From Lonsdalea populi (GTDB taxonomy: Bacteria > Pseudomonadota > Gammaproteobacteria > Enterobacterales > Enterobacteriaceae): 64,000 nucleotides of DNA. Location: NCBI RefSeq assembly GCF_015999465.1, contig NZ_CP065534.1, forward strand, positions 2,356,001 to 2,420,000, given 5' to 3'. Made by a program: the position numbers and the translations under genes. The notes beneath the pieces were generated by a model. The model was given only the letters and a program-made list of their open reading frames with translations, was not told where the DNA came from and made no database searches. Positions 1 through 64,000 of this stretch are shown here, in pieces; the stretch's first letter is position 1; each line of letters begins with the position of its first letter.

Positions 1-220
1 GCGCCACGGTGAATTTGAAGGGTTTGTGGATGCGCTGGCCGGAAGGCTGGCCGGACTGCGGGTCGGTGGGGACGGTGACGACGTGGTTGAATTCCTGTAC
101 CAGCATTTCGTCTTCGTGGCCCTGCACGTAGATGTTGCCGACAGAGTCGGAGGTGAAGGCGCCGGCAGTGATATTGCCCTGAGTTTTTCCTTCGATGCTG
201 ATATAGCATGGGGTTGGCAT
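1..220 (-). CDS. hcp: Hcp-family type VI secretion tube protein, N-terminal part
   Basis: The gene starts at 220 and runs off the left edge, so only about 73 residues are visible. The translation begins MPTPCYISIEGKTQGNI and continues with GAFTSDSVGNIYVQGHEDE, which is typical of the Hcp family. In that family hexameric rings stack to form the inner tube of the type VI secretion system, and Hcp is also exported. A good ribosome binding site (AAGGAG, about 7 bases upstream) supports the start. No other T6SS gene is visible, so this could be part of a cluster to the left or an orphan hcp. The family call is firm, but which T6SS it serves cannot be told. Confidence 0.9.
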   Translation of the reverse strand, partial: MPTPCYISIEGKTQGNITAGAFTSDSVGNIYVQGHEDEMLVQEFNHVVTVPTDPQSGQPSGQRIHKPFKFTVA

Positions 221-601
221 GGTCTTGCTCCTTGTTTATTGAACATGTATTTGACTTCACTTGTTCGTATAGCAAAGCGCATGCCATTTTTTATGTTGCT
301 GTTTTTAAATGAAAATCGCCTAACTCAAATTTTCCCTAAGTCAAATTTGAGCAAAAAATTGCGCAGACTTACTGAATCGTTTGCAAACATTGCGCAAAAA
401 GTGATTTATGCTGGGAAGTGAGCAAGAAGTTGCGCAGATTTTGCATTTATTCTGAAAGTTTTAGTTAGGATTATGGCAACCATGTCTGTTTGCGAGTTAT
501 CACCTATCAATATAGCGAAAACACGCGTAAAGACTTGGTTAATTATTATATGACTAATTATTACCATTATTATTTTAGCTAAACCAGGGAGCGGAACATA
601 T
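221..601. other. Intergenic stretch upstream of hcp
   Basis: This AT-rich stretch must contain the hcp promoter, reading leftward. I see no convincing gene, tRNA or strong hairpin. The reading frame that crosses it on the plus strand has no recognisable protein similarity. Confidence 0.5.
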
Positions 602-865
602 TTAGTCTAGTGGTATATGTCTTTGGCAAAATCTATCGGCAAGATCCTCTCCGACTTTGTTGAATAAGCCGAGCCTTTGACGAACAATACCTCCGATGTG
701 CATAAAAACTTCACCAATAGAATAAATCTCCAGTGCCGGCGCCATCGTTTCCAGCGTCGCCATTACCCGGCCAGACATGTCTGCATACAACGCATGATTT
801 GAACTGAATACCTGTACGCCGTATCGTCTCTGAACGGTTTCTATCTTGAAGAATGGAGTCCCCAT
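602..865 (-). pseudogene. Fragment of umuC-like DNA polymerase V subunit
   Basis: About the first 59 residues (roughly 865 down to 689) match the part of UmuC-type Y-family polymerases around residues 50-108, including FSSNHALYADMSGRVMATLE and EIYSIGEVF. The family has SIDEAF here, with the catalytic Asp and Glu. In this copy the Asp has become Gly. The rest of the polymerase on both sides is missing. The remaining codons come from other DNA; around 657-688 the sequence resembles the terminal repeat of an IS903-like (IS5 family) element, reading TTATTCAACAAAG. The piece is therefore a dead remnant, probably cut by an insertion sequence. Confidence 0.75.
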
Positions 866-1503
866 GTCAATACTAACGCTGTGGCTTCACGATTATGAGC
901 GATAACGCAGCCATCATTGCATCTGAATGATCTTAACAGTTATCATTAGATAATATATTGATTAATATTGATATTTTACTGCTGGTATATTTCCATGTTT
1001 TGGGGCTAAGTGATATGCTTGAGTTAATACTTTTTTGAGTCGAATCGTAAGCGTTTAGGTAAGTCATATTGGCGAAATGTGAATGGCTTACCTCCTATCC
1101 GTGGGTGGGAGCATGGCATGCAGATACCTAAGGCGAGCCCCCGGCCCACACAGTCTTGGTACCGTCACGCATTTCTTTCAACTCAGTCGCTTGTTAGATG
1201 GCGTGGATGAGGGTTACAGGGCAAATTACGGCAAATTCGTGCGAACTCTGACGTCCAGGTCTGTCTGTACTCCGTGCTCTACCTCAATAGGTCGATAGCA
1301 CTCGGTATACAAGAGCCTTGAGATGCTGCAAAAGGAGGAAGAAAAGACGTTTAGACGGCTATCAATGGGCCTTGACTGAGCACCTTGCCGGATTAGATGC
1401 AACTAGTCATCCTTGAGAGTGCTGGAACCTCGCCAGGCACCTGTAGGAATCTGGCGAGGGAGATGCTACTAGGTCAATAAGCCTTGAATTCTACCTATTA
1501 ATC
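866..1503. other. Gene-poor stretch with one hairpin
   Basis: No supported gene lies here. A perfect 9-bp inverted repeat, CCTCGCCAG at 1428-1436 and CTGGCGAGG at 1451-1459, lies just downstream of the asparaginase fragment that reads leftward and may be its old transcription terminator. It has no clear U-run. Small reading frames here show no recognisable family. Confidence 0.45.
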
Positions 1504-1897
1504 TTAGTATTTATAGAGGATTTCTTTCACAACTTTTGGGTCATTGGTTTGAGTCAAAGCCAATGCTGTCAGAAGACGCGCTTTTACTGGCGGTTGATCG
1601 TCCACAACTATAAAGCCATTTTTGGTATCACCATCGTAAGAAGCGCCACGATAGAGCGACCCAGTGCCGGTACGAGAGCTACGAACCAAAATAGTTTTAC
1701 CGGAAACCTTTGAAAGGTCAGGTAGCAGTGCATCAGAAACGTTTCCATTGCCCATTCCTGCGATCACGATAGCCTTAGCGCCAGCCTTCACAAAGGCATC
1801 GATGGCCGTCATATCGCTGTTCGTGTATTGGTATGCGATATCTACGCGCGGCAGCTTATCGATGTTTTTGATGTCAAACTGCTCCACTTTCTTACCA
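1504..1897 (-). pseudogene. ansB: C-terminal remnant of periplasmic L-asparaginase (type II)
   Basis: The translation from about GKKVEQFDIKNIDKLPRVDI through to ILYKY at the natural stop matches the C-terminal 130 or so residues of type II L-asparaginases, which hydrolyse asparagine to aspartate and ammonia in the periplasm. Seen motifs include VIAGMGNGNVSD and SSRTGTGS. The first 220 or so residues, with the catalytic threonines and the signal peptide, are absent. The break coincides with a short integrase-like sequence on the other strand starting near 1896, so the gene was probably cut when a mobile element inserted or was deleted. It cannot encode a working enzyme. Confidence 0.8.
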
Positions 1898-1962
1898 GAA
1901 AAAACATTCAAGCATGTGGCACTGGAGTGGCATAAAAACAACCGAACCTGGTCAGGTTAGGG
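1896..1962 (+). pseudogene. Relic of P4-type integrase (about 22 codons)
   Basis: The frame reads PEKTFKHVALEWHKNNRTWSG, which is nearly the same as residues 94-114 of the intact integrase at 21678. The DNA is also similar to 21957-22022. At its 3' end it joins directly to sequence like the XRE regulator tail near 23105. It is a deletion scar from a relative of the island at 21.5 kb. Confidence 0.75.
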
Positions 1963-2115
1963 TTACTTTTCTTATAAGGATGTTACTGCAAGATTAGCGT
2001 TGCGAGATCTTCATCGGCAGCATAAAAACGCTTCCGTCACATTCAGCACCGTAGCAAAACGGCAGACCAGACCAAAATCCGGCGAACTGATTTCCTTTTC
2101 TTTCGTACCCGAAAC
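1958..2115 (-). pseudogene. Relic of XRE-family regulator, C-terminal part
   Basis: The DNA from about 1958 to 2115 follows 23103-23260 closely (for example GGGTTACTTTTCTTATAA and CAAGATTAGCGTTGCGAGAT), which is the 3' half of the XRE regulator next to the intact integrase. The frame is damaged and the helix-turn-helix half is missing. Together with the integrase fragment beside it, this marks the remains of an earlier integration of a related element. Confidence 0.75.
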
Positions 2116-2615
2116 ACCCGACCGGCCCAACGGCCAGGGTCACCGAACAGAACACCATGAACCCTCACCCCACGACACCCCGGGCGTTGTTTGGAGTGGC
2201 ATTTGAGCGTCAGCCTCGCCTAGCATCCGCTGGGCCTGTAGGTAGCCTGGCTCACCGAGTTCGAGCTGTTTCTATGTGCCGTACTCGCTCACCGCTACCA
2301 ATACTTGCCCAATTCTGGCGACATGGCTCATACCGCCGAGCAAGCGAGCGCCGGCGTGTAGGATAATTCCAGTTCTCCAAAGCGATGTGACAAATCCTAT
2401 GTAATTCTGCCGCTCCATCGCCCCCGGCCACCCAGTCTTGATAAAGTGCAATCCTAGGCTGCCCTTATTATTGGTGGGCCATAATTTTTTAATCTACCTA
2501 TATTGGCATGCAGGAATCCAGGTTCAGAATGAGACAGGATTCCTGCATGGGTAGTCTAATAACCAATCCGTAATTTAAGATCAAGAATAATAGGTAGTGT
2601 GGTGCCAATTGCGAT
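2116..2615. other. Gene-poor stretch with a 12-bp inverted repeat
   Basis: No supported gene lies here. ATGCAGGAATCC at 2508-2519 and its exact complement at 2537-2548 form a stable hairpin about 70 bases past the end of the porin gene, which reads leftward. It could end the transcript of the glucoside locus, though it has no U-run. Confidence 0.45.
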
Positions 2616-4223
<1,608 letters not shown>

Positions 4224-4305
4224 TCACCCATAACGGTCGGTCTTATTATAAAAATAGGGTTGCATTGTTTTATATTAACAATACAACCCTATGGTACGAT
4301 GCGTT

Positions 4306-5334
4306 TTACTTCAGGCCAGTGATACCCGCTTGCAGTAAATTAATTTGCAGCAGGGTTTCATCATCTTTCACCAGTTTTTCTTTGCCGTTAATAATTGTCT
4401 CATAGAGGGCATCATAATAGCGGGCATAATCACCTTGTTCAGTGACAACTTTTTCTTCGTGATATATACCTGCGTCATCCATCCAGGTCAGCACACCATA
4501 ATCTTCCGGAGTGTCGTGACCAAAATCGGCGTTATCAGGCATATAAAAGAGCTTGAGGTGATGTTCCTGCTTATCCTTACTGTGTTTGATAAACATCCCT
4601 TTCTTGCCGTAAGCCACAAAACTCGGACGCTCTTTGATACGGAAATAGCTCGATTTTACCGAGACTTTTAATGCACCGTAGAACATATCCACATCGAAGT
4701 AATCGTTCATACGCCCTTCGCCTAACAGCTGGCGCACGTCGTAGTTAACATGGTCCGGCGCACCAAAGTATGAAATCACCTGGTCGAGGGTGTGGCAACC
4801 GTGCCCATACAGGTAGGAGTTAATGGCACTGAATTCGTTGACCGACTCCGGGATGTAAGGGCGGTAATAGTCATAGTGCATTTCCACTTCGAGTAAATCA
4901 CCGAGCTTGCCCGATTCAATCACCTTCTGGGTGGTCAAAAAATCGCTGTCGAAACGGCGATTCTGATAACACTGCACCATTAATCCTTTTTCTTTAGCCA
5001 GGTTATATAAGGTTTCGGCCTCTTCACGTGTATGAGTAAAGGGTTTTTCTACCACGCAGTGTTTTCCGGCCTGTAAAACCTTCAGCGCAAACTCATAATG
5101 CAAGGCGGCCGGGGTGCTAACCACCACTACCTGTATTTCCGGGTCACCCAATAGCACATCCAGATTATTGGTATAGGTGATGTTAGGTAATTTATCCCAA
5201 CCATCACGATTTGCCGTGGCGGAATAAATGGTTTTGGTGGTTATTTTATCTGCGCGAGACAGAATAAACGGCAAGTGATAGCGATTAGCACTTTTGCCAT
5301 TGCCGATAAAACCAAGAATTAATTTCGTTATCAC
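4306..5334 (-). CDS. Gfo/Idh/MocA-family NAD(P)-dependent oxidoreductase, YhhX-like
   Basis: The protein has an N-terminal Rossmann fold with the sequence LGFIGNGKSANRYHLPF and the family motif EKPF (residues about 91-94), followed by the C-terminal substrate domain with GHGCHTLDQVI. It resembles E. coli YhhX along its length, including YQNRRFDSDFLT and HYDYYRP. A GTG at 5334 is the likely start: it has GGAG seven bases upstream and its leader overlaps the stop of the gene before it. The family oxidises or reduces hydroxyl groups on sugars, inositols and related compounds. Its place in a PTS/phospho-glycosidase operon suggests it acts on a modified sugar or glycoside released inside the cell. 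The actual substrate is unknown. Confidence 0.85.
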   Translation of the reverse strand: MITKLILGFIGNGKSANRYHLPFILSRADKITTKTIYSATANRDGWDKLPNITYTNNLDVLLGDPEIQVVVVSTPAALHYEFALKVLQAGKHCVVEKPFTHTREEAETLYNLAKEKGLMVQCYQNRRFDSDFLTTQKVIESGKLGDLLEVEMHYDYYRPYIPESVNEFSAINSYLYGHGCHTLDQVISYFGAPDHVNYDVRQLLGEGRMNDYFDVDMFYGALKVSVKSSYFRIKERPSFVAYGKKGMFIKHSKDKQEHHLKLFYMPDNADFGHDTPEDYGVLTWMDDAGIYHEEKVVTEQGDYARYYDALYETIINGKEKLVKDDETLLQINLLQAGITGLK

Positions 5335-5338
5335 TGTT

Positions 5339-6304
5339 TCACTCCACAATCAGCTGTTTTTTACCCGTTTCAATCATCTGAGCCGCCAGGGTGCTTACGT
5401 CAAGCTGGCGTGCAGCAGTCTCATAATCCAGGGTGTCGATAATGCGAATAAAGGCGAGGAATTCATAAAGCAAGCGATGCTCACGACGGTCAAACGCAAA
5501 TTGCGCGCTGTCACCGTTATTCAGTGCCATCTCGAAACCTGTCATCTGGTTGACCGGCAGCGTGATTTGCATGTTCCCCTTATCTCCCTGAATCAACGAG
5601 GTGGTCGGCGCTTGACAATCTTTAGCGCCAATACAGACGCATTTGAAATCACCATAATCGAGTACCATCATCCCGCTGGTATCAATATTGTTATGCATAT
5701 TGGCGAAGTAATTAACCGCTTGCGGCTCACCAAACAATCCGGCGACAAAATGGAGGTTGTAGACATTAATGTCCATTAGCGCCCCACCGCCTTTTTTGAC
5801 ATCAAAAGCCGGGTGCACAATGCCCGCCATAAAGTCATCATAACGCGATGAGTATTGGCTGTAGTTCAGAGTCACCAGCTTGATTTTTCCAATACGGGAC
5901 AGCTGCGACTGAAGCGATAAATAGGCCGGAAGGTAATGAATATTCATCGCTTCCAGCATGATAACGTTTTGTCCTGCTGCCAGATTCTTTAGCGTGTTCA
6001 GTTCTTCCACGCTGGTGGTAATCGGTTTTTCAATAATAACGTGCTTACCTTTTTGCAGCGCCTGGCTGGCAAACGGGAAATGCAAATGGTTTGGTAATGC
6101 CACGTAAATTGTGTCGACATCGCTGTCCAGCATGGCCTGATAATCAAAATAAGTATCATCAATGTGGTAACGGGCTGCCAGCTCGCGCGTTTCCTCTTCC
6201 GTTTGTGGCGTGCCTAAAATCGCCAGACCGCTAAAAGGCAGTTTGTGAACCGTCGAAAGCAAATCTTTAACGATCATGCCGGTGCCAAGAATGCCTAATT
6301 TCAT
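5339..6304 (-). CDS. Gfo/Idh/MocA-family oxidoreductase
   Basis: The 321-residue product starts MKLGILGTGMIVKDLL, an NAD(P)-binding Rossmann motif, and carries the family EKPI signature at about residues 93-96 (KHVIIEKPITTS). The C-terminal half contains GGGALMDINVYNLHF, the usual position of the catalytic region in this family. It ends a few bases past the start of the next oxidoreductase, so the two are translationally linked. The pair are different from each other, with low visible identity. They may work in sequence, for instance oxidising and then re-reducing a sugar position. That is an inference from context. Confidence 0.85.
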   Translation of the reverse strand: MKLGILGTGMIVKDLLSTVHKLPFSGLAILGTPQTEEETRELAARYHIDDTYFDYQAMLDSDVDTIYVALPNHLHFPFASQALQKGKHVIIEKPITTSVEELNTLKNLAAGQNVIMLEAMNIHYLPAYLSLQSQLSRIGKIKLVTLNYSQYSSRYDDFMAGIVHPAFDVKKGGGALMDINVYNLHFVAGLFGEPQAVNYFANMHNNIDTSGMMVLDYGDFKCVCIGAKDCQAPTTSLIQGDKGNMQITLPVNQMTGFEMALNNGDSAQFAFDRREHRLLYEFLAFIRIIDTLDYETAARQLDVSTLAAQMIETGKKQLIVE

Positions 6305-6368
6305 GTTCCACCTCGTCGTGCCACCCGCCGCAATGCAGGTGGCATTGTTTTAAATCACACCTGAATAC

Positions 6369-7772
<1,404 letters not shown>

Positions 7773-7790
7773 TTACTCCAGTAAAAAAGG

Positions 7791-8099
7791 TTAACGCTGT
7801 AGCTGGCGCTGTAAGTCGATGATTTCCGCAATCAATTCGCGGGCCAGCATTGAGGTCATGATGTGGTCCTGCGCGTGCACCAGCACCAGATTGACCTGCA
7901 CTTTGCCGCAGCCTTCGTCCAAACCGATCAGCATAGTCTGGACATCGTGGGCGCGTTTCGACGCCTCAGTGGAAGCAGCAAGTTTTTCATCAACCAGCTC
8001 CCACTCACCGCGTTTGGCGGCACGCAGGGCTTCCATCGCATAGCTGCGCGATTCTCCGGCGTTGATAATCAACTCCATGACCGTTGATTCCATATCCAT
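7791..8099 (-). CDS. PTS lactose/cellobiose-family EIIA component
   Basis: The 102-residue protein is a soluble PTS phosphocarrier of the Lac/Chb class. It accepts phosphate from HPr on a histidine in the motif LVHAQDHIMTS (H75 is the best candidate) and passes it to the EIIB. Its length and helical, Ala-rich pattern (AMEALRAAKRGEWELVDEKL) fit ChbA. The start at 8099 has GGAG at the right distance. The longer reading frame upstream only overlaps the EIIC gene in another frame. Confidence 0.92.
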   Translation of the reverse strand: MDMESTVMELIINAGESRSYAMEALRAAKRGEWELVDEKLAASTEASKRAHDVQTMLIGLDEGCGKVQVNLVLVHAQDHIMTSMLARELIAEIIDLQRQLQR

Positions 8100-8139
8100 G
8101 TTTTGTCTCCACTCAATAAAAGAAGGCGGAATGGACGGC

Positions 8140-9432
8140 TTATGCCGTGGCCATTTCCTGCTCACGTTCTTGCTCAAGAAGCTGCTTTTCATAAATTTTG
8201 AAGAAAGGCAGGTAGATGAAGATGTCGATAACAATCAGCGCGATAACCAGCAACGTATTGTTCATGACCCAGCCTGCACCCCACGCAGCGCCAACCGGTG
8301 CGGGCGTGGTCCAGGGAACCAGAGAGATGACTTTGGCAATCAGACCACTGGTGGTGGCAAACCAGGCAATGATTGCGTTCACCACCGGGGCGATGATGAA
8401 AGGAATAAATAGCACCGGATTCATCACCACCGGGCTACCAAAGATGACTGGTTCGTTGATGTTGAAGCAGACCGGTACCACCGACAGCTTGCCGATGGCT
8501 CGGAGGTGTACCGCTTTACTGCGCATGTAGAGGATAACCAGCGCCAGCGTGGCACCCGAACCACCGAGGTTGATAAAGAAGGCCCAAAACGCCTCCGCAA
8601 AGATATGTGGGATGGGCAAACCGTTGGCCAGCGCCGTCTGGTTAAGTCCAAGATTAATTAAGTAGAATGGTTGCAGGATGCCGCCGACAATCGCCCCGCC
8701 GTTGATGCCAGAGAACCACAAAACCTGGCAGAGTAAGACAGCAATCAGCACCGCTGGCAGAGAGTCCGCCGCAGAAATCAGCGGGGTAAAGCCGGTCATG
8801 ATTATTTCAGGTAACAGCATGCCGAACTGGTGTTGTAACACCACGTTCAACGGGTAGATGGTGCAGATAATGACAATCGCCGGGATCAAAAGGTTGAATG
8901 AGTGGCGAATTTTATCCGGCACTTGTTCTGGCAGCTTGATACCAATGTTGTATAGCTTCAGAATGCGGACCAACTCAACACAGAAAATCCCCACCAGAAT
9001 CGCGGTAAAAATCCCCGATCCGCCGAGGAAGGCCGCCGGCAGCGAACCCTCTTTGTAGGGAGAAGTGATCAGGAGGAAGGTCATCAGCGACAGCATGGCG
9101 CAAGAGAACGCATCCAGCTTGTACGTTTGTGCCAGGTTGTAAGCTATCCCTGCACTGATATAGCAAGCCATAATCCCCATCGTCATATGAAAGGGGGTCA
9201 TGATTTCGTTGAAATACTGCTGGGAAACGGATAACCAAAGTTTGCCAATAAAGAAGGTGGTATCCGGTGCAAAAGGCGGAAACGCAAAAATAAGTAAAAA
9301 AGAACCCACGATCATAAAAGGCATCGCACCAATAAAACCGTCGCGAACCGCCATAATATGACGCTGAGTTCCGGCAACGGCGGCAACGGGCGTAATTTTA
9401 TTTTCAATAAAATTAAAAAATGCGTTCGACAT
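8140..9432 (-). CDS. PTS lactose/cellobiose-family EIIC permease
   Basis: This integral membrane sugar channel of 430 residues has about ten hydrophobic segments. It has the family hallmarks FNINEPVIFGSPVVMNP and FSGINGGAIVGGI, the conserved loops of ChbC/CelB-type permeases. The N-terminus FFNFIENKITPVAAV is also typical. It takes up a beta-glucoside and, with EIIB, phosphorylates it. The gene sits 17 bases after EIIB, so they are co-transcribed and the two products form one complex. Confidence 0.93.
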   Translation of the reverse strand: MSNAFFNFIENKITPVAAVAGTQRHIMAVRDGFIGAMPFMIVGSFLLIFAFPPFAPDTTFFIGKLWLSVSQQYFNEIMTPFHMTMGIMACYISAGIAYNLAQTYKLDAFSCAMLSLMTFLLITSPYKEGSLPAAFLGGSGIFTAILVGIFCVELVRILKLYNIGIKLPEQVPDKIRHSFNLLIPAIVIICTIYPLNVVLQHQFGMLLPEIIMTGFTPLISAADSLPAVLIAVLLCQVLWFSGINGGAIVGGILQPFYLINLGLNQTALANGLPIPHIFAEAFWAFFINLGGSGATLALVILYMRSKAVHLRAIGKLSVVPVCFNINEPVIFGSPVVMNPVLFIPFIIAPVVNAIIAWFATTSGLIAKVISLVPWTTPAPVGAAWGAGWVMNNTLLVIALIVIDIFIYLPFFKIYEKQLLEQEREQEMATA

Positions 9433-9449
9433 GATATTACCCTGTAAAA

Positions 9450-9779
9450 TTATTGCACCGGGTTAGTTTGAGAATCCTGAATCATCTTCAGAGCATCATT
9501 AAGGATTTTCTCACCTTTAAGCATGCCGTAATCCATATTGCTGATGATGGCTATCGGCTTTCCTTCACGTTGAGCAATTGCCTTAAACTCTTCGAATTTA
9601 TATTTGATTTGCGGCCCCATCAGACAGCAATCAAAATGCGAGATGGTCGATTCAAACTCTTCCATCGCCACAGCAATAATTTCAGCCTCAATACCTTTGG
9701 CATTGGCAGCCTGCTTCATTTTATTCACCACAATGCTGGTTGACATACCGGCAGCGCAGCAAAGAAAAATTTTTTTCAT
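9450..9779 (-). CDS. PTS lactose/cellobiose-family EIIB component
   Basis: The 109-residue protein has the phosphocysteine loop at the N-terminus, MKKIFLCCAAGMSTS, with C8 as the likely phosphorylated residue. GPQIKYKFEEF is a second conserved region. It carries phosphate from EIIA to the sugar bound by EIIC. It is the first gene of the leftward operon EIIB-EIIC-EIIA-GH1-oxidoreductases-porin and faces the divergent DeoR-type regulator. Confidence 0.93.
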   Translation of the reverse strand: MKKIFLCCAAGMSTSIVVNKMKQAANAKGIEAEIIAVAMEEFESTISHFDCCLMGPQIKYKFEEFKAIAQREGKPIAIISNMDYGMLKGEKILNDALKMIQDSQTNPVQ

Positions 9780-10248
9780 TTTCAGCCCTCTCTATAAAAA
9801 TAGTGTGTAACTCTGGTTCGGCATTTCATTCGGTCACGTACCATAGACTGGTGGCTATCGTTCGCCTGGTCATTTCGTACCTGGAATGAAATCTGCCAGA
9901 AAGTGTTCTTTTCATTTGACGGGGGCATGCTCTCAGTACTGGTCACAGGATTCCGTGACCCTAATCTCAAAAAGAATCACATCACTTACAAATCATTACA
10001 TATATGTGGCAAGCATCACTAAATTTTAAGCACACAGATTACTTTTCATACAAAAAATGGATGTAAATTTATTTTAACAGGTAACTCAGTAAGTGTTTTT
10101 AAGTGTTTGAAAGTGTTTGAAAGTTAACGACAAGGAGTAAGTTCTCCTTCCATGGGGACGTACCCGGTCGGTCATGGAGCCGTGTACGCAAGCCGCGTTT
10201 TCAGCTAACATGGCCTGGCTGTCCTCACTCAGAAGATTGGAAGACGTA
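9780..10248. promoter_or_regulatory. Divergent control region of the glucoside locus
   Basis: This region of about 470 bases between the EIIB gene and the regulator must hold both promoters. It has three closely spaced direct copies of AAGTGTTT at about 10091-10119 followed by AAGTTAACG. These tandem repeats are the most likely operator for the DeoR-type repressor. Exact promoter boxes could not be assigned. Confidence 0.55.
10091..10125 (+). repeat. Tandem AAGTGTTT repeats, candidate DeoR-family operator
   Basis: AAGTGTTT occurs three times in direct orientation within 35 bases, twice followed by GAAAGT. DeoR-family repressors often bind short direct or inverted repeats next to their own gene. 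The array sits about 125 bases before the regulator start and 310 bases before the operon start. Confidence 0.5.
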
Positions 10249-11022
10249 ATGACGCAAGAAGAACGCTTGATCGAGTTAGAGGAATTAATAAAAAATCAGG
10301 GTAAAGTGACTCTCGATTACATCTGTCAGCAGTATAATATTTCATCGGATTCTGCACGTCGGGATTTAATCAAACTGACACAACTTCCGCATATATTGCG
10401 TATTCGCGGTGGAGCTATTCTGGCAGAAAAGCGTGTCGAATTACCTTATGTTCAGCGTGCACAATACAGTGCGGAAAAAACATTACTTTCTGCCTGGGCG
10501 GCGAAAACCATTAATGAAAAAGAGATCCTGTTTATTGATGCCGGTACGACATCTGCCGCCCTCGCCCGCCAGCTTCCGTCACCGGTTAGTGTCATTACCA
10601 ACTCCATTGAAGTGTTGGGCGAGATCATTGGAAATAAAGGGATTAGTATTTCAGTATTGGGTGGTAATTTTGATGACTATTCTCACGCAATATTAGGTAA
10701 TACCGCCCTGGAGCAAATTAATCGCTATTATGCGGACAAAGCATTTATTGGCGTCAGTGCATTGTCGGAAAGTGGCATCACCACAGATACAGAACTTGAT
10801 GCACTGCAAAAAGTCGCCATGGCGAAACAGTCAAAAAAAGTGATTTGTATTGCAACCTTCGCCAAATTTAATCTACAACTGATGTATCAATCCTGCAGCT
10901 GGTCGGATATCGACCATATCATCACGGATAAAACGCCACCAAAAAACATCCTCAAGCTGATCGAAGAGAACGATGTTGAATTGGTAGTAGTGGATACCAA
11001 AAAAATAGATGCTGATGAGTAA
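10249..11022 (+). CDS. DeoR/GlpR-family transcriptional repressor
   Basis: The 257-residue protein begins MTQEERLIELEELIKNQGKV and has the winged helix-turn-helix of the DeoR family (ITLDY-like strand, YNISSDSARRDLIKL, residues about 18-45). Next comes the sugar-phosphate sensing domain with FIDAGTTSAALARQL and the later DKAFIGVSAL motif. I chose the start at 10249, where GGAAG lies upstream and the family N-terminus begins. It is divergent from the PTS/glycosidase operon, so it most likely represses it and responds to a phosphorylated sugar or its breakdown product. Confidence 0.88.
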   Translation: MTQEERLIELEELIKNQGKVTLDYICQQYNISSDSARRDLIKLTQLPHILRIRGGAILAEKRVELPYVQRAQYSAEKTLLSAWAAKTINEKEILFIDAGTTSAALARQLPSPVSVITNSIEVLGEIIGNKGISISVLGGNFDDYSHAILGNTALEQINRYYADKAFIGVSALSESGITTDTELDALQKVAMAKQSKKVICIATFAKFNLQLMYQSCSWSDIDHIITDKTPPKNILKLIEENDVELVVVDTKKIDADE

Positions 11023-11182
11023 GTAATGGACTGACCCCACATCAGCAGACACATTCTGTCCTCACGGCGAGGCCTGTTCGAAGGCCTGCGGGCTGATGCC
11101 CCCCAGGTGGCTGTGACGCCGGGCCCGGTTGTAGAACACTTCAATGTTATCGGAGATATCGGCGCGGGCCAGAGCGCGGGTT

Positions 11183-12325
11183 TTATATATACGCTTTCTG
11201 ATACGCTCTTTTTTCAGCGAACTGAAGAACGACTCTGCTACGGCATTGACGCTCCTCTGTCAAGATCGGGCGATTGGCATAGGCGAGGTCCGATAAAATC
11301 AACGGATAGAGTTCACGGACGATGTCACGTTCTAGGCATCTTAGTATCTCTTTGGTCGATAGCCCTTCACGAGTTCGTCTGTCGACATAGGTTCTTGTGC
11401 GCGGATCACTTCGCATACGCACAAGGGCTATGGTCCACAGAGCATTGTTTGCTTCACGTGAGCCGCCACGGTTTAATCTGTGCCTGACTGTTTTTCCTGA
11501 TGATGCTGGTAACGGATTTACGCCACAGAGCGATGCCAGGGCCGCTTCATTTTTTAAACGTTCGGGGTTATCGCCTGCAACTGCCAGCAGCGTTGCAGCT
11601 GTATGTGGACCTACACCAAACTGACTACGAAGGTTACTGGCATATTTGCGGGTCAGTTTATCGAGTGATTCGTCCAGTTCATTCAGCTCTTCAGTCAGGG
11701 CCATCCACCGCTTCGCGAGGCTTCGAAGCGTGCTGCACAGGGCTATACGCAATGGAGAGTGCTCTGACACTTCGCTGTTAATGCAGGCGGCTATGCACTC
11801 ATGTGGTTTCGATTTCCAGAGTTTGTCGCGAACATCCTGCGGTGCACTAACCAGCAACGCACGAAGCTGATTAATCGCCTGCGTGCGGGCTTTGACTGCA
11901 CTACGCCGGGCAACGCTAATAATCCGAAGAGCTTCACACGCGCCGGACTGCATTTTTGGTATGGCCTTGCTACTCCCCGATAGCACCGTACGGGCGGCAT
12001 TCTCTGCATCCAGTGGATCTGATTTCCCTTCAAGACGACGTTTTGAGCGATTTGGCCGGTTAACTTCAACCACATAAATGCCATTCTTAATGAGATAACG
12101 TGTTAATGCAGCACCATAGGTTCCGGTTCCTTCGATACCTGCTCGTTCGAGTCCCCCAAAAGAACGTGCCCAATCAAGTAGTTCCAGATAGCCCGCTTGA
12201 TTTGTTTGAATAATGAGAGCTCCAAGCAGTCTACCTGCTTGGCTGATAACAGCACCGACATGAATATCAAGGCGTGTATCGACACCCAGGATCACGCTTT
12301 CAGAAGATTGATGGTCATTTTGCAT
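11183..12325 (-). CDS. IS110-family transposase (bridge-RNA type recombinase)
   Basis: The protein has an N-terminal RuvC-like DEDD domain (VILGVDTRLDIHVGAVI with the first Asp, GIEGTGTYGAAL with Glu, KSDPLDAENAA with the paired Asp residues) and the C-terminal Transposase_20 region (QFGVGPHTAATLLAVAGDNPERL and SLCGVNPLPASSGKT), where the catalytic Ser lies. The start at 12325 (MQNDHQSSESVILGVD) fits the family better than the longer frame. The frame has no stop codon within the element itself: it runs through the element's end into the IS3 sequence for about 20 residues and stops at 11183. Related enzymes use a non-coding RNA to pair target and donor DNA. Confidence 0.85.
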   Translation of the reverse strand: MQNDHQSSESVILGVDTRLDIHVGAVISQAGRLLGALIIQTNQAGYLELLDWARSFGGLERAGIEGTGTYGAALTRYLIKNGIYVVEVNRPNRSKRRLEGKSDPLDAENAARTVLSGSSKAIPKMQSGACEALRIISVARRSAVKARTQAINQLRALLVSAPQDVRDKLWKSKPHECIAACINSEVSEHSPLRIALCSTLRSLAKRWMALTEELNELDESLDKLTRKYASNLRSQFGVGPHTAATLLAVAGDNPERLKNEAALASLCGVNPLPASSGKTVRHRLNRGGSREANNALWTIALVRMRSDPRTRTYVDRRTREGLSTKEILRCLERDIVRELYPLILSDLAYANRPILTEERQCRSRVVLQFAEKRAYQKAYI

Positions 12326-12535
12326 GGTTTGCCCCCAGCGATTGGTAGCACAACCATCCCCATCGCAGGACAGGACACTCGGGATGCAGCACAAAGCTCC
12401 TATTAGGTCACAAACGCTGGGCCCGGTTATGCCCGGGAAATACCAGAATCGGACGACAGGTCAATACAAAGGCATTTGGGCCAATCCCAGCACGGGTCAG
12501 TCCGATCCGGTACTTGAAAGTATATTAGAATGAGT
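11248..12535 (-). mobile_element. IS110-family insertion inside IS3 orfB
   Basis: The borders were set by comparing the two sides of the break with uninterrupted orfB sequence, which reads CTGCTGGGATAATGC in the related remnant at 52268. The left side ends GCTGGGAT at about 12536 and the right side resumes AATGCCGTAGC at 11247. There are no terminal inverted repeats, as expected for this family. The size of about 1,288 bp equals the length difference between IS3 copies 1 and 2. Confidence 0.8.
12326..12535 (-). ncRNA. Candidate bridge RNA region of the IS110-family element
   Basis: About 210 bases lie between the left end of the element and the transposase start, the place where IS110-group elements encode their bridge RNA. 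The octamer GCTGGGAT, identical to the target immediately left of the insertion, recurs here (12484-12491 on the complementary strand). AATGCC, identical to the target just right of the insertion, recurs seven bases further on (12471-12476). The first is in the sense expected for a left target guide. The second is not the complement that a right guide would need, so only part of the model fits. Confidence 0.45.
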
Positions 12536-13200
12536 ATCCCAGCAGTTGCCGCGCCGGCTCATGCTCGGCGCAAGGTTGTTAGCCCGGCAGAAGCGTCGCC
12601 AGTCGTCGCTGCCATACTGGCTGCCTTGATCGCTATGTACTATCACCTCACTTTCCGGTTTTCGCCGCCATACCGCCATCATTAGTGCGTCCAGCGCCAG
12701 TTCTCGTGACAGCGTTGGTTTCATTGACCAGCCCACCACGTTACGGGCAAAGAGGTCGATAACCACCGCCAGATACAACCAGCCTTGCCAGGTACGGATA
12801 TAGGTGATATCCGTTACCCAGACCTGATTGGGTTTCACCACGGTAAACTGCCTCTGCACGTGATTAGGGGCAACGACAGAAGGCCTGCCGGCTATGCGGC
12901 GTGGAGCTTTATAACCGCGAACGGCTTTTATCCGGTTCCGTTGCATGATACGTCCCACCCGGTTTTTACCACAGCTTTCCCCGATTTCGTTCAGATCGCC
13001 GTGAACCCGCCGGTAGCCGTATACGCCGCCGCTCAGCGCATACGAATCTCGGATAAGCGTCAGCAGGCGTTGGTTGTCTTTGTCGCGAGCGGAGACAGGG
13101 TTATGCAGCCACGCATAGAACCCGGCCCGTGCGACGTTCAGTACCCGACACATCTTCATGACACCCCATACAGCGCGGTGCTCATTGATAAAGCGGTACT

Positions 13201-13485
13201 TTAGTCGGGCTCCCTTGCCAAGTACCGCGCGGCCTTTTTCAGGATATCTCGTCCTTCTTCAGTGCGTTTCAGCTGCGCCCGAAGCTTTAGGATCTCGCTT
13301 TTGGCTTCCAGCAGGTCACGAGCATGCTGTTCGCTGTTATCCGGTTTGATGGCGCGCAACCGCTTGTAAAGGCTATGCGCTGAAACGCCCAAGCGGTCGG
13401 AAACTTCAACAACGGAATAGCCACGTTCAGTGATCTGACGGACAGCCTCTTCTTTAAATTCAGGTGTAAATCGTGGTGTGCCCAT
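13201..13485 (-). CDS. IS3-family transposase orfA (copy 1)
   Basis: The 94-residue protein starts MGTPRFTPEFKEEAVRQITERGY and has the IS3 OrfA helix-turn-helix (VVEVSDRLGVSAHSLYKRL), followed by a leucine-rich helix (LLEAKSEILKLRAQLKRTEE) for dimerisation. It differs from copy 2 at two visible positions (YKR versus YKW, EEG versus EEE). In intact elements it is joined to OrfB by a programmed frameshift. Confidence 0.88.
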   Translation of the reverse strand: MGTPRFTPEFKEEAVRQITERGYSVVEVSDRLGVSAHSLYKRLRAIKPDNSEQHARDLLEAKSEILKLRAQLKRTEEGRDILKKAARYLAREPD

Positions 13486-13543
13486 ACGCTTCTCCTATGC
13501 TCAAACTATAGGGCAGGATCCTCTACCGGGTGGGGTCAGTCCA

Positions 13544-13985
13544 TTATTTAACGTCGTTGATGACTTTAATCGGGAAGCGCTGACCATCGAAGTTGATTTG
13601 AATATACCGGCTCATCGTGTTGTGCGCATTCTTGAACGATATAAGTGCAGAACGAGGCTACCCGGCTTTTATACGAAGTGATAATGGGCCAGAGCTCACC
13701 GCCGCAGCCTTAGCCGAATGGGCAGAACGCCACGGTGTGATACTCGATTTTATTCAGCCCGGAAAGCCGATGCAGAACGGATTTATCGAGCGATTTAATA
13801 AAACGCTGCGAACAGAAATACTCGATATGTATTTGTTCAGAACCTTGTCTGAAGTGCGCGAACTCACAGAGGACTGGCGCACAGAATATAACGAGGAACG
13901 CCCACATAGCTCACTGGGTGATATGCCACCCGTTATCTATGCGCGGCAAAAACTGGCCGGAGATCCTTATTGGCGGTGGTACTAA
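13544..13985 (+). pseudogene. Older IS3-family orfB remnant, frameshifted and truncated
   Basis: The frame opens mid-gene with FNVVDDFNREALTIEVDLN, loses frame near 13650, and continues as RGYPAFIRSDNGPELTAAAL through RPHSSLGDMPPVIYARQ to a stop at 13985. The DDE Asp in the N-terminal part, the second Asp (RSDNGPE) and the Glu (FIERFNKTLRTE) are recognisable. The 5' side was removed when IS3 copy 1 came to lie next to it. Its right end, near 14003, cuts into an integrase gene. Confidence 0.8.
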
Positions 13986-13997
13986 AAACCGGAGGGA

Positions 13998-14161
13998 CTA
14001 CACAGCGACATGCGCTTCTGCTTGCCAGCCCAATAGTAACGATAGTGCCAGGTCTTGCCTCCGGTCGGAGAGACCACGAGGGAGAGGCCGTCGATATCGC
14101 TGCCGGTGTAAGCCTTGCCGGTCGCCTTGGCGTTCCGGGCGGCCATATCTGACAGTGCCAT
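13998..14161 (-). pseudogene. P4-type integrase, N-terminal fragment
   Basis: From the start at 14161 the translation reads MALSDMAARNAKATGKAYTG and goes on with DGLSLVVSPTGGKTWHYRYYWAGKQKRMSL, the N-terminal arm-binding domain (DUF4102) of P4-family tyrosine recombinases. It breaks at the IS remnant after about 53 residues, so the catalytic domain is gone. It points away from the tRNA-Gly gene about 230 bases away, suggesting that an island once used that tRNA as its attachment site. Confidence 0.78.
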
Positions 14162-14299
14162 GCTCCAGCTCCTGAACTATGAGTCAGGACTAGATACTTG
14201 TCTCGTTGACCTCGCTCCTCCAGCAACAAAGCGGAAAGCACCTCACCCATATTCATGGACTTAAAAATGGACTTAAAAGTCCCAGATGTTGGCGGTTTC

Positions 14300-14373
14300 C
14301 AGTGGACGTCACTGGAATGAAAAAAGGGCCAAAAGGCCCTTTTTTCAACGGCTTGCAGACTTCAGTGGACGTC
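14300..14373. repeat. Direct repeats CAGTGGACGTC near tRNA-Gly
   Basis: CAGTGGACGTC occurs at 14300-14310 and again at 14363-14373. The first copy is part of a perfect hairpin-forming sequence, TTCCAGTG and CACTGGAA around GACGT. Lying between the integrase fragment and the tRNA, these are plausible integrase arm sites left from the lost element. Confidence 0.45.
14320..14345. terminator. Bidirectional rho-independent terminator
   Basis: AAAAAAGGGCC and GGCCCTTTTTT are exact complements separated by AAAA, giving a GC stem with a T-run on both strands. It lies just past the tRNA-Gly transcript, which reads leftward. Confidence 0.8.
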
Positions 14374-14387
14374 TACAGAACCTAAAT

Positions 14388-14463
<76 letters not shown>

Positions 14464-14603
14464 ATAACAGACTGACTTTATCTGTTAAAGTGACTTACAA
14501 GACGAGCTTGCTGTCGATGCGGTGCATTCTACTGACCTATCGCGTCGAGTCAATAAAATTGACTGCAAGGATGACTCGCTCGCTGATTCTTGCGCCAGTT
14601 CGG

Positions 14604-15152
14604 TCAATGTTCGAACAGATCGTACCGGGAAGCGTTCAAATATTGGAACATCGACCAGAAAGTTAACACCGCAGCCACGTACAACGCCGCAACGCCAACG
14701 CCTTGGACCCACATGTCGGGACGCCACAGCAAAGCAAACAGCGCCAGCATTTGGGCCGTAGTTTTCACTTTGCCGATCCAAGACACAGCCACACTGCTCC
14801 GTTTTCCAATCTCCGCCATCCACTCACGCAGGGCGGAAATGATGATTTCACGCGCAATCATCGTCGCGGCAGGCAATGTGATCCACCAGGAATGGTAATG
14901 CTCGGCGACTAAAACCAAGGCGACGGCAACCATCACTTTGTCCGCTACCGGGTCAAGAAAAGCCCCAAAGCGGGTCGTTTGTTTCCAACGACGCGCCAAA
15001 AAACCATCAAACCAGTCAGTGACCGCCGCGCCGACGAAAATAACGGCGCAAGCCAGAGGTGCCCAGGCGACAGGAAGATAGAACGCCAGCACAAAGAAGG
15101 GAATTAATGCAACGCGAAACAGGGTAAGCCACGTAGGTATATTAAATTGCAT
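14604..15152 (-). CDS. pgsA: CDP-diacylglycerol-glycerol-3-phosphate 3-phosphatidyltransferase
   Basis: This inner-membrane enzyme makes phosphatidylglycerol phosphate, the committed step towards phosphatidylglycerol and cardiolipin. The 182-residue product begins [20 protein letters not shown]. It has the CDP-alcohol phosphotransferase signature [27 protein letters not shown], with the conserved DGxxAR...GxxxDxxxD pattern at about residues 46-68, plus several hydrophobic helices. It lies between uvrC and tRNA-Gly as in E. coli, 59 bases downstream of uvrC, and is probably read from the uvrY-uvrC promoter. Confidence 0.96.
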
Positions 15153-15211
15153 AGTTCTTTTGATAACTGTCTGGCCGGAGTGGGTATTGTGAGTATGTTG
15201 CTACATTGTCC

Positions 15212-17050
15212 CTAGTGTTTCAATGCATAGTAAATTTTTTCTGCCAAAGCTGAAGAAATGCCCGGCACATTAGCAATTTCTTCGATGCTGGCATTTTGAA
15301 GCGGTTGCAGCCCGCCCATATACTTTAGCAACGTTTGACGACGCTTAGGCCCCACCCCCTCGATCAATTCCAGACTACTGGTATTTCTGACCTTGGCTCT
15401 TTTCTTCCGATGGCCGGAGATAGCGTGATCGTGGGAATCATCGCGAATATGCTGGATAACATGCAGCGCAGGCGAGTCGGGCGGTAAGGCAATACCCTCT
15501 CCCGTCGCCTCGAGAAAAAGTGTTTCCAACCCAGCTTTTCGATCGCTTCCTTTCGCAACGCCGAGAAGCAGCGGCCTGGTTTTATCCCAGGAAACATGCA
15601 GTTCATCGAACACGGCTTTCGCCTGCCCCAACTGCCCTTTCCCGCCATCGATAACAACAACATCCGGGATTTTACTGTCATCCAACGCCTTACCATAACG
15701 CCGTTTTAATACCTGCGTCATCGCCGCATAGTCATCGCCTGGGGTGATGCCGGTAATATTATAGCGTCGATACTCAGAACGAAGCGGTCCATTCGCGTCG
15801 AAGACCACACAAGAAGCGACCGTTTGCTCCCCCATCGTATGGCTGATATCGAAACACTCCATTCTTTTGATTTCAGGCAGTTGTAGAACGTTAGCTAACG
15901 CAGACAAACGCCGGTGAATTGTCGATTGTTGAGAAAGTTTGCTGACCAGCGCCGTATTGGCATTAGTTCGCGCCAGTTTGAGATAACGAGCGCGGTCACC
16001 GCGCGGTCGGGTTTGAATCTGCACTTTGCGTCCAGCGATTTCGGTCAACGAATCCGTCAAGAGCTGTTGCTCCGGCAGAGAGAAATCCAACAGGACCTCC
16101 GTAGGCAGCGTCCGGGAAATGCTTCCCTGAAGGTAAAATTGCCCCACGAATGTTTGTACGACCTCAGCCAGTTCAGTTCCTGCCGGAATTTTAGGGAAAT
16201 AACTGCGGCTGCCTAGCACCTTGCCCTGACGAACGAACAAAACATGCACGCAGGCCAAGCCCGCATCGAAGGCTACGCCGATAACGTCGAGATCTTCACC
16301 ATCTCCGGCACCTGAAACAAACTGCTTTTCCGTAACCCGACGTACTGACTGGATTTGGTCGCGTATCCGCGCCGCTTCTTCAAAGTTCAGCGCCTGGCTT
16401 ACAGCTTCCATCTGGGCTATCAGACGCGTCAATACCTGCTGGTCTTTTCCCAGCAAGAACAATCGGACGTATTCCACCTGCTGACCGTACTCTTCATCGC
16501 TGACCAGCCCAGAGACACAGGGCCCGAGACAACGACCAATCTGATATTGCAGACACGGACGCGTGCGGTTGCGATAAACGCTATCTTCACACTGGCGAAT
16601 GGGAAAGAGTTTTTGCAGCAGCATCAAGGTTTCGCGTACCGCATTCCCATTGGGGAAAGGCCCAAAATATTCGCCTTTCGCATGCTTGCCACCGCGATGG
16701 ATGGCTATCCGGGGATGTTTATCAGAGCTCAGGAAGATCAGCGGATAGGATTTATCATCGCGTAACAGCACGTTGTAGCGAGGTTGGTAACGCTTGATGT
16801 AGGTATGTTCGAGCAGTAAGGCTTCCGTCTCGGTGTGCGTGATAGTCACATCGATCTGGTGTATGCATTTGACGAGCGCCTCCGTCTTACGGCTACCCAC
16901 GTTGCGACGGAAGTAACTAGAAAGACGCTTTTTCAGGTCCTTCGCCTTACCCACATAGATAACCGTATCGGTGGCGTCATACATACGGTAAACGCCTGGC
17001 TGGCTGGTTACCGTTTTTAGAAACGCCGGAGCATCAAAGCTTTCACTCAC
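15212..17050 (-). CDS. uvrC: UvrABC excision nuclease subunit C
   Basis: UvrC makes the two cuts on either side of a DNA lesion in nucleotide excision repair. The 612-residue protein has the N-terminal GIY-YIG nuclease ([25 protein letters not shown], residues 19-43), a cluster of cysteines around [13 protein letters not shown], the UVR motif [13 protein letters not shown] (about 210-222), the RNase H-like second nuclease ([15 protein letters not shown] and [10 protein letters not shown] with the catalytic Asp residues), and C-terminal helix-hairpin-helix repeats. Length and domains match E. coli. Its start overlaps the end of uvrY by eight bases, so translation is coupled. Confidence 0.97.
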
Positions 17051-17699
17051 TACTGGTCAACGTCTCCGCATTAAAAAGACCGTGCCGGATGGCAAGGTGG
17101 GTTAACTCCACGTCCCCGCTGATATTCAGTTTGCTGAACATTCGATAACGATAACTGTTAACCGTTTTAGGACTGAGGTTGAGTTTATCTGAAATCTCGA
17201 CCACTTTCTGCCCCTTAGTGATCATCAGCATAATCTGTAATTCGCGGTCGGAAAGGCATTCCAGGGGAGTTTTTGTTTGCGGAGCCAATTGGCTCAGCGC
17301 CATCTGCTGAGCAATGTCGGATGCGATGTAACGTTTCCCAGCGTGAACCGAGCGGATGGCGCAGATCACTTCCTGAGGCGTCGCGCCCTTACTCAAATAA
17401 CCTGCCGCACCGGCCTGCATAACCTTGGTCGGCAGAGGACTCTCTGTATAAATAGTCAGCATGATGACTTTTATTTCAGGGGAAAATCGCACGATTTTGC
17501 GTGTTGCTTCCAGACCGCCGATACCGGGCATGTTCATGTCCATCAGAACAACATCCACGCTATTGTTGCGACACCACTTGGCCGCATCCTCACCACACGC
17601 GGCCTCTCCTACCACTTTGAGACCTTTGATGTCGTCGAGAATGCGCCGTATCCCTGCCCGCACCAATTCGTGGTCATCAACAAGAAAAACGCTAATCAA
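17043..17699 (-). CDS. uvrY: UvrY/GacA response regulator
   Basis: UvrY (called GacA or ExpA in soft-rot bacteria) is the response regulator of the BarA sensor kinase and drives transcription of the CsrB-type small RNAs that control carbon storage and virulence. The receiver domain has [10 protein letters not shown] and the phospho-acceptor Asp in [16 protein letters not shown]. The LuxR-type helix-turn-helix is at the C-terminus ([22 protein letters not shown]). The best start is a TTG at 17699: GGAG lies eight bases upstream and the product then begins as [10 protein letters not shown], like the E. coli protein. A longer TTG start at 17714 would lack a ribosome site. Confidence 0.95.
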
Positions 17700-18325
17700 A
17701 GAACAATTCTCCAAAAAGAGAGTAACACTTAAAATTGCTAATTCCCGTGGTGATACTCTGTGGCTTAATTACAATGAATACACTTTTCCATCAAAAATGT
17801 ATTTTTATTGGCTATTTGTAATAGATTGCATATTAGTTAAATGTGCTCGCGACCTTAACAGCAATCTGTTTAGCTACGATACAGTATGAGTATTACAAAA
17901 ACCGGATTTTTAAGAAAAAGAAGACTATTGTTACCTTAAAATAAAAAACAATGCCAAATCAACATATTAAGAACAACCTTTCTCCATATAATATGTTGCG
18001 ACGCCGCCTAGGGAAGGATTATAGCCGTAGTTGTGCCTCAGGGCGACTATTTTCTACAGCATAAAGTGCATCCTAAAAATACCAAAATAGTGCCATTCAT
18101 ATACATTTTTCCTGTATTTGAGTTGAAAAGTACATTTATAAAAAATAGCCACCAGCGAAATAATATCCGTAATTCCATATATTAGAATATGGCTATTTTT
18201 TATCTAAAACCGTACTGCGATTACCTATGTTATAATATGGCCCAAATTTTTGGCATGTCGGTCATTTGAACTCTTGGCGACATAACATATCAATCTTACT
18301 GGACTTATCTTTATAAGGAGCAAAA
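17700..18325. other. Divergent uvrY/yecF intergenic region
   Basis: This AT-rich region of about 625 bases holds the promoters of uvrY-uvrC-pgsA and yecF. An 11-bp inverted repeat, AAAAATAGCCA at 18141-18151 and TGGCTATTTTT at 18190-18200, could act as a terminator in either direction, which would fit a small transcript between the two genes. No protein gene is supported. Confidence 0.5.
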
Positions 18326-18550
18326 ATGAATAAGGCCGATTTTTCGACAGAAACCTCTGTTGAAGCTCTAGCGCATGAAATTACCTGTCTAAAAGCTATA
18401 CTAACGCTGTTGCTGAAATCCATCGGTCAGACCGATGCTGGTAAGGTGATGGTGAGAATGGAAAAATATATCGATCAGTTGGAAGACCAAAACCAGTCGG
18501 ATGTTCTTAGTCATACGATGAAACAAATTAAAACGGTATATCGCAGATAG
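18326..18550 (+). CDS. yecF: YecF-family small protein (DUF2594)
   Basis: The 74-residue protein begins MNKADFSTETSVEALAHEITCLKAILTLLL and ends KTVYRR. It aligns over its full length with E. coli YecF, which lies beside uvrY there as well. The function is unknown. AAGGAG precedes the start by about six bases. The sequence is predicted to be mostly helical and has no signal peptide. Confidence 0.9.
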   Translation: MNKADFSTETSVEALAHEITCLKAILTLLLKSIGQTDAGKVMVRMEKYIDQLEDQNQSDVLSHTMKQIKTVYRR

Positions 18551-18843
18551 CGCTCTCCTGCCGATCAGTATCTGCCGATCGGCAAGATATCCTTAACTTC
18601 TAAACGACTTATACATAAAGAACCCCTATGCATATTTACCCATCGTATCCTAAGCAAGACGTTCACTTTTATATGCACCGAAACCTGTCAATTGATTTCT
18701 TATGTGTTTAACATTCCGGGCACATATAAGAAATAAATTTATTAAAATGATAATCAAAATTTAACTATAACAGGAAGTTTAGTTTATCTTTAATGAAAGA
18801 AGTTGAATGCGGTACAGAAAAATACGGAGTGTTAGAAGAGTGT

Positions 18844-18919
<76 letters not shown>

Positions 18920-19266
18920 AACGGGGACGGATTATTACCTCCCCGATGACTTCTGTCAAATGGTTATTATTATTTTTGTGCCAAAAAACTAAAAAAAATT
19001 GAATTGATGATCAATGACATTATGGCTGGTCTCTCCCCCCAGAGACATCACTTAATATTGGAGACAGATCCGAATTTTGACTGCTATTATTTTCGCCTGT
19101 CTGAACATTATTTCGTCATGCATAAATCACCACATGTTCCCCCTAATAAGCATCTGTAAGCATCGTCATTACAATGTGATATTATTGTCCGCTTTCAATA
19201 AGAAAAGCCAAAAGCCACTCAAGAGCTCAACAAAACATCACGGATAAAAACAGGAAACACACTTGA
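18920..19266. other. Upstream region of cycA
   Basis: About 350 AT-rich bases between tRNA-Lys and cycA. It must contain the cycA promoter and leader. I see no coding sequence and no clear operator. Confidence 0.4.
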
Positions 19267-20673
19267 ATGTCTGAACAATCCAAAACGGTTAACCAGACCG
19301 CTGCAGTGAAAACGCATGGCGACCTGCGGAGAAACCTAAACAACCGACACATTCAGCTCATTGCTATCGGGGGCGCGATCGGTACCGGTCTTTTCATGGG
19401 GTCGGGAAAAACAATCAGCCTGGCCGGCCCCTCCATCATTTTCGTCTACATGATCATTGGTTTCATGCTGTTCTTTGTTATGAGAGCTATGGGCGAGCTC
19501 TTGCTCTCAAACCTGAACTACAAATCCTTTAGCGATTTCGCTGCGGATTTATTGGGCCCCTGGGCCGGCTTCTTCACCGGCTGGACTTATTGGTTCTGCT
19601 GGGTCGTCACGGGGATCGCCGACGTCGTGGCCATCAGCTCCTACACACAATTCTGGTTCCCCGGATTATCACAATGGATATCGTCTTTATTGTGTGTCCT
19701 GCTCCTGTTGACGTTGAACCTGGCGACGGTAAAACTCTTTGGCGAAATGGAGTTTTGGTTCGCCATGATCAAAATCATCGCCATCGCCGCTCTGATTATC
19801 ATTGGCGCCGGGCTGGTTTTCATGCACTACCCGTCCCCTTCGGGAAATACCGCCTCTTTCACCAACTTGTGGAGCCACGGCGGCATGTTCCCGCAAGGCA
19901 TTATCGGTTTTTTTGCTGGCTTTCAGATAGCGGTGTTTGCCTTTGTCGGCATTGAACTGGTGGGGACTACCGCCGCCGAGACCAAAAACCCAACGGTCGT
20001 TCTGCCACGAGCCATCAACGCTATCCCCATCCGCGTCATCATGTTCTACGTTTTCTCACTAGTGATGATTATGTCGGTGACATCCTGGGATCACATCGCC
20101 CCCGATCGTAGCCCATTCGTTGAGATGTTTATCTTGGTCGGCCTTCCTGCAGCAGCTAGCGTCATCAACTTTGTCGTGCTGACGTCCGCTGCATCCTCGG
20201 CCAATAGCGGCGTATTTTCGACCAGCCGTATGCTGTTCGGGTTGGCCAAACAAGGTGACGCACCGCGACGTTTCGGTGTGCTATCAAAACGCGCCGTTCC
20301 CTCTGCCGGACTGCTTTTCTCTTGCACGTGCATGCTGTCCGGCGTCGTGCTGATTTATCTTATCCCGAACGTGATGACCGTATTTACTTTGGTTACCACC
20401 GTCTCGGCGATACTGTTTATGTTTATCTGGAGCATCATCCTCTGCTCCTATCTCGCCTACAGAAAACAGCGACCGCTACTGCATAAAGAGTCACAATACA
20501 AAATGCCTCTGGGCAAATTGATGTGTTGGGTCTGCCTTGCTTTCTTCGCATTTGTCTTGGTACTGCTGACACTTCAGCCGGATACACGCCAGGCGCTCAT
20601 TGTGACTCCGATATGGTTCCTGGTGCTGACTGTCGTTTACGCTTTTATGAGTAGGAAAAAAGAGCACGCATGA
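19267..20673 (+). CDS. cycA: D-serine/D-alanine/glycine:proton symporter
   Basis: This 468-residue permease of the amino-acid-polyamine family (APC) has about twelve membrane segments. The N-terminal signature RRNLNNRHIQLIAIGGAIGTGLFMGSG is that of CycA-like transporters, and long blocks match E. coli CycA (for instance AGFQIAVFAFVGIELVGTTAAETK and NFVVLTSAASSANSGVFSTSRM). It imports glycine, D-alanine, D-serine and D-cycloserine. AGGA lies about 15 bases upstream, a rather weak ribosome site. A strong hairpin follows the stop codon. Confidence 0.93.
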   Translation: MSEQSKTVNQTAAVKTHGDLRRNLNNRHIQLIAIGGAIGTGLFMGSGKTISLAGPSIIFVYMIIGFMLFFVMRAMGELLLSNLNYKSFSDFAADLLGPWAGFFTGWTYWFCWVVTGIADVVAISSYTQFWFPGLSQWISSLLCVLLLLTLNLATVKLFGEMEFWFAMIKIIAIAALIIIGAGLVFMHYPSPSGNTASFTNLWSHGGMFPQGIIGFFAGFQIAVFAFVGIELVGTTAAETKNPTVVLPRAINAIPIRVIMFYVFSLVMIMSVTSWDHIAPDRSPFVEMFILVGLPAAASVINFVVLTSAASSANSGVFSTSRMLFGLAKQGDAPRRFGVLSKRAVPSAGLLFSCTCMLSGVVLIYLIPNVMTVFTLVTTVSAILFMFIWSIILCSYLAYRKQRPLLHKESQYKMPLGKLMCWVCLAFFAFVLVLLTLQPDTRQALIVTPIWFLVLTVVYAFMSRKKEHA

Positions 20674-20680
20674 TCCACAA

Positions 20681-20710
20681 CGGCCATGAAAGCCTAACCT
20701 TTCATGGCCG
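20681..20710 (+). terminator. cycA terminator hairpin
   Basis: CGGCCATGAAAG at 20681-20692 and its exact complement at 20699-20710 form a 12-bp stem just after cycA. The T-tract is weak. Confidence 0.65.
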
Positions 20711-20757
20711 ATTTGATATCTGAAGTGATTGTCGTATCAGGTGGGCAACTATAAGCA

Positions 20758-20788
20758 CTGTCAGCAATCTATGATTGCTGACAGTTTT
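20758..20788 (+). terminator. Second hairpin between cycA and nac
   Basis: CTGTCAGCAATC at 20758-20769 and its exact complement at 20773-20784 form a stem followed by TTTTCC. It ends rightward transcription and lies just past the truncated nac, which converges on it. Confidence 0.7.
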
Positions 20789-20793
20789 CCTTT

Positions 20794-21069
20794 TCAGACG
20801 TTAACAGTCTGTCGTACTCCATTAACGGCCGTTTTAGCTTGTTCGCACTGGTGTAAAATAGCTTGCGCATGGGAATATAAAACTTTACCTGCATCAGTCG
20901 GGGTAACGCCACGGCGACTGCGTACCAGCAATTGCTGTTCAAGCTCGCTCTCCAACGTGGCGACTTGTTGACTCAGCGCGGGTTGCGCAATGTGCAGCAA
21001 CTCTGCTGCCTGCGTGAGGCTACCGATATCTACAATTTTCACAAAGTATTTGAGCCGTCTTAGATTCAT
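20794..21069 (-). CDS. nac: Truncated Nac, LysR-type nitrogen assimilation regulator (91 residues)
   Basis: The protein begins MNLRRLKYFVKIVDIGSLTQ and continues AAELLHIAQPALSQQVATLE, nearly identical to the DNA-binding domain of enterobacterial Nac, which activates or represses genes under nitrogen limitation. It stops after 91 residues with GVRQTVNV, whereas full Nac is about 305 residues. The effector domain is absent. GGAGGT precedes the start. A sigma-54 promoter and an NtrC-type site lie upstream in the correct order. Published work on Klebsiella Nac showed that the N-terminal 100 or so residues can still act, so this short form may be functional; it may equally be a pseudogene. Confidence 0.8.
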   Translation of the reverse strand: MNLRRLKYFVKIVDIGSLTQAAELLHIAQPALSQQVATLESELEQQLLVRSRRGVTPTDAGKVLYSHAQAILHQCEQAKTAVNGVRQTVNV

Positions 21070-21102
21070 GCGTACCTCCAGTATGGTTACCTCACAAGAA
21101 GC

Positions 21103-21118
21103 AGCAAAAACCACGCCA
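21103..21118 (-). promoter_or_regulatory. Sigma-54 (-24/-12) promoter of nac
   Basis: On the minus strand the sequence is TGGCGTGGTTTTTGCT, matching the consensus TGGCACR-N4-TTGCW with the GG and GC dinucleotides correctly spaced. Transcription would start about 20 bases before the nac start codon. Confidence 0.75.
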
Positions 21119-21245
21119 AATCCAAAACTTACAGGAAAAAAAAACCGTTTGAGACTTAACTGACTTATAAATAAGTAAAAGCAATGGACAAAGAGCACAG
21201 CGCTTCCACGGCCGTAGTGACATATCTCACCCCATCCACTCTGAC

Positions 21246-21262
21246 GGCACCATGATGGTGCA
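21246..21262. promoter_or_regulatory. NtrC-type enhancer site of nac
   Basis: GGCACCATGATGGTGCA is a near-perfect dyad and matches the NtrC consensus TGCACC-N5-GGTGCA. It lies about 140 bases upstream of the sigma-54 promoter, a usual enhancer distance. Confidence 0.72.
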
Positions 21263-21440
21263 ACAGCTGCCACGGTGAAGTGCATATCCACGGCTACCGC
21301 TATAGCGTTCATAACCCGATATGTCCACTAAATCCGAAAATTCAATGAGTTGATTATAAGTTCATCAAACGAACACAGAGATAGTCATCTTGCTTTGACA
21401 AGGCCTGGCGCTACCGCTATCATCCACCGCACTTACCGAT

Positions 21441-21516
21441 TCCTCTGTAGTTCAGTCGGTAGAACGGCGGACTGTTAATCCGTATGTCACTGGTTCGAGC
21501 CCAGTCAGAGGAGCCA
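21441..21516 (+). tRNA. tRNA-Asn(GTT)
   Basis: The 76 bases match the enterobacterial asparagine tRNA, with acceptor stem TCCTCTG/CAGAGGA, anticodon GTT in CTGTTAA, TTCGAGC in the T-loop and an encoded CCA. Its 3' end is the left attachment site of the integrative element. Confidence 0.96.
21500..21516 (+). other. attL (3' end of tRNA-Asn)
   Basis: CCCAGTCAGAGGAGCCA recurs exactly at 55955-55971. The P4-type integrase begins 160 bases to the right, the expected arrangement. Confidence 0.85.
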
Positions 21517-21677
21517 AATTCTTATTTTCATGCCGCTTTGCGAATCCCTATGTAATTCAGATTCAATAAGTTAGCGTGAAAAGCCTTCCCGATGCATTTT
21601 CAGTTTACCCTCCGCATCGGGAGAATTTGGTGGTCAGATTTGGGGTCAAGTTGGTTCGATGACGGAGTGACCCCCAA

Positions 21678-22949
21678 ATGTCTCTTAACGACTCAAAAAT
21701 CCGCAACTTAAAACCATCCGCAAAACCCTTCAAAGTCTCCGATTCTCACGGTCTATACCTTTTAGTTAATCCAAGCGGTTCACGTCTCTGGTATCTCAAA
21801 TATCGTATCAATAGAAAAGAATCCCGCCTCGGCTTAGGTGCCTATCCCGGTGTATCTTTGGCCGATGCTCGTCAACAACGTGACGGAATCCGCAAATTGC
21901 TGGCGCAGAATATCAATCCAGCACAACAACGCTCTGTTGAGAGAGCCACTGCCTCACCAGAGAAAACCTTCAAATCAGTGGCGCTAAGTTGGCATAAAAG
22001 CAACAGAGCATGGTCGGAGAACCATGCAACCCGCCTGCTTGCCAGCATGAACAATCATATCTTCCCGATAATTGGACAACTGCCAGTCACAGAACTGAAA
22101 ACCCGCCATTTCATCGACCTGCTGAAAGGGATTGAGAAAAAAGGTCTGCTGGAAGTGGCGGCACGCACTCGGCAACATATGTGCAATATCATGCGCCATG
22201 CCGTGCACCAGGAGTTGATAGAGCATAATCCGGCAGCCAATCTGGACGGTATCATCACCCCGCCCGTTAAACGCCACTACCCTGCCCTTACGCTAGAAAA
22301 ACTACCGGAACTGTTGACTCGCATTGAGGATTACAAGCAAGGGCGAGAATTAACCCGTTTGGCGGTATCACTTACCCTGCTCCTTTTCATCCGCTCCAGC
22401 GAGTTGCGCTTTGCCCGTTGGTCTGAGATTGATTTCAGAAACAAAATCTGGATCATTCCAGCTACTCGTGAAGCCATCCCCGGAGTGCGTTATTCCGGGC
22501 GTGGTGCCAAAATGCGCGCGCCGCATATCGTTCCCCTCTCCCGTCAGTCCATCACTATTTTGAAACAGATACGGGAAATCTCAGGGCATCAGGAACTCAT
22601 ATTTCCCGGTGCTCATAATCCGTATAAGCCAATGTGCGAAAACACGGTCAACAAGGCTTTGCGCCTGATGGGTTATGACACAAAAGATGAAATCTGCGGT
22701 CACGGATTCCGGACAATGGCCTGTAGTGCCTTGATGGAATCTGGACTATGGGCACAGGATGCAGTTGAACGGCAAATGAGCCATCAAGAACGCAATAGCG
22801 TTCGAGCTGCTTACATCCATAAAGCAGAATATCTCGATGCTCGTAAAGCGATGATGCAATGGTGGTCGGATTATCTGGATATAAACCGGGAAGAATATGT
22901 TGCGCCATACATTTATGCTCAACAACATAAGACGGCTAGAGCTTCCTGA
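21678..22949 (+). CDS. int: P4-type tyrosine integrase of the conjugative element
   Basis: The 423-residue recombinase inserts and excises the element at tRNA-Asn. The N-terminal DUF4102 arm-binding domain covers about residues 1-90 (KVSDSHGLYLLVNPSGSRLWYLKY). The core-binding region follows, then the catalytic domain. Visible catalytic residues are R239 in FIRSSELRF, H342 and R345 in GHGFRTM, H369 in QMSHQERN, and the nucleophile Y379 in AAYIHKAEYLDAR. All are present, so it should be active. The gene points away from attL, as in most islands of this family. Confidence 0.93.
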   Translation: MSLNDSKIRNLKPSAKPFKVSDSHGLYLLVNPSGSRLWYLKYRINRKESRLGLGAYPGVSLADARQQRDGIRKLLAQNINPAQQRSVERATASPEKTFKSVALSWHKSNRAWSENHATRLLASMNNHIFPIIGQLPVTELKTRHFIDLLKGIEKKGLLEVAARTRQHMCNIMRHAVHQELIEHNPAANLDGIITPPVKRHYPALTLEKLPELLTRIEDYKQGRELTRLAVSLTLLLFIRSSELRFARWSEIDFRNKIWIIPATREAIPGVRYSGRGAKMRAPHIVPLSRQSITILKQIREISGHQELIFPGAHNPYKPMCENTVNKALRLMGYDTKDEICGHGFRTMACSALMESGLWAQDAVERQMSHQERNSVRAAYIHKAEYLDARKAMMQWWSDYLDINREEYVAPYIYAQQHKTARAS

Positions 22950-23082
22950 TCGATAACGCACCTAAGAGCAGATCCTGATAACAGGATCTGCTTTTCAGAC
23001 AGCAAGAAAATCTTGCCTCAGCATTTCACAAACAGTCGAGAAATATCAGTAAATTGCTCAGACTGGATACGTGAATGAAGGT

Positions 23083-23418
23083 CTATTGCGGGGTAATCAA
23101 CAACGTAGAATTAGGGTTACTTTTCTTATAACGATGGTACTGCAAGATTAGCGTTGCGAGATCCTCATCGACAGCATAAAAATACGCTTCCGGCACATCC
23201 AGCACCGCCGCAAATCGGCAAACCAGACCAAAATCCGGCGAACTGACTTCCCTTTCATACTGGCTTACGCGGGAACTCGACGTCTCTTCATCCAGTCCAG
23301 CGAGACAACCGAGCTCGACCTGTTTTAATCCTGCATTCACTCGCGCCAGTCTTAATCGTTTACCAATCACGGCATTACCTGCTTCGCAGATTAACATAAG
23401 CCGATTATCGCCGTTCAC
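23083..23418 (-). CDS. XRE-family regulator (copy A)
   Basis: The 111-residue protein has a Cro/CI-type helix-turn-helix (IGKRLRLARVNAGLKQVELGCLAGL then SRVSQYERE, about residues 18-57). The C-terminal tail is FYAVDEDLATLILQYH. It is a close paralogue of the gene just upstream at 23583. A GTG at 23418 with AGAGG upstream is the likely start; an internal ATG at 23397 lies at the same place as the paralogue's start. It probably controls the element's own genes. Its 3' half is also found as a relic at 1958-2115. Confidence 0.85.
   Translation of the reverse strand: MNGDNRLMLICEAGNAVIGKRLRLARVNAGLKQVELGCLAGLDEETSSSRVSQYEREVSSPDFGLVCRFAAVLDVPEAYFYAVDEDLATLILQYHRYKKSNPNSTLLITPQ
23402..23410. promoter_or_regulatory. 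Palindrome CGATTATCG before the ATG of XRE copy A
   Basis: The same 9-bp palindrome stands four bases before the equivalent ATG of copy B at 23902-23910. Because it was kept in both copies it may be an operator bound by these proteins. Confidence 0.45.
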
Positions 23419-23582
23419 GCTATGCCTCTCTTGAAGTGGTTCTTCACCCAGTGAATTTAAAGTTTATTTTTGATTATTTTAAACTCAAAAATGAAGATTT
23501 AATTCATTGAGAATAGGAATAATTAAATTTAGAAGGGTGAACGCACAGGAATTGAACATCATGACGCACTAGAACATCCACC

Positions 23583-23897
23583 TTACTGGGGTGTGATCAG
23601 TAGCGTGATGTTAGGGTTGGCTTTCTTGAAACGGTGATACTGTAAGATCAAGGTGGCGAGATCGTCATCAACAGCATAGAAATATGCTTCTGGAACATCC
23701 AGAACCGCCGCGAACCGAGAAACCAGCCCAAAATCTGGCGCACTGACTTCCCTTTCGTATTGGCTCACACGAGAGCTTGCCGTTTCCTCATCCAAACCAG
23801 CGAGGCAACCGAGCTCTGTCTGCTTTAATCCCATGTTGACTCGGGCTAGTCTTAATCGCTTACCAATCACAGTGTTATCCACGGTACTGATTAACAT
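23583..23897 (-). CDS. XRE-family regulator (copy B)
   Basis: This 104-residue protein shares most residues with copy A (for example GKRLRLARVN, GLDEETASSRVSQYEREV and RFAAVLDVPEAYFYAVDDD). The two arose by tandem duplication. The start is the ATG at 23897. It faces the Ner-like gene across a 146-base AT-rich divergent promoter region, which suggests a switch that sets the state of the element. No ribosome site of standard type is seen, so it may be translated from a very short leader. Confidence 0.85.
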   Translation of the reverse strand: MLISTVDNTVIGKRLRLARVNMGLKQTELGCLAGLDEETASSRVSQYEREVSAPDFGLVSRFAAVLDVPEAYFYAVDDDLATLILQYHRFKKANPNITLLITPQ

Positions 23898-23901
23898 AAA
23901 C

Positions 23902-23910
23902 CGATTATCG
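23902..23910. promoter_or_regulatory. Palindrome CGATTATCG before XRE copy B
   Basis: This is the same motif as at 23402-23410, placed identically relative to the ATG. It is a candidate operator for autoregulation. Confidence 0.45.
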
Positions 23911-24043
23911 CTTCTCTTAGCAAGCCCTTCTTAAAGGATTTCTTTTCTGGATAAATTATAACTTTATTTTTGGTGTTTTTTTCATCTATAATGAATAAAT
24001 AATTTACCAGGGGGAGTAAATCTTCAATCCAAAAGGGGGACGT

Positions 24044-24325
24044 ATGAACAGTGAACAACAGGAACAACAGGAACAACGAATAGACTGGCATCCTGCCGAT
24101 ATCATTGCAGCCTTGCGTAAACGGAAAACGACGTTAGCCGCCGTATCTCGTAAGGCAGGCCTTAGCTCATCAACGCTCTCAAATGCACTAATTCGACCTT
24201 GGCCGAAAGGTGAACGGCTTATAGCAGATGCGCTAGGCATACCTGCGAGTGAAATCTGGCCAAATCGTTATTTTGATTCACAAGGGCAGCGTATTCCCAG
24301 AGAAATTCGTCATAAAAGTGATTAG
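24044..24325 (+). CDS. Ner/Nlp-like DNA-binding protein
   Basis: The 93-residue product has a glutamine-rich N-terminus and then the Ner-family helix-turn-helix (WHPADIIAALRKRKTTLAAVSRKAGLSS, about residues 15-45) and the C-terminal signature PWPKGERLIADALGIPASEIWPNRY. Ner of phage Mu and Nlp/SfsB of E. coli are the model proteins. It is divergent from the XRE pair and may act as the opposite arm of the regulatory switch. GGGGGA lies four bases before the ATG. Confidence 0.9.
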   Translation: MNSEQQEQQEQRIDWHPADIIAALRKRKTTLAAVSRKAGLSSSTLSNALIRPWPKGERLIADALGIPASEIWPNRYFDSQGQRIPREIRHKSD

Positions 24326-24739
24326 ATCATTTACCGGTTTAAGCACCAACCATCAGGAAATAACATTCTGGTTTCCACTCGATTCAACCGTGTCACATCA
24401 TCAATTGGTTCGTGAATTACCTCGAACCAATTGATATGCAATGATTTATGATATTTTCATTCCTTTTTTTGAGACAGGTCTTTTGTAGAGTTGCTCTGAA
24501 TAAAATCTGTAACAAGTAGCATTGAAAATGACATGAGGAAGTTAGCCCGTTTGGTAATAGCACCCCAGTTCGAACATTTTTGTGACGGACAGCGAAAAGC
24601 AATTAATAACTTCTTCGTTATAACAACACCCCCTCACTAATCCTATTCCTCATTTTTAGAATCCTATCTATATGTCATAACTGCATAAAGGAGTTAAAGC
24701 ACCTATGCACATGTCACTTTCATATAAAGGAGATGAATC
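24326..24739. other. Non-coding stretch with a 13-bp inverted repeat
   Basis: ATCAATTGGTTCG at 24400-24412 and its exact complement at 24423-24435 make a hairpin about 75 bases after the ner-like gene. It may be a terminator or a protein site. The rest is AT-rich and holds no supported gene apart from the promoter of the next one. Confidence 0.5.
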
Positions 24740-25654
24740 ATGATAAAGGAAAAAAGAACCACTAATACCCTGAGTGAGAAATTTAGCTGGATCACAATAC
24801 CTGAAGCCATCGTTATAGCAACTAAAATGAGAAACGTACCGTTAACAGAAGCTAATATTTATCGCCATGCTTTATATGGAGACATCAACCTTTCAATTTA
24901 TTTCCAATCTCCAGTGGTTTTACGAAGGATAAAAATATCAAATACTAAAATAAAGCTAAAACCTGTTGAAAATAATCTAATTAACCGACTCTGCATTCTC
25001 GAAAAGAACTGCTTTCTTAATAACAGAAAATTAATCGTCATCACCGAGGGGAAGTATATTAATTTCACACAACAAGTAATTGATACAACTCTTATCGGCT
25101 ATGAATACGTTCTCGTTCAACGTTTATTAGCGAGATCTCTGGGTATTCCACTACCCGTAATCGGAGAAAATTACGTTAATTATGGTCTTACTGTCAATAT
25201 TGGCGACGATCACTTTCAAATGTTTGAGAAAATGAGGTATCGCGAAAGGATAAAACAGCAAACCATAAGACTTCCTAAAAATATCGCATCACATATTACT
25301 GAAAAAATCCCAAACCAAAAAAAAAACCATTATAGCCACAGAGAATATTTTCCAATTCATGATTTACCAAAGGATGCCTGTTTTGTCATCAAACATGCCG
25401 AACTTGAGAAATTAATTAGCTTGCCCGCCAAAAACGATACCTCTCAGCCCGCCTCAACACGTATATCCACGCCATTATCCAGACTGTTCTGGCTTGCCTG
25501 TAAAAACAATGAGTTTATCAGCCCATTAATCAGGCAACCTTATAAGCTTCTGTCCATCTTTGAACAGTGGGCATCAGACGAAGGCATGACCGATCGATTC
25601 AGTGGCGATACGTTAAAAACGGCGCTTGAGCGTGGTTCACCTACGTCCGCTTAG
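24740..25654 (+). CDS. Unknown protein of the element (304 residues)
   Basis: I do not recognise a named family. The protein starts MIKEKRTTNTLSEKFSWITI and has an N-terminal part that reads like an address-type motif (WITIPEAIVIATKMRNVPLTEANIYRHALYGDINLSIYF) often seen in element-borne proteins with a helix-turn-helix-like start. A mixed middle section follows, and the C-terminus is helical and well conserved in style (SRLFWLACKNNEFISPLIRQPYKLLSIFEQWA). There is no signal peptide or membrane segment. AAAGGAG precedes the ATG. It lies in the regulatory block before alpA, so a role in control or element maintenance is possible. The gene is AT-rich. Confidence 0.75.
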   Translation: MIKEKRTTNTLSEKFSWITIPEAIVIATKMRNVPLTEANIYRHALYGDINLSIYFQSPVVLRRIKISNTKIKLKPVENNLINRLCILEKNCFLNNRKLIVITEGKYINFTQQVIDTTLIGYEYVLVQRLLARSLGIPLPVIGENYVNYGLTVNIGDDHFQMFEKMRYRERIKQQTIRLPKNIASHITEKIPNQKKNHYSHREYFPIHDLPKDACFVIKHAELEKLISLPAKNDTSQPASTRISTPLSRLFWLACKNNEFISPLIRQPYKLLSIFEQWASDEGMTDRFSGDTLKTALERGSPTSA

Positions 25655-25694
25655 GCACCCAATTAAAATGACATTACACGCTTCAATCTAAAAA

Positions 25695-25728
25695 CCCGTA
25701 TTAAGGATTGTGGTGTCCGTAATACGGG
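25695..25728 (+). terminator. Hairpin after the unknown gene
   Basis: CCCGTATTA at 25695-25703 and its complement at 25720-25728 form a 9-bp stem 40 bases after the stop codon at 25654. There is only a short T-rich tail. Confidence 0.5.
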
Positions 25729-25807
25729 CTCTTCAACTTTCACTCCTTTCCTCACTGTGTTTTTTTGTCATCTCCGGGCAACTCCCATTTCTGCACTGGA
25801 GGTATTT

Positions 25808-26002
25808 ATGACATCTCATCAGTTATTACGTCTGAAACAAGTAGAAGTAAAAACCGGTCTGAAACGCTCACAAATCTACCTGTACATGAAAGAAGGTACC
25901 TTTCCCTCTTCAATAAAGATTGGGCCAGCCAGCGTCGCCTGGCTGGAATCTGAAATTGATGAATGGATTAACTTCAAATTAGCTAACCGCTTAACGCGCT
26001 GA
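25808..26002 (+). CDS. alpA: AlpA-family excision regulator
   Basis: The 64-residue protein begins MTSHQLLRLKQVEVKTGLKRSQIYLYMKEG, a MerR-like helix-turn-helix, and ends with GPASVAWLESEIDEWINFKL, the AlpA hallmark. AlpA proteins activate integrase and excision genes in P4-like elements. I chose the start at 25808 because GGAGG lies six bases upstream; the longer frame has no ribosome site. Confidence 0.92.
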   Translation: MTSHQLLRLKQVEVKTGLKRSQIYLYMKEGTFPSSIKIGPASVAWLESEIDEWINFKLANRLTR

Positions 26003-26018
26003 AGGGAGATACAGCATT

Positions 26019-26603
26019 ATGTTCCCCTCACTGAATTACGCGGTGTTAACAAACGCCCTTGCCGCGCTTAAGGAAGGCAATTTTCGTTATTGTGAAACGT
26101 TAGGATTCACATTCGACGAATTGAACGCTCTCAATCAGCTATCACTCGACGAACTGTTTATCGTCAGTCGGGCATCCGCGCAGTTTATGTCGATCACTGT
26201 TCGTCACGACGTTTTACAACAAATTCTGGCGTTGTCCCGCCAAGAGGCGCAACGCCAGCAACAGATTAATCGGGCCATCATATTGGGGGGATCTATTGCA
26301 CTCCTTAATCATTTTTTTGGCCTCACCTCGAATGAGGTCTGCACTCGCCGCAGGTTGCTGGGTGTCACCATCCCTTATGGCCGAACGCCTATCCCAGATG
26401 AAGTCGTCGATGCAGAAATTTGGCTGACATGGCAAAAGAAACGCACTGAAAACCTTGATACACCTGACGCACTAGAAGCCATGATGCAGGTCACTGAATC
26501 GTTGTCCTCTAGGGAAAAAGGGCCTTCCCTGACCGCCGTCTGGAACCGTATCACCCTTTGTGAGAAAGAAGCACTGAACAGGAGGACATCGCATGCCAGA
26601 TGA
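26019..26603 (+). CDS. DUF2857-family protein
   Basis: The 194-residue protein (MFPSLNYAVLTNALAALKEG) matches the DUF2857 family, which is common in integrative elements next to AlpA. It is mostly alpha-helical and has an FlhC-like look in the middle (AQRQQQINRAIILGGSIALLNHFFGLTSNEVCTRR). It follows alpA by 16 bases and overlaps the next gene by 11, so the three are one transcript. The function is unknown; a role in transcription control is likely. Confidence 0.82.
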   Translation: MFPSLNYAVLTNALAALKEGNFRYCETLGFTFDELNALNQLSLDELFIVSRASAQFMSITVRHDVLQQILALSRQEAQRQQQINRAIILGGSIALLNHFFGLTSNEVCTRRRLLGVTIPYGRTPIPDEVVDAEIWLTWQKKRTENLDTPDALEAMMQVTESLSSREKGPSLTAVWNRITLCEKEALNRRTSHAR

Positions 26604-26802
26604 GATCGATCGCGATCAGGAATTTAATGAGCAACGCCTGGAAGAAATGATTGAACAGAACCGTTTCAAGCCAGCAACTACGCCCTCATTACATTACTGC
26701 CGTTTGTGCGGTGAACCTATTCCAGAGAAGCGACGGCAAACGCTGCCAGGTGTGACAACCTGTACGGAATGCCAAACCATACTTGAGCGCCGTCAGCGCT
26801 GA
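26593..26802 (+). CDS. DksA/TraR-type zinc-finger protein
   Basis: The 69-residue protein has a four-cysteine zinc finger, CRLCGEPIPEKRRQTLPGVTTC with a second CxxC (TTCTECQ), preceded by a short helix. TraR-like proteins bind RNA polymerase and change transcription without DNA binding. The start overlaps the end of the DUF2857 gene. Confidence 0.88.
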   Translation: MPDEIDRDQEFNEQRLEEMIEQNRFKPATTPSLHYCRLCGEPIPEKRRQTLPGVTTCTECQTILERRQR

Positions 26803-27261
26803 TAGCAAGGTGACACTCGCGCAGAGGAATTATCTTCTCTGCACATTATTTATCACCATAATAAATACAGCTAATATCATTATCCATGAAATTTTAAATA
26901 AAAAACCGTCACCATTATCACTTATCTGTATTGGCTCTGACTGTGTTCTATGTTAGAACACGATCAAACCGGACAGTCGGTAACGAGCGAAAAGTGGACA
27001 TATTTGATTTTTTTACTTGTAGATATACTGGTAATAACTCTCAATGACTCATCAATGCTGACAAAATCCGAACAGAATCAATTTTAAGATCAGCTGTTCT
27101 CACCAAAATCTAAATATAGGAAGCAGATCAATTTCAGCTCGGATACTCAGTAGTAATGTATCTACCAATGATCTATCTAGCTAATGCTCTTCATTAGAAG
27201 TGAAATATCTCTATACGGAGCACGTTTCAGCTAATGAGAATTTAAAGTGATAAGGGGTCTC
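26803..27261. other. Boundary between regulatory block and ABC-3C cargo
   Basis: About 460 AT-rich bases with no supported gene. It holds the promoter of the three-gene system that follows. GCAGAG and CTCTGC around 26820-26843 make a small hairpin that may end the alpA transcript. Confidence 0.45.
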
Positions 27262-28578
27262 ATGGCAGTAGCTCCTCAAGTTTTTCCACACACTGCTATT
27301 TCTACGTGGAGTGGATTTGTCTATCAGGGCAAGCTGGCGCTGTATCATTGTCTGAAGATGATATCCTCGGACTATGAAGCGAACCGGGATTTGAAACTGC
27401 AGTTAGAAAGTCAGGATGACTTCGCGATTTTTCGTCAACAGCAATGCCTGTCCATGCATCAGGTCAAAGCGTACAAGGAGACGCGTTTTTCTGCCTACAG
27501 TGATGGCATCAAGACTCAAAGGGATAATGCGAGGCAGCGGGGAGTGCCACTCGCTTATTTCCATGTCGCACGTTCAGTAACGAATATTCCGGCAACGTTT
27601 GGGACTGACTATGGGCCAGTGAGATTTTATACTTACCCCATTCCTCCCGATGAAGCAGGGAATGTCACACAATCGTTTTGCCCTCTGAATCAAGTAGATA
27701 TATTTATTCGAAATGAACTCTCCACCCTGCTTGCTAATGTTGCAGGGCAACCCGCTTGGAAAAATTTTATTGTCGCGAATATTCAGAATACGCTGGAAGC
27801 AATAGTGAACTCAAAGGTCATTATGACCCACAGCAAGATACATGAGTCAGCTCGCCATCAGGCCGTAATCGCAGCCAGCGAATTCATCGATTTTTCAGAA
27901 CTATATGGTGTAATCGAAGCAGATGATTATGCTCCGTTTGAGAATGAGGCATTCTTCCTTAGCCGTCTGCAGATTGATATCGGCACATACTACCAGGAGT
28001 TTTGTGAACGCCAAGACAGCCTCTCCCAGGCAGCATGTCAAAAGTTAGATGACTATCTGGCTGCTATTACTTCGCTGAATGTTGAGGGAATGAAGGCATT
28101 CCTGCGAGCAACTATGCCGCATAAAAAGGGACGTTTTAAAACACTTAGTGAATTTAAGGATCAATCACTCGATCGTGATGCAATGCGACTTGGGATGTTT
28201 ACGATTTTCTGGAAACTAGTTCAGACTGCACGTAATGATGGTTCTGATGTCGCATTCTCGTGGCTAAATGACGGGCTTTTCTACTATCCGACAGGTATCC
28301 ACCATGCTGCAGAGCATCAGGAGAGTATCTGTCATGACATCATGCAACAGGCAATTAGTGAAGATGTGGAGTGTCTATTTGAGTGCGGCGCACTTATCAC
28401 TAGCGCCATAGACAGACCTTCAATCTCTGATGTAATCATAGGCATTGACGCTACTGAGGGAGTGGATGCTGCTGAACACGAATTACTGAGGGAAAACCGC
28501 ATCGGGAATTATAAGAAGGTGGCTATGATTTCTTTAAACAATGTACCTGAGAGTTTGAAAGATGCAGAACCTGATTGA
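27262..28578 (+). CDS. ABC-3C system effector-type protein with nuclease-like N-terminus
   Basis: This is the first of three overlapping genes that together look like an ABC-three-component conflict system. The N-terminal region has FVYQGKLALYHCLK, then ESQDDFAIF and HQVKAYKE. This is a PD-(D/E)xK-like pattern (Glu/Asp before and Q-x-K after), as in Cap4-like nucleases, at about residues 49-70. The C-terminal part of about 250 residues is the type usually named ABC-3C C-terminal domain and has no other function assigned. The ATG at 27262 with AAGGGG upstream was chosen over a GTG at 27247. By analogy, it would be released or activated by the ATPase partner to attack nucleic acid. Confidence 0.78.
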   Translation: MAVAPQVFPHTAISTWSGFVYQGKLALYHCLKMISSDYEANRDLKLQLESQDDFAIFRQQQCLSMHQVKAYKETRFSAYSDGIKTQRDNARQRGVPLAYFHVARSVTNIPATFGTDYGPVRFYTYPIPPDEAGNVTQSFCPLNQVDIFIRNELSTLLANVAGQPAWKNFIVANIQNTLEAIVNSKVIMTHSKIHESARHQAVIAASEFIDFSELYGVIEADDYAPFENEAFFLSRLQIDIGTYYQEFCERQDSLSQAACQKLDDYLAAITSLNVEGMKAFLRATMPHKKGRFKTLSEFKDQSLDRDAMRLGMFTIFWKLVQTARNDGSDVAFSWLNDGLFYYPTGIHHAAEHQESICHDIMQQAISEDVECLFECGALITSAIDRPSISDVIIGIDATEGVDAAEHELLRENRIGNYKKVAMISLNNVPESLKDAEPD

Positions 28579-29266
28579 ACAATTGTTGGAATTAGAAGGA
28601 TTGACGCGTAATCTCTCCACAGACTTGGCGTTATACGAATACAACAGTACTGGAAAGACAAATTATTGGCTGGTAATCCACGGCGAACCAATAATCACTC
28701 CTGAAATCCAGGCAGGATGGTTAAGTAAATGCAAAAATGCTACAGCCAATCCTGCTCTTGAGAAAAATATCAATTTATTGATTGTATGGAATACTGACAG
28801 CAGCAAAGTGCTCGCCAGTAAACGAGTTCACCATATAGAAGAAGACAGCTATTTCTTTAAAAAGCATGTACTTCCTTACACTACCGAAGAATTCGAAGCA
28901 CTACGTCAACAAATCGACATTCAGGGATTTGCAACAGTTTTTCGTGAATCAATTACTACTCCTAACACCTTTACTGAATATAAATCAAACCACCTTGAAG
29001 GAGGCTGGCAAAGCCTATTATATAGGCTTGCAATAAAGCTTCCATTTATCGCAGTTAATAGTTCGGGTAATTCCGATCTAGCCAGTCTCGAGCGAAATAT
29101 TCGGGAAAAAATCCAGCGTACAGCTAATCCTGGTGTACTGGTTGCAACAGATTCAGCTATTGACTCTCTTGCAAATCAGATCGCATCGCCGAATGTGCAG
29201 CCGGAAGATTTATTGACCTTCATGGATGAGAAACTGTCTGAGGCAGGCTATGAAAGTGATCGTTAA
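28562..29266 (+). CDS. ABC-3C middle component
   Basis: The 234-residue protein overlaps the gene before it by 17 bases and the gene after it by 17. It has YNSTGKTNYWLVIHGEP near residues 27-43 and GGWQSLLYRLAIKLPFIA near 142-160, which fit the small middle component found in ABC-3C gene sets. No catalytic motif is visible. It is likely an adaptor between the ATPase and the effector. Confidence 0.72.
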   Translation: MQNLIEQLLELEGLTRNLSTDLALYEYNSTGKTNYWLVIHGEPIITPEIQAGWLSKCKNATANPALEKNINLLIVWNTDSSKVLASKRVHHIEEDSYFFKKHVLPYTTEEFEALRQQIDIQGFATVFRESITTPNTFTEYKSNHLEGGWQSLLYRLAIKLPFIAVNSSGNSDLASLERNIREKIQRTANPGVLVATDSAIDSLANQIASPNVQPEDLLTFMDEKLSEAGYESDR

Positions 29267-31604
29267 GCGTCTAGAAGTGCATAACTTTAAAGTTTTTGAA
29301 AAGCTTGAGTTAACCCTTGAAAGTGATCATCTCGTAGTTCTTGATGGTCCCAACGGTTTCGGTAAATCATCTTTTTTTGACGCTATGGAACTCCTGTTGA
29401 CAGAAAAAATCCGTCGCTATATTGAGCTTGAAGAACTGACAGTGGATCGACGTAGCCTGAAAACAGGCTGCCCCTGGCTATTCAAGCAAGCAGGTGTAAA
29501 TGACTGGCTTTCAATTCGTGCGGAGATTGTAGTAGATGGTCAGAGCCATTTCCTTGAGAGAGCAGCCAGTAAAGCTGTACTAGACGAGCATAAAGGTGTA
29601 ACTGATTTAAGGATACCTCTTTATGAATTAGTAAACTTTAGCGCGGAACGGGTTGAAGTCATTTCACAGGAAGAAACTTATCTTTCTACCTTACTCGGTG
29701 AGCAGTATGAGCGCGATTTTGAATTATTCCATTATGTCGAGCAAGAAGGAAATACTCGGTTGTTAAAACAAAAGGAAAAAGACAGACAGGGTCAGATTGC
29801 ACACCTTTTCGATATTGGCGATATTCAGGAAAAAATTAATAACATTACACAGGCGTCGGCCAAAATCGGAAATTTGTGTAACCCTCAGAAAAAAAATGAA
29901 CTGAAACAACTTAAAGATAAATGGGAAACAGCTAAGCAGCAGTTGCTACCGGCAGGCAGTTCTGTCACATACGAAAGAATTATCGAAGTTACGGATCAGC
30001 CATGGGACCGTGATGTAGTAGAGTTTGATGTACAACAATTTGAACAGTGGCTATCAGCAGATGGAGAATTGTTTCGCCTCAGGCGTTTTGCAGAAAATTT
30101 TAAGCATTATAAAAGCCAACTATATAATAATGAATTGGTGAATAAACTCCTCCCCAAAAAGGAACTACAACAGCGTCTGTTAATGTTTTATCGTCCTCTT
30201 GAAAACATAGAAAAATGGGTTGCAGAGGTCGCTTGCTTTGATGCTGCACTAGCGATAAGTGACGCCTTCAAAGATATAATAAAGGCCATTAGCGAGGATC
30301 GCCTGTCGATCACTGATCCATTGGTGCCACTCCTTCCTGCCTCTATCACAGCAGAGGAATTTCAGCAACAGGTCGCCGGACTCAAACAACAGTTGACCAC
30401 CGCAGACAAAGTTCAGGAATGCCACGCGGAACTAATTCAGACACGTGAGCAACTGTTGAATGCATTCAGGGAGCATCAGACACATTGCGATTCTACAAAT
30501 ATTTGTCCGACATGCGGGCATCCTTGGCCAACGGTAGCAGCGCTTCTCGAAGGAATCGAAAGTCAGAGCAAATCACTTGAAACTTTAGCAGCTCAACAAA
30601 ATAATCAATTCTCACAAGCACTAGTAAGCTTCAGACGCAACTGGCAGGAGCCTATCGAACTTGCTCTGCAGGCCTGTCTGGAGCAAAATAAAGAGATCGT
30701 TGAACGTAAGCGCCAGCTCGCTGGCCTAACAGAAGAGCAAATTCAGTGGCTGGAAAATTATTATCAACAGCTTCAGACGGCAGGTATCAGTATTCAGGAT
30801 CTTCTGTCTGAGAATTTCGAGCCTGTAACGCAGCAAGCAACAGACGAACTAGAACGTCAGATTCGGGCAAGGTTTAAACCTTTCGACGATAGCTGCATTT
30901 TTGATGATTACGAGAAGATTTATCGTGAAATATTTAAAAACGATCCACAGGCTGTTGAACAAGTTACCCTCCAACGGCTTGAATTAAAAAAAGTCTATCT
31001 TGGACAACAGCATGCTATTGCGTCTTCTAAATTTATCTTGGAGTGTGAACAGCAGTATAACAAAGAAGATCTGCTGATCAAAAAAGCTACCAGATTTAAA
31101 GTGTATCTACGCAAACTCAAAAAAATATATGAAGACGAGAAAAGATTATATCTTGAATCCATAGTCAAAGAGATTGAGATCCTTTTTCATATCTATTCTG
31201 GCCGCCTTATGCAAAGTTATCAGCAAGGGCTAGGTATTTTTATAGAAAATGATGGTAATTCAATTGCTTTCAATGAAACACCTGGGCATGGGCATGATGC
31301 TGTCTTTTCCATGAGTTCGGGCCAGCTTTCAGCACTGGTCTTGTCATTTACATTAGCGCTGAACCAGCGATACGCGAAACACACTCTGTTGCTAGTAGAC
31401 GATCCTGTCCAGACGCTGGATGAAATCAATGTGGCTGGATTCATCGAGTTACTGCGTACCGAATTTCAAGACCGCCAGATAATCATGTCAACACATGAAG
31501 ATCGTATGTCTGCGTATTTCCGTTATAAATACAAGAAATTCGGCATGTCAGCAGGCAGAATCAATTTTATGGAACAAGCGCGCTTAGTCATTGACATACA
31601 GTGA
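29250..31604 (+). CDS. ABC-3C SMC/Rad50-like ATPase
   Basis: The 784-residue protein (start chosen at 29250, MKVIVKRLEVHNFKVFEKLEL) has Walker A GPNGFGKSS near residue 35, a long central region with a zinc-hook-like CPTCGHPWP near 419, the ABC signature SSGQLSALVLSF near 688, Walker B TLLLVDDPVQTLDE near 712 and the H-loop MSTHED. This is the layout of Rad50/SbcC-like ATPases that sense DNA ends or structures. With its two upstream neighbours it makes a complete operon that appears intact. Confidence 0.88.
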   Translation: MKVIVKRLEVHNFKVFEKLELTLESDHLVVLDGPNGFGKSSFFDAMELLLTEKIRRYIELEELTVDRRSLKTGCPWLFKQAGVNDWLSIRAEIVVDGQSHFLERAASKAVLDEHKGVTDLRIPLYELVNFSAERVEVISQEETYLSTLLGEQYERDFELFHYVEQEGNTRLLKQKEKDRQGQIAHLFDIGDIQEKINNITQASAKIGNLCNPQKKNELKQLKDKWETAKQQLLPAGSSVTYERIIEVTDQPWDRDVVEFDVQQFEQWLSADGELFRLRRFAENFKHYKSQLYNNELVNKLLPKKELQQRLLMFYRPLENIEKWVAEVACFDAALAISDAFKDIIKAISEDRLSITDPLVPLLPASITAEEFQQQVAGLKQQLTTADKVQECHAELIQTREQLLNAFREHQTHCDSTNICPTCGHPWPTVAALLEGIESQSKSLETLAAQQNNQFSQALVSFRRNWQEPIELALQACLEQNKEIVERKRQLAGLTEEQIQWLENYYQQLQTAGISIQDLLSENFEPVTQQATDELERQIRARFKPFDDSCIFDDYEKIYREIFKNDPQAVEQVTLQRLELKKVYLGQQHAIASSKFILECEQQYNKEDLLIKKATRFKVYLRKLKKIYEDEKRLYLESIVKEIEILFHIYSGRLMQSYQQGLGIFIENDGNSIAFNETPGHGHDAVFSMSSGQLSALVLSFTLALNQRYAKHTLLLVDDPVQTLDEINVAGFIELLRTEFQDRQIIMSTHEDRMSAYFRYKYKKFGMSAGRINFMEQARLVIDIQ

Positions 31605-32004
31605 GAGTAAGAGCCATCTTTTTTGAAGGTGGCCTTGCTTTGGTACTCCAACCTTCAACACAGCCTTGTAAACATCTTCTGATGTGGAGTAATTAAGACA
31701 TTGAGACTTAGTATTATTAATCACATAGGTTCATCCCGATTAAAAAGTGTTATTGCTAAAGCTGTTCTGACGTCCACCTCTTACATAGAGCCTCCCATAG
31801 TTCCTGCCTACGGCAACTACGAACGAGAAATGGACATTGTTCTCACCAAAACGAGGAGATTTCCTGAGGATTATAAGTTTTCTTATTGGCTATTTTATTC
31901 GGCACAACCTATTTCTGGTAAAATAAAATATTGCATCACACATTATGTGTTAAATTACAACTTAATTGGATATACACCCTCAACTTCACTAAATGAAACA
32001 CACT
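31605..32004. other. Stretch with no supported gene
   Basis: A plus-strand frame at 31701-32138 is open but has no recognisable family, no ribosome site, and runs over the end of the opposite-strand pseudogene. I do not call it a gene. Confidence 0.4.
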
Positions 32005-32664
32005 TTATTTTAAATATATTTTTTCAAGCCAGCCACCATTATGAAAACCTACCAGATAATTTATATAAGGCTCAATTTGTTCAAAAACCATACCTTCCTT
32101 TTGGGCTCTACTCAGATAAAAATATGGGTTTGGCCTGAATATAGTTTTAATTTCTCTCATTGCTTCAAAATGTACCCCATTCACCCTTCTTTTTTGATGT
32201 TCGTTTAAATATGTCCTATCCCCTGTATCGTACAACGTCCACCCTTGAACAGAAAAACCACGTTTCGCTAATATCCAATCAACCTGAAACTCCGCATCAT
32301 CTGGAGAAATAAAGAACCATTCAGAATCTCTTAGTGTATTAGGATATTTTATTGCTCCTCCAAAAACATTTCCATGATGAATATAAGATTAAATATCATT
32401 TAATTCTTTTTGCGAACATCCCCAAGTTGTTGCAGAGAGTTCATATATAGCATAAAGCTCTAAAAAAGGATTGTATGTTCTTCCTTCATTAAGACGAAGT
32501 TGTGGATGTTTCTTTGTGGTCAGCCCGATTTTACAAATAGATAAATCCCGAATATCTATTGCGATATATAGCCACGCATGTTCTAAAGTTGGGTATGCCA
32601 CATAATATTCATTTTGAGATGATATCTCTGCAAAAAACCTATTGGATATTCGTCCATCTGACAC
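32005..32664 (-). pseudogene. GIY-YIG/MUG113-type nuclease-like gene with one in-frame stop
   Basis: The first 91 residues (32664 down) contain AWLYIAIDIRDLSICKIGLTTKKHPQLRLNEGRTYNP, the pattern of T5orf172/MUG113 domains, a branch of the GIY-YIG nuclease fold. The frame hits TAA at 32389-32391 after KELNDI. Reading through, it continues in the same frame as SYIHHGNVFGGAIKYPNTL and runs to IYLK at 32005. A single change would therefore restore a 219-residue product. A GTG at 32664 is the probable start, with a poor ribosome site. It lies between the ABC-3C system and the transfer genes and may once have been a small defence or homing-type nuclease. Confidence 0.7.
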
Positions 32665-33211
32665 CTTGTAAAAAACAGCTCATAAATTCCAATACCATAT
32701 AGTACGGAAAAATAGGATTTATAATAAGGCCAATAAATTATATTTTATTATCCACTCAAGGTCAGGCCGAAAAAAAATTTATGATATTTATGAGCCTTCA
32801 CCCTGTAATTAAAATTTCAATTACTTGAAGAAAATAATTTATGGGAAATAATTTTCTTCACATATAAAACATATCCTTGAGCAGAAAAGCACCAGTTCAA
32901 ATCAAATCCAATACATCCTTTCGAAATAATTATCACACTACACATTTTCTCTCTCATTCCCTGTTTGATTTTATCATTTTCATCCTGAAGCTGATATCGC
33001 ACGCTAATCACGCCACCTTCCACTGGCGAGCTTTATGGACGTTTATTCGTCCGGGGCGAGTATTGCTCTTTAACAATGCGAATCGGGCTGTCACGCAACC
33101 ACAATTCAGGGTGCCGCTGAATGTTCTCGCTGACCCGTTGAAACCGGAATGCAGAATCGGGATGTGATCGATGTAGTTAACTCACCATTATTTTTTATTA
33201 AAGGAAATAGC
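32665..33211. other. Non-coding region ahead of the virB operon
   Basis: About 550 bases that include the likely promoter of the transfer operon. A stretch around 33055-33100 (GGCGAGTATTGCTCTTTAAC) resembles leaders often seen before gene blocks in enterobacterial integrative elements. A minus-strand frame at 32817-33023 is open but unsupported. Confidence 0.4.
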
Positions 33212-33433
33212 ATGAGAAAACCTACCTATCACGTGTTTGTCACGCAGGAAAGCCAACCCGATGCCAGCAGAGAAAAGAACACGTACTGGACAAAAGTCGG
33301 CGTGGCGTTCGCTCATAACAGCAAACCTGGATTGAACATCGTACTGACACCCGGTATTGCTGTCTCCGGTAAGCTAGTGCTCCTTGAGCCGAAAGACGAT
33401 AGCGACATACCGCAAGCCCCCCAGCACGATTAA
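33212..33433 (+). CDS. Small conserved protein ahead of virB1
   Basis: The 73-residue protein starts MRKPTYHVFVTQESQPDASREKNTYWTKVG, with AAAGGAAATAGC before the ATG, and ends with an acidic, proline-rich tail. I do not recognise a domain. It has the pattern of small single-stranded-DNA-related or regulatory proteins encoded before virB-type operons, but no function can be given. Confidence 0.6.
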   Translation: MRKPTYHVFVTQESQPDASREKNTYWTKVGVAFAHNSKPGLNIVLTPGIAVSGKLVLLEPKDDSDIPQAPQHD

Positions 33434-33506
33434 CACTCTCCTCTCCTTTTCTTTGCCACCGACTATCTGATAGCTACGTGTGGTTCGACTTTTTACCGAG
33501 GCAACC

Positions 33507-34172
33507 ATGCTTTCACCCACTGCTTTTCTGGCGGCGGTTATGCAATGTGCCGCCACTATTCACCCCTCCACCGCGTTTGATGTGGCTAAAGTGGAATCCA
33601 GCTTTAATCCTTATGCCGTCGCTGAAATTGTGCCGAAGGAAGAAAGAGCGCCCGATAGCGTAGGCGTCATTTCTCATCAGCCCACCAGCAAACAAACTGC
33701 CATCAACATCATCAAGCAGGTAGTCGCGAAAGGTCGCCGTTATTCGGTCGGTCTGATGCAAATCACCAGTACCAACTTCCGCCATTACGGCGTGACGGCC
33801 CATGACTTGTTAGACCCCTGCACTAATCTATCCGTTTTTGAACGCATCCTCACCGACTGCTACCAGCGAGGCGGCACGCTGAAAAGAGCGCTCAGTTGTT
33901 ACTATTCCGGCAATTTCGATACGGGTCAGCAGCCAGAATCCGCCTTTAACCAAACCAGTTATATCCAGCGTATTAGCTATGTGATCCCGTCTACGCGGGA
34001 AGCTCTCAAGCGCAGTACCACCAGCCAATCCACTTCAGAGATTCATTATCCGACCACCGTCCTGCGCGGTGAACTCACCGATAAATCCATACCGGTTTTG
34101 ACTTCCCTGCACTATCCCAACGCCATCCTTCGCGGCGATGTATCCATGCCTGTAATTAATGAGGAGCAATGA
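33507..34172 (+). CDS. virB1: VirB1-type lytic transglycosylase
   Basis: It locally opens peptidoglycan for assembly of the type IV secretion channel. The catalytic Glu is in AKVESSFNPYAV near residue 29. The rest of the SLT fold includes YSVGLMQITSTNF and LSCYYSGNF. I chose the ATG at 33507 (CGAGG upstream). The protein is 221 residues and lacks an obvious signal peptide, though its N-terminus (LSPTAFLAAVMQCAATIH) is hydrophobic. It is the first gene of the virB operon. Confidence 0.9.
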   Translation: MLSPTAFLAAVMQCAATIHPSTAFDVAKVESSFNPYAVAEIVPKEERAPDSVGVISHQPTSKQTAINIIKQVVAKGRRYSVGLMQITSTNFRHYGVTAHDLLDPCTNLSVFERILTDCYQRGGTLKRALSCYYSGNFDTGQQPESAFNQTSYIQRISYVIPSTREALKRSTTSQSTSEIHYPTTVLRGELTDKSIPVLTSLHYPNAILRGDVSMPVINEEQ

Positions 34173-34174
34173 CG

Positions 34175-34450
34175 ATGAAAAAACGTAAATACTGGCCTGC
34201 GTTTTCTTCCGTATTGATATCAAGCCAAACGCTGGCAGCAGGGAGCGGATTTAATAAAGCCAACGATACGCTGAGTAATACGTCCAGTGGTTTGCTCGGG
34301 CTGGCCGCCGTCACGATCACACTGGCAACCATGTGGGTGGGTTACAAGGTGCTGTTTGATGGTAAAAGTTTGCATGACATGCGCAACGTCATTATCGGAG
34401 CCATCCTGATTGTCGGTGCATCAGGCTTTGGTGCCTATTGGGCATCATAG
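34175..34450 (+). CDS. virB2: VirB2-type pilin precursor
   Basis: This small protein has a signal peptide ending near QTLAAG and two hydrophobic segments (LLGLAAVTITLATMWVGYKVLF and IIGAILIVGASGFGAYW), the pattern of VirB2 pilins that form the conjugative pilus. The ATG at 34175 has AGGAG eight bases upstream and overlaps the virB1 stop. It is the second gene of the operon. Confidence 0.88.
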   Translation: MKKRKYWPAFSSVLISSQTLAAGSGFNKANDTLSNTSSGLLGLAAVTITLATMWVGYKVLFDGKSLHDMRNVIIGAILIVGASGFGAYWAS

Positions 34451-34459
34451 GGGGAATCG

Positions 34460-37207
34460 ATGACCACCCTGAACAAAGCACTGACCCGCCCTGCCGCCAT
34501 TATGGGCATCCCTCTCGTCCCGTTCGTGATCGTCAGCGGGGCTATCGTCCTGCTGTCGGTCTATATCAGCTATTACCTCGCGTTGTTATTGATCCCAGCC
34601 TGGCTGGAAATGAAGGCAAAAGCTCGAACGGATATTCATTATTTCGGACTGCTGTGGCTGGCCTTTAAAACCCGTGGGCGATTTGTCACGGATCGCCATT
34701 TCGGTGCCAGAGCCCTGCTGGCAAGCCACTATGACGCCGTCGATGTTTCGGAGTTTACCGATAAGATGAAATTAAACGAGCGCATCACGCTGGATAAATA
34801 CATTCCCTACTCCTCCCACATTCACCCTCACATCATAAGAAATCGCGCCGGTGATTTAGTCGCTAGCTGGGAATTGGGCGGCACTGTGTTTGAATGTGAG
34901 GACGAACATCATCTGACATTGCTGGCAAGCCACCTCAACAACCTGATCCGCGCGTATGAAGGGCTACCGTTCACCTTCTATATTCACCGCATACGAGAGA
35001 AATATCAGGATGGCTTTAACGCCAGTTCGGGCATTCCCTTTTCGGATGAGGTCACAGAACGCTATTACCAGCCAATAAAAGAGAAGCCACTCTGGCGACA
35101 TCGGCTGTTTTTCAGCCTCTGTTATGCCCCTTTCTCCACGCTGGAGAAAAAAGTCATGAAGACGCAGGCCAACGTAAAAAGGAAAGCGGCTCTGGATGAT
35201 GCACTGAAAAGGATGCTGGAGCACCATGAAGCCATCCACACCGCCCTGTCGCGTTATGTGGCAATGCCATTAGGTACTTATGAGGAAAAAGGTCGGGTTT
35301 ACTCTTCGCAACTGGCTTTCTATCATCGCCTGATTACCGGCAAATGGCAGAACGTAGCGGTGACACGCACACCGTTTTATCACACACTCAGCACGCCGGA
35401 TGTGTTCTTCACTACCGATACCGCCGAATGTCAGACGGTCGGCGGTTTCCGCTTCTTCCGCAGTCTGGAAATTAAAGACTACTCACCGGAGACCTACACT
35501 GGCCTGCTCGATGCGCTGCTGTATGCCGAAAGCGAGTATGTGCTGACGCAGTCTTTTACCTGTATGGCACGGGATGAAGCGCAAAGTCATATCCGACTGG
35601 CGGAAAAACGGCTAAATTCAACCGACGATGACGCTATTTCACAGCGAGAGGAATTGATCGTCTTACGCGATTTGCTCCAGTCCGGGCATGTGTCTTGCGG
35701 CAAATATCATTTTTCCCTGTTGGTCTCCTCCACCAGCGCCGATCAGGTGGTCAAGGAAACCAATGCGCTGGCCCAGCCTTTTAACGATCTCGGCATCATG
35801 ACATCCCTGTCCACGCTGTCGTTACCTGCCGCCTATCTGGCTCAACTTCCCGGCGTCTATACGTTGCGGCCTAGACTGGTGGTAGTCAGTAGCCAGAACT
35901 ACGCAGATATGGGGAGTCTGCATAACTTCCATCCCCACAAACGCCACGGCAATCCGTGGGGTGAGGCTATCGCCATACTGAAATCTCCCGGTGGTGGCGG
36001 TTATTATCTGAACCTGCATGACAGTCAGGCAGGACGGAATGACTTCAATGAGAAAACGCCGGGGAATACCGCCATCATCGGTAAAACAGGTTCAGGAAAG
36101 ACCCTGCTGATGACAATGATGAAACAGTTGATGCAGAAGTACCGTAATCCGGCGACATTTCCCGCCTCTGCCACTCTCAAACGACTGACCACCGTTTACT
36201 TTGATAAAGACAGAGCAGCGGAGATGTCTATCCGCCAGATGGGCGGTCGCTACTTCCGTATCCGGACCGGTATTCCTACCGGATTCAACCCGTTTTCACT
36301 TGCGCCCACTCGACGGAATATCAGCTTTATCAAGCGACTGATCCGGATGCTGTGTCGTCGTGACGGTAAGCCACTCGATCCCCGCGATGAAGAGCGTATC
36401 AGCACTGCGGTGGATACCATTATGCTGGACTACCCGCCGGAATATCGCCGTTATGGTATTACCCGATTGCTGGAAGTGTTGCCGGAGCCACCGACCAAAG
36501 AGGCACGGACCAACGGTCTGCGTATACGCCTGAAACAGTGGGCGCAGGGCGGTGAATTCGGCTGGGTGTTCGATAACGAGGAGGACACGTTCAACATCAG
36601 CAATATTGATAACTTTGGTATCGATGGCACAGAATTCTTGGATGACGACGACATACGCGGGCCGATCACCTTTTACCTGTTGTACCGCATCACCAGCCTG
36701 CTGGATGGTCGCCGACTGGTGATGTTCATGGATGAGTTCTGGAAATGGTTGGCTGATGTCGAGTTTTCTAAATTCTCCCTCAATATGCTCAAGGTGATCC
36801 GTAAACTGAACGGCATTTTTATCCCCGCTACCCAGTCGCCTGATGAAATCGTCAGGCATCCCATCGCTCCGGCGATTATTGAGCAGTGCAGTACTCAAAT
36901 TTTTCTCGCCAATCCCAAGGCCAACCATGCGGATTACGTGGAGAAGATGAAAGTCCCAGAAAGCGTTTACGACATGGTTCGTAATCTTGATCCAAGCGAG
37001 CACTATATGGTTGTCCTGAAAACACCACTGCGTGCCGGTGAAACTCGCCCGTTTGTCGCCATGGCAAGAATGGATTTATCGGGCCTCGGGAACATCACCA
37101 AAATCCTGAGCGGCAGCGAAGACAACCTGAAAATATTTGATGCCATTTATCAGGAAGGCATGCCACCCACCGACTGGAAAGAAACGTTCCTTAATCAGGC
37201 TATCTGA
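34460..37207 (+). CDS. virB4: VirB3-VirB4 fusion, T4SS ATPase
   Basis: The first 100 or so residues (MTTLNKALTRPAAIMGIPLV then two membrane segments and WLEMKAKARTDIHYFGLLWL) are a VirB3 protein. They are joined in one frame to a VirB4/CagE ATPase. Walker A GKTGSGKTLLM is near residue 540 and Walker B LVMFMDEFWKW near 752. VirB4 powers pilus assembly and substrate transfer and contacts VirB3 in the membrane. The total of 915 residues fits the sum of the two families. Fusions of this kind are known in other systems. The gene starts 9 bases after virB2. Confidence 0.92.
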   Translation: MTTLNKALTRPAAIMGIPLVPFVIVSGAIVLLSVYISYYLALLLIPAWLEMKAKARTDIHYFGLLWLAFKTRGRFVTDRHFGARALLASHYDAVDVSEFTDKMKLNERITLDKYIPYSSHIHPHIIRNRAGDLVASWELGGTVFECEDEHHLTLLASHLNNLIRAYEGLPFTFYIHRIREKYQDGFNASSGIPFSDEVTERYYQPIKEKPLWRHRLFFSLCYAPFSTLEKKVMKTQANVKRKAALDDALKRMLEHHEAIHTALSRYVAMPLGTYEEKGRVYSSQLAFYHRLITGKWQNVAVTRTPFYHTLSTPDVFFTTDTAECQTVGGFRFFRSLEIKDYSPETYTGLLDALLYAESEYVLTQSFTCMARDEAQSHIRLAEKRLNSTDDDAISQREELIVLRDLLQSGHVSCGKYHFSLLVSSTSADQVVKETNALAQPFNDLGIMTSLSTLSLPAAYLAQLPGVYTLRPRLVVVSSQNYADMGSLHNFHPHKRHGNPWGEAIAILKSPGGGGYYLNLHDSQAGRNDFNEKTPGNTAIIGKTGSGKTLLMTMMKQLMQKYRNPATFPASATLKRLTTVYFDKDRAAEMSIRQMGGRYFRIRTGIPTGFNPFSLAPTRRNISFIKRLIRMLCRRDGKPLDPRDEERISTAVDTIMLDYPPEYRRYGITRLLEVLPEPPTKEARTNGLRIRLKQWAQGGEFGWVFDNEEDTFNISNIDNFGIDGTEFLDDDDIRGPITFYLLYRITSLLDGRRLVMFMDEFWKWLADVEFSKFSLNMLKVIRKLNGIFIPATQSPDEIVRHPIAPAIIEQCSTQIFLANPKANHADYVEKMKVPESVYDMVRNLDPSEHYMVVLKTPLRAGETRPFVAMARMDLSGLGNITKILSGSEDNLKIFDAIYQEGMPPTDWKETFLNQAI

Positions 37208-37230
37208 TATTCACCTCGGAGGTTATCACC

Positions 37231-37947
37231 ATGCAAACCAGAAAGATGTTTCTGGCGTTATCGCTATTGGTTTCCACACCCGCACTCAGCGCCGGGATCC
37301 CAGTGTTTGATGCCGCCAGCAATACCGAGTCGATTAACCAATGGGTACAAAAACTCCAGCAATGGCAGGAAACGGTCACTCACTATAAAAGTGAGCTTGA
37401 TGCCTACAAGCAGCAATTAGCGACCGCAACAGGCGTAAGGGATATCCAGGGATTTCTCCGCGAGGCAAAATCCCTGAAAAACGATATCGAACATCTGCGT
37501 AAAAATGGTATTTCACTGGATGATCTGCTGACTAACCCAAGCGGTTATTATTCATCTGATCTTCAGCGCCTATATAACAAATATCAATCGTTTGATATTT
37601 GTAATCAGTCCAGTCCATCGCAACGTTATGTTGAAAGTTGTAAACAACTTGTCCTCAATCAGGCGGTATCGATTGAGAATACCAGTGAGGTCCAAAACCG
37701 GATTAATAGCACATTAAACGATATATCAGACTTATCCGACCGCATAGCCAACGCTAAAGACTCGAAAGAGTCACAGGACCTGGCTAACGCGGTCGCAGCC
37801 AAAAGCGTACAATTGAACGCATTAACCAGCCAATGGGAAATGTCAGTCAAGCAGGCTGAACAGCGATCCGTGATGTTGACTCAACAGCGGCAAAAAGCAT
37901 TCAATGAACAACAACTCACTTCCCCAATTCCTGACTTTAATCATTGA
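37231..37947 (+). CDS. virB5: VirB5-type minor pilin
   Basis: The 238-residue protein has a clear signal peptide (MQTRKMFLALSLLVSTPALSAG) and a long helical body (WVQKLQQWQETVTHYKSELDAYKQQL) with a cysteine pair region FDICNQSSPSQRYVESCK. VirB5 proteins sit at the tip of the pilus and help to contact the recipient. The position between VirB4 and EexN/VirB6 supports the call. Confidence 0.87.
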   Translation: MQTRKMFLALSLLVSTPALSAGIPVFDAASNTESINQWVQKLQQWQETVTHYKSELDAYKQQLATATGVRDIQGFLREAKSLKNDIEHLRKNGISLDDLLTNPSGYYSSDLQRLYNKYQSFDICNQSSPSQRYVESCKQLVLNQAVSIENTSEVQNRINSTLNDISDLSDRIANAKDSKESQDLANAVAAKSVQLNALTSQWEMSVKQAEQRSVMLTQQRQKAFNEQQLTSPIPDFNH

Positions 37948-37957
37948 GAGGGTAAGA

Positions 37958-38182
37958 ATGAAAACGTCATTTTGCATTTTTCCGGTTATTTTAGGCTCAT
38001 TATTTCTAACAGGGTGTGACAACCCGAAATCAACGCAGTGGTACAAAGAACATCCGGATGAAATGAGTCAGAGATATAAGGCGTGTGAATCATCTGGTGA
38101 TGACTCCCAGGATTGCAAAAATGCGCGAGAAGCGCGATTTGAACTCCGTCAGGAAAATGCCAAGGTTCCCGATTTGAATTAA
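37958..38182 (+). CDS. eexN: EexN-family entry exclusion lipoprotein
   Basis: The 74-residue lipoprotein has a signal peptide with the lipobox LTGC and the family pattern WYKEHPDEMSQRYKAC, followed by DDSQDCKNAREA. EexN-like proteins stop a cell that already holds the element from receiving another copy. I chose the start at 37958 (GAGGG upstream). Confidence 0.88.
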   Translation: MKTSFCIFPVILGSLFLTGCDNPKSTQWYKEHPDEMSQRYKACESSGDDSQDCKNAREARFELRQENAKVPDLN

Positions 38183-38193
38183 AGGGGTAATCT

Positions 38194-39234
38194 ATGTCAG
38201 GTGGTATGTTTGTTGGAATGAACAACACGATCACTGACGGTTTACATGCCGTACTGCGGGGACAAACCTCCGTGTACGGCGATATGGTAAGCGTTATCGC
38301 CGTCAGCTCCTTCACGTTATTTGTCACTTATCGGGGTTATCAAACCCTGGCAGGAAAACTTCAAACACCAGTAGAAGATGTCATATGGGATGTCGGGCGA
38401 ATGCTATTAATTATGACATTCGTTTTAAATCTCGATGGCTGGCTGGATTTAGCCATTTCTGCCATTAACGGATTAACTGACGGCGTCAGCGGGGATGACA
38501 ATGTCTGGGTGTTACTGGATACCGTCTGGGCGAAAGCGCAAACGATAGGACAAAAGCTTTATCAGCAGGATGATTCCACCTATGTAAAGCTCAACGGCGG
38601 TATTGCCCAACTTCTGGTCTGGGGAGGTGCAATCATCACTTTGCTATTTGGTTCGGCGGTTAACCTGTTAGCTGGAATAATCATTGTATTAATGACCACC
38701 ACCGCACCGCTATTTATTTTCTGCCTGCTGTATGGATTCCTTATCCCGATGTTTAACAACTGGCTGAAAATTATCTTCACGGTGATCCTGACGATTATGT
38801 TTTCCGCGTTATCTATCAGGATTGTCATCAATTATCTTAATGGACTATTAGATAAAGCGGTTAATTTTGCAGATAACGCCAATATCATCACACTGGGTGT
38901 TCAGTGCTGCGTTGCAGGTGTTATTTCAGGCGTCATTATCTGGTTTTCAGCAAAAATCGCGAACGCATTAGGTGGCGTCGCCGTTCAGGCCGCACTACAG
39001 GGTGCCGCTATGAGCGGCCTACGTGGGCTGGCAAAACCCTCTTCTGACGCCGCGAAACCTGTCATGAAAGCCGGTGCGGCGGGTGCCCGGTTAGCGGCAA
39101 AAGGGAGCGCCAGCACCGCTAATGCAGCAGGTATACTTATCGCCGCAGGCACCAGCAAAGCCCTATCTGCATGGCAAAAACGTGCGGCTTCTATCGACAG
39201 CATGAAGCGTTTCAATCAACAGCGTAACCGCTAA
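38194..39234 (+). CDS. virB6: VirB6-type inner-membrane channel protein
   Basis: The 346-residue protein has a periplasmic N-terminal segment and about five to six hydrophobic helices (for example IITLLFGSAVNLLAGIIIVLMTTTAPLFIF). The Ala/Gly-rich tail (GAAGARLAAKGSASTANAAG) is often seen in VirB6/TrbL proteins. It forms part of the inner-membrane pore. Confidence 0.88.
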   Translation: MSGGMFVGMNNTITDGLHAVLRGQTSVYGDMVSVIAVSSFTLFVTYRGYQTLAGKLQTPVEDVIWDVGRMLLIMTFVLNLDGWLDLAISAINGLTDGVSGDDNVWVLLDTVWAKAQTIGQKLYQQDDSTYVKLNGGIAQLLVWGGAIITLLFGSAVNLLAGIIIVLMTTTAPLFIFCLLYGFLIPMFNNWLKIIFTVILTIMFSALSIRIVINYLNGLLDKAVNFADNANIITLGVQCCVAGVISGVIIWFSAKIANALGGVAVQAALQGAAMSGLRGLAKPSSDAAKPVMKAGAAGARLAAKGSASTANAAGILIAAGTSKALSAWQKRAASIDSMKRFNQQRNR

Positions 39235-39321
39235 TCTCCTCCTAGCGTAGTCTTTCCACCGCGTGCCGTGGCAACCGCCATCGGTACGGCATTTCTGTCT
39301 TCGACAAACACAGGAATCAAT

Positions 39322-39462
39322 ATGAAATCCAGCCTCGTCTTTCTGATGCTGTGCATCCTCACGGGCTGCGCACAGCATCAGCACGATCTCCCGCCTGTAT
39401 CTGGCGATCCTCAACCGGTTAATTCCCCCGCGATTATTCAGGAGCTGACAAAGCATGTCTGA
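39322..39462 (+). CDS. virB7: VirB7-type lipoprotein
   Basis: The 46-residue product has a signal peptide and the lipobox LTGC after MKSSLVFLMLCI. VirB7 anchors the outer-membrane core complex and pairs with VirB9. It overlaps the virB8 start by eight bases. The ATG at 39322 was chosen over a longer frame with no ribosome site. Confidence 0.83.
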   Translation: MKSSLVFLMLCILTGCAQHQHDLPPVSGDPQPVNSPAIIQELTKHV

Positions 39463-40138
39463 AACAGAAAACATCATCGCGTCATCCCGTACCTTTGAAT
39501 CTGTCCTGCTGGAAAAGGATGAACGGGAAAAAAAGCTGGCGTGGCGCATAGCCGCCATAGGGTTTGCTTTGGCCGCAATGGCGATCACCGCACTGATTAT
39601 TCTACTGCCGCTGAAAAACACCGAAATCGAATTATGGTCGGTGGATAAACAGACCGGACGCTATGAATATATGACCCGGATTAAAGAGCAGAGTATTTCA
39701 ACAGAGAAAGCACTGGCTCAGGCGTTAGCAGCGCATTACGTCAGGCTCCGCGAGGGGTATAACTATTTTGCTCTTCAGCGCGATTACGACGATGTGCAGT
39801 TATTCAATAGCGACAGCGTGAACCGGGATTATCTCGACGGGTTTAACAGCAATCAGGCACCCGATGTCATTTTCAATAAAGCGGAATATGTCGTGTCTAT
39901 CGACATTATTTCCAACGTTCACGCGACCGCGACAGATCCTGATCATCTGGCGACCTTACGCATTAAACGGACTATCCGCCGCATTGTCGATAACTCGGTT
40001 AAAACAGATGTCTGGAACATCCGTCTGACTTATCGCTACCTCCCCCGCAAACAACTGACCGACAGCCAACGAGAAGTTAATCCGCTGGGGTTCATCGTGA
40101 CCAGTTACCAGCGAGATAAAGAACTGAGGGGGGAATGA
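39455..40138 (+). CDS. virB8: VirB8-type inner-membrane assembly factor
   Basis: The 227-residue protein has a cytoplasmic N-terminus, one membrane segment (IGFALAAMAITALIILLP, about residues 31-48) and a periplasmic domain with YVRLREGYNYFALQRDYDDVQLF, the VirB8 fold. It links the inner-membrane parts and the core complex. Confidence 0.92.
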   Translation: MSETENIIASSRTFESVLLEKDEREKKLAWRIAAIGFALAAMAITALIILLPLKNTEIELWSVDKQTGRYEYMTRIKEQSISTEKALAQALAAHYVRLREGYNYFALQRDYDDVQLFNSDSVNRDYLDGFNSNQAPDVIFNKAEYVVSIDIISNVHATATDPDHLATLRIKRTIRRIVDNSVKTDVWNIRLTYRYLPRKQLTDSQREVNPLGFIVTSYQRDKELRGE

Positions 40139-41028
40139 TGCTGAAAGAAACAGTGATTTTGTGGCTCCTTCTGATGTCATCCACAGCCTGGAGCGCAGCG
40201 ATACCGAGCCGCAGCACGTATGACAGCCGAATGCAGCATGTCACCTATAACAGCCAAAATGCGACTATCGTCAACACCCGTCTTGGCTACCTCACCACAC
40301 TCCTGTTTGATGACGATGAAGAAGTCATCGACGCGCAAGCGGGTTTTCCAAAGGGCTGGAAAGTCACAATAAGCGATAACCGGGTCGGTGTCAGTCCAAA
40401 CCCTATCACCCAGCCGGTAACCGATGATAACGGCAACAACATCAATAAGGTGTTTCTGCCAACGGCGAGCGAGTGGAGAACCAATCTCTTTGTCGTGACA
40501 TCGAAGCGCGATTACAGTCTGGAGCTGAACGTACTGGAGAATGACTCACCGTCTCAGGCCTTTATTATCCGTTTTCGCTATCCGGATGACGAGCGCAGGC
40601 AAGCAGACGCAGCCAGCGCAGCGCGTCTGAAACTCCTGCGTGAAACACAGGAAAAGCAGCAGATAACGACAGCATTTGAGCAGGCTACCACGCCGCGTAA
40701 CTGGCTTTATACCAAGCGAGTCGCGACAGGTTCAGCCTCCATAGCACCAGATTTTACTTACGATGATGGCCGCTTTATCTATCTGGGTTTTTCTCCCGCC
40801 AAAATCCTTCCATCTATCTTCCGGGTCGTTAACGGGCAGGAACAGACCGTCACGCCCCGCATAGCCAAACACGGAAACTATACCGTGGTCGTCGTGCGTG
40901 CAATGTCGCCACAGTTGGTATTGCGCTACGGCAGCGCGGTAGTCGGGATTGAGAATACGTCATTCGACAACGTCACTGTTGGCAGCGGTGACACCGTTTC
41001 ACCTGTCGTCACACTGGGGGCCAGATGA
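40135..41028 (+). CDS. virB9: VirB9-type core-complex protein
   Basis: The 297-residue protein has a signal peptide (ending near STAWSAA) and the VirB9/CagX C-terminal domain (YTKRVATGSASIAPDFTYDDGRFIYLGF and LRYGSAVVGIENTSF). With VirB7 and VirB10 it forms the ring in the outer membrane. Two ATG codons follow one another after GAGGGGGG; either could be the start. Confidence 0.93.
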   Translation: MMLKETVILWLLLMSSTAWSAAIPSRSTYDSRMQHVTYNSQNATIVNTRLGYLTTLLFDDDEEVIDAQAGFPKGWKVTISDNRVGVSPNPITQPVTDDNGNNINKVFLPTASEWRTNLFVVTSKRDYSLELNVLENDSPSQAFIIRFRYPDDERRQADAASAARLKLLRETQEKQQITTAFEQATTPRNWLYTKRVATGSASIAPDFTYDDGRFIYLGFSPAKILPSIFRVVNGQEQTVTPRIAKHGNYTVVVVRAMSPQLVLRYGSAVVGIENTSFDNVTVGSGDTVSPVVTLGAR

Positions 41029-42257
41029 CTGATAAAGCAGACTCAGAGACAACGGAAAAAACCGTGGCGGAGCTGGAGGCTGAAGCCCGTGAACGCGCCC
41101 GTTCAGCGATGGCGAGTCAGGCACCAGAGCAAAACACACCTCCCGGCCAACCTGAAGTGACCCGCTTCAAAAAAGCCTCCAGCCGCCGGACGCTGCTGGT
41201 CAGCCTGCTGAGTCTGGGCGCACTGATTGCACTGGCATTGGGTGGAGATCGCTTCCTTGCATCATTAAAGCAAAGCGATGATAAGGCGGCTGAAACCCCA
41301 ACTCCGCCGTCAGCCAGTACGGGGCAACATGAGCGTAAAAACCTCGGTATGGACAACAATCCGTTCGGCCTGTTTGGTCAGGACAAACAGGAAACCGCAA
41401 CAGATAATCACCCAATACAGACGGCACCACCGTCAGAGCAACCTGCTTTAAACAAGGCGGCGGCACTGGTCGATGGATCAAGTAGTGCCGCAGAGTCCAC
41501 ACAACGCGGTAATACTCAGGCTTCACAAACTGCCCCTTCCGGTACACAACGCAATCAGAGCAAAGACACATCTGCAACCACGTCTGGCACCGAGGCTAAC
41601 GACTCCAATCCCGGTGCCGCAAAAGTGACCAGCGTCAGGCGACTGGGTCTCGATCCCAATCTTTACCTTCCGGTAGATCGTTATATTCCGTGCTCAATGA
41701 TGCGACGTTTTGTCTCTGACGTGGGTGGCCGGATTTCCTGCCTCATCGGTGAAGATGTCTACAGCGCTAACCATTACGTGAAGTTGCTCCCTGCCGGAAC
41801 CGTCGCCAGAGGGTTCTACCGCACCGGGGCGCTGCAACATGGCCGGAGCCGGATGTTTGTCATCTGGACGGAATTACGCACACCGGAACCCGGTAGCCTG
41901 CAAATCCCGCTGATTGATACCGAAGCCACCGGCCCGTTGGGTGAGGCCGGGATTAGCGGCTGGATTGATACCCATTTCTGGGAACGGTTCGGCAATGCGT
42001 TGATGTTGAGCACCGTACAAGATGTGGCTGCTGCTGCATCAGATTCAGCACCGGGGAAAGACCGCAATACCGATTACACCGAAAACACCCGCGCTGCCGC
42101 GTCAGAAATGGCGAAAACAGCCTTAGAAAACAGCATCAATATCCCGCCCACGATGTACTTCAATCAGGGCGATGTGATCGGCATCATGACCGGCACGGAT
42201 ATCGATTTCTCTTCCGTTTATCAACTTCGTCTGAAAAAGAGGTGGTATGAACGCTAA
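41025..42257 (+). CDS. virB10: VirB10-type core-complex protein
   Basis: The 410-residue protein has a short cytoplasmic N-terminus, one membrane helix (LLVSLLSLGALIALALGG near residue 56-73), a proline/glutamine-rich periplasmic linker (residues about 80-185) and the TrbI/VirB10 domain with CSMMRRFVSDVGGRISC and AGTVARGFYRTGAL. It senses energy from the ATPases and spans both membranes. It overlaps virB9 by four bases and virB11 by eleven. Confidence 0.94.
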   Translation: MTDKADSETTEKTVAELEAEARERARSAMASQAPEQNTPPGQPEVTRFKKASSRRTLLVSLLSLGALIALALGGDRFLASLKQSDDKAAETPTPPSASTGQHERKNLGMDNNPFGLFGQDKQETATDNHPIQTAPPSEQPALNKAAALVDGSSSAAESTQRGNTQASQTAPSGTQRNQSKDTSATTSGTEANDSNPGAAKVTSVRRLGLDPNLYLPVDRYIPCSMMRRFVSDVGGRISCLIGEDVYSANHYVKLLPAGTVARGFYRTGALQHGRSRMFVIWTELRTPEPGSLQIPLIDTEATGPLGEAGISGWIDTHFWERFGNALMLSTVQDVAAAASDSAPGKDRNTDYTENTRAAASEMAKTALENSINIPPTMYFNQGDVIGIMTGTDIDFSSVYQLRLKKRWYER

Positions 42258-43263
42258 AAACCTGTCGCTGGATTTTATGAAAACTCAGTTGTTCGGCGAT
42301 TATCTCAAACTGGCAGGCCTGACGGAAATCGCCATTAACCGACCCGGAGAGATCCACACCAAAATAAACGGTCGATGGCAGAAGCATGATTCTCCGGTTA
42401 CGTTACGTCAGTGCCATGCGTTTGCCAAAGCGTTGGCCTCATGGAATGAGGACAATATCGATGATACCTCCCCTATCCTTTCCGCTACATTAGGATCAGG
42501 TGAACGTGTCCAGACCATTATCCCCCCAGCCTGCGAGCGGAATACCGTATCGATTACGCTGCGAAACCCGTCATTTGAGCAGAAAACGCATCAGTCCTGG
42601 ATTGATGCCGGGTTTTATAACCGGATAGCCGGTAAGGAGAGAAACGAAAGCAAAGATGATGAACTGATCCGCTGCTATAACAAGGGCGATATTCCAAGCT
42701 TTATTGAAAAGGCCGTTGAGTACGGTAAAACCCTCTTTATTGTTGGTGAAACCGGCTCCGGTAAAACCACCTATATGAAGACGTTACTGCACTATATTCC
42801 GCCACATCTCAGGCTAACCACGATTGAAGATAATCCCGAAATACGGTTTTACCACCACGCTAATTATGTCCATCTGTTTTACCCGGCAGATGCCGGAGAC
42901 GAGGCGATTATCACGCCCGGCAGACTTATCCGGGCGAATTATCGCATGAATCCGGATCGGATTCTGCTGGCGGAAATTCGTGGGCGGGAGGCATGGGATG
43001 CGCTGAAAATCATCGGCTCCGGGCATGAAGGTCTTATCACATCCCTGCACGCAGGCAGCCCGGAAGAGTGTATTGAAGGGATCATTGACCGCTGTTATGA
43101 AAATCCAGATTGCAAAAATATCCCGTTCGATGTGCTGTTACGCAAGGTGCTTAAATGCGTGGATATCATCGTCAGCGTAGATATTCACGGTGATATTCGT
43201 CGGATGGGGGATATTTATTTCAAACCGATACACCTTCATCAAATGAAAGAAACCTTCAGATAA
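42247..43263 (+). CDS. virB11: VirB11-type traffic ATPase
   Basis: The 338-residue hexameric ATPase has Walker A VGETGSGKTTYMK near residue 166, the Asp box TTIEDNPEI, Walker B RILLAEIRGREAWD and the His box TSLHAGSPEE. It switches the channel between pilus building and DNA transfer together with VirB4 and VirD4. Confidence 0.95.
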   Translation: MNAKNLSLDFMKTQLFGDYLKLAGLTEIAINRPGEIHTKINGRWQKHDSPVTLRQCHAFAKALASWNEDNIDDTSPILSATLGSGERVQTIIPPACERNTVSITLRNPSFEQKTHQSWIDAGFYNRIAGKERNESKDDELIRCYNKGDIPSFIEKAVEYGKTLFIVGETGSGKTTYMKTLLHYIPPHLRLTTIEDNPEIRFYHHANYVHLFYPADAGDEAIITPGRLIRANYRMNPDRILLAEIRGREAWDALKIIGSGHEGLITSLHAGSPEECIEGIIDRCYENPDCKNIPFDVLLRKVLKCVDIIVSVDIHGDIRRMGDIYFKPIHLHQMKETFR

Positions 43264-43306
43264 AAAATAGCCAAATCATCTGTTATTTCCAATAAAGGTA
43301 TTTGAT

Positions 43307-43609
43307 ATGAAAACGATCCTATTCACCGTCTGCCTTTTCTGCATGAGTTTACTACTACCCTCTTCCGTAATGGCCGCTGATGCCTGCGAGATGGTTTTAT
43401 GTCTGTACGGTAAAACAACCGGTAATGGCGGAGGAAATGAATGTCAGTCTGCTGAACGTTCCTTCTTTAAGGTTGTGAAAAAGAACAGACACGGATTTCA
43501 CCCCAACCGTACCGCCGACGCCCGAAAAGCCTTATTACTCGAATGCAAATCAGCCGCCCCGAAAATCATCGACCAGATAATTAATAAATTTGGTCGCGTG
43601 CGTCATTGA
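43307..43609 (+). CDS. kikA: KikA/TrbM-family conjugation protein
   Basis: The 100-residue secreted protein has a signal peptide (ending near SSVMAAD) and the family core ACEMVLCLYGKTTGNGGGNECQSAERSFFKVVKKNRHGF, with conserved cysteines. KikA of pKM101 lies in the same place after the virB set. Its role is not settled. It ends the virB operon. Confidence 0.88.
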   Translation: MKTILFTVCLFCMSLLLPSSVMAADACEMVLCLYGKTTGNGGGNECQSAERSFFKVVKKNRHGFHPNRTADARKALLLECKSAAPKIIDQIINKFGRVRH

Positions 43610-44406
43610 ATTAAAAGAAAAACGGTAATAACAACATCTGGATTATTACCATTCCCCTTGTCAACTCTGGATGGCAAACTCGACACCGATCGTGACGGTT
43701 TTAGGCTTTTAAATTTATGCGAATAGCAGAAATTTAAAAGTGGCGTAAGGCGAGTAAATTCTATTTCGCAGAAATAGCTAATTTGCGTCGCCGAACCCAT
43801 CGGCAAACAGCCGCGCCCACGCGGATTTTGCAGACCGGGGGGAGCCGAATAAATTTCGCCGCCCCAGCGAGCGAAAAGCTATCGCCCACGATAGCGGTTT
43901 ATTTGGGGGGCTTGCCCCGCACACCGTCGCAGCTAAGTCTCCGGCCAAAAGCCGGTAGCGTGGCGCGACCAACCCCTTTAAAGGTCAGCTTCCCTTTTAT
44001 TCGCGCTGCGAGGAACGAGCAAAGGGAATAAAAAGGCGAAAGCGACCGTCTTAAAGGGGTTGGTCGCGCGTAGCGTGCGACGGTGTGCCGCCTTTGACGT
44101 TGGGGGTTTTGGGGTGGCGTCCAGCCACGACATTACCCCCATGTGACATGCAGGGAGAGCTTCCAGCCCGAGCGAAATGCCACACGCCGTTGCCCGTCAT
44201 TCGGGCATTTCAGGAGACTGACGACCACTGGTCGGCTGTTTTCTGAAAGCGCGGATAACGGGCATGAGCGTCGGAGACGTTCAGTGCTTTTCATCCTTTT
44301 ATGGGCGTCATCAATAGGCGTCGCGTATGGGCGTGGGGTGTGACGTCCATCGATAACGTCCATGTGATGCGCCCTTCACACCGAAATCAGACCGGAGATC
44401 ACTGCG
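43610..44406. other. Hairpin-rich probable origin of transfer (oriT) region
   Basis: This stretch of about 800 bases between kikA and mobB has no convincing gene and is packed with inverted repeats. CTTTTAAATTT (43706-43716) pairs with 43730-43740; CTATTTC with GAAATAG (43761-43777); GCTATCG with CGATAGC (43878-43895). A nested pair follows: GCACACCGTCGCA at 43919-43931 with 44076-44088, enclosing GCGCGACCAACCCCTTTAA at 43963-43981 with 44051-44069, both perfect. In CloDF13-type MOB-C systems oriT lies upstream of mobB and mobC, which is where this region is. The nick site cannot be placed. An open frame at 44143-44343 is in the same region but not supported. Confidence 0.6.
43919..44088. repeat. 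Nested perfect inverted repeats (13 bp and 19 bp)
   Basis: The outer 13-bp arms and inner 19-bp arms share a common centre near 44004-44016, so the strand could fold into one long cruciform. Inside, CCTTTTATTC near 43993 and GAATAAAAAGG near 44026 form a third, slightly imperfect pair. This is the strongest secondary-structure element in the window. Confidence 0.85.
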
Positions 44407-46143
44407 ATGGAAACCCATCTGATGCAAAGGCTGAATGCCTTTTCGGATGCCTTTTCTTTTTTTCTGCTCTGGCTACAACACAACCCGGTAATACTGTCCG
44501 TATTTGCCGGGCTAACGCTGCCATTCATCTTTCATCTGCCACGTGAAGAAAGAAAAAATGCCCCCTTCTGGTTAAAACTGGTGGCGGGTGTATCCACCTT
44601 CTTTCTCACATTTGGCACCCTGTCACCACTGACCATTCAGGGGCTGAGTTTTTTCTTTAAAGTACTCGACAATAACATTATGCTCAGATTATCACTCTGG
44701 ATACTGACTGTCGGATTTACGCTGGCTGGTCTGGCTTTTCATATTACTGCCCGAAGGCTGCTGGCCGGAGAAGTCGACAGTCTGAAACACCGGATGATTA
44801 AAAAAAGCAAGCTGGAAAGAAATGTCAGAACAGATGTTCGTGAAGTCAGAGACATGTTACCTGACAGCATTGCGTATAACCCGCTGGATTATATTGACCT
44901 GCAGAAAGGTATCTTTATCGGGCTGGATAAAGATAATCAGCCGCAATATATCACCCCCGAAGAATTTCAAACTCAGCACGCCGACCTTATCGGCACCACA
45001 GGTTCTGGTAAAGGTGTCAGTGCCTGTGTGCTGCTTTATCAGGCAATACTTTCAGGTGAAGGCGTATTTGTCGAAGATCCTAAAAATGATGAGTGGGCAC
45101 CACATGTACTGCGGGAAGCCTGTCAGAAAGCGAATAAACAGTTTGTTCTTATTAACCTGAATGACCTTCATTCCCAGCTTGATTTGTTGGCCGATATTTC
45201 TCATGAACAACTGGAGGAGCTGTTTAATGCCGGTTTCAGTATGGGTAAAAAAGGCGAAGGTGCTGATTTTTATCGTATCGCCGATCGCCGTGCAGCCAGA
45301 AATACGGCCGCTATTTATGAACATGGCATGACGTTACGCGACTTATTTAATACTGACTTTGTGAAATCAATTAGTGAAGATGTGCCTGCTTTTTATGGTG
45401 AGCTTGAGGAAATCGCTTTAGTGAATTCCATTAATGCCCGCAATGGATTTTCCTTAAAGACCATTTTTGATGAAGGTGGATGCAGCTACATCATCGGCTC
45501 GATGCGTAATCAGAAAATCATGTCGGCTCAGCGAATGATTTTAACCCGCCTGATTCAGATAGCCGAAACCCGTGATCGGATAAAAGGCAAACCTCGTCCG
45601 GTCGCTATTTTCCTTGATGAACTCAAGTATCACCTGTCCCGCCCTGCGCTCGAAGGACTTGGCGCTGCGAGGGACAAAGGTGTGCATATCATCATGGCTC
45701 ACCAGTCGGTAAAAGATTTATATGACTGTCCGGCAGATCTGGAGGGTGATGCTGTTGCCGGTTCGGTTATTGAGAACTGCAAGTTTATGCTGGTTTATCG
45801 CCTTCGCGATCCGGACACCGCCGACTGGGTGGCAAGGATGACCGGCTCTATTCTGGTAGACGATGAAATGAGGAAAGTGAAAACGGATATCTCCCTGACG
45901 GAGAAAATAGAAACTGACAGGATGATCAGTCAGGCTGAACGATATTATATCGACAGCAACATGTTGCTTAACCTCCCCAAATTTGTTGGTTTTGTTTTTA
46001 CCCAGAACGATCTGGCGAAGGCAACCAAACTATTCCACATACCAGTAAAGAAGCAATATATAGACCTGTTTTCATTTGAGAATAAAAACCCTCCGCATAC
46101 CGAAAAAGAAAATCAGATCCACAAACCCTCCGTTAACTTGTGA
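44407..46143 (+). CDS. mobB: VirD4/MobB-type coupling protein
   Basis: The 578-residue ATPase brings the relaxase-DNA complex to the VirB channel. It has two or more N-terminal membrane helices (for example VAGVSTFFLTFGTLSPLTI), Walker A IGTTGSGKGVSAC near residue 196, and Walker B AIFLDELKYHL near 400, as in TraG/VirD4 proteins. GGAGATCACTGCG precedes the ATG. The relaxase gene follows directly, so the pair corresponds to MobB and MobC of CloDF13. Confidence 0.92.
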   Translation: METHLMQRLNAFSDAFSFFLLWLQHNPVILSVFAGLTLPFIFHLPREERKNAPFWLKLVAGVSTFFLTFGTLSPLTIQGLSFFFKVLDNNIMLRLSLWILTVGFTLAGLAFHITARRLLAGEVDSLKHRMIKKSKLERNVRTDVREVRDMLPDSIAYNPLDYIDLQKGIFIGLDKDNQPQYITPEEFQTQHADLIGTTGSGKGVSACVLLYQAILSGEGVFVEDPKNDEWAPHVLREACQKANKQFVLINLNDLHSQLDLLADISHEQLEELFNAGFSMGKKGEGADFYRIADRRAARNTAAIYEHGMTLRDLFNTDFVKSISEDVPAFYGELEEIALVNSINARNGFSLKTIFDEGGCSYIIGSMRNQKIMSAQRMILTRLIQIAETRDRIKGKPRPVAIFLDELKYHLSRPALEGLGAARDKGVHIIMAHQSVKDLYDCPADLEGDAVAGSVIENCKFMLVYRLRDPDTADWVARMTGSILVDDEMRKVKTDISLTEKIETDRMISQAERYYIDSNMLLNLPKFVGFVFTQNDLAKATKLFHIPVKKQYIDLFSFENKNPPHTEKENQIHKPSVNL

Positions 46144-46151
46144 GGCTATCA

Positions 46152-46904
46152 ATGCTTATACATAACGTTACTGAAAGAAATGAAGCCGCAAAACTGAGAA
46201 TGCGGGCATTGCTGTATTTTCTCAAGGAAGAAACGTTCTCTGATTTGCGGACCTTAAAAAAAGTTGTCGGCTATAAAGGAAAACATAACCATGCGATATA
46301 TAAACTGCTCAATAAAGCGGTTGCGATGGGCCTCCTGATTAAACACGAATATCCGGTATTGACCGGGAAAAAATCATTGTGGGGGCTCAGCATGCAGGGA
46401 CTGGCGATGGTGGTTAGCGCTGATGACAAGGTTTTCCCTGCCTATTTTGAGCCGGGAAAACTCAAACACTCGACGCTGGAACATCGACTGTTAAATCAGC
46501 GGGTCAGGATCGCCCTTGAGGAAAAAGGCGGTACAGGCTGGCTTAACGGCGATCGGAGAGAGTTTATGTCGCGATACCCGGGCTTCCGACACCGACCGGA
46601 CGGCATTATTACCTTAAGCAGCGGTGCCATCGTTGCAGTGGAAACAGAGCGGTCGATGAAAACCCGCGCCCGTTACATCAGCATCATTAACAGTCATCTC
46701 GCCGCCAGCGACGCCGGACGCTGGCACTATGCGATGTATGTTATGCCGGATGATAAAACGCAAGAATCGCTGGTCAGGCTGTTTGGCAGCATCAGGACTG
46801 TTATGAGAAACAGCGTTCCTGTACCGTTTGATGAGAAGAACCGCGAGATGTTTCTGTTTCGCACGATAGACGAACTTGAACAGACTCCCGTCAGCCACGA
46901 TTAA
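46152..46904 (+). CDS. mobC: MobC-type relaxase (MOB-C family)
   Basis: The 250-residue protein has an N-terminal winged-helix-like part (LRTLKKVVGYKGKHNHAIYKLLNKAVAMGLL) and a C-terminal region FRHRPDGIITLSSGAIVAVETERSMK. The pattern PD...(E)xE/K (P149, D150, E164, E166) is that of the restriction-endonuclease fold that MOB-C relaxases use, in place of the usual HUH tyrosine type. It would nick oriT and pilot the strand. I chose the ATG at 46152, with GAGG upstream, over the GTG at 46140. Confidence 0.82.
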   Translation: MLIHNVTERNEAAKLRMRALLYFLKEETFSDLRTLKKVVGYKGKHNHAIYKLLNKAVAMGLLIKHEYPVLTGKKSLWGLSMQGLAMVVSADDKVFPAYFEPGKLKHSTLEHRLLNQRVRIALEEKGGTGWLNGDRREFMSRYPGFRHRPDGIITLSSGAIVAVETERSMKTRARYISIINSHLAASDAGRWHYAMYVMPDDKTQESLVRLFGSIRTVMRNSVPVPFDEKNREMFLFRTIDELEQTPVSHD

Positions 46905-46937
46905 AGGCATGCCTGTTTAACTGCATAGAAAGAAACG

Positions 46938-47252
46938 TCAGAACCCGTCGATGAGGAAATCTATAGCTGCCTTTACCTGAGTACGGTACTGCGACGCATC
47001 ACAAAACACCGCCCCCAGAGCCTGGACAGGGATACTTGCCAGCTCGTGGGTCATTACGGCGTATTCTTTGCCGTCCGTCAGCCTGACGACGGGGACAAGA
47101 CGATCCGGTCGGCGGCCTGCCGGATACTTTTCAATAGGGAGCAATGGGATCACTATCCGACGATTCAATTGCCCAATAATATCGCTCGTGACATCGAGCA
47201 ACAGTGGGTAAACGACGCTTTTCCCGGTATTACCGTATACAGTGAATTGCAT
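46938..47252 (-). CDS. ccdB: CcdB-family gyrase-poisoning toxin
   Basis: The 104-residue protein (MQFTVYGNTGKSVVYPLLLDVTSDI) has the CcdB fold and YPAGRRPDRLVPVVRLTDG. CcdB traps DNA gyrase. The C-terminus reads FLIDGF and resembles chromosomal CcdB types more than that of the F plasmid, which ends WGI. The antitoxin gene precedes it by two bases. The pair would keep the element in the cell. Confidence 0.93.
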   Translation of the reverse strand: MQFTVYGNTGKSVVYPLLLDVTSDIIGQLNRRIVIPLLPIEKYPAGRRPDRLVPVVRLTDGKEYAVMTHELASIPVQALGAVFCDASQYRTQVKAAIDFLIDGF

Positions 47253-47254
47253 GG

Positions 47255-47491
47255 TTAAAACGTCCTGTATTCATCGCTGAAACAACCCTGCTCATCATGA
47301 AAACGATTTAGTGCTGCGAGAGCCTCCCTGTTTTCTTCCTGCCATTTTTTCGCTTCATGAGAGCGAAGCTCTGCATCTAGGGCGGTTGTCAGGGTAGCAC
47401 TCAGATTAATGCCCGCCTCACGCGCTCTTACCAGTAAGGCACGCTCTACTGTCATTGTCACGCTCTGCGTGTTGCGTTGTTTCGCGGTCAT
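47255..47491 (-). CDS. ccdA: CcdA-family antitoxin
   Basis: The 78-residue protein has an N-terminal ribbon-helix-helix (QSVTMTVERALLVRAREAGINLSATLTTAL) and a C-terminal toxin-binding tail that ends KWQEENREALAALNRFHDEQG. I chose the start at 47491 with GGAG upstream. It neutralises CcdB and with it represses the operon. Confidence 0.92.
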   Translation of the reverse strand: MTAKQRNTQSVTMTVERALLVRAREAGINLSATLTTALDAELRSHEAKKWQEENREALAALNRFHDEQGCFSDEYRTF

Positions 47492-47517
47492 GGTTTCTCT
47501 CCTGCATGAATTCGTGC

Positions 47518-47536
47518 GTATTACACGGCATAATAC
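47518..47536. promoter_or_regulatory. Inverted repeat ahead of ccdA
   Basis: GTATTA and TAATAC are separated by seven bases. Its place 27 bases before ccdA makes it a likely operator for the CcdA-CcdB complex and overlaps the promoter. Confidence 0.6.
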
Positions 47537-47689
47537 ACTTATCATAACACCAAAAACAGGCTCTGCTATCGTTGCAGTCCTGCAAACTTCACAGTCAGCC
47601 GCAATACCTGAGCCGTCGTTTACAGCAATCACCGATGTACAAACGCCGTTTGCGGGATGCACGGGCTCTTTGCCGCCCGCACTCGCAGC

Positions 47690-47730
47690 CTGCGAATTTT
47701 CCGGACATATTATGTCCAGAAAATTCGCAG
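47690..47730. repeat. 41-bp near-perfect palindrome
   Basis: The left arm CTGCGAATTTTCCGGACATA (47690-47709) is the complement of the right arm (47711-47730) with a single mismatch and one central base. There is no U-run, so a simple terminator is unlikely. It stands between ccdA and the ArdC remnant. See findings. Confidence 0.8.
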
Positions 47731-47824
47731 GGAAATTTAAACATCTGTCACCTTCCCTGCCCCGATATAAGGTTAAAGCCGCATTCCTTTGCAGCTTTTT
47801 ATTCTTCAACTCAAATCTTATCCA

Positions 47825-48163
47825 TCAGATAACGATGCGCTTTTGAGGCGGCGCTGGCCGCTTTGAAAACATAGGATTGTCGTTTTTCAGCGCCTGGAGC
47901 CATGAGGCAATATAGCTTTCATGCTGCACCTCTCCAACAATCCCAAAATCCGCCATCAGAAAAGCACTTCCCAGCTCCGCCACTAATTCCTCCTCCGCAT
48001 AATCTGCACTGCCAAATTTCCCTTTCATTTCACGGTTAAGCCGTTTTTTACCACCACTCCAGTAATGAAAACTTTCAATTGAGGTGAACTGGCTTCCAAC
48101 GATTAACTCACAACTGTGCGAGCTATGGCCGCTTTGGTATGAACAGGACAGATTCGAGGCCAC
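47825..48163 (-). pseudogene. C-terminal remnant of ArdC-family antirestriction protein
   Basis: From about residue 27, KKRLNREMKGKFGSADYAEEELVAELGSAFLMADFGI and SYIASWLQALKNDNPMFSK match the C-terminus of ArdC/DUF1738 zincin-like proteins, which protect incoming DNA. The metal-binding HExxH part is replaced by degenerate sequence (SFHYWSGGKK), and the N-terminal 200 or so residues are missing. Confidence 0.72.
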
Positions 48164-48476
48164 ATAACATATGCTATACGCGTGGATCGAACCTTTCAGA
48201 TACTGGTGCGTTAGATAGGAGGAAGCTGCTCAAAAATGAATGCAGGGGACATTCTTGCTGCGATAACATCCATTTGCTTCGATGGCGATCTAAGAGCTGT
48301 TTTACGTGGAGGAAAAACTTCCAATTGGCAGAAACTTGATATAGCTCTATAAATGAGTGTTCTGGATAAATGCTCTGCAATAAAAACTTGAAGCCTTAAA
48401 GCAAGAGAATAAAGTACTAATACTGCAGATTTTAGGTGGCAAGTTCTGAAGTTTCATGATTTAAGTGGGGAAAGGC
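48164..48476. other. Intergenic stretch before the SIR2 gene
   Basis: AT-rich sequence with the promoter of the SIR2-HerA operon. No supported gene. Confidence 0.4.
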
Positions 48477-49562
48477 ATGGAGTTGACAAAGGAATCTGCA
48501 TATCAAGCGATTGCAGAGTTTTTTACTGAGAAGCCGTTTGTTTTATTTGGAACAGGAACTTCATGTGCACTTGATCTAAATTTTGGAATGCCAGCACTAG
48601 AGCGTCACCTTCGAGGCGAGCTGAACAGTGGCATGACAGATGCTCAGATACAACAATGGCAGCAAGTCGTATCTGTACTCGATGTGGGTAGCCATGATTT
48701 TGAATCCTCTATGGACTTCATCAAGGACGAGGCCCTGACCACTCGAATAGTTGAACTAACTGCCAACTTTGTTGCGTATCACGATAACGTTCACGCCCAT
48801 AAAATCATTTCAGGATTACGTGAATGGCCCGCTGGTTCATTACTTAAAAAGCTCGTAGAGACACTGCCACAGGCCGATAAACAACTGCACGTCGCAACGC
48901 CCAATTACGATTTATTAGCTGAGTACGCCTTTATTCGACACAAGATTCCATATATTACTGGGTTTTACGGGGGCTTTATTCGAAGTTATGATTGGAATGA
49001 AGCGAAAAAGTCAGTTCAATCTATTCATAAAGGTTTAGGCAAGACGAAGCAACTACTAAGAACCGTTGAATGTAAACATGTTCGATTACACAAGCCGCAT
49101 GGCTCGTTAAATACGTTCGAATGGGAATCTCACCTTATAGAGTGTAATAGCTGGATTCTCAACAAACCTGAAGGCGTTGTGCGGGCTATGATCACTCCCG
49201 GCACAGCCAAATATCAGCGATTGCACAAAGACAGGGCCCAGTTGGCTGAATACGACAATGCTGTGGGCAACCATACCTGTTTTCTTTTTTTAGGATTTGG
49301 CTTTAATGATTCTCAACTTGTAAATAACGCATTTAGGAAAAAACTTGCACAAGATCAGTGTCGTGCGTTAGTGATTACTCGGGATTCAAACCCAAGAATC
49401 GAGGAGTGGTTAGATAAATGCCCAAATATGTGGCTTATCTGCAAGCAGACAAATTCAGATAAAAGCAGAATCTACAATTCAAAGTTTGAAAACTGGCTGC
49501 ATATAGATGAGAAGGAATTATGGCGTTTTGACGTTTTTACTGAAGAGTTCTTAGGGGGGTAA
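48477..49562 (+). CDS. SIR2-domain protein of a SIR2-HerA defence system
   Basis: The 361-residue protein has a SIR2-like NAD-binding start (KPFVLFGTGTSCALDLNFGMPAL, about residues 17-39) and a conserved HVATPNYDLLAEYAF with the typical T-x-N-y-D pattern, then HKPHGSLNTFEW and FLGFGFNDSQLV. In the published SIR2-HerA systems this protein depletes NAD+ when phage infects. The stop is one base before the herA start, so they are one operon. I used the ATG at 48477. The gene itself is intact. Confidence 0.85.
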   Translation: MELTKESAYQAIAEFFTEKPFVLFGTGTSCALDLNFGMPALERHLRGELNSGMTDAQIQQWQQVVSVLDVGSHDFESSMDFIKDEALTTRIVELTANFVAYHDNVHAHKIISGLREWPAGSLLKKLVETLPQADKQLHVATPNYDLLAEYAFIRHKIPYITGFYGGFIRSYDWNEAKKSVQSIHKGLGKTKQLLRTVECKHVRLHKPHGSLNTFEWESHLIECNSWILNKPEGVVRAMITPGTAKYQRLHKDRAQLAEYDNAVGNHTCFLFLGFGFNDSQLVNNAFRKKLAQDQCRALVITRDSNPRIEEWLDKCPNMWLICKQTNSDKSRIYNSKFENWLHIDEKELWRFDVFTEEFLGG

Positions 49563-49563
49563 C

Positions 49564-50937
49564 ATGGCTCTTTTTACTTTTAATGATGACAGCTACATAC
49601 TTGGCAATATTCGTGAAGTTGACACCAGAAAAGTAACCATTCTGGTAAATAGTGATAAGGATCTGCGTAAGGCCAGAGTTGGACAGCTTGTAACAGTGCA
49701 ACTTAGCGGAGCAACAGAATGTTGGCTCATTGGCATGATTGATAAAGTAATCAAAGCAGTAGTCACTCAATCCCTTACCCTAGAAGTGCAAGAAGACGGT
49801 GCGAACGAAATAGACGCTTTTGAAGATAGCGTAGTCAACACAGTCAAGATTACCTTAATGGGCGGGGCCCGATGGGATGCAATTGCTCAAAAGTATAAAT
49901 TTTCAAGATCTCTAGATCATGTTCCTGAAATCGATTCAACCTGTTACATCCTTAAAGACGCCCACTTGGAAGAATTCATGCGCGTGATTTCTGAATGTGG
50001 CAATGGAGAGGATTCGCTTGAGTTGGGTTCTTATAAACTCAATGAAAATGCACGCGCTTATGTTGATGGCAATAAATTATTTCAGCGACATGCAGCCCTA
50101 CTTGGTAGCACAGGTTCAGGTAAATCGTGGACTGTTGCTTCGATTCTTGAAAGAAGCTCGCGACTACCATCTTCAAACCTAGTAGTATTCGATTTACACG
50201 GTGAATATAAAGAACTTTCCTATGCGAAACAATTGAGAATACCAGGGCCGGATGAGGCTAATGTAGATGATGATTCACTACTCTTCCTACCCTATTGGTT
50301 GCTTAATTCAGAAGAAATTCAGTCATTATTCGTTGACCGGAGTGAATTCAGTGCGCACAACCAAGTTGTGGTTGTTCAAGATGCAATTACCGAGCAAAAG
50401 AAAGCTTTCCTGCAAGCAAATGGTAGAACTGATCTGTTGCAGTCTTTTACACTCGACAGTCCAATTCCATATTCTCTAAATCATGTCATTGAAAAACTAG
50501 AATACTTAAATGAAGAAAAAGTCGATGGCTCAAGAGGACCTAAAAACGGTCCTTTCAACGGTGAGTTCTCTAGGTTGCTAGTTCGCATGGCAAGCCGCTT
50601 GAATGACCGACGCTATGGTTTCCTCTTTAATAGTCCTGATAAATACAACCAATACGATTCATTGAGCATGATTGCTGAAAAACTGATGGAATTTGGTGAG
50701 CAAAAGCAAAGCATAAAAGTAATCGACTTTTCAGAGGTTCCGGCCGATATACTGCCAGTAATTATTGGGTTGGTTGCCCGTATCATCTATCAGGTTCAAT
50801 TCTGGACTGATCCAAAGAGTCGCAGACCAGTTGCCTTTGTCTGTGATGAAGCGCATCTATACTTACCAAGAAAAGAAGGTAACCCAGTTGAACGTAGGGC
50901 GGTTGAAGCATTTGAAAAAATTGCTAAGGAAGTGTAA
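49564..50937 (+). pseudogene. herA: HerA-type ATPase, C-terminus lost to an insertion sequence
   Basis: The 457 visible residues contain the HAS-barrel-like N-terminus (LGNIREVDTRKVTILVNSD), Walker A LLGSTGSGKSWTVASIL near residue 180, and Walker B AFVCDEAHLYLPRKEG near 423. The frame ends at FEKIAKEV where the TAA lies in the first bases of the insertion sequence. Intact HerA proteins of this type are about 580-620 residues and continue with the arginine finger and C-terminal helices. No herA sequence reappears past the insertion, so that part has been deleted. Confidence 0.85.
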
Positions 50938-50948
50938 GCACACCCGTT

Positions 50949-51743
50949 TTAGTTCCACGCACTTTTTGAGATTTCCGGTTTTTCAGCCATCAGCCGGTAT
51001 TCTTCCGGTGTCAGGTTATTCAGGGATTCATGGGGCCGCTCACTATTATATTCAGTCAACCAGCGCTCTGTGATTTCCCGTGCTTCATTCAGCGTTCTGA
51101 ACAGGTAAAAATCCAGGATTTCTGTCCGGTATGTCCGGTTAAAACGTTCGATAAAGGCATTCTGTGTCGGTTTCCCCGGACTAATAAACTCCAGCATCAC
51201 ACCATGCTCTTCAGCCCAGTGTGCCAGCGTCAGTGAGACCAGCTCAGGCCCATTATCCATCCGCATCTTCAGCGGATATCCGCGACTGGCCACGATCCTG
51301 TCCAGCACTCTGACGACACGCTGTGCCGGAATATTCAGGTCGATTTCTATCGCCAGCGCTTCGCGATTAAAATCATCCACCACATTGAAGGTCCTGAAAC
51401 GTCTGCCGCAGACCAGTGCATCATGCATAAAATCAATAGACCAGCTCTGGTTCAGCGCCTCCGGCGTTGCCAGCGGTGCCGGGTTGCGTACCGGCAGACG
51501 TTGTTTTCCCTTGCGGCGAAAATTCAGTTTTAATAGACAGTAAATTCGATGAACTCGCTTATGGTTCCAGGCGTTGCCCTGCCTGCGCAGCACCTGGAAC
51601 AGCTTCTTAAAGCCATACCGTGGATAACGCTCAGCCATTTCTGTTAGCGCCTGGATCACGGGCTCATCCCGGCGGGTATCGGGCTGGTAAAAATACACCG
51701 TCCTGCTCAACGATAATGTCCTGCACGCCTGGCGTAAGCTCAT
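50949..51743 (-). CDS. IS3-family transposase orfB
   Basis: The 264-residue protein contains the HTH_21 region (MSLRQACRTLSLSRTVYFYQ) and the DDE integrase core: WSIDFMHDALVCGRRFRTFN with the first Asp, MRMDNGPELVS with the second, and NAFIERFNRTYRTEILD with the Glu. All three are present. The tail is PHESLNNLTPEEYRLMAE. Confidence 0.92.
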   Translation of the reverse strand: MSLRQACRTLSLSRTVYFYQPDTRRDEPVIQALTEMAERYPRYGFKKLFQVLRRQGNAWNHKRVHRIYCLLKLNFRRKGKQRLPVRNPAPLATPEALNQSWSIDFMHDALVCGRRFRTFNVVDDFNREALAIEIDLNIPAQRVVRVLDRIVASRGYPLKMRMDNGPELVSLTLAHWAEEHGVMLEFISPGKPTQNAFIERFNRTYRTEILDFYLFRTLNEAREITERWLTEYNSERPHESLNNLTPEEYRLMAEKPEISKSAWN

Positions 51744-51793
51744 CGAAAATTGCGTCGTCAGATAGCTGACAAGCTCACGCTTTATCGCTGGTT

Positions 51794-52060
51794 TTAAAAC
51801 TTTTTTTCAATAACGTCTTTCAGTGCCCGACATTCCAGACTCAGATCGGCGAACATCTGTTTGAGACGACGGTTCTCGTCCTCAAGATCTTTGATTTTTT
51901 TGATATCAGCAGCTTCCATACCGCCATATTTCGCCTTCCAATTGTAATAGCTGGCTTCAGAAATAGTGGCCTCGCGGCAGACGTCTTTGACGGTCCGCCC
52001 GGCTTCGACGGACTTCAGGACGGCGATGATCTGGTGCTCAGTAAATCGGGCTTTACGCAT
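51794..52060 (-). CDS. IS3-family transposase orfA
   Basis: The 88-residue protein starts MRKARFTEHQIIAVLKSVEAGRTV and has a helix-turn-helix plus the leucine-zipper-like stretch DLEDENRRLKQMFADLSLE. GGAGGAG precedes the ATG. OrfA and OrfB are usually fused by frameshifting. Confidence 0.92.
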   Translation of the reverse strand: MRKARFTEHQIIAVLKSVEAGRTVKDVCREATISEASYYNWKAKYGGMEAADIKKIKDLEDENRRLKQMFADLSLECRALKDVIEKKF

Positions 52061-52140
52061 GGCGATCTCCTCCAGGGGACATAATCAGTATGTCGGAAGA
52101 TCTCTAAAAGTGAATGGTTTGGTTTACCGGGATGCTTACA

Positions 52141-52499
52141 GTATGGCGGAGAAAACCGGAAAGTGAAGTGATAGTGCATAGCGATCAAGGCAGTCAGTAT
52201 GGCAGCGACGACTGGCAGCGTTTCTGCCGGGCTAACCACCTCACGACGAGCATGAGTCGGCGTGGGAACTGCTGGGATAATGCGGTCGCGGAGTCGTTCT
52301 TCAGTTCGCTAAAAAAAGAGCGTATCAGAAAACGGATCTACAAAACCCGCGCGCTGGCCCGGGCCGATATCTTCGATTACATTGAAGTCTTCTACAACCG
52401 GGCCCGGCGCCACAGTCATCTCGGCGGCGTCAGTCCGGAGGCCTTCGAACAGGCCTCGTCGTGAGGACAGTATATGTCTACCGCGGCAGGGGCAGTCCA
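52141..52499 (+). pseudogene. IS3-family remnant (orfB C-terminal part, third copy)
   Basis: The frame WRRKPESEVIVHSDQGSQYGSDDW to AFEQASS (stop at 52464) is a diverged relative of orfB in copies 1 and 2. It retains the second Asp and the Glu ([18 protein letters not shown]) but starts mid-gene at the edge of the other IS. The right inverted repeat GGGGCAGTCCA ends at 52499. It shows what the uninterrupted IS110 target looks like: CTGCTGGGATAATGC. Confidence 0.82.
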
Positions 52500-52505
52500 T
52501 AAATG

Positions 52506-52798
52506 ACTCTGAGGTGTCTGTTAAACCTGTGGCGATTCAGACCAGCCACACCCGCTTTACTGTAGCCACAGATATTCAGGTTTACTTCTGCGATCCTCAA
52601 TCCCCCTGGCAACGCGGCTCCAATGAAAATACGAACAGATTGCTCAGGCAGTATTTTCCAAAAGGAACTGACTTATCAGTTCACAGCCAGCAAAGACTAA
52701 ACAGTGTTGCCAGGCAGCTCAACGAAAGGCCAAGAAAAACGCTAGACTATGAATCACCCGCAGAGCGTTTTAACCAATGTGTTGCATCCATCAGTTGA
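52506..52798 (+). pseudogene. IS30-family transposase remnant
   Basis: The C-terminal 95 or so residues of an IS30-type transposase are visible: [23 protein letters not shown] and [18 protein letters not shown], with the DDE Glu in the NEN motif. The rest is missing. Confidence 0.82.
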
Positions 52799-52913
52799 AC
52801 TCACAGCGAAAAGCGGAAGTTAATCTTGCGTTTGTATCCACTCCCTTGAGTTATAACGAGTGGATTATAAAGTTTCTACTAAACTGATAGAGATTCACTT
52901 GGCGATAATTTTT

Positions 52914-54017
52914 TCATCCCCCATTAACAATATCTGCAACTCTCTTTGCGCAGGACATAGGCGACTGAACAATATCTGGACCAGAAATTCTAATACTGTG
53001 AATACCTATTTCATTGAGACTTGCATCTATGGCCTTATCTTTTGCAATAGCTTCCGGGGTAGAGTGATGTGCTACCGAGTCACAAAACACAGCAATCCTA
53101 TGTTCTTCAAAGAAAAAATCAGCTTCGGTAATTGTCTTGGCCAAATTCTTTGTTCTGACCCCGTCCTCCCACATGGAGTGTAAGGATGGGAAGCTACTAC
53201 CATCTTTAAATATATGCATCTGAATTTTTGGTCTTAAATTAAAACTGTGCATAGCCTGCAAGAGGAACAACTCAATAGGGGAGTCACAACCCCATATTTT
53301 AATTGGTTCAATATTTATAAATGGTTTGAAATATCGACTGAAGCGAAATTTTCTATAATCATTTAGAATGGTTCTGGAATCGCCTAGTAAAGCTGTACAC
53401 ATGCCTGGGTCACAGACATCTTGCTGGGAGTATTTGGATGAAAGAAAGTAACTTTGATATACAAAACCGACAGTATCAGAAAAAATGTTTTCATTTACAG
53501 GTATATTACCGATAGCAAATAAACCAAAAGCGTTAGAAAATGGATTGTACCCCATGTAATGCGGCTGCCCATCCAGAACTCTACTTAGATCAAACTGCTC
53601 AATCCATTTGATACTTATATTTTCGGGCAAACCTTTCTTTTGGGCAGGCCTTATCGATATGTGGTAAGGCAACCCGAATAATTTACCATCCTTTTCTTCA
53701 AATCCATAGCAACAAACGACGACATTAATCATCTGAAAATCATCGCCACGCTTTTTATAAAAATCGATGGCCTCTTTAGATGGGTTCACACCAAATAAAG
53801 GAACCCCATCTTTTTTTTCTGTTGAAAGGTTGATCACCTCTTGTTCGATCGGTTGAACCCCATCTAGGTCGAAAATATCATTAAATAAAAACTGACCTGT
53901 TGATTTTTCTAAGTCAATATAAAAAGGCTCTTCAGGTAAGCAGCGATATCTAGGCAAGCCTAAAAGTTCCTTAGGCCTGTTTTCAATATCTTTTGGTGAT
54001 GCGTTCATGTCATTCAT
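52914..54017 (-). CDS. Unknown protein with a Vsr/DUF559-like C-terminal domain
   Basis: The 367-residue protein is not one I can name. Its C-terminal 130 residues look like a PD-(D/E)xK nuclease of the Vsr/DUF559 kind: SPIELFLLQAMHSF, then ITEADFFFEEHRIAVFCDSVAHHSTPEAIAKDKAIDASL and GIHSIRISGPDIV. The Glu, Asp and K-rich spacing fits but is not proof. The N-terminal part has no known motif. It sits alone among IS debris in the defence cargo of the element. A single-gene nuclease defence system is a reasonable guess. Confidence 0.7.
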   Translation of the reverse strand: MNDMNASPKDIENRPKELLGLPRYRCLPEEPFYIDLEKSTGQFLFNDIFDLDGVQPIEQEVINLSTEKKDGVPLFGVNPSKEAIDFYKKRGDDFQMINVVVCCYGFEEKDGKLFGLPYHISIRPAQKKGLPENISIKWIEQFDLSRVLDGQPHYMGYNPFSNAFGLFAIGNIPVNENIFSDTVGFVYQSYFLSSKYSQQDVCDPGMCTALLGDSRTILNDYRKFRFSRYFKPFINIEPIKIWGCDSPIELFLLQAMHSFNLRPKIQMHIFKDGSSFPSLHSMWEDGVRTKNLAKTITEADFFFEEHRIAVFCDSVAHHSTPEAIAKDKAIDASLNEIGIHSIRISGPDIVQSPMSCAKRVADIVNGG

Positions 54018-54525
54018 TTCCTCGTAAACTCACTAAGGCATGTGTTTATAAATACACACTGATTGAGTTATCAACCCGCAAAACATAGCTTTTTAAAGAA
54101 GGGATTTTTAGACGTATACCAAATTACAGTATCAAATTCAAGATGTTAAGAGATTTAGTGATTGTTTTAGCATATGTGCTTAGACTATCATTAGCTAAAG
54201 ACATTGTGTCAGGTTTCTGAAGCTACTTTTTTCACAGATCATCACTGATGAAGGAGGATTGCGCTAAGAATGTACTAGGCGATTATGACCTGCTGCCTAA
54301 TGTTTGATGCAGTGCGGGCTTAACAACTTCCGCTCCTGGCACAGAGCCGCCATCTGATACGCCACAGGCGGCTATGAGCGAACAGCGGACTCTCTGTTTG
54401 CAACAAAGAAGTATTTTCATGCTGATCTTTACACTATACTTACCGAAGATTAGGATATTAGTCATATAAAAAGACAAGTTGTTTTACATGGCAATCATTA
54501 GTTATGATATTTTTATGGGTGAAAC
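54018..54525. other. AT-rich intergenic stretch
   Basis: About 500 bases with the promoters of the two divergent cargo genes. No supported gene. Confidence 0.4.
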
Positions 54526-55641
54526 ATGTATTTATTCAAATATTATCGTCCTGATTTTTTCTTCGATAAAGCCATTCGTTACAATGAATTATATTTCTCT
54601 GCTAAATCGCAATTAAATGACCCAAATGATTTGAATATAGATTATCGCTTTGATAATGATTTGAGATTTTGGGATATTTTATTACGCTCGTCATGTGAGT
54701 ACTCTTATAAGAATTTGACTCACATATTGGATTTTGGTGACCTTAAAGTTCATAAGGTATTAAACAAAATATTTAAAGGCAAAAAGATAAAAGGTGACCT
54801 TGAGTCACTTGATGCCCTTTTTGATATGCATACCAATGAGATTCTCAGTATTTTATATGAATATCTACTGCCTCTGGAAGATACTGACACCGTCATTTAT
54901 GAAAATGAACCTAACCCAAAGCAGTTTTTAGCAAAACAATGTGAAATTGGCATTAAAGAACGGTTGTACAAAAAAATAATCCCAGCAGTTTTTAGTGTAT
55001 CTTTTTCCAGCAAAGCGTTAGAACGTATGATGTGGGCGCATTACGCCGCCGGTTTTAGTGGCTGTGTAGTGATCTATAGCACTCAAGAGTTTACGTCCCA
55101 AAGTAATAATATAAGGATGCAACTAAAAGATAATTTATTTTCTAAAGATCTTATTAGCTTTCCTATTAAGCCTATTACGTATAGTAATCAATCTAAAGAA
55201 ATATCAATTCTAGATCCAACCTCAAATATTATTGAGTTAATTTTAACTAAAAATAAATTCTGGAAATATGAGTCAGAATATCGAATGTTTGTTCCTGAGG
55301 GAAATACGGGGATTGGTGGCGAGAGGGATATCAAAGACAGTGTAAATCGTAATACAGGGCATGTTTTTCATCATGAAACAAGTGCCATGCAGGGGATCAT
55401 ATTTGGACCTCGAATGAGTAAGTTGAAGAAAGAAGAAATCTGGCAAGTCATAAAATCTAATGTGATGAATACAAATGCGAAATTATTTTATTTTTTTGAT
55501 GCTGAACTATCTCAATCAGGAAAAATTAATATTTCAAATGGGCAAGTAGCACAAATGACCCAAGGTTATGATTTATACAAAACTGACCTAACTCAGCCTG
55601 AATTAATTCATGTCATGAATATGTTGGGAATTGTTAATTAA
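54526..55641 (+). CDS. DUF2971-family protein
   Basis: The 371-residue protein starts LFKYYRPDFFFDKAIRYNELYFSA and has the DUF2971 hallmarks MMWAHYAAGFSGCVVIYS near residue 180 and FWKYESEYRMFVP near 245, then HETSAMQGIIFGPRM. The family is common on mobile elements near defence genes; no function has been shown. No signal peptide or membrane segment is present. It is the last gene before attR. Confidence 0.82.
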   Translation: MYLFKYYRPDFFFDKAIRYNELYFSAKSQLNDPNDLNIDYRFDNDLRFWDILLRSSCEYSYKNLTHILDFGDLKVHKVLNKIFKGKKIKGDLESLDALFDMHTNEILSILYEYLLPLEDTDTVIYENEPNPKQFLAKQCEIGIKERLYKKIIPAVFSVSFSSKALERMMWAHYAAGFSGCVVIYSTQEFTSQSNNIRMQLKDNLFSKDLISFPIKPITYSNQSKEISILDPTSNIIELILTKNKFWKYESEYRMFVPEGNTGIGGERDIKDSVNRNTGHVFHHETSAMQGIIFGPRMSKLKKEEIWQVIKSNVMNTNAKLFYFFDAELSQSGKINISNGQVAQMTQGYDLYKTDLTQPELIHVMNMLGIVN

Positions 55642-55954
55642 TAATTAGTTAATCAATAAACTGACAAGGCTAATTTATTTAAATTATTATTCTGCAGGAG
55701 CCGATAACAGACCTATACAATCCGCTTCTGGCACTGAGCTGACTTTTAGATCTCTTTGAACATAGTTCCACTCAGGCAGACTCTTCGATGCCCGCTCTAA
55801 CTACGTTTTCCTTTCAGGTAACGATCACCAGCTATAGTAGAGCGCTCAAATCAGTTTTGCGAACCCCACAACTATTGGTGGTCATTCTGGTGGTCTTGAC
55901 AGAAATAAATTTCTGATTTAGCTTACTTATTAGCCAGTTATTGGCAAAGGCGAT
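55642..55954. other. Non-coding right end of the element
   Basis: About 310 bases before attR with no gene. The integrase arm sites at this end are expected here but I cannot identify them. Confidence 0.4.
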
Positions 55955-55971
55955 CCCAGTCAGAGGAGCCA
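55955..55971 (+). other. attR (direct repeat of tRNA-Asn end)
   Basis: CCCAGTCAGAGGAGCCA matches 21500-21516 exactly. It marks the right border of the integrative conjugative element. Confidence 0.85.
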
Positions 55972-56033
55972 GATTTTAGTATCATGACATCCCAGTGAGT
56001 CCTGATACGTTTGAAAAACAAGAAGTTATCTTT

Positions 56034-56068
56034 ACCCGGTTATCCTGATAAGGACGACCGGGTTTTTT
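56034..56068 (+). terminator. Terminator-like hairpin past attR
   Basis: ACCCGGT at 56034-56040 pairs with ACCGGGT at 56057-56063, followed by five T. It stands before the decayed integrase. Confidence 0.65.
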
Positions 56069-56137
56069 GACATCCATAGTTTTTGGGGGGCTTAATCGGG
56101 GGCCTCACGGTTCGTTGAGAAAATGGAGCCCCCCGCT

Positions 56138-57401
56138 ATGGCATTAACCGATACCGCTATCCGCAAGATCAAACCCTCCGATAAATCCTTTAAACTGGCA
56201 GGCAGTTCAGGACTGTACCTGCTGATCAAACCCAACGGCTCAAAACTTTGGTACATGAAGTACCGCATCTATGGCAAAGAGAAAAAGCTGGCCTTTGGTC
56301 CCTACCCGGGTGTTTCCCTGTTTAAGGTGCGTCAGCTACGCGATGCCGCACGCGCTAAAGTGCGTGAAGGGGCCGATCCTGCCGCTGATAAGAAGCTCGC
56401 GCAGCAGAAAAAGAAAAACGGGCAGACATTTCGCCAGATCGCCATGAACTGGCACGCCGATCACCGGCGCTGGTCTGCGCATTACGCAAAAACCATCCAG
56501 CGCAGACTGGAAATGTATGTTTTCCCGGATGTCGGGGACAACCTTTATCGATCAGATCACGACGGCGGATCTGTTACTCACCTTGCGTAAGGTGGAGAGT
56601 AAAGGCTTTCTGGAAATCACCGCGCGGCTAAAAGACTACGTAACGGAGATCATGCGCTATGCGGTGATAAAGCAGTTAATCAAATCGAACCCGGCGCTGG
56701 ATCTGGACGGTGAATTTACGCCTCCCGGAAACCAGCCACTACCCGGCCCTGCCGCTTAAGAAGCTGCCCGAACTGTTATCCCGGACGGACAGTTACTCCG
56801 GCAGGTTGCTGACCCAATATGCCCTTAAGCTGTCGCTGCTGTTTTTCGTGCGCTCCATCGAACTGCGCTTTGCCCGCTGGAGTGAAATCGACTGGCAGCA
56901 GAAATTATAGGTAATCCCGTAAGAACGGGAGCACATCGAAAACGTGCGTTTTTCTCATCGTGGCACAAAAATGAAAACGCAGCACATCGTTCCTTTATCC
57001 GAACAGGCCATCGCGATCTTAAAGCAAATTGAATCGCTCTCCGGTCATCTGGCGTTTATTTTTCCCGGCGAATACGATCAAGATAAATGCATGAGCGACA
57101 ATACCGTTAACAAGGCGCTGCGCGTGGTGGGCTACGATACCCAAAAAGACGTCTGCGGCCACGGCTTCCGGGCGATGGCAGTGCTGCACTGAGTGAGTCG
57201 GGATTGTGGACGAAAGAAGCGATTGAAAAACAAATGAGCCATCAGGAAAGAAACAGCGTTCGTGCTGCCTATATTCACAAGGCTGAATATCTGGAAGAGA
57301 GGATCAAGATGATGCAATGGTGGGCGGATTATATGGATGCGAATCTCGACGGGTATATTTCACCCTATCAGTACGCCGCGCCCCTGAAAAACGCATCGTA
57401 A
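56138..57401 (+). pseudogene. Decayed P4-type integrase of a second tRNA-Asn element
   Basis: The pieces line up with the intact integrase at 21678 along its whole length: MALTDTAIRKIKPSDKSFKL, then after a frameshift near 56540 TTADLLLTLRKVESKGFLEI, another near 56730, a stop near 56908 (WQQKL), then GHGFRAMA and, after one more frameshift near 57180, QMSHQERNSVRAAYIHKAEYL. The active-site residues survive but the frame is broken at least three times and stopped once. It stands right of attR in the position of an integrase whose own element has been lost. Confidence 0.85.
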
Positions 57402-57518
57402 TAAAAATAAAGGACTTTGTTTTCCTGATAATAATAAATGGGAAACCTCCCTTTGTCCCTGTATAGGGGCAAAGTCAATTACAAGACCCATATCGCTGTA
57501 GTTTCACAATTACAATTG
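57402..57518. other. Short spacer before IS3 copy 2
   Basis: This spacer has no gene and no second copy of the attachment repeat, so the rest of the lost element has been deleted. Confidence 0.4.
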
Positions 57519-57577
57519 TGGACTGACCCCACCCCGGTAGACGATCCTGCCCTATAGTTTGAGCATAGGAGAAGCGT

Positions 57578-57862
57578 ATGGGCACACCACGATTTACACC
57601 TGAATTTAAAGAAGAGGCTGTCCGTCAGATCACTGAACGTGGCTATTCCGTTGTTGAAGTTTCCGACCGCTTGGGCGTTTCAGCGCATAGCCTTTACAAG
57701 TGGCTGCGCGCCATCAAACCGGATAACAGCGAACAGCATGCTCGGGACCTGCTGGAAGCCAAAAGCGAGATCCTAAAGCTTCGGGCGCAGCTGAAACGCA
57801 CTGAAGAAGAACGAGATATCCTGAAAAAGGCCGCGCGGTACTTGGCAAGGGAGCCCGACTAA
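57578..57862 (+). CDS. IS3-family transposase orfA (copy 2)
   Basis: The 94-residue protein is nearly the same as orfA of copy 1 with two differences (YKW and EEE). It carries the helix-turn-helix and leucine-rich dimer region. Confidence 0.9.
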   Translation: MGTPRFTPEFKEEAVRQITERGYSVVEVSDRLGVSAHSLYKWLRAIKPDNSEQHARDLLEAKSEILKLRAQLKRTEEERDILKKAARYLAREPD

Positions 57863-57903
57863 AGTACCGCTTTATCAATGAGCACCGCGCTGTATGGGGT
57901 GTC

Positions 57904-58712
57904 ATGAAGATGTGTCGGGTACTGAACGTCGCACGGGCCGGGTTCGCGTGGCTGCATAACCCTGTCTCCGCTCGCGACAAAGACCACCAACGCCTGCTGA
58001 CGCTTATCCGAGATTCGTATGCGCTGAGCGGCGGCGTATACGGCTACCGGCGGGTTCACGGCGATCTGAACGAAATCGGGGAAAGCTGTGGTAAAAACCG
58101 GGTGGGACGTATCATGCAACGGAACCGGATAAAAGCCGTTCGCGGTTATAAAGCTCCACGCCGCATAGCCGGCAGGCCTTCTGTCGTTGCCCCTAATCAC
58201 GTGCAGAGGCAGTTTACCGTGGTGAAACCCAATCAGGTCTGGGTAACGGATATCACCTATATCCGTACCTGGCAAGGCTGGTTGTATCTGGCGGTGGTTA
58301 TCGACCTCTTTGCCCGTAACGTGGTGGGCTGGTCAATGAAACCAACGCTGTCACGAGAACTGGCGCTGGACGCACTAATGATGGCGGTATGGCGGCGAAA
58401 ACCGGAAAGTGAGGTGATAGTACATAGCGATCAAGGCAGCCAGTATGGCAGCGACGACTGGCGACGCTTCTGCCGGGCTAATAACCTTGCGCCGAGCATG
58501 AGCCGGCGCGGCAACTGCTGAGCGTCAATGCCGTAGCAGAGTCGTTCTTCAGTTCGCTGAAAAAAGAGCGTATCAGAAAGCGTATATATAAAACCCGCGA
58601 TCTGGCCCGCGCCGATATCTTCGATAACATTGAAGTGTTCTACAACCGGGCCCGGCGTCACAGCCACCTGGGGGGCATCAGCCCGCAGGCCTTCGAACAG
58701 GCCTCGCCGTGA
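57904..58712 (+). pseudogene. IS3-family transposase orfB (copy 2), broken by a scar
   Basis: It runs in frame to MSRRGNC and then meets TGA at 58519-58521, because GGAT has been replaced by AGCGTC (net +2). The rest, with the catalytic Glu, follows in another frame to 58712. It also lacks one codon (GFAW instead of GFYAW) against copy 1. It cannot make active transposase. Confidence 0.87.
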
Positions 58713-58747
58713 GGACAGAATGTGTCTACTGATGTGGGGTCAGTCCA

Positions 58748-59130
58748 ATTTTGGTTAGAGCGTCATATCAAAACGGCTAACTTTTTGCCTAATTAGGGCC
58801 TTAATAAAACACAGAATCAACGCCCCTCAATTTCCTCGAAAAATAGCTCCCGCCTATGGAATCCAATAATAATCGAGCGCATCATCCCCGCCATCCTGCG
58901 GACGGTTTTCAGCAACGCGGTCCTGCCGGGAACCGGCGGCGAAGATGCCGTACAACTTGTCTCTCCCGCCCGATTGAGCGCCCTGACCACGAACCGCGTC
59001 CGTCGAAAAGCTCGCCCCCCGGCCACCGCCACGGGCCCCCGCCGATAAACGCCGGTGATGAAGCCACGATATGGCAAACCGTCGGAAAATGGCTGATGAT
59101 ACTAAATCACCAATTTTTTGGGACGCAAAC
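58748..59130. other. Region before mviM with no clear gene
   Basis: A GC-rich stretch of about 380 bases. Overlapping frames on both strands are open but none has a family match. It must contain the mviM promoter. Confidence 0.4.
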
Positions 59131-60048
59131 ATGAAAAAATTACGCATTGGCGTGGTGGGTTTGGGGGGGATTGCACAAAAAGCCTGGCTGCCGGTTCTGT
59201 CCGCCGCGACCGACTGGCAACTGGAGGGGGCGTTTTCGCCCACGCGCGAGAAAGCGTTGCCCATCTGTCACGCTTATCGTCTGCCCTACATCAGCTCGCT
59301 TAGCGAACTGGCGAAACGGTGCGACGCCGTGTTCGTCCATAGTTCCACCCGAACTCATTATGCCGTGGTCAGCGAACTGTTGCGTCAGGGCGTCCACGTC
59401 TGCGTCGATAAACCGTTAGCGGAAAATCTCGACGAAGCGGAAAGACTGGTGGAGCAGGCCCACAGCAAAAAGCTGACGCTGATGGTCAGCTTCAACCGCC
59501 GGTTTGCCCCGCTGTATCGCCAGCTGAAAGCCTGTTCGACCGACATGTCCTCGCTGCGTATGGATAAGCATCGCGGCGATAGCGTCGGTCCGAACGATGT
59601 GCGTTTTACCCTGCTGGACGACTATCTGCACGTAGTGGATACGGCGCTCTGGCTGGCGGAAGGGCAGGTCAACCTGCAGAGCGGCAATATCATCACGAAC
59701 GAAAAAGACCAGATGATCTATGCGGAACACCATTTCACGCGTCAGGATCTACAGATAACCACCAGCATGCATCGTCAAGCCGGCGGTCAGCAGGAGTTCA
59801 TCCAGGCCGTGTCGCGCGGCGCATTACTGCGCGTAACGGATATGCGGGAATGGTGCGAGAACCGCGGAGACGGCGTCGTTTTCCGGCCTGCGCCAGACTG
59901 GCAGAGCACGCTGGAACAGCGAGGGTTCGTCGGGTGTGCGCAACACTTCATCGACTGCGTTCAAAACCAAACCGCGCCGGAAACCTCCGGCGAACAGGCG
60001 TTGGTCGCGCAGCGCACGGTGGAAAAATTATTGCGCCGGCAGGCTTGA
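59131..60048 (+). CDS. mviM: MviM/YceM, Gfo/Idh/MocA-family oxidoreductase
   Basis: The 305-residue protein starts MKKLRIGVVGLGGIAQKAWLPVL and has the NAD-binding fold and the motif CVDKPLAEN of the family. Long blocks match E. coli MviM, such as FTLLDDYLHVVDTALWL and WQSTLEQRGFVGCA. Its biochemical role is unproved. In E. coli mviM lies directly before murJ (mviN); here the neighbour on the right is different. Confidence 0.92.
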   Translation: MKKLRIGVVGLGGIAQKAWLPVLSAATDWQLEGAFSPTREKALPICHAYRLPYISSLSELAKRCDAVFVHSSTRTHYAVVSELLRQGVHVCVDKPLAENLDEAERLVEQAHSKKLTLMVSFNRRFAPLYRQLKACSTDMSSLRMDKHRGDSVGPNDVRFTLLDDYLHVVDTALWLAEGQVNLQSGNIITNEKDQMIYAEHHFTRQDLQITTSMHRQAGGQQEFIQAVSRGALLRVTDMREWCENRGDGVVFRPAPDWQSTLEQRGFVGCAQHFIDCVQNQTAPETSGEQALVAQRTVEKLLRRQA

Positions 60049-60217
60049 TGGCCCAACGCGGCGCACGCGGGCGTGAGCGGAAAAGTGGGGCCGGGACGGC
60101 ATCATCGCTAGCGTCGACGCCTCTTCGTCCGAGCCCGCCAGCCCGGCCCCGGCCAGACGTGTTGACGTACTTGAAATGCAGTGGGCGAACGCTTTCGCCA
60201 TGCTAAACATCATAGGC

Positions 60218-60862
60218 TTAGGCCGCATAGGGATAAAAAAACGTCGTCGCCGTTTTCCATATCATCACGAGACCTAATAGTATCAGGATAACGCCCGGTA
60301 ATTTCCTCAACAAAAATTCAATGCGCTCAGAATGAAGGCGTTTCGCTCGCGCCATGAGGCAGCAATAAAAAATATTAAAAAAAGTAGCGCCCAGGCAAAA
60401 AAGAGCGCCAAGAACAAGAATTAAATATTTAGGACTATCATGATGAATAAATTGTGGAAAAAACGACACAAAGAAAATGCCGACTTTAGGATTAAGCACG
60501 CTGACGATGAGGCCGTTAAAAAGGAAGGATCCTGATTTTACTGGATCCTTATCCTTACTCGACCCCTTAATATCGACGGCGGGGGATGAATATATTCCAT
60601 ACCCCATCCAGATAAGATAAACCGCGCCGGCTAATTGGATCACCGAGTAAAAAAGCGGCATCGAGACGATCAACGCCGTCACGCCGAGCCAGGTCAGCAG
60701 CACATAAAAAAAGTAGCCGACGGCCAAGCCCGCGGCAGAAAGGAATGCGGCTCGCCATCCGGAATGTTGAAAACTTCCGGCGACATAAACGACATCGGCA
60801 CCGGGAATGGCATTAATCGTCAAGCTGGCGGTAAAAAACAATAACCAGTTAACATCCAGCAT
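60218..60862 (-). CDS. LysE/RhtB-family exporter
   Basis: The 214-residue protein has the family N-terminus (INAIPGADVVYVAGSFQHSGWRAAFLSAAGLAVGY) and about six membrane helices, including LIVSVLNPKVGIFFVSFFPQF. These proteins export amino acids and similar small compounds. It overlaps the end of the formyltransferase-like gene by 14 bases, so the two are linked. Confidence 0.88.
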   Translation of the reverse strand: MLDVNWLLFFTASLTINAIPGADVVYVAGSFQHSGWRAAFLSAAGLAVGYFFYVLLTWLGVTALIVSMPLFYSVIQLAGAVYLIWMGYGIYSSPAVDIKGSSKDKDPVKSGSFLFNGLIVSVLNPKVGIFFVSFFPQFIHHDSPKYLILVLGALFCLGATFFNIFYCCLMARAKRLHSERIEFLLRKLPGVILILLGLVMIWKTATTFFYPYAA

Positions 60863-61667
60863 GAATCGCTTCCTCTTTCATATTCAAGAACCGTTGCTCT
60901 GAAATTTCTTGTTTTTCTGATGTAAAATCTTTTCTCATAAATAGCGGCCCTGGTTGCTGGTTCTGATGCAACAGAGCATCCGTTAAGGTGAATGTATTTT
61001 CCTTCGATAAATAGTCGTACATCAGCTGAAATGCTAATAAATAAGACTCCCCTTTTATCGCCCAGATGGACTCTTGCTCCCATAAATGACTGATTTTTTC
61101 GCTCCTGATGATAGGACCGGTGTCTATACCTGCGTCGATATAATGAATCGTCGCGCCTGCCGCATTTTCCAAGGCCTCCGGACTTTCCAGAGCGGCGATT
61201 TGCTCGATAGCATGCATTCCCCTGGCGAAGGGTAAAACGGCGGAGTGCGCATTAATGATCTTGTTGTTAAAAAAACCCAGCCAACACGGTTTCAGCATAA
61301 TATCAAGAAACACCATCGCCCCGTCGGGTGAATGTTTTGATATCTGTTCCCGGTGCGTGTCCAAAAATCGTTCTGATAACGTCTTTGTATCGACAAGATA
61401 TGCGGATGAAAGAGCATGTGACTGCGGCACGCCGTATTTCTTCGCGAGGTAAATTTCAGCTTGGCTTAATCCGCCATAGGCCTTTTTTAATAACGCAACA
61501 TCGTCGTCGGTGATCCTTGCCCTCTTCGTCAGCTCGGCATGCACATTCGTTAACGTGGATTTATCCAGATTGCGCGCATTGCGTACAATCCACAGTATGT
61601 CTTCGTCTTTCAGTTTCTCGTGAAGAAAACTGGTATGAAAAAATGTTTCCGTTATACAAATTATCAT
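60849..61667 (-). CDS. Formyltransferase-family protein
   Basis: The 272-residue protein has the hallmark core of formyl transferases, NNKIINAHSAVLPFARGMHA (the N...H pair) and GATIHYIDAGIDTGPIIRSE, near residues 133-195. Such enzymes move a formyl group from N10-formyl-tetrahydrofolate to an amine. I chose the ATG at 61667 with GGGAAGG upstream. It is longer than GART and lacks the Fmt C-terminal domain. A substrate that is then exported by the adjoining LysE-type protein is a plausible guess. Confidence 0.8.
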   Translation of the reverse strand: MIICITETFFHTSFLHEKLKDEDILWIVRNARNLDKSTLTNVHAELTKRARITDDDVALLKKAYGGLSQAEIYLAKKYGVPQSHALSSAYLVDTKTLSERFLDTHREQISKHSPDGAMVFLDIMLKPCWLGFFNNKIINAHSAVLPFARGMHAIEQIAALESPEALENAAGATIHYIDAGIDTGPIIRSEKISHLWEQESIWAIKGESYLLAFQLMYDYLSKENTFTLTDALLHQNQQPGPLFMRKDFTSEKQEISEQRFLNMKEEAIHAGC

Positions 61668-61779
61668 TTTAACGCCTTCCCTATACATTCCATTCCGCCC
61701 AAGTCTCTTTGCGCGCGTTTTTTCTCTGTTGGTTGATTACTCTCTTCGCCTGCCTGGGCAGGCGCGCCCTTCCCTGATA

Positions 61780-64000
61780 TCAGGATGCCTGCAACGCTCG
61801 CCATACCCGTTCCGGCGTGGCGGGGAGATCAAGCAGACGATGCGGCCGCCCGTCCCGATGGGCGACGGCATCTTGCAGCGCGCACCAGACGGACATGCCC
61901 AGCATAAACGGCGGTTCGCCGACGGCCTTGGAGCGGAAAACGGTTTCTGCGGCGTTGTCCGCATGAGGCAGTAGCTGCACGCGAAAATCATGGGGGATGT
62001 CCGCTACCGTCGGTATTTTATAGGTCGCGCCGGTGTCCGTGAGCAAACACCCCTGCTCGTTCCACACCAGTTCCTCGGTGGTTACCCAGCCCATGCCCTG
62101 CACGAACCCGCCCTCCACCTGCCCGAGATCCAGCGCCGGATTCAGGGAGGCGCCGGCATCATGCAGAATATCGACCCGCTTGACCCGGTACTCGCCGGTC
62201 GACGTATCCACCACCACTTCCGCACAGGCCGCGCCATAAACGAAGTAGTAGAAAGGCTCGCCGCGCCCCGCCTCACGATCGTATTGGATGCCCGGAACCC
62301 GATAGTAGCCCGTGGCCGACAGCGGCACCTGATTGACCCACGCCAGATGCGCGACCTGCGCGAAGGTTAAATGCTGATTGCCCGCCCGCGCCACGCCGTT
62401 GTGGAACGCAACGTCCGCCGGGGAGCAGGCGTAAAGCCGACACAGCAGTTCGACCAGCCGCTGCTTGATGATCTCCGCCGCCTGCTGAGCCGCTTTACCG
62501 TTCAGGTCCGCGCCGCTGGAGGCGGCGGTCGGGGAGGTATTCGGCACCTTGCCCGTGTGCGTGGCGGTAACCTGAATCGACGCGATATCGATTTGCAGCA
62601 CCTGCGCCACAATCTGCGCCACTTTGGTATTGAGTCCCTGCCCCATCTCGGTTCCGCCGTGGTTCAACTGCACGCTGCCGTCGGTATACACCAGCAGCAA
62701 CGCGCCGGCCTGATTAAGAAAGGAGGCGGTGAACGAAATGCCGAATTTAATCGGCATCAGCGCCAACCCTCGCCGCAGCGTGGGATGCCGGGAATTAAAC
62801 GCCCCAATCTCCGCGCGGCGTTGGCGATAGGAAGCGCTTTGCTCCAGCCGTTCGGTGATGTCGTTCAGCCTGTTTTGCCTGACCGGCTGGTAGTAGTGGG
62901 TCACATTGCGATCCGTTATCCCGTAATAGTTGCGCTTGCGGACCGCCAGCGGATCCAGATGCAGCGTGCGCGCGATGTGTTCGATCACCTGTTCGACGGC
63001 CGCCATGCCCTGCGGTCCGCCGAAGCCGCGAAACGCGGTATTGGAGACGGTATGCGTCCGGCAGCGGTAGCCGGTGATGAGCGCGTCTCCCAGATAATAG
63101 GCGTTGTCGGCATGAAACATGGCGCGGTCGACAATCGAGCCCGAGAGATCCAGCGAATGGCCGCAGTTGGCCGCCAGATCGATCTTGACTCCGCTGAAAA
63201 CGCCGCGTTCATCGACGCCCACCTCGTAACGCACGAAAAAGCCGTGGCGCTTGCCGGTAATCCGCATATCGTCACGCCGCGACAGGCACATCTTGACCGG
63301 TCGCCCCGTCACGCTCGCGGCCAGCGCGCACAAACAGGCGACGCCCGCCCCCTGCGACTCCTTACCGCCGAACGCGCCGCCCATTCGGCGCATTTCCACC
63401 GTCACCCGGCTTTGGCTGACGCCGAGCACCGACGCCACCAGCTTCTGCACTTCGGTCGGGTTCTGGCTGGAGGCATAAACGACGACCGTCTGATTTTCTC
63501 CCGGGCAGACCAACGCCGACTGCGTCTCCAGATAAAAATGCTCCTGCCCGCCGACGTGAAACCCGCCCGTCAGGCGATGGGCCGCACGGGCCAACGCCGC
63601 GTCAACGTCGCCGCGGCGGTGCTCAAAAGGGCGCTCCACATAGTGTTGTTTCTCCAGCGCTTCCTTGACATCCAGAATCGGGGTCAGCACCTCGTAGTCG
63701 ATCACTGCCGCCTGCGCGCCCCGTCTGGCGGCCTCGCGCGATTCCGCCGCCACGACCAGCACGATCTGTCCCGCATAGTTCACCTCGTCCTCGGCCAGCA
63801 ACATATCGCCCGGCGCCAATGCGCCGATATCCGGATTTCCCGGTATCTGTCGCCGGGTCAGCACCGCCACCACGCCGGGTACGCGATAGCAAGGCTCGAC
63901 GTTCATAGACAGAATGCGCGCGTGCGCGTGGTCGCTCAGTCGCGGGCAGAGATGCAGCAGGCCTTCCGGTTCGGGGCGATCGTCGATATAACGCGCTTCG
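61780..64000 (-). CDS. xdhB: Xanthine dehydrogenase, molybdopterin-binding subunit (partial)
   Basis: The frame is open from the right edge to a stop at 61780, giving about 740 C-terminal residues. The first visible codons read EARYIDDRPEPEGLLHLCPRLSDHAHARILS, which is within the N-terminal part of XdhB, so only the first 20 or so residues are missing. Motifs include MRRMGGAFGGKESQG, TAFRGFGGPQGM, HGGTEMGQGLNTKVAQI and AVGEPPFMLGMSVW with the active Glu. The subunit carries the molybdenum cofactor that oxidises hypoxanthine and xanthine. The FAD/iron-sulphur subunit should lie beyond the right edge. The gene is markedly GC-rich. Confidence 0.93.
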   Translation of the reverse strand, partial: EARYIDDRPEPEGLLHLCPRLSDHAHARILSMNVEPCYRVPGVVAVLTRRQIPGNPDIGALAPGDMLLAEDEVNYAGQIVLVVAAESREAARRGAQAAVIDYEVLTPILDVKEALEKQHYVERPFEHRRGDVDAALARAAHRLTGGFHVGGQEHFYLETQSALVCPGENQTVVVYASSQNPTEVQKLVASVLGVSQSRVTVEMRRMGGAFGGKESQGAGVACLCALAASVTGRPVKMCLSRRDDMRITGKRHGFFVRYEVGVDERGVFSGVKIDLAANCGHSLDLSGSIVDRAMFHADNAYYLGDALITGYRCRTHTVSNTAFRGFGGPQGMAAVEQVIEHIARTLHLDPLAVRKRNYYGITDRNVTHYYQPVRQNRLNDITERLEQSASYRQRRAEIGAFNSRHPTLRRGLALMPIKFGISFTASFLNQAGALLLVYTDGSVQLNHGGTEMGQGLNTKVAQIVAQVLQIDIASIQVTATHTGKVPNTSPTAASSGADLNGKAAQQAAEIIKQRLVELLCRLYACSPADVAFHNGVARAGNQHLTFAQVAHLAWVNQVPLSATGYYRVPGIQYDREAGRGEPFYYFVYGAACAEVVVDTSTGEYRVKRVDILHDAGASLNPALDLGQVEGGFVQGMGWVTTEELVWNEQGCLLTDTGATYKIPTVADIPHDFRVQLLPHADNAAETVFRSKAVGEPPFMLGMSVWCALQDAVAHRDGRPHRLLDLPATPERVWRALQAS

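What the first reader, a model, noticed from the sequence alone, without database searches (positions are those of the whole stretch)
27262..31604. Intact three-gene ABC-3C conflict system with a nuclease-like effector
Three overlapping genes encode a protein with a Cap4-like ED...QxK pattern, a small middle component and a Rad50-like ATPase with zinc hook. ABC-3C systems were predicted from comparative genomics and few have been tested. This effector type carried on a conjugative element is a good candidate for an anti-phage or anti-plasmid system.
Basis: partly seen in the sequence, partly recalled or inferred. Interest (0 to 1): 0.75.

Follow-up and report, generated by a model that had tools for sequence, protein, structure and literature searches.

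The report
Lamassu (ABC-3C) defence operon on ICE
Three overlapping genes carried by a mobile conjugative element look like an intact member of the known Lamassu family, a DNA-sensing immune system that probably cuts DNA and kills or cripples the cell when phage or plasmid DNA is detected; the type is already known, and this copy is a mosaic whose close relatives travel on other kinds of mobile element.

Summary
Three intact, overlapping + strand genes (27262-28578, 28562-29266, 29250-31604) match the parts of a type II Lamassu (= ABC-3C) system: LmuA (Cap4-type nuclease plus CTD1), LmuC (MComp1) and LmuB (Rad50/SMC-like ATPase with CPxCG hook). The nuclease call rests on a below-cutoff Pfam hit, a profile-profile match and invariant D53/Q67/K69; no fold could be predicted (server busy). 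The cassette is cargo in a slot of a ~34.5 kb conjugative element at tRNA-Asn; in 8 related loci fetched, the slot is empty in 3 and holds other DNA in 5. Copies ~91% identical occur in 3 of 5426 E. coli genomes; the two examined lie beside ssrA. Lamassu/DdmABC is well studied, so this is a new member of a known kind. Most likely mechanism (inferred): abortive DNA cleavage triggered by foreign DNA structures.

The parts
27262..28578 (+). lmuA: effector, N-terminal Cap4-type (PD-(D/E)xK-like) nuclease domain + CTD1
   Evidence: PF20276 1.3e-28, PF14130 1.9e-4 (below cut-off), PADLOC LmuA 1.2e-19; D53, Q67, K69 invariant in 12 of 12 rows
28562..29266 (+). lmuC: middle component, MComp1 family
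   Evidence: PF20289 9.8e-13; 14-row alignment
29250..31604 (+). lmuB: Rad50/SMC-like ATPase with zinc hook CPTCG (residues 419-423)
   Evidence: PADLOC LmuB 1.3e-61, SMC_N 6e-19; Walker A, hook, signature and Walker B residues invariant in 12 of 12 rows; solved relatives found by sequence are Rad50, SMC and PtuA among others
26803..32923 (.). variable cargo slot of the conjugative element that holds the cassette
   Evidence: backbone homology stops at 26802-26995 and resumes at 32899-32964 in 8 of 8 related loci fetched; 176-195 bp between them in 3, 2.0-4.2 kb of other DNA in 5
21496..55975 (.). integrative conjugative element bounded by 25-nt direct repeats at the 3' end of tRNA-Asn
   Evidence: repeats 21496-21520 and 55951-55975, 92% identical; tRNA-Asn 21441-21516
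21678..22949 (+). tyrosine integrase
   Evidence: Pfam Arm-DNA-bind_3, Phage_int_M, Phage_integrase
33480..46143 (+). VirB-type conjugation genes (VirB1-like transglycosylase, VirB3-VirB4 fusion, VirB6, VirB8, VirB9, VirB10, VirB11, coupling ATPase)
   Evidence: Pfam hits SLT, VirB3 + CagE_TrbE_VirB, TrbL, VirB8, CagX, TrbI, T2SSE, T4SS-DNA_transf

Best explanation
It is an intact type II Lamassu (ABC-3C) defence operon, lmuA-lmuC-lmuB. LmuB is the sensor: a Rad50-like ATPase head with coiled coils joined by a zinc hook, which binds DNA ends or hairpin-like structures made during phage or plasmid replication. LmuC and the CTD1 domain of LmuA hold the nuclease inactive in the complex. When LmuB engages the trigger, LmuA is released, assembles into an active oligomer and cuts DNA without discrimination, so the cell aborts the infection or loses the plasmid. 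Shown here: gene order, domains, conserved motifs, co-occurrence, mobile location and mosaic site patterns. Inferred from V. cholerae DdmABC and other Lamassu work: sensing, release, tetramerisation and abortive outcome.
For: All three proteins hit the matching models. An LmuA search and an LmuB search each hit 10 of 295 genomes, and they are the same 10. LmuA D53/Q67/K69 are invariant in 12 of 12 rows, and D52/D53/Q67/K69 in 14 of 14 of a second, overlapping set. Profile-profile match of the LmuA N-terminus to 7 Cap4-family proteins: probability 89%, E 2e-6, 65 columns, with the acidic pair and QVK in register; the one control, the same profile against LmuC, gives 0.2%. LmuB Walker A (GPNG-x-GK), CPxCG, signature S-x-S-x-G-Q and DDPxQ are invariant in 12 of 12 rows. 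Found as mobile cargo on an ICE, beside ssrA with an integrase and among phage genes (L036). Mechanism from the literature: PMC10586767 (passages and section 9), PMC12409362 (passages).
Against: The PF14130 match is below Pfam's cut-off and covers only 61 of 200 positions. No solved structure of a Lamassu LmuA or LmuC was found by sequence or profile. The fold could not be predicted: the server was busy at 17 of 17 tries. No activity data exist. Nothing here shows what triggers it.
Confidence: 0.87

Rival explanations
1. A rival about role, not identity: the operon serves mainly the conjugative element by removing competing plasmids or mobile elements, rather than protecting the host from phages. 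An ICE is chromosomal most of its life and so largely invisible to its own system.
For: It is carried in a cargo slot of an ICE. PMC12409362 (passages) reports that DdmABC makes plasmid carriage costly and argues that ICEs are probably invisible to it. Relatives also lie on other integrating elements.
Against: Lamassu members are also reported to stop phages (same source). One close copy lies among phage genes (L036); another is in the viral collection but its neighbours were not examined (L037). Location alone cannot separate the two roles.
Confidence: 0.4
2. The N-terminal domain of LmuA is a degraded or repurposed nuclease fold and the system acts by another route, for instance DNA binding only.
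For: Cap4 match below cut-off and short. The position aligned with the invariant Glu (E52) of the Cap4-family proteins is Glu in 6 and Asp in 8 of the 14 LmuA rows, so it is acidic but not fixed.
Against: D53, Q67 and K69 are invariant across 12 rows down to about 20% identity and align with the invariant Asp and Q-x-K of the Cap4-family proteins.
Confidence: 0.06
3. The cassette is a genomic passenger that no longer works in this host.
For: Several relatives are broken: lmuC is split in E. coli A26 (stop at codon 111 of 235) and, by annotation only, in A3; lmuB is in two ORFs in L037 and L038.
Against: All three window genes are open, with intact motifs and overlapping junctions.
Confidence: 0.07

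Closest known systems
Lamassu type II / ABC-3C systems (LmuA-LmuC-LmuB, Cap4-effector form)
   Same: Gene order effector - middle component - SMC-like ATPase; CTD1 and MComp1 are Pfam families named for ABC-3C; PADLOC LmuA and LmuB models match.
   Different: No architectural difference found. Nuclease match short; LmuB 784 aa, against about 650 aa given in PMC10586767.
V. cholerae DdmABC
   Different: DdmB is reported to carry DUF6521; the window's middle protein matches MComp1 (PF20289), and the only other Pfam hit up to E = 1 is irrelevant. DdmABC lies on VSP-II. The DdmABC sequence itself was not compared here.
Cap4 (CBASS effector)
   Same: Nuclease domain with acidic residues and Q-x-K in register with Cap4-family proteins.
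   Different: The C-terminal part is CTD1. No cyclase appeared among the 30 window proteins scanned with Pfam besides the three (not all ORFs of the window).
Rad50 / SMC / PtuA ATPases
   Same: The LmuB profile finds Rad50, PtuA and SMC chains in the PDB.
   Different: The position of the Glu that follows the Walker B Asp in SMC (its catalytic role is recalled) is Asp (D718) in 12 of 12 LmuB rows.

Membership tests
Lamassu type II / ABC-3C | Three-gene operon: effector, small middle component, SMC/Rad50-like ATPase | tested here: met
   order, overlaps; family models
Lamassu type II / ABC-3C | Effector with a family-specific C-terminal docking domain | tested here: met
   PF20276 CTD1, 100.7 bits vs cut-off 25; the docking role is from literature
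Lamassu type II / ABC-3C | Middle component of a named ABC-3C family | tested here: met
   PF20289 MComp1, 48.2 bits vs cut-off 27.3
Lamassu type II / ABC-3C | LmuB with Walker A, signature, Walker B and (in many) CPxCG zinc hook | tested here: met
   12 of 12 rows; residues checked
Lamassu type II / ABC-3C | Genetic linkage of effector and ATPase across genomes | tested here: met
   10 of 295 genomes for each query, the same 10 (LmuB at E <= 1e-30, at most 3 candidates scored per genome)
Lamassu type II / ABC-3C | Phage or plasmid restriction | not testable with these tools
   needs cloning and challenge
Cap4 nuclease domain | Pfam PF14130 at its cut-off | tested here: not met
   22.2 bits vs 26.2, 2 distant LmuA relatives do pass (G255; G112 only with neighbouring stretches), while the window's own and G048's do not
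Cap4 nuclease domain | Conserved acidic residues and Q-x-K in register with Cap4-family proteins | tested here: met
   one control comparison
Cap4 nuclease domain | Restriction-endonuclease-like fold | not tested
   structure server busy at every try (17 tries, first, last)
V. cholerae DdmABC type (DUF6521 middle component) | Middle protein with DUF6521 | tested here: not met
   only MComp1 and one irrelevant weak hit (VAD1-2, E 0.16) in a Pfam scan to E = 1; that DdmB has DUF6521 is from PMC12409362

The most novel reading that the evidence does not exclude
The cassette shows modular exchange inside one operon: the nuclease end of LmuA (about the first 200 residues) and the tip of LmuB follow a lineage different from that of LmuC and most of LmuB, while two LmuC/LmuB lineages 74-81% identical in DNA both go with nearly the same effector gene (85-91%). 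If this holds up, Lamassu sensors of the CTD1/MComp1 type change recognition while the effector is kept or swapped by homologous recombination between ICEs, ssrA islands and prophages, and this MComp1 sensor may answer to a trigger different from that of DdmABC.
Probability: 0.35. Interest if true: 0.5.

Novelty: new member of a known kind. Interest (0 to 1): 0.3.

Why it matters
It adds an intact, mobile CTD1/MComp1 Lamassu with close natural relatives (LmuA 86-92% identical over full length) in several enterobacterial genera including E. coli, on three kinds of vehicle seen here (ICE, ssrA island, phage-like contig). The natural mosaics give ready-made pairs to ask which part sets the trigger. 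An ICE that carries an anti-plasmid or anti-phage weapon bears on competition between mobile elements. The system class itself is already described and structurally studied.

Tried and rejected
Considered and rejected: CBASS Cap4 effector (C-terminal part is CTD1); Gabija, Septu, AriAB or MADS (weaker ATPase matches; proteins 1 and 2 matched none of their partner models there up to E = 1); Wadjet (no Wadjet model among the hits shown, but for protein 3 only 25 of 50 families were shown); chance ORFs (family scores, linkage and conservation speak against this). Frequency on plasmids and phages: no megablast match on plasmids; tblastn of LmuA found 60 plasmid records, all under 60% identity and 1 covering 80% of the query, and no phage record. 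PDB searches by sequence and profile found no Lamassu LmuA or LmuC; the scores returned there are chance-level (best: cysteine desulfurase E 0.077, a PTS protein E 0.12, SNAP-25 E 0.16).

Rows dropped before counts: the LmuA alignment A3 uses 12 rows. A2 uses 14 rows, made before L036-L049 were fetched or read. The LmuB alignment A4 uses 12 rows. It leaves out L011 (runs off its contig), L037 and L038 (lmuB in two ORFs), L040/L042 and the genome-search loci. The Cap4 set A5 uses 7 of the 17 places; left out are L073 (from its printed start near-identical to L072), L076 (short), L084 and L081 (the window-type LmuA), L077 and L080 (distant LmuA), and L082, L083, L085, L086 (below cut-off). The slot comparison uses 8 places from 7 of the 52 genomes that matched the DUF2857 gene, taken from among the best matches. 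In one search, 15 of 201 E. coli records were listed and read. The E. coli A3 locus was not fetched.
Full report
What is there. The three genes are present as described, on the + strand, open throughout and overlapping by 17 bases at both junctions. The first starts at ATG 27262, or possibly GTG 27247; the third starts at ATG 29250 within the overlap. The system has 42.7% G+C against 47.6% for the window.

What the proteins are. Protein 1 (438 aa) carries CTD1 of ABC-3C systems (PF20276, 100.7 bits, cut-off 25) and a sub-threshold Cap4 nuclease match at residues 15-78 (22.2 bits, cut-off 26.2). PADLOC names it LmuA, 1.2e-19. Protein 2 (234 aa) is MComp1 of ABC-3C (PF20289, 48.2 bits, cut-off 27.3). 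Protein 3 (784 aa) has SMC_N/AAA_23 matches and PADLOC LmuB at 1.3e-61. In NCBIfam none of the hits shown reached its cut-off (for protein 3, 25 of 48 shown). In short, LmuA-LmuC-LmuB, a type II Lamassu.

Is the effector a nuclease? In the 12-row alignment down to about 20% identity, D53, Q67 and K69 are invariant and D52 nearly so; in an overlapping 14-row set all four are invariant, and residue 49 is Glu in 6 and Asp in 8 rows. Seven Cap4-family proteins from other genomes share an invariant Glu, Asp and Q-x-K. Profile-profile comparison aligns the two sets with the acidic residues and QVK in register, probability 89%, E 2e-6 over 65 columns; the one control, the same LmuA profile against LmuC, gives 0.2%. 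In the genomes searched with PF14130 itself, 2 distant LmuA relatives pass its cut-off, one of them only with neighbouring stretches counted, and the window's own protein does not. This makes a Cap4-type domain likely. The fold remains unpredicted, since the server was busy at all 17 tries (last).

LmuB. Walker A (GPNG-x-GK), the CPxCG hook, the signature residues S687, S689, G691 and Q692, and DDPxQ are invariant in 12 of 12 rows. Where SMC has a Glu after the Walker B Asp, these proteins have Asp (aligned with 1e69); that this Glu is catalytic is recalled. A review (PMC10586767, section 9) reports a Glu-to-Gln change in the C-terminal Walker B of LmuB generally, and infers slow or no hydrolysis. 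Here the residue is Asp, with an invariant Gln three further on, so slow hydrolysis is plausible but only inferred. The profile's best PDB relatives are Rad50, PtuA and SMC.

Linkage and spread. Searching 295 genomes of the family, LmuA hits 10 and LmuB (E <= 1e-30) hits the same 10. Of the 7 distant LmuA hits, the short stretch fetched also encodes a LmuC relative in 7 of 7 and the start of LmuB in 5 of 7. None of the 3 other genomes of the window's own genus in that sample has LmuA. A partial copy (86%) also lies on a short contig of a metagenome bin labelled Clostridia (L014), which may be a binning error.

Vehicle. The window's cassette lies in an integrative conjugative element at tRNA-Asn, with 25-nt direct repeats at 21496-21520 and 55951-55975 (92% identical), an integrase, and VirB3/4, 6, 8, 9, 10, 11 and coupling-protein genes. 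The relaxase was not identified with confidence: 46140-46904 matches Replic_Relax below cut-off. Eight related loci, from 7 of the 52 genomes that matched the DUF2857 gene next to the slot, show where the backbone stops (26802-26995) and resumes (32899-32964). Three have 176-195 bp there and five have 2.0-4.2 kb of other DNA. One of those five encodes an OLD-like ATPase with TOPRIM domain; a second that was scanned gave no Pfam hit; the other three were not scanned. Four of the 15 E. coli records listed also join the two flanking genes within about 1.55 kb, where the window has about 7.6 kb. The cassette is therefore cargo in a variable slot. In two of the three E. coli genomes (A26, PapM-32-1; A3 not examined) and in G227 it sits instead beside ssrA and an integrase. 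In L036 it sits among phage genes (tape measure and head closure on one side, tail fibre on the other).

Mosaic structure. Against G227, lmuA is 91% identical in DNA, lmuC 96%, the first half of lmuB 98% and the second half 93%. Against Edaphovirga, lmuA is 91% while lmuC and lmuB are 77-80%. Quartet counts with window, G227, E. coli and Edaphovirga, as sites grouping the window with Edaphovirga against sites grouping it with G227: first half of lmuA 32 to 2; second half of lmuA 1 to 5; lmuC 2 to 14; first half of lmuB 4 to 25; second half of lmuB 13 to 13. With L036 in place of Edaphovirga the counts are 29 to 8, 0 to 4, 1 to 13, 5 to 31 and 12 to 15. A third quartet (window, Edaphovirga, G227, L036) is indecisive in the first half of lmuA (11, 7, 4) and strong for the two-lineage split in lmuC and lmuB (121, 171 and 164 sites). 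Listing the sites puts the switch near 27870-28018, inside lmuA at about residues 203-253, and a second switch near 31350, so the last ~250 bases of lmuB again side with Edaphovirga. Rahnella gives the same first switch. The nuclease end of the effector thus seems to have been exchanged separately from most of the sensor. These counts have no formal test of recombination behind them.

How it most likely works. By analogy with Lamassu/DdmABC, LmuB senses foreign or replication-linked DNA structures, and the effector is released, forms a tetramer and cuts DNA, aborting infection or penalising plasmids (PMC12409362, passages including its addendum; PMC10586767, passages). None of these steps was tested for this copy.

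What is known already. ABC-3C operons were later filed as Lamassu type II, and DdmABC is described as the best studied Lamassu (same sources). DdmB is reported to carry DUF6521, whereas this middle protein is MComp1. So it is a sister form within a known kind, not a new kind. The searches (ABC-3C; Lamassu; 20 of 23 listed; Lamassu with integrative and conjugative elements; 15 of 20 listed) returned listings in which I saw no title on this exact cassette. I read passages of only four papers (PMC10586767, PMC12799240, PMC12904381, PMC12409362), and the structure papers are not held, so I make no claim that it is unpublished.

Against my reading. The Cap4 match is weak by Pfam's own rule, no solved Lamassu LmuA was found by sequence, no fold model was obtained, and one E. 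coli copy examined (A26), a second by annotation (A3) and two viral-collection copies (L037, L038) carry split genes. The last point says that the system is often lost; it does not say that this copy is dead.

Noticed in passing
window 48465-50937 (+): A second defence-like pair on the same element: SIR2-domain protein followed by HerA-type ATPase; PADLOC SIR2 7e-208 and HerA 6.7e-175.
   Followed up: partly
window 54526-55641 (+): DUF2971 protein with PADLOC candidate-defence match PDC-S31, 5.5e-23; just inside the right end of the element.
   Followed up: no
window 52914-54017 (-): Protein with a below-cut-off match to a restriction-endonuclease-like domain (MTES_1575); no PADLOC match up to E 0.001.
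   Followed up: no
window 55951-57400: Beyond the right att repeat lies a short integrase-like ORF (56123-56590) and a stretch 70% alike to the end of the element's integrase gene, so probably remains of another element in tandem.
   Followed up: partly
window 23083-23897 (-): Two tandem genes that look like HTH regulators by eye (not scanned), 77% identical over 300 nt.
   Followed up: no
L009 16335-17038; L037 1713-4088; L038 4290-6631: Relatives with lmuC or lmuB split into two ORFs, a sign of repeated loss.
   Followed up: partly
L063 5706-8018, L062 12539-14580, L064 10899-14509, L065 12514-14633, L066 5734-9969: Other cargo in the same slot of related elements, one an OLD-like ATPase with TOPRIM domain: a possible defence hotspot; three of the five were not scanned.
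   Followed up: partly
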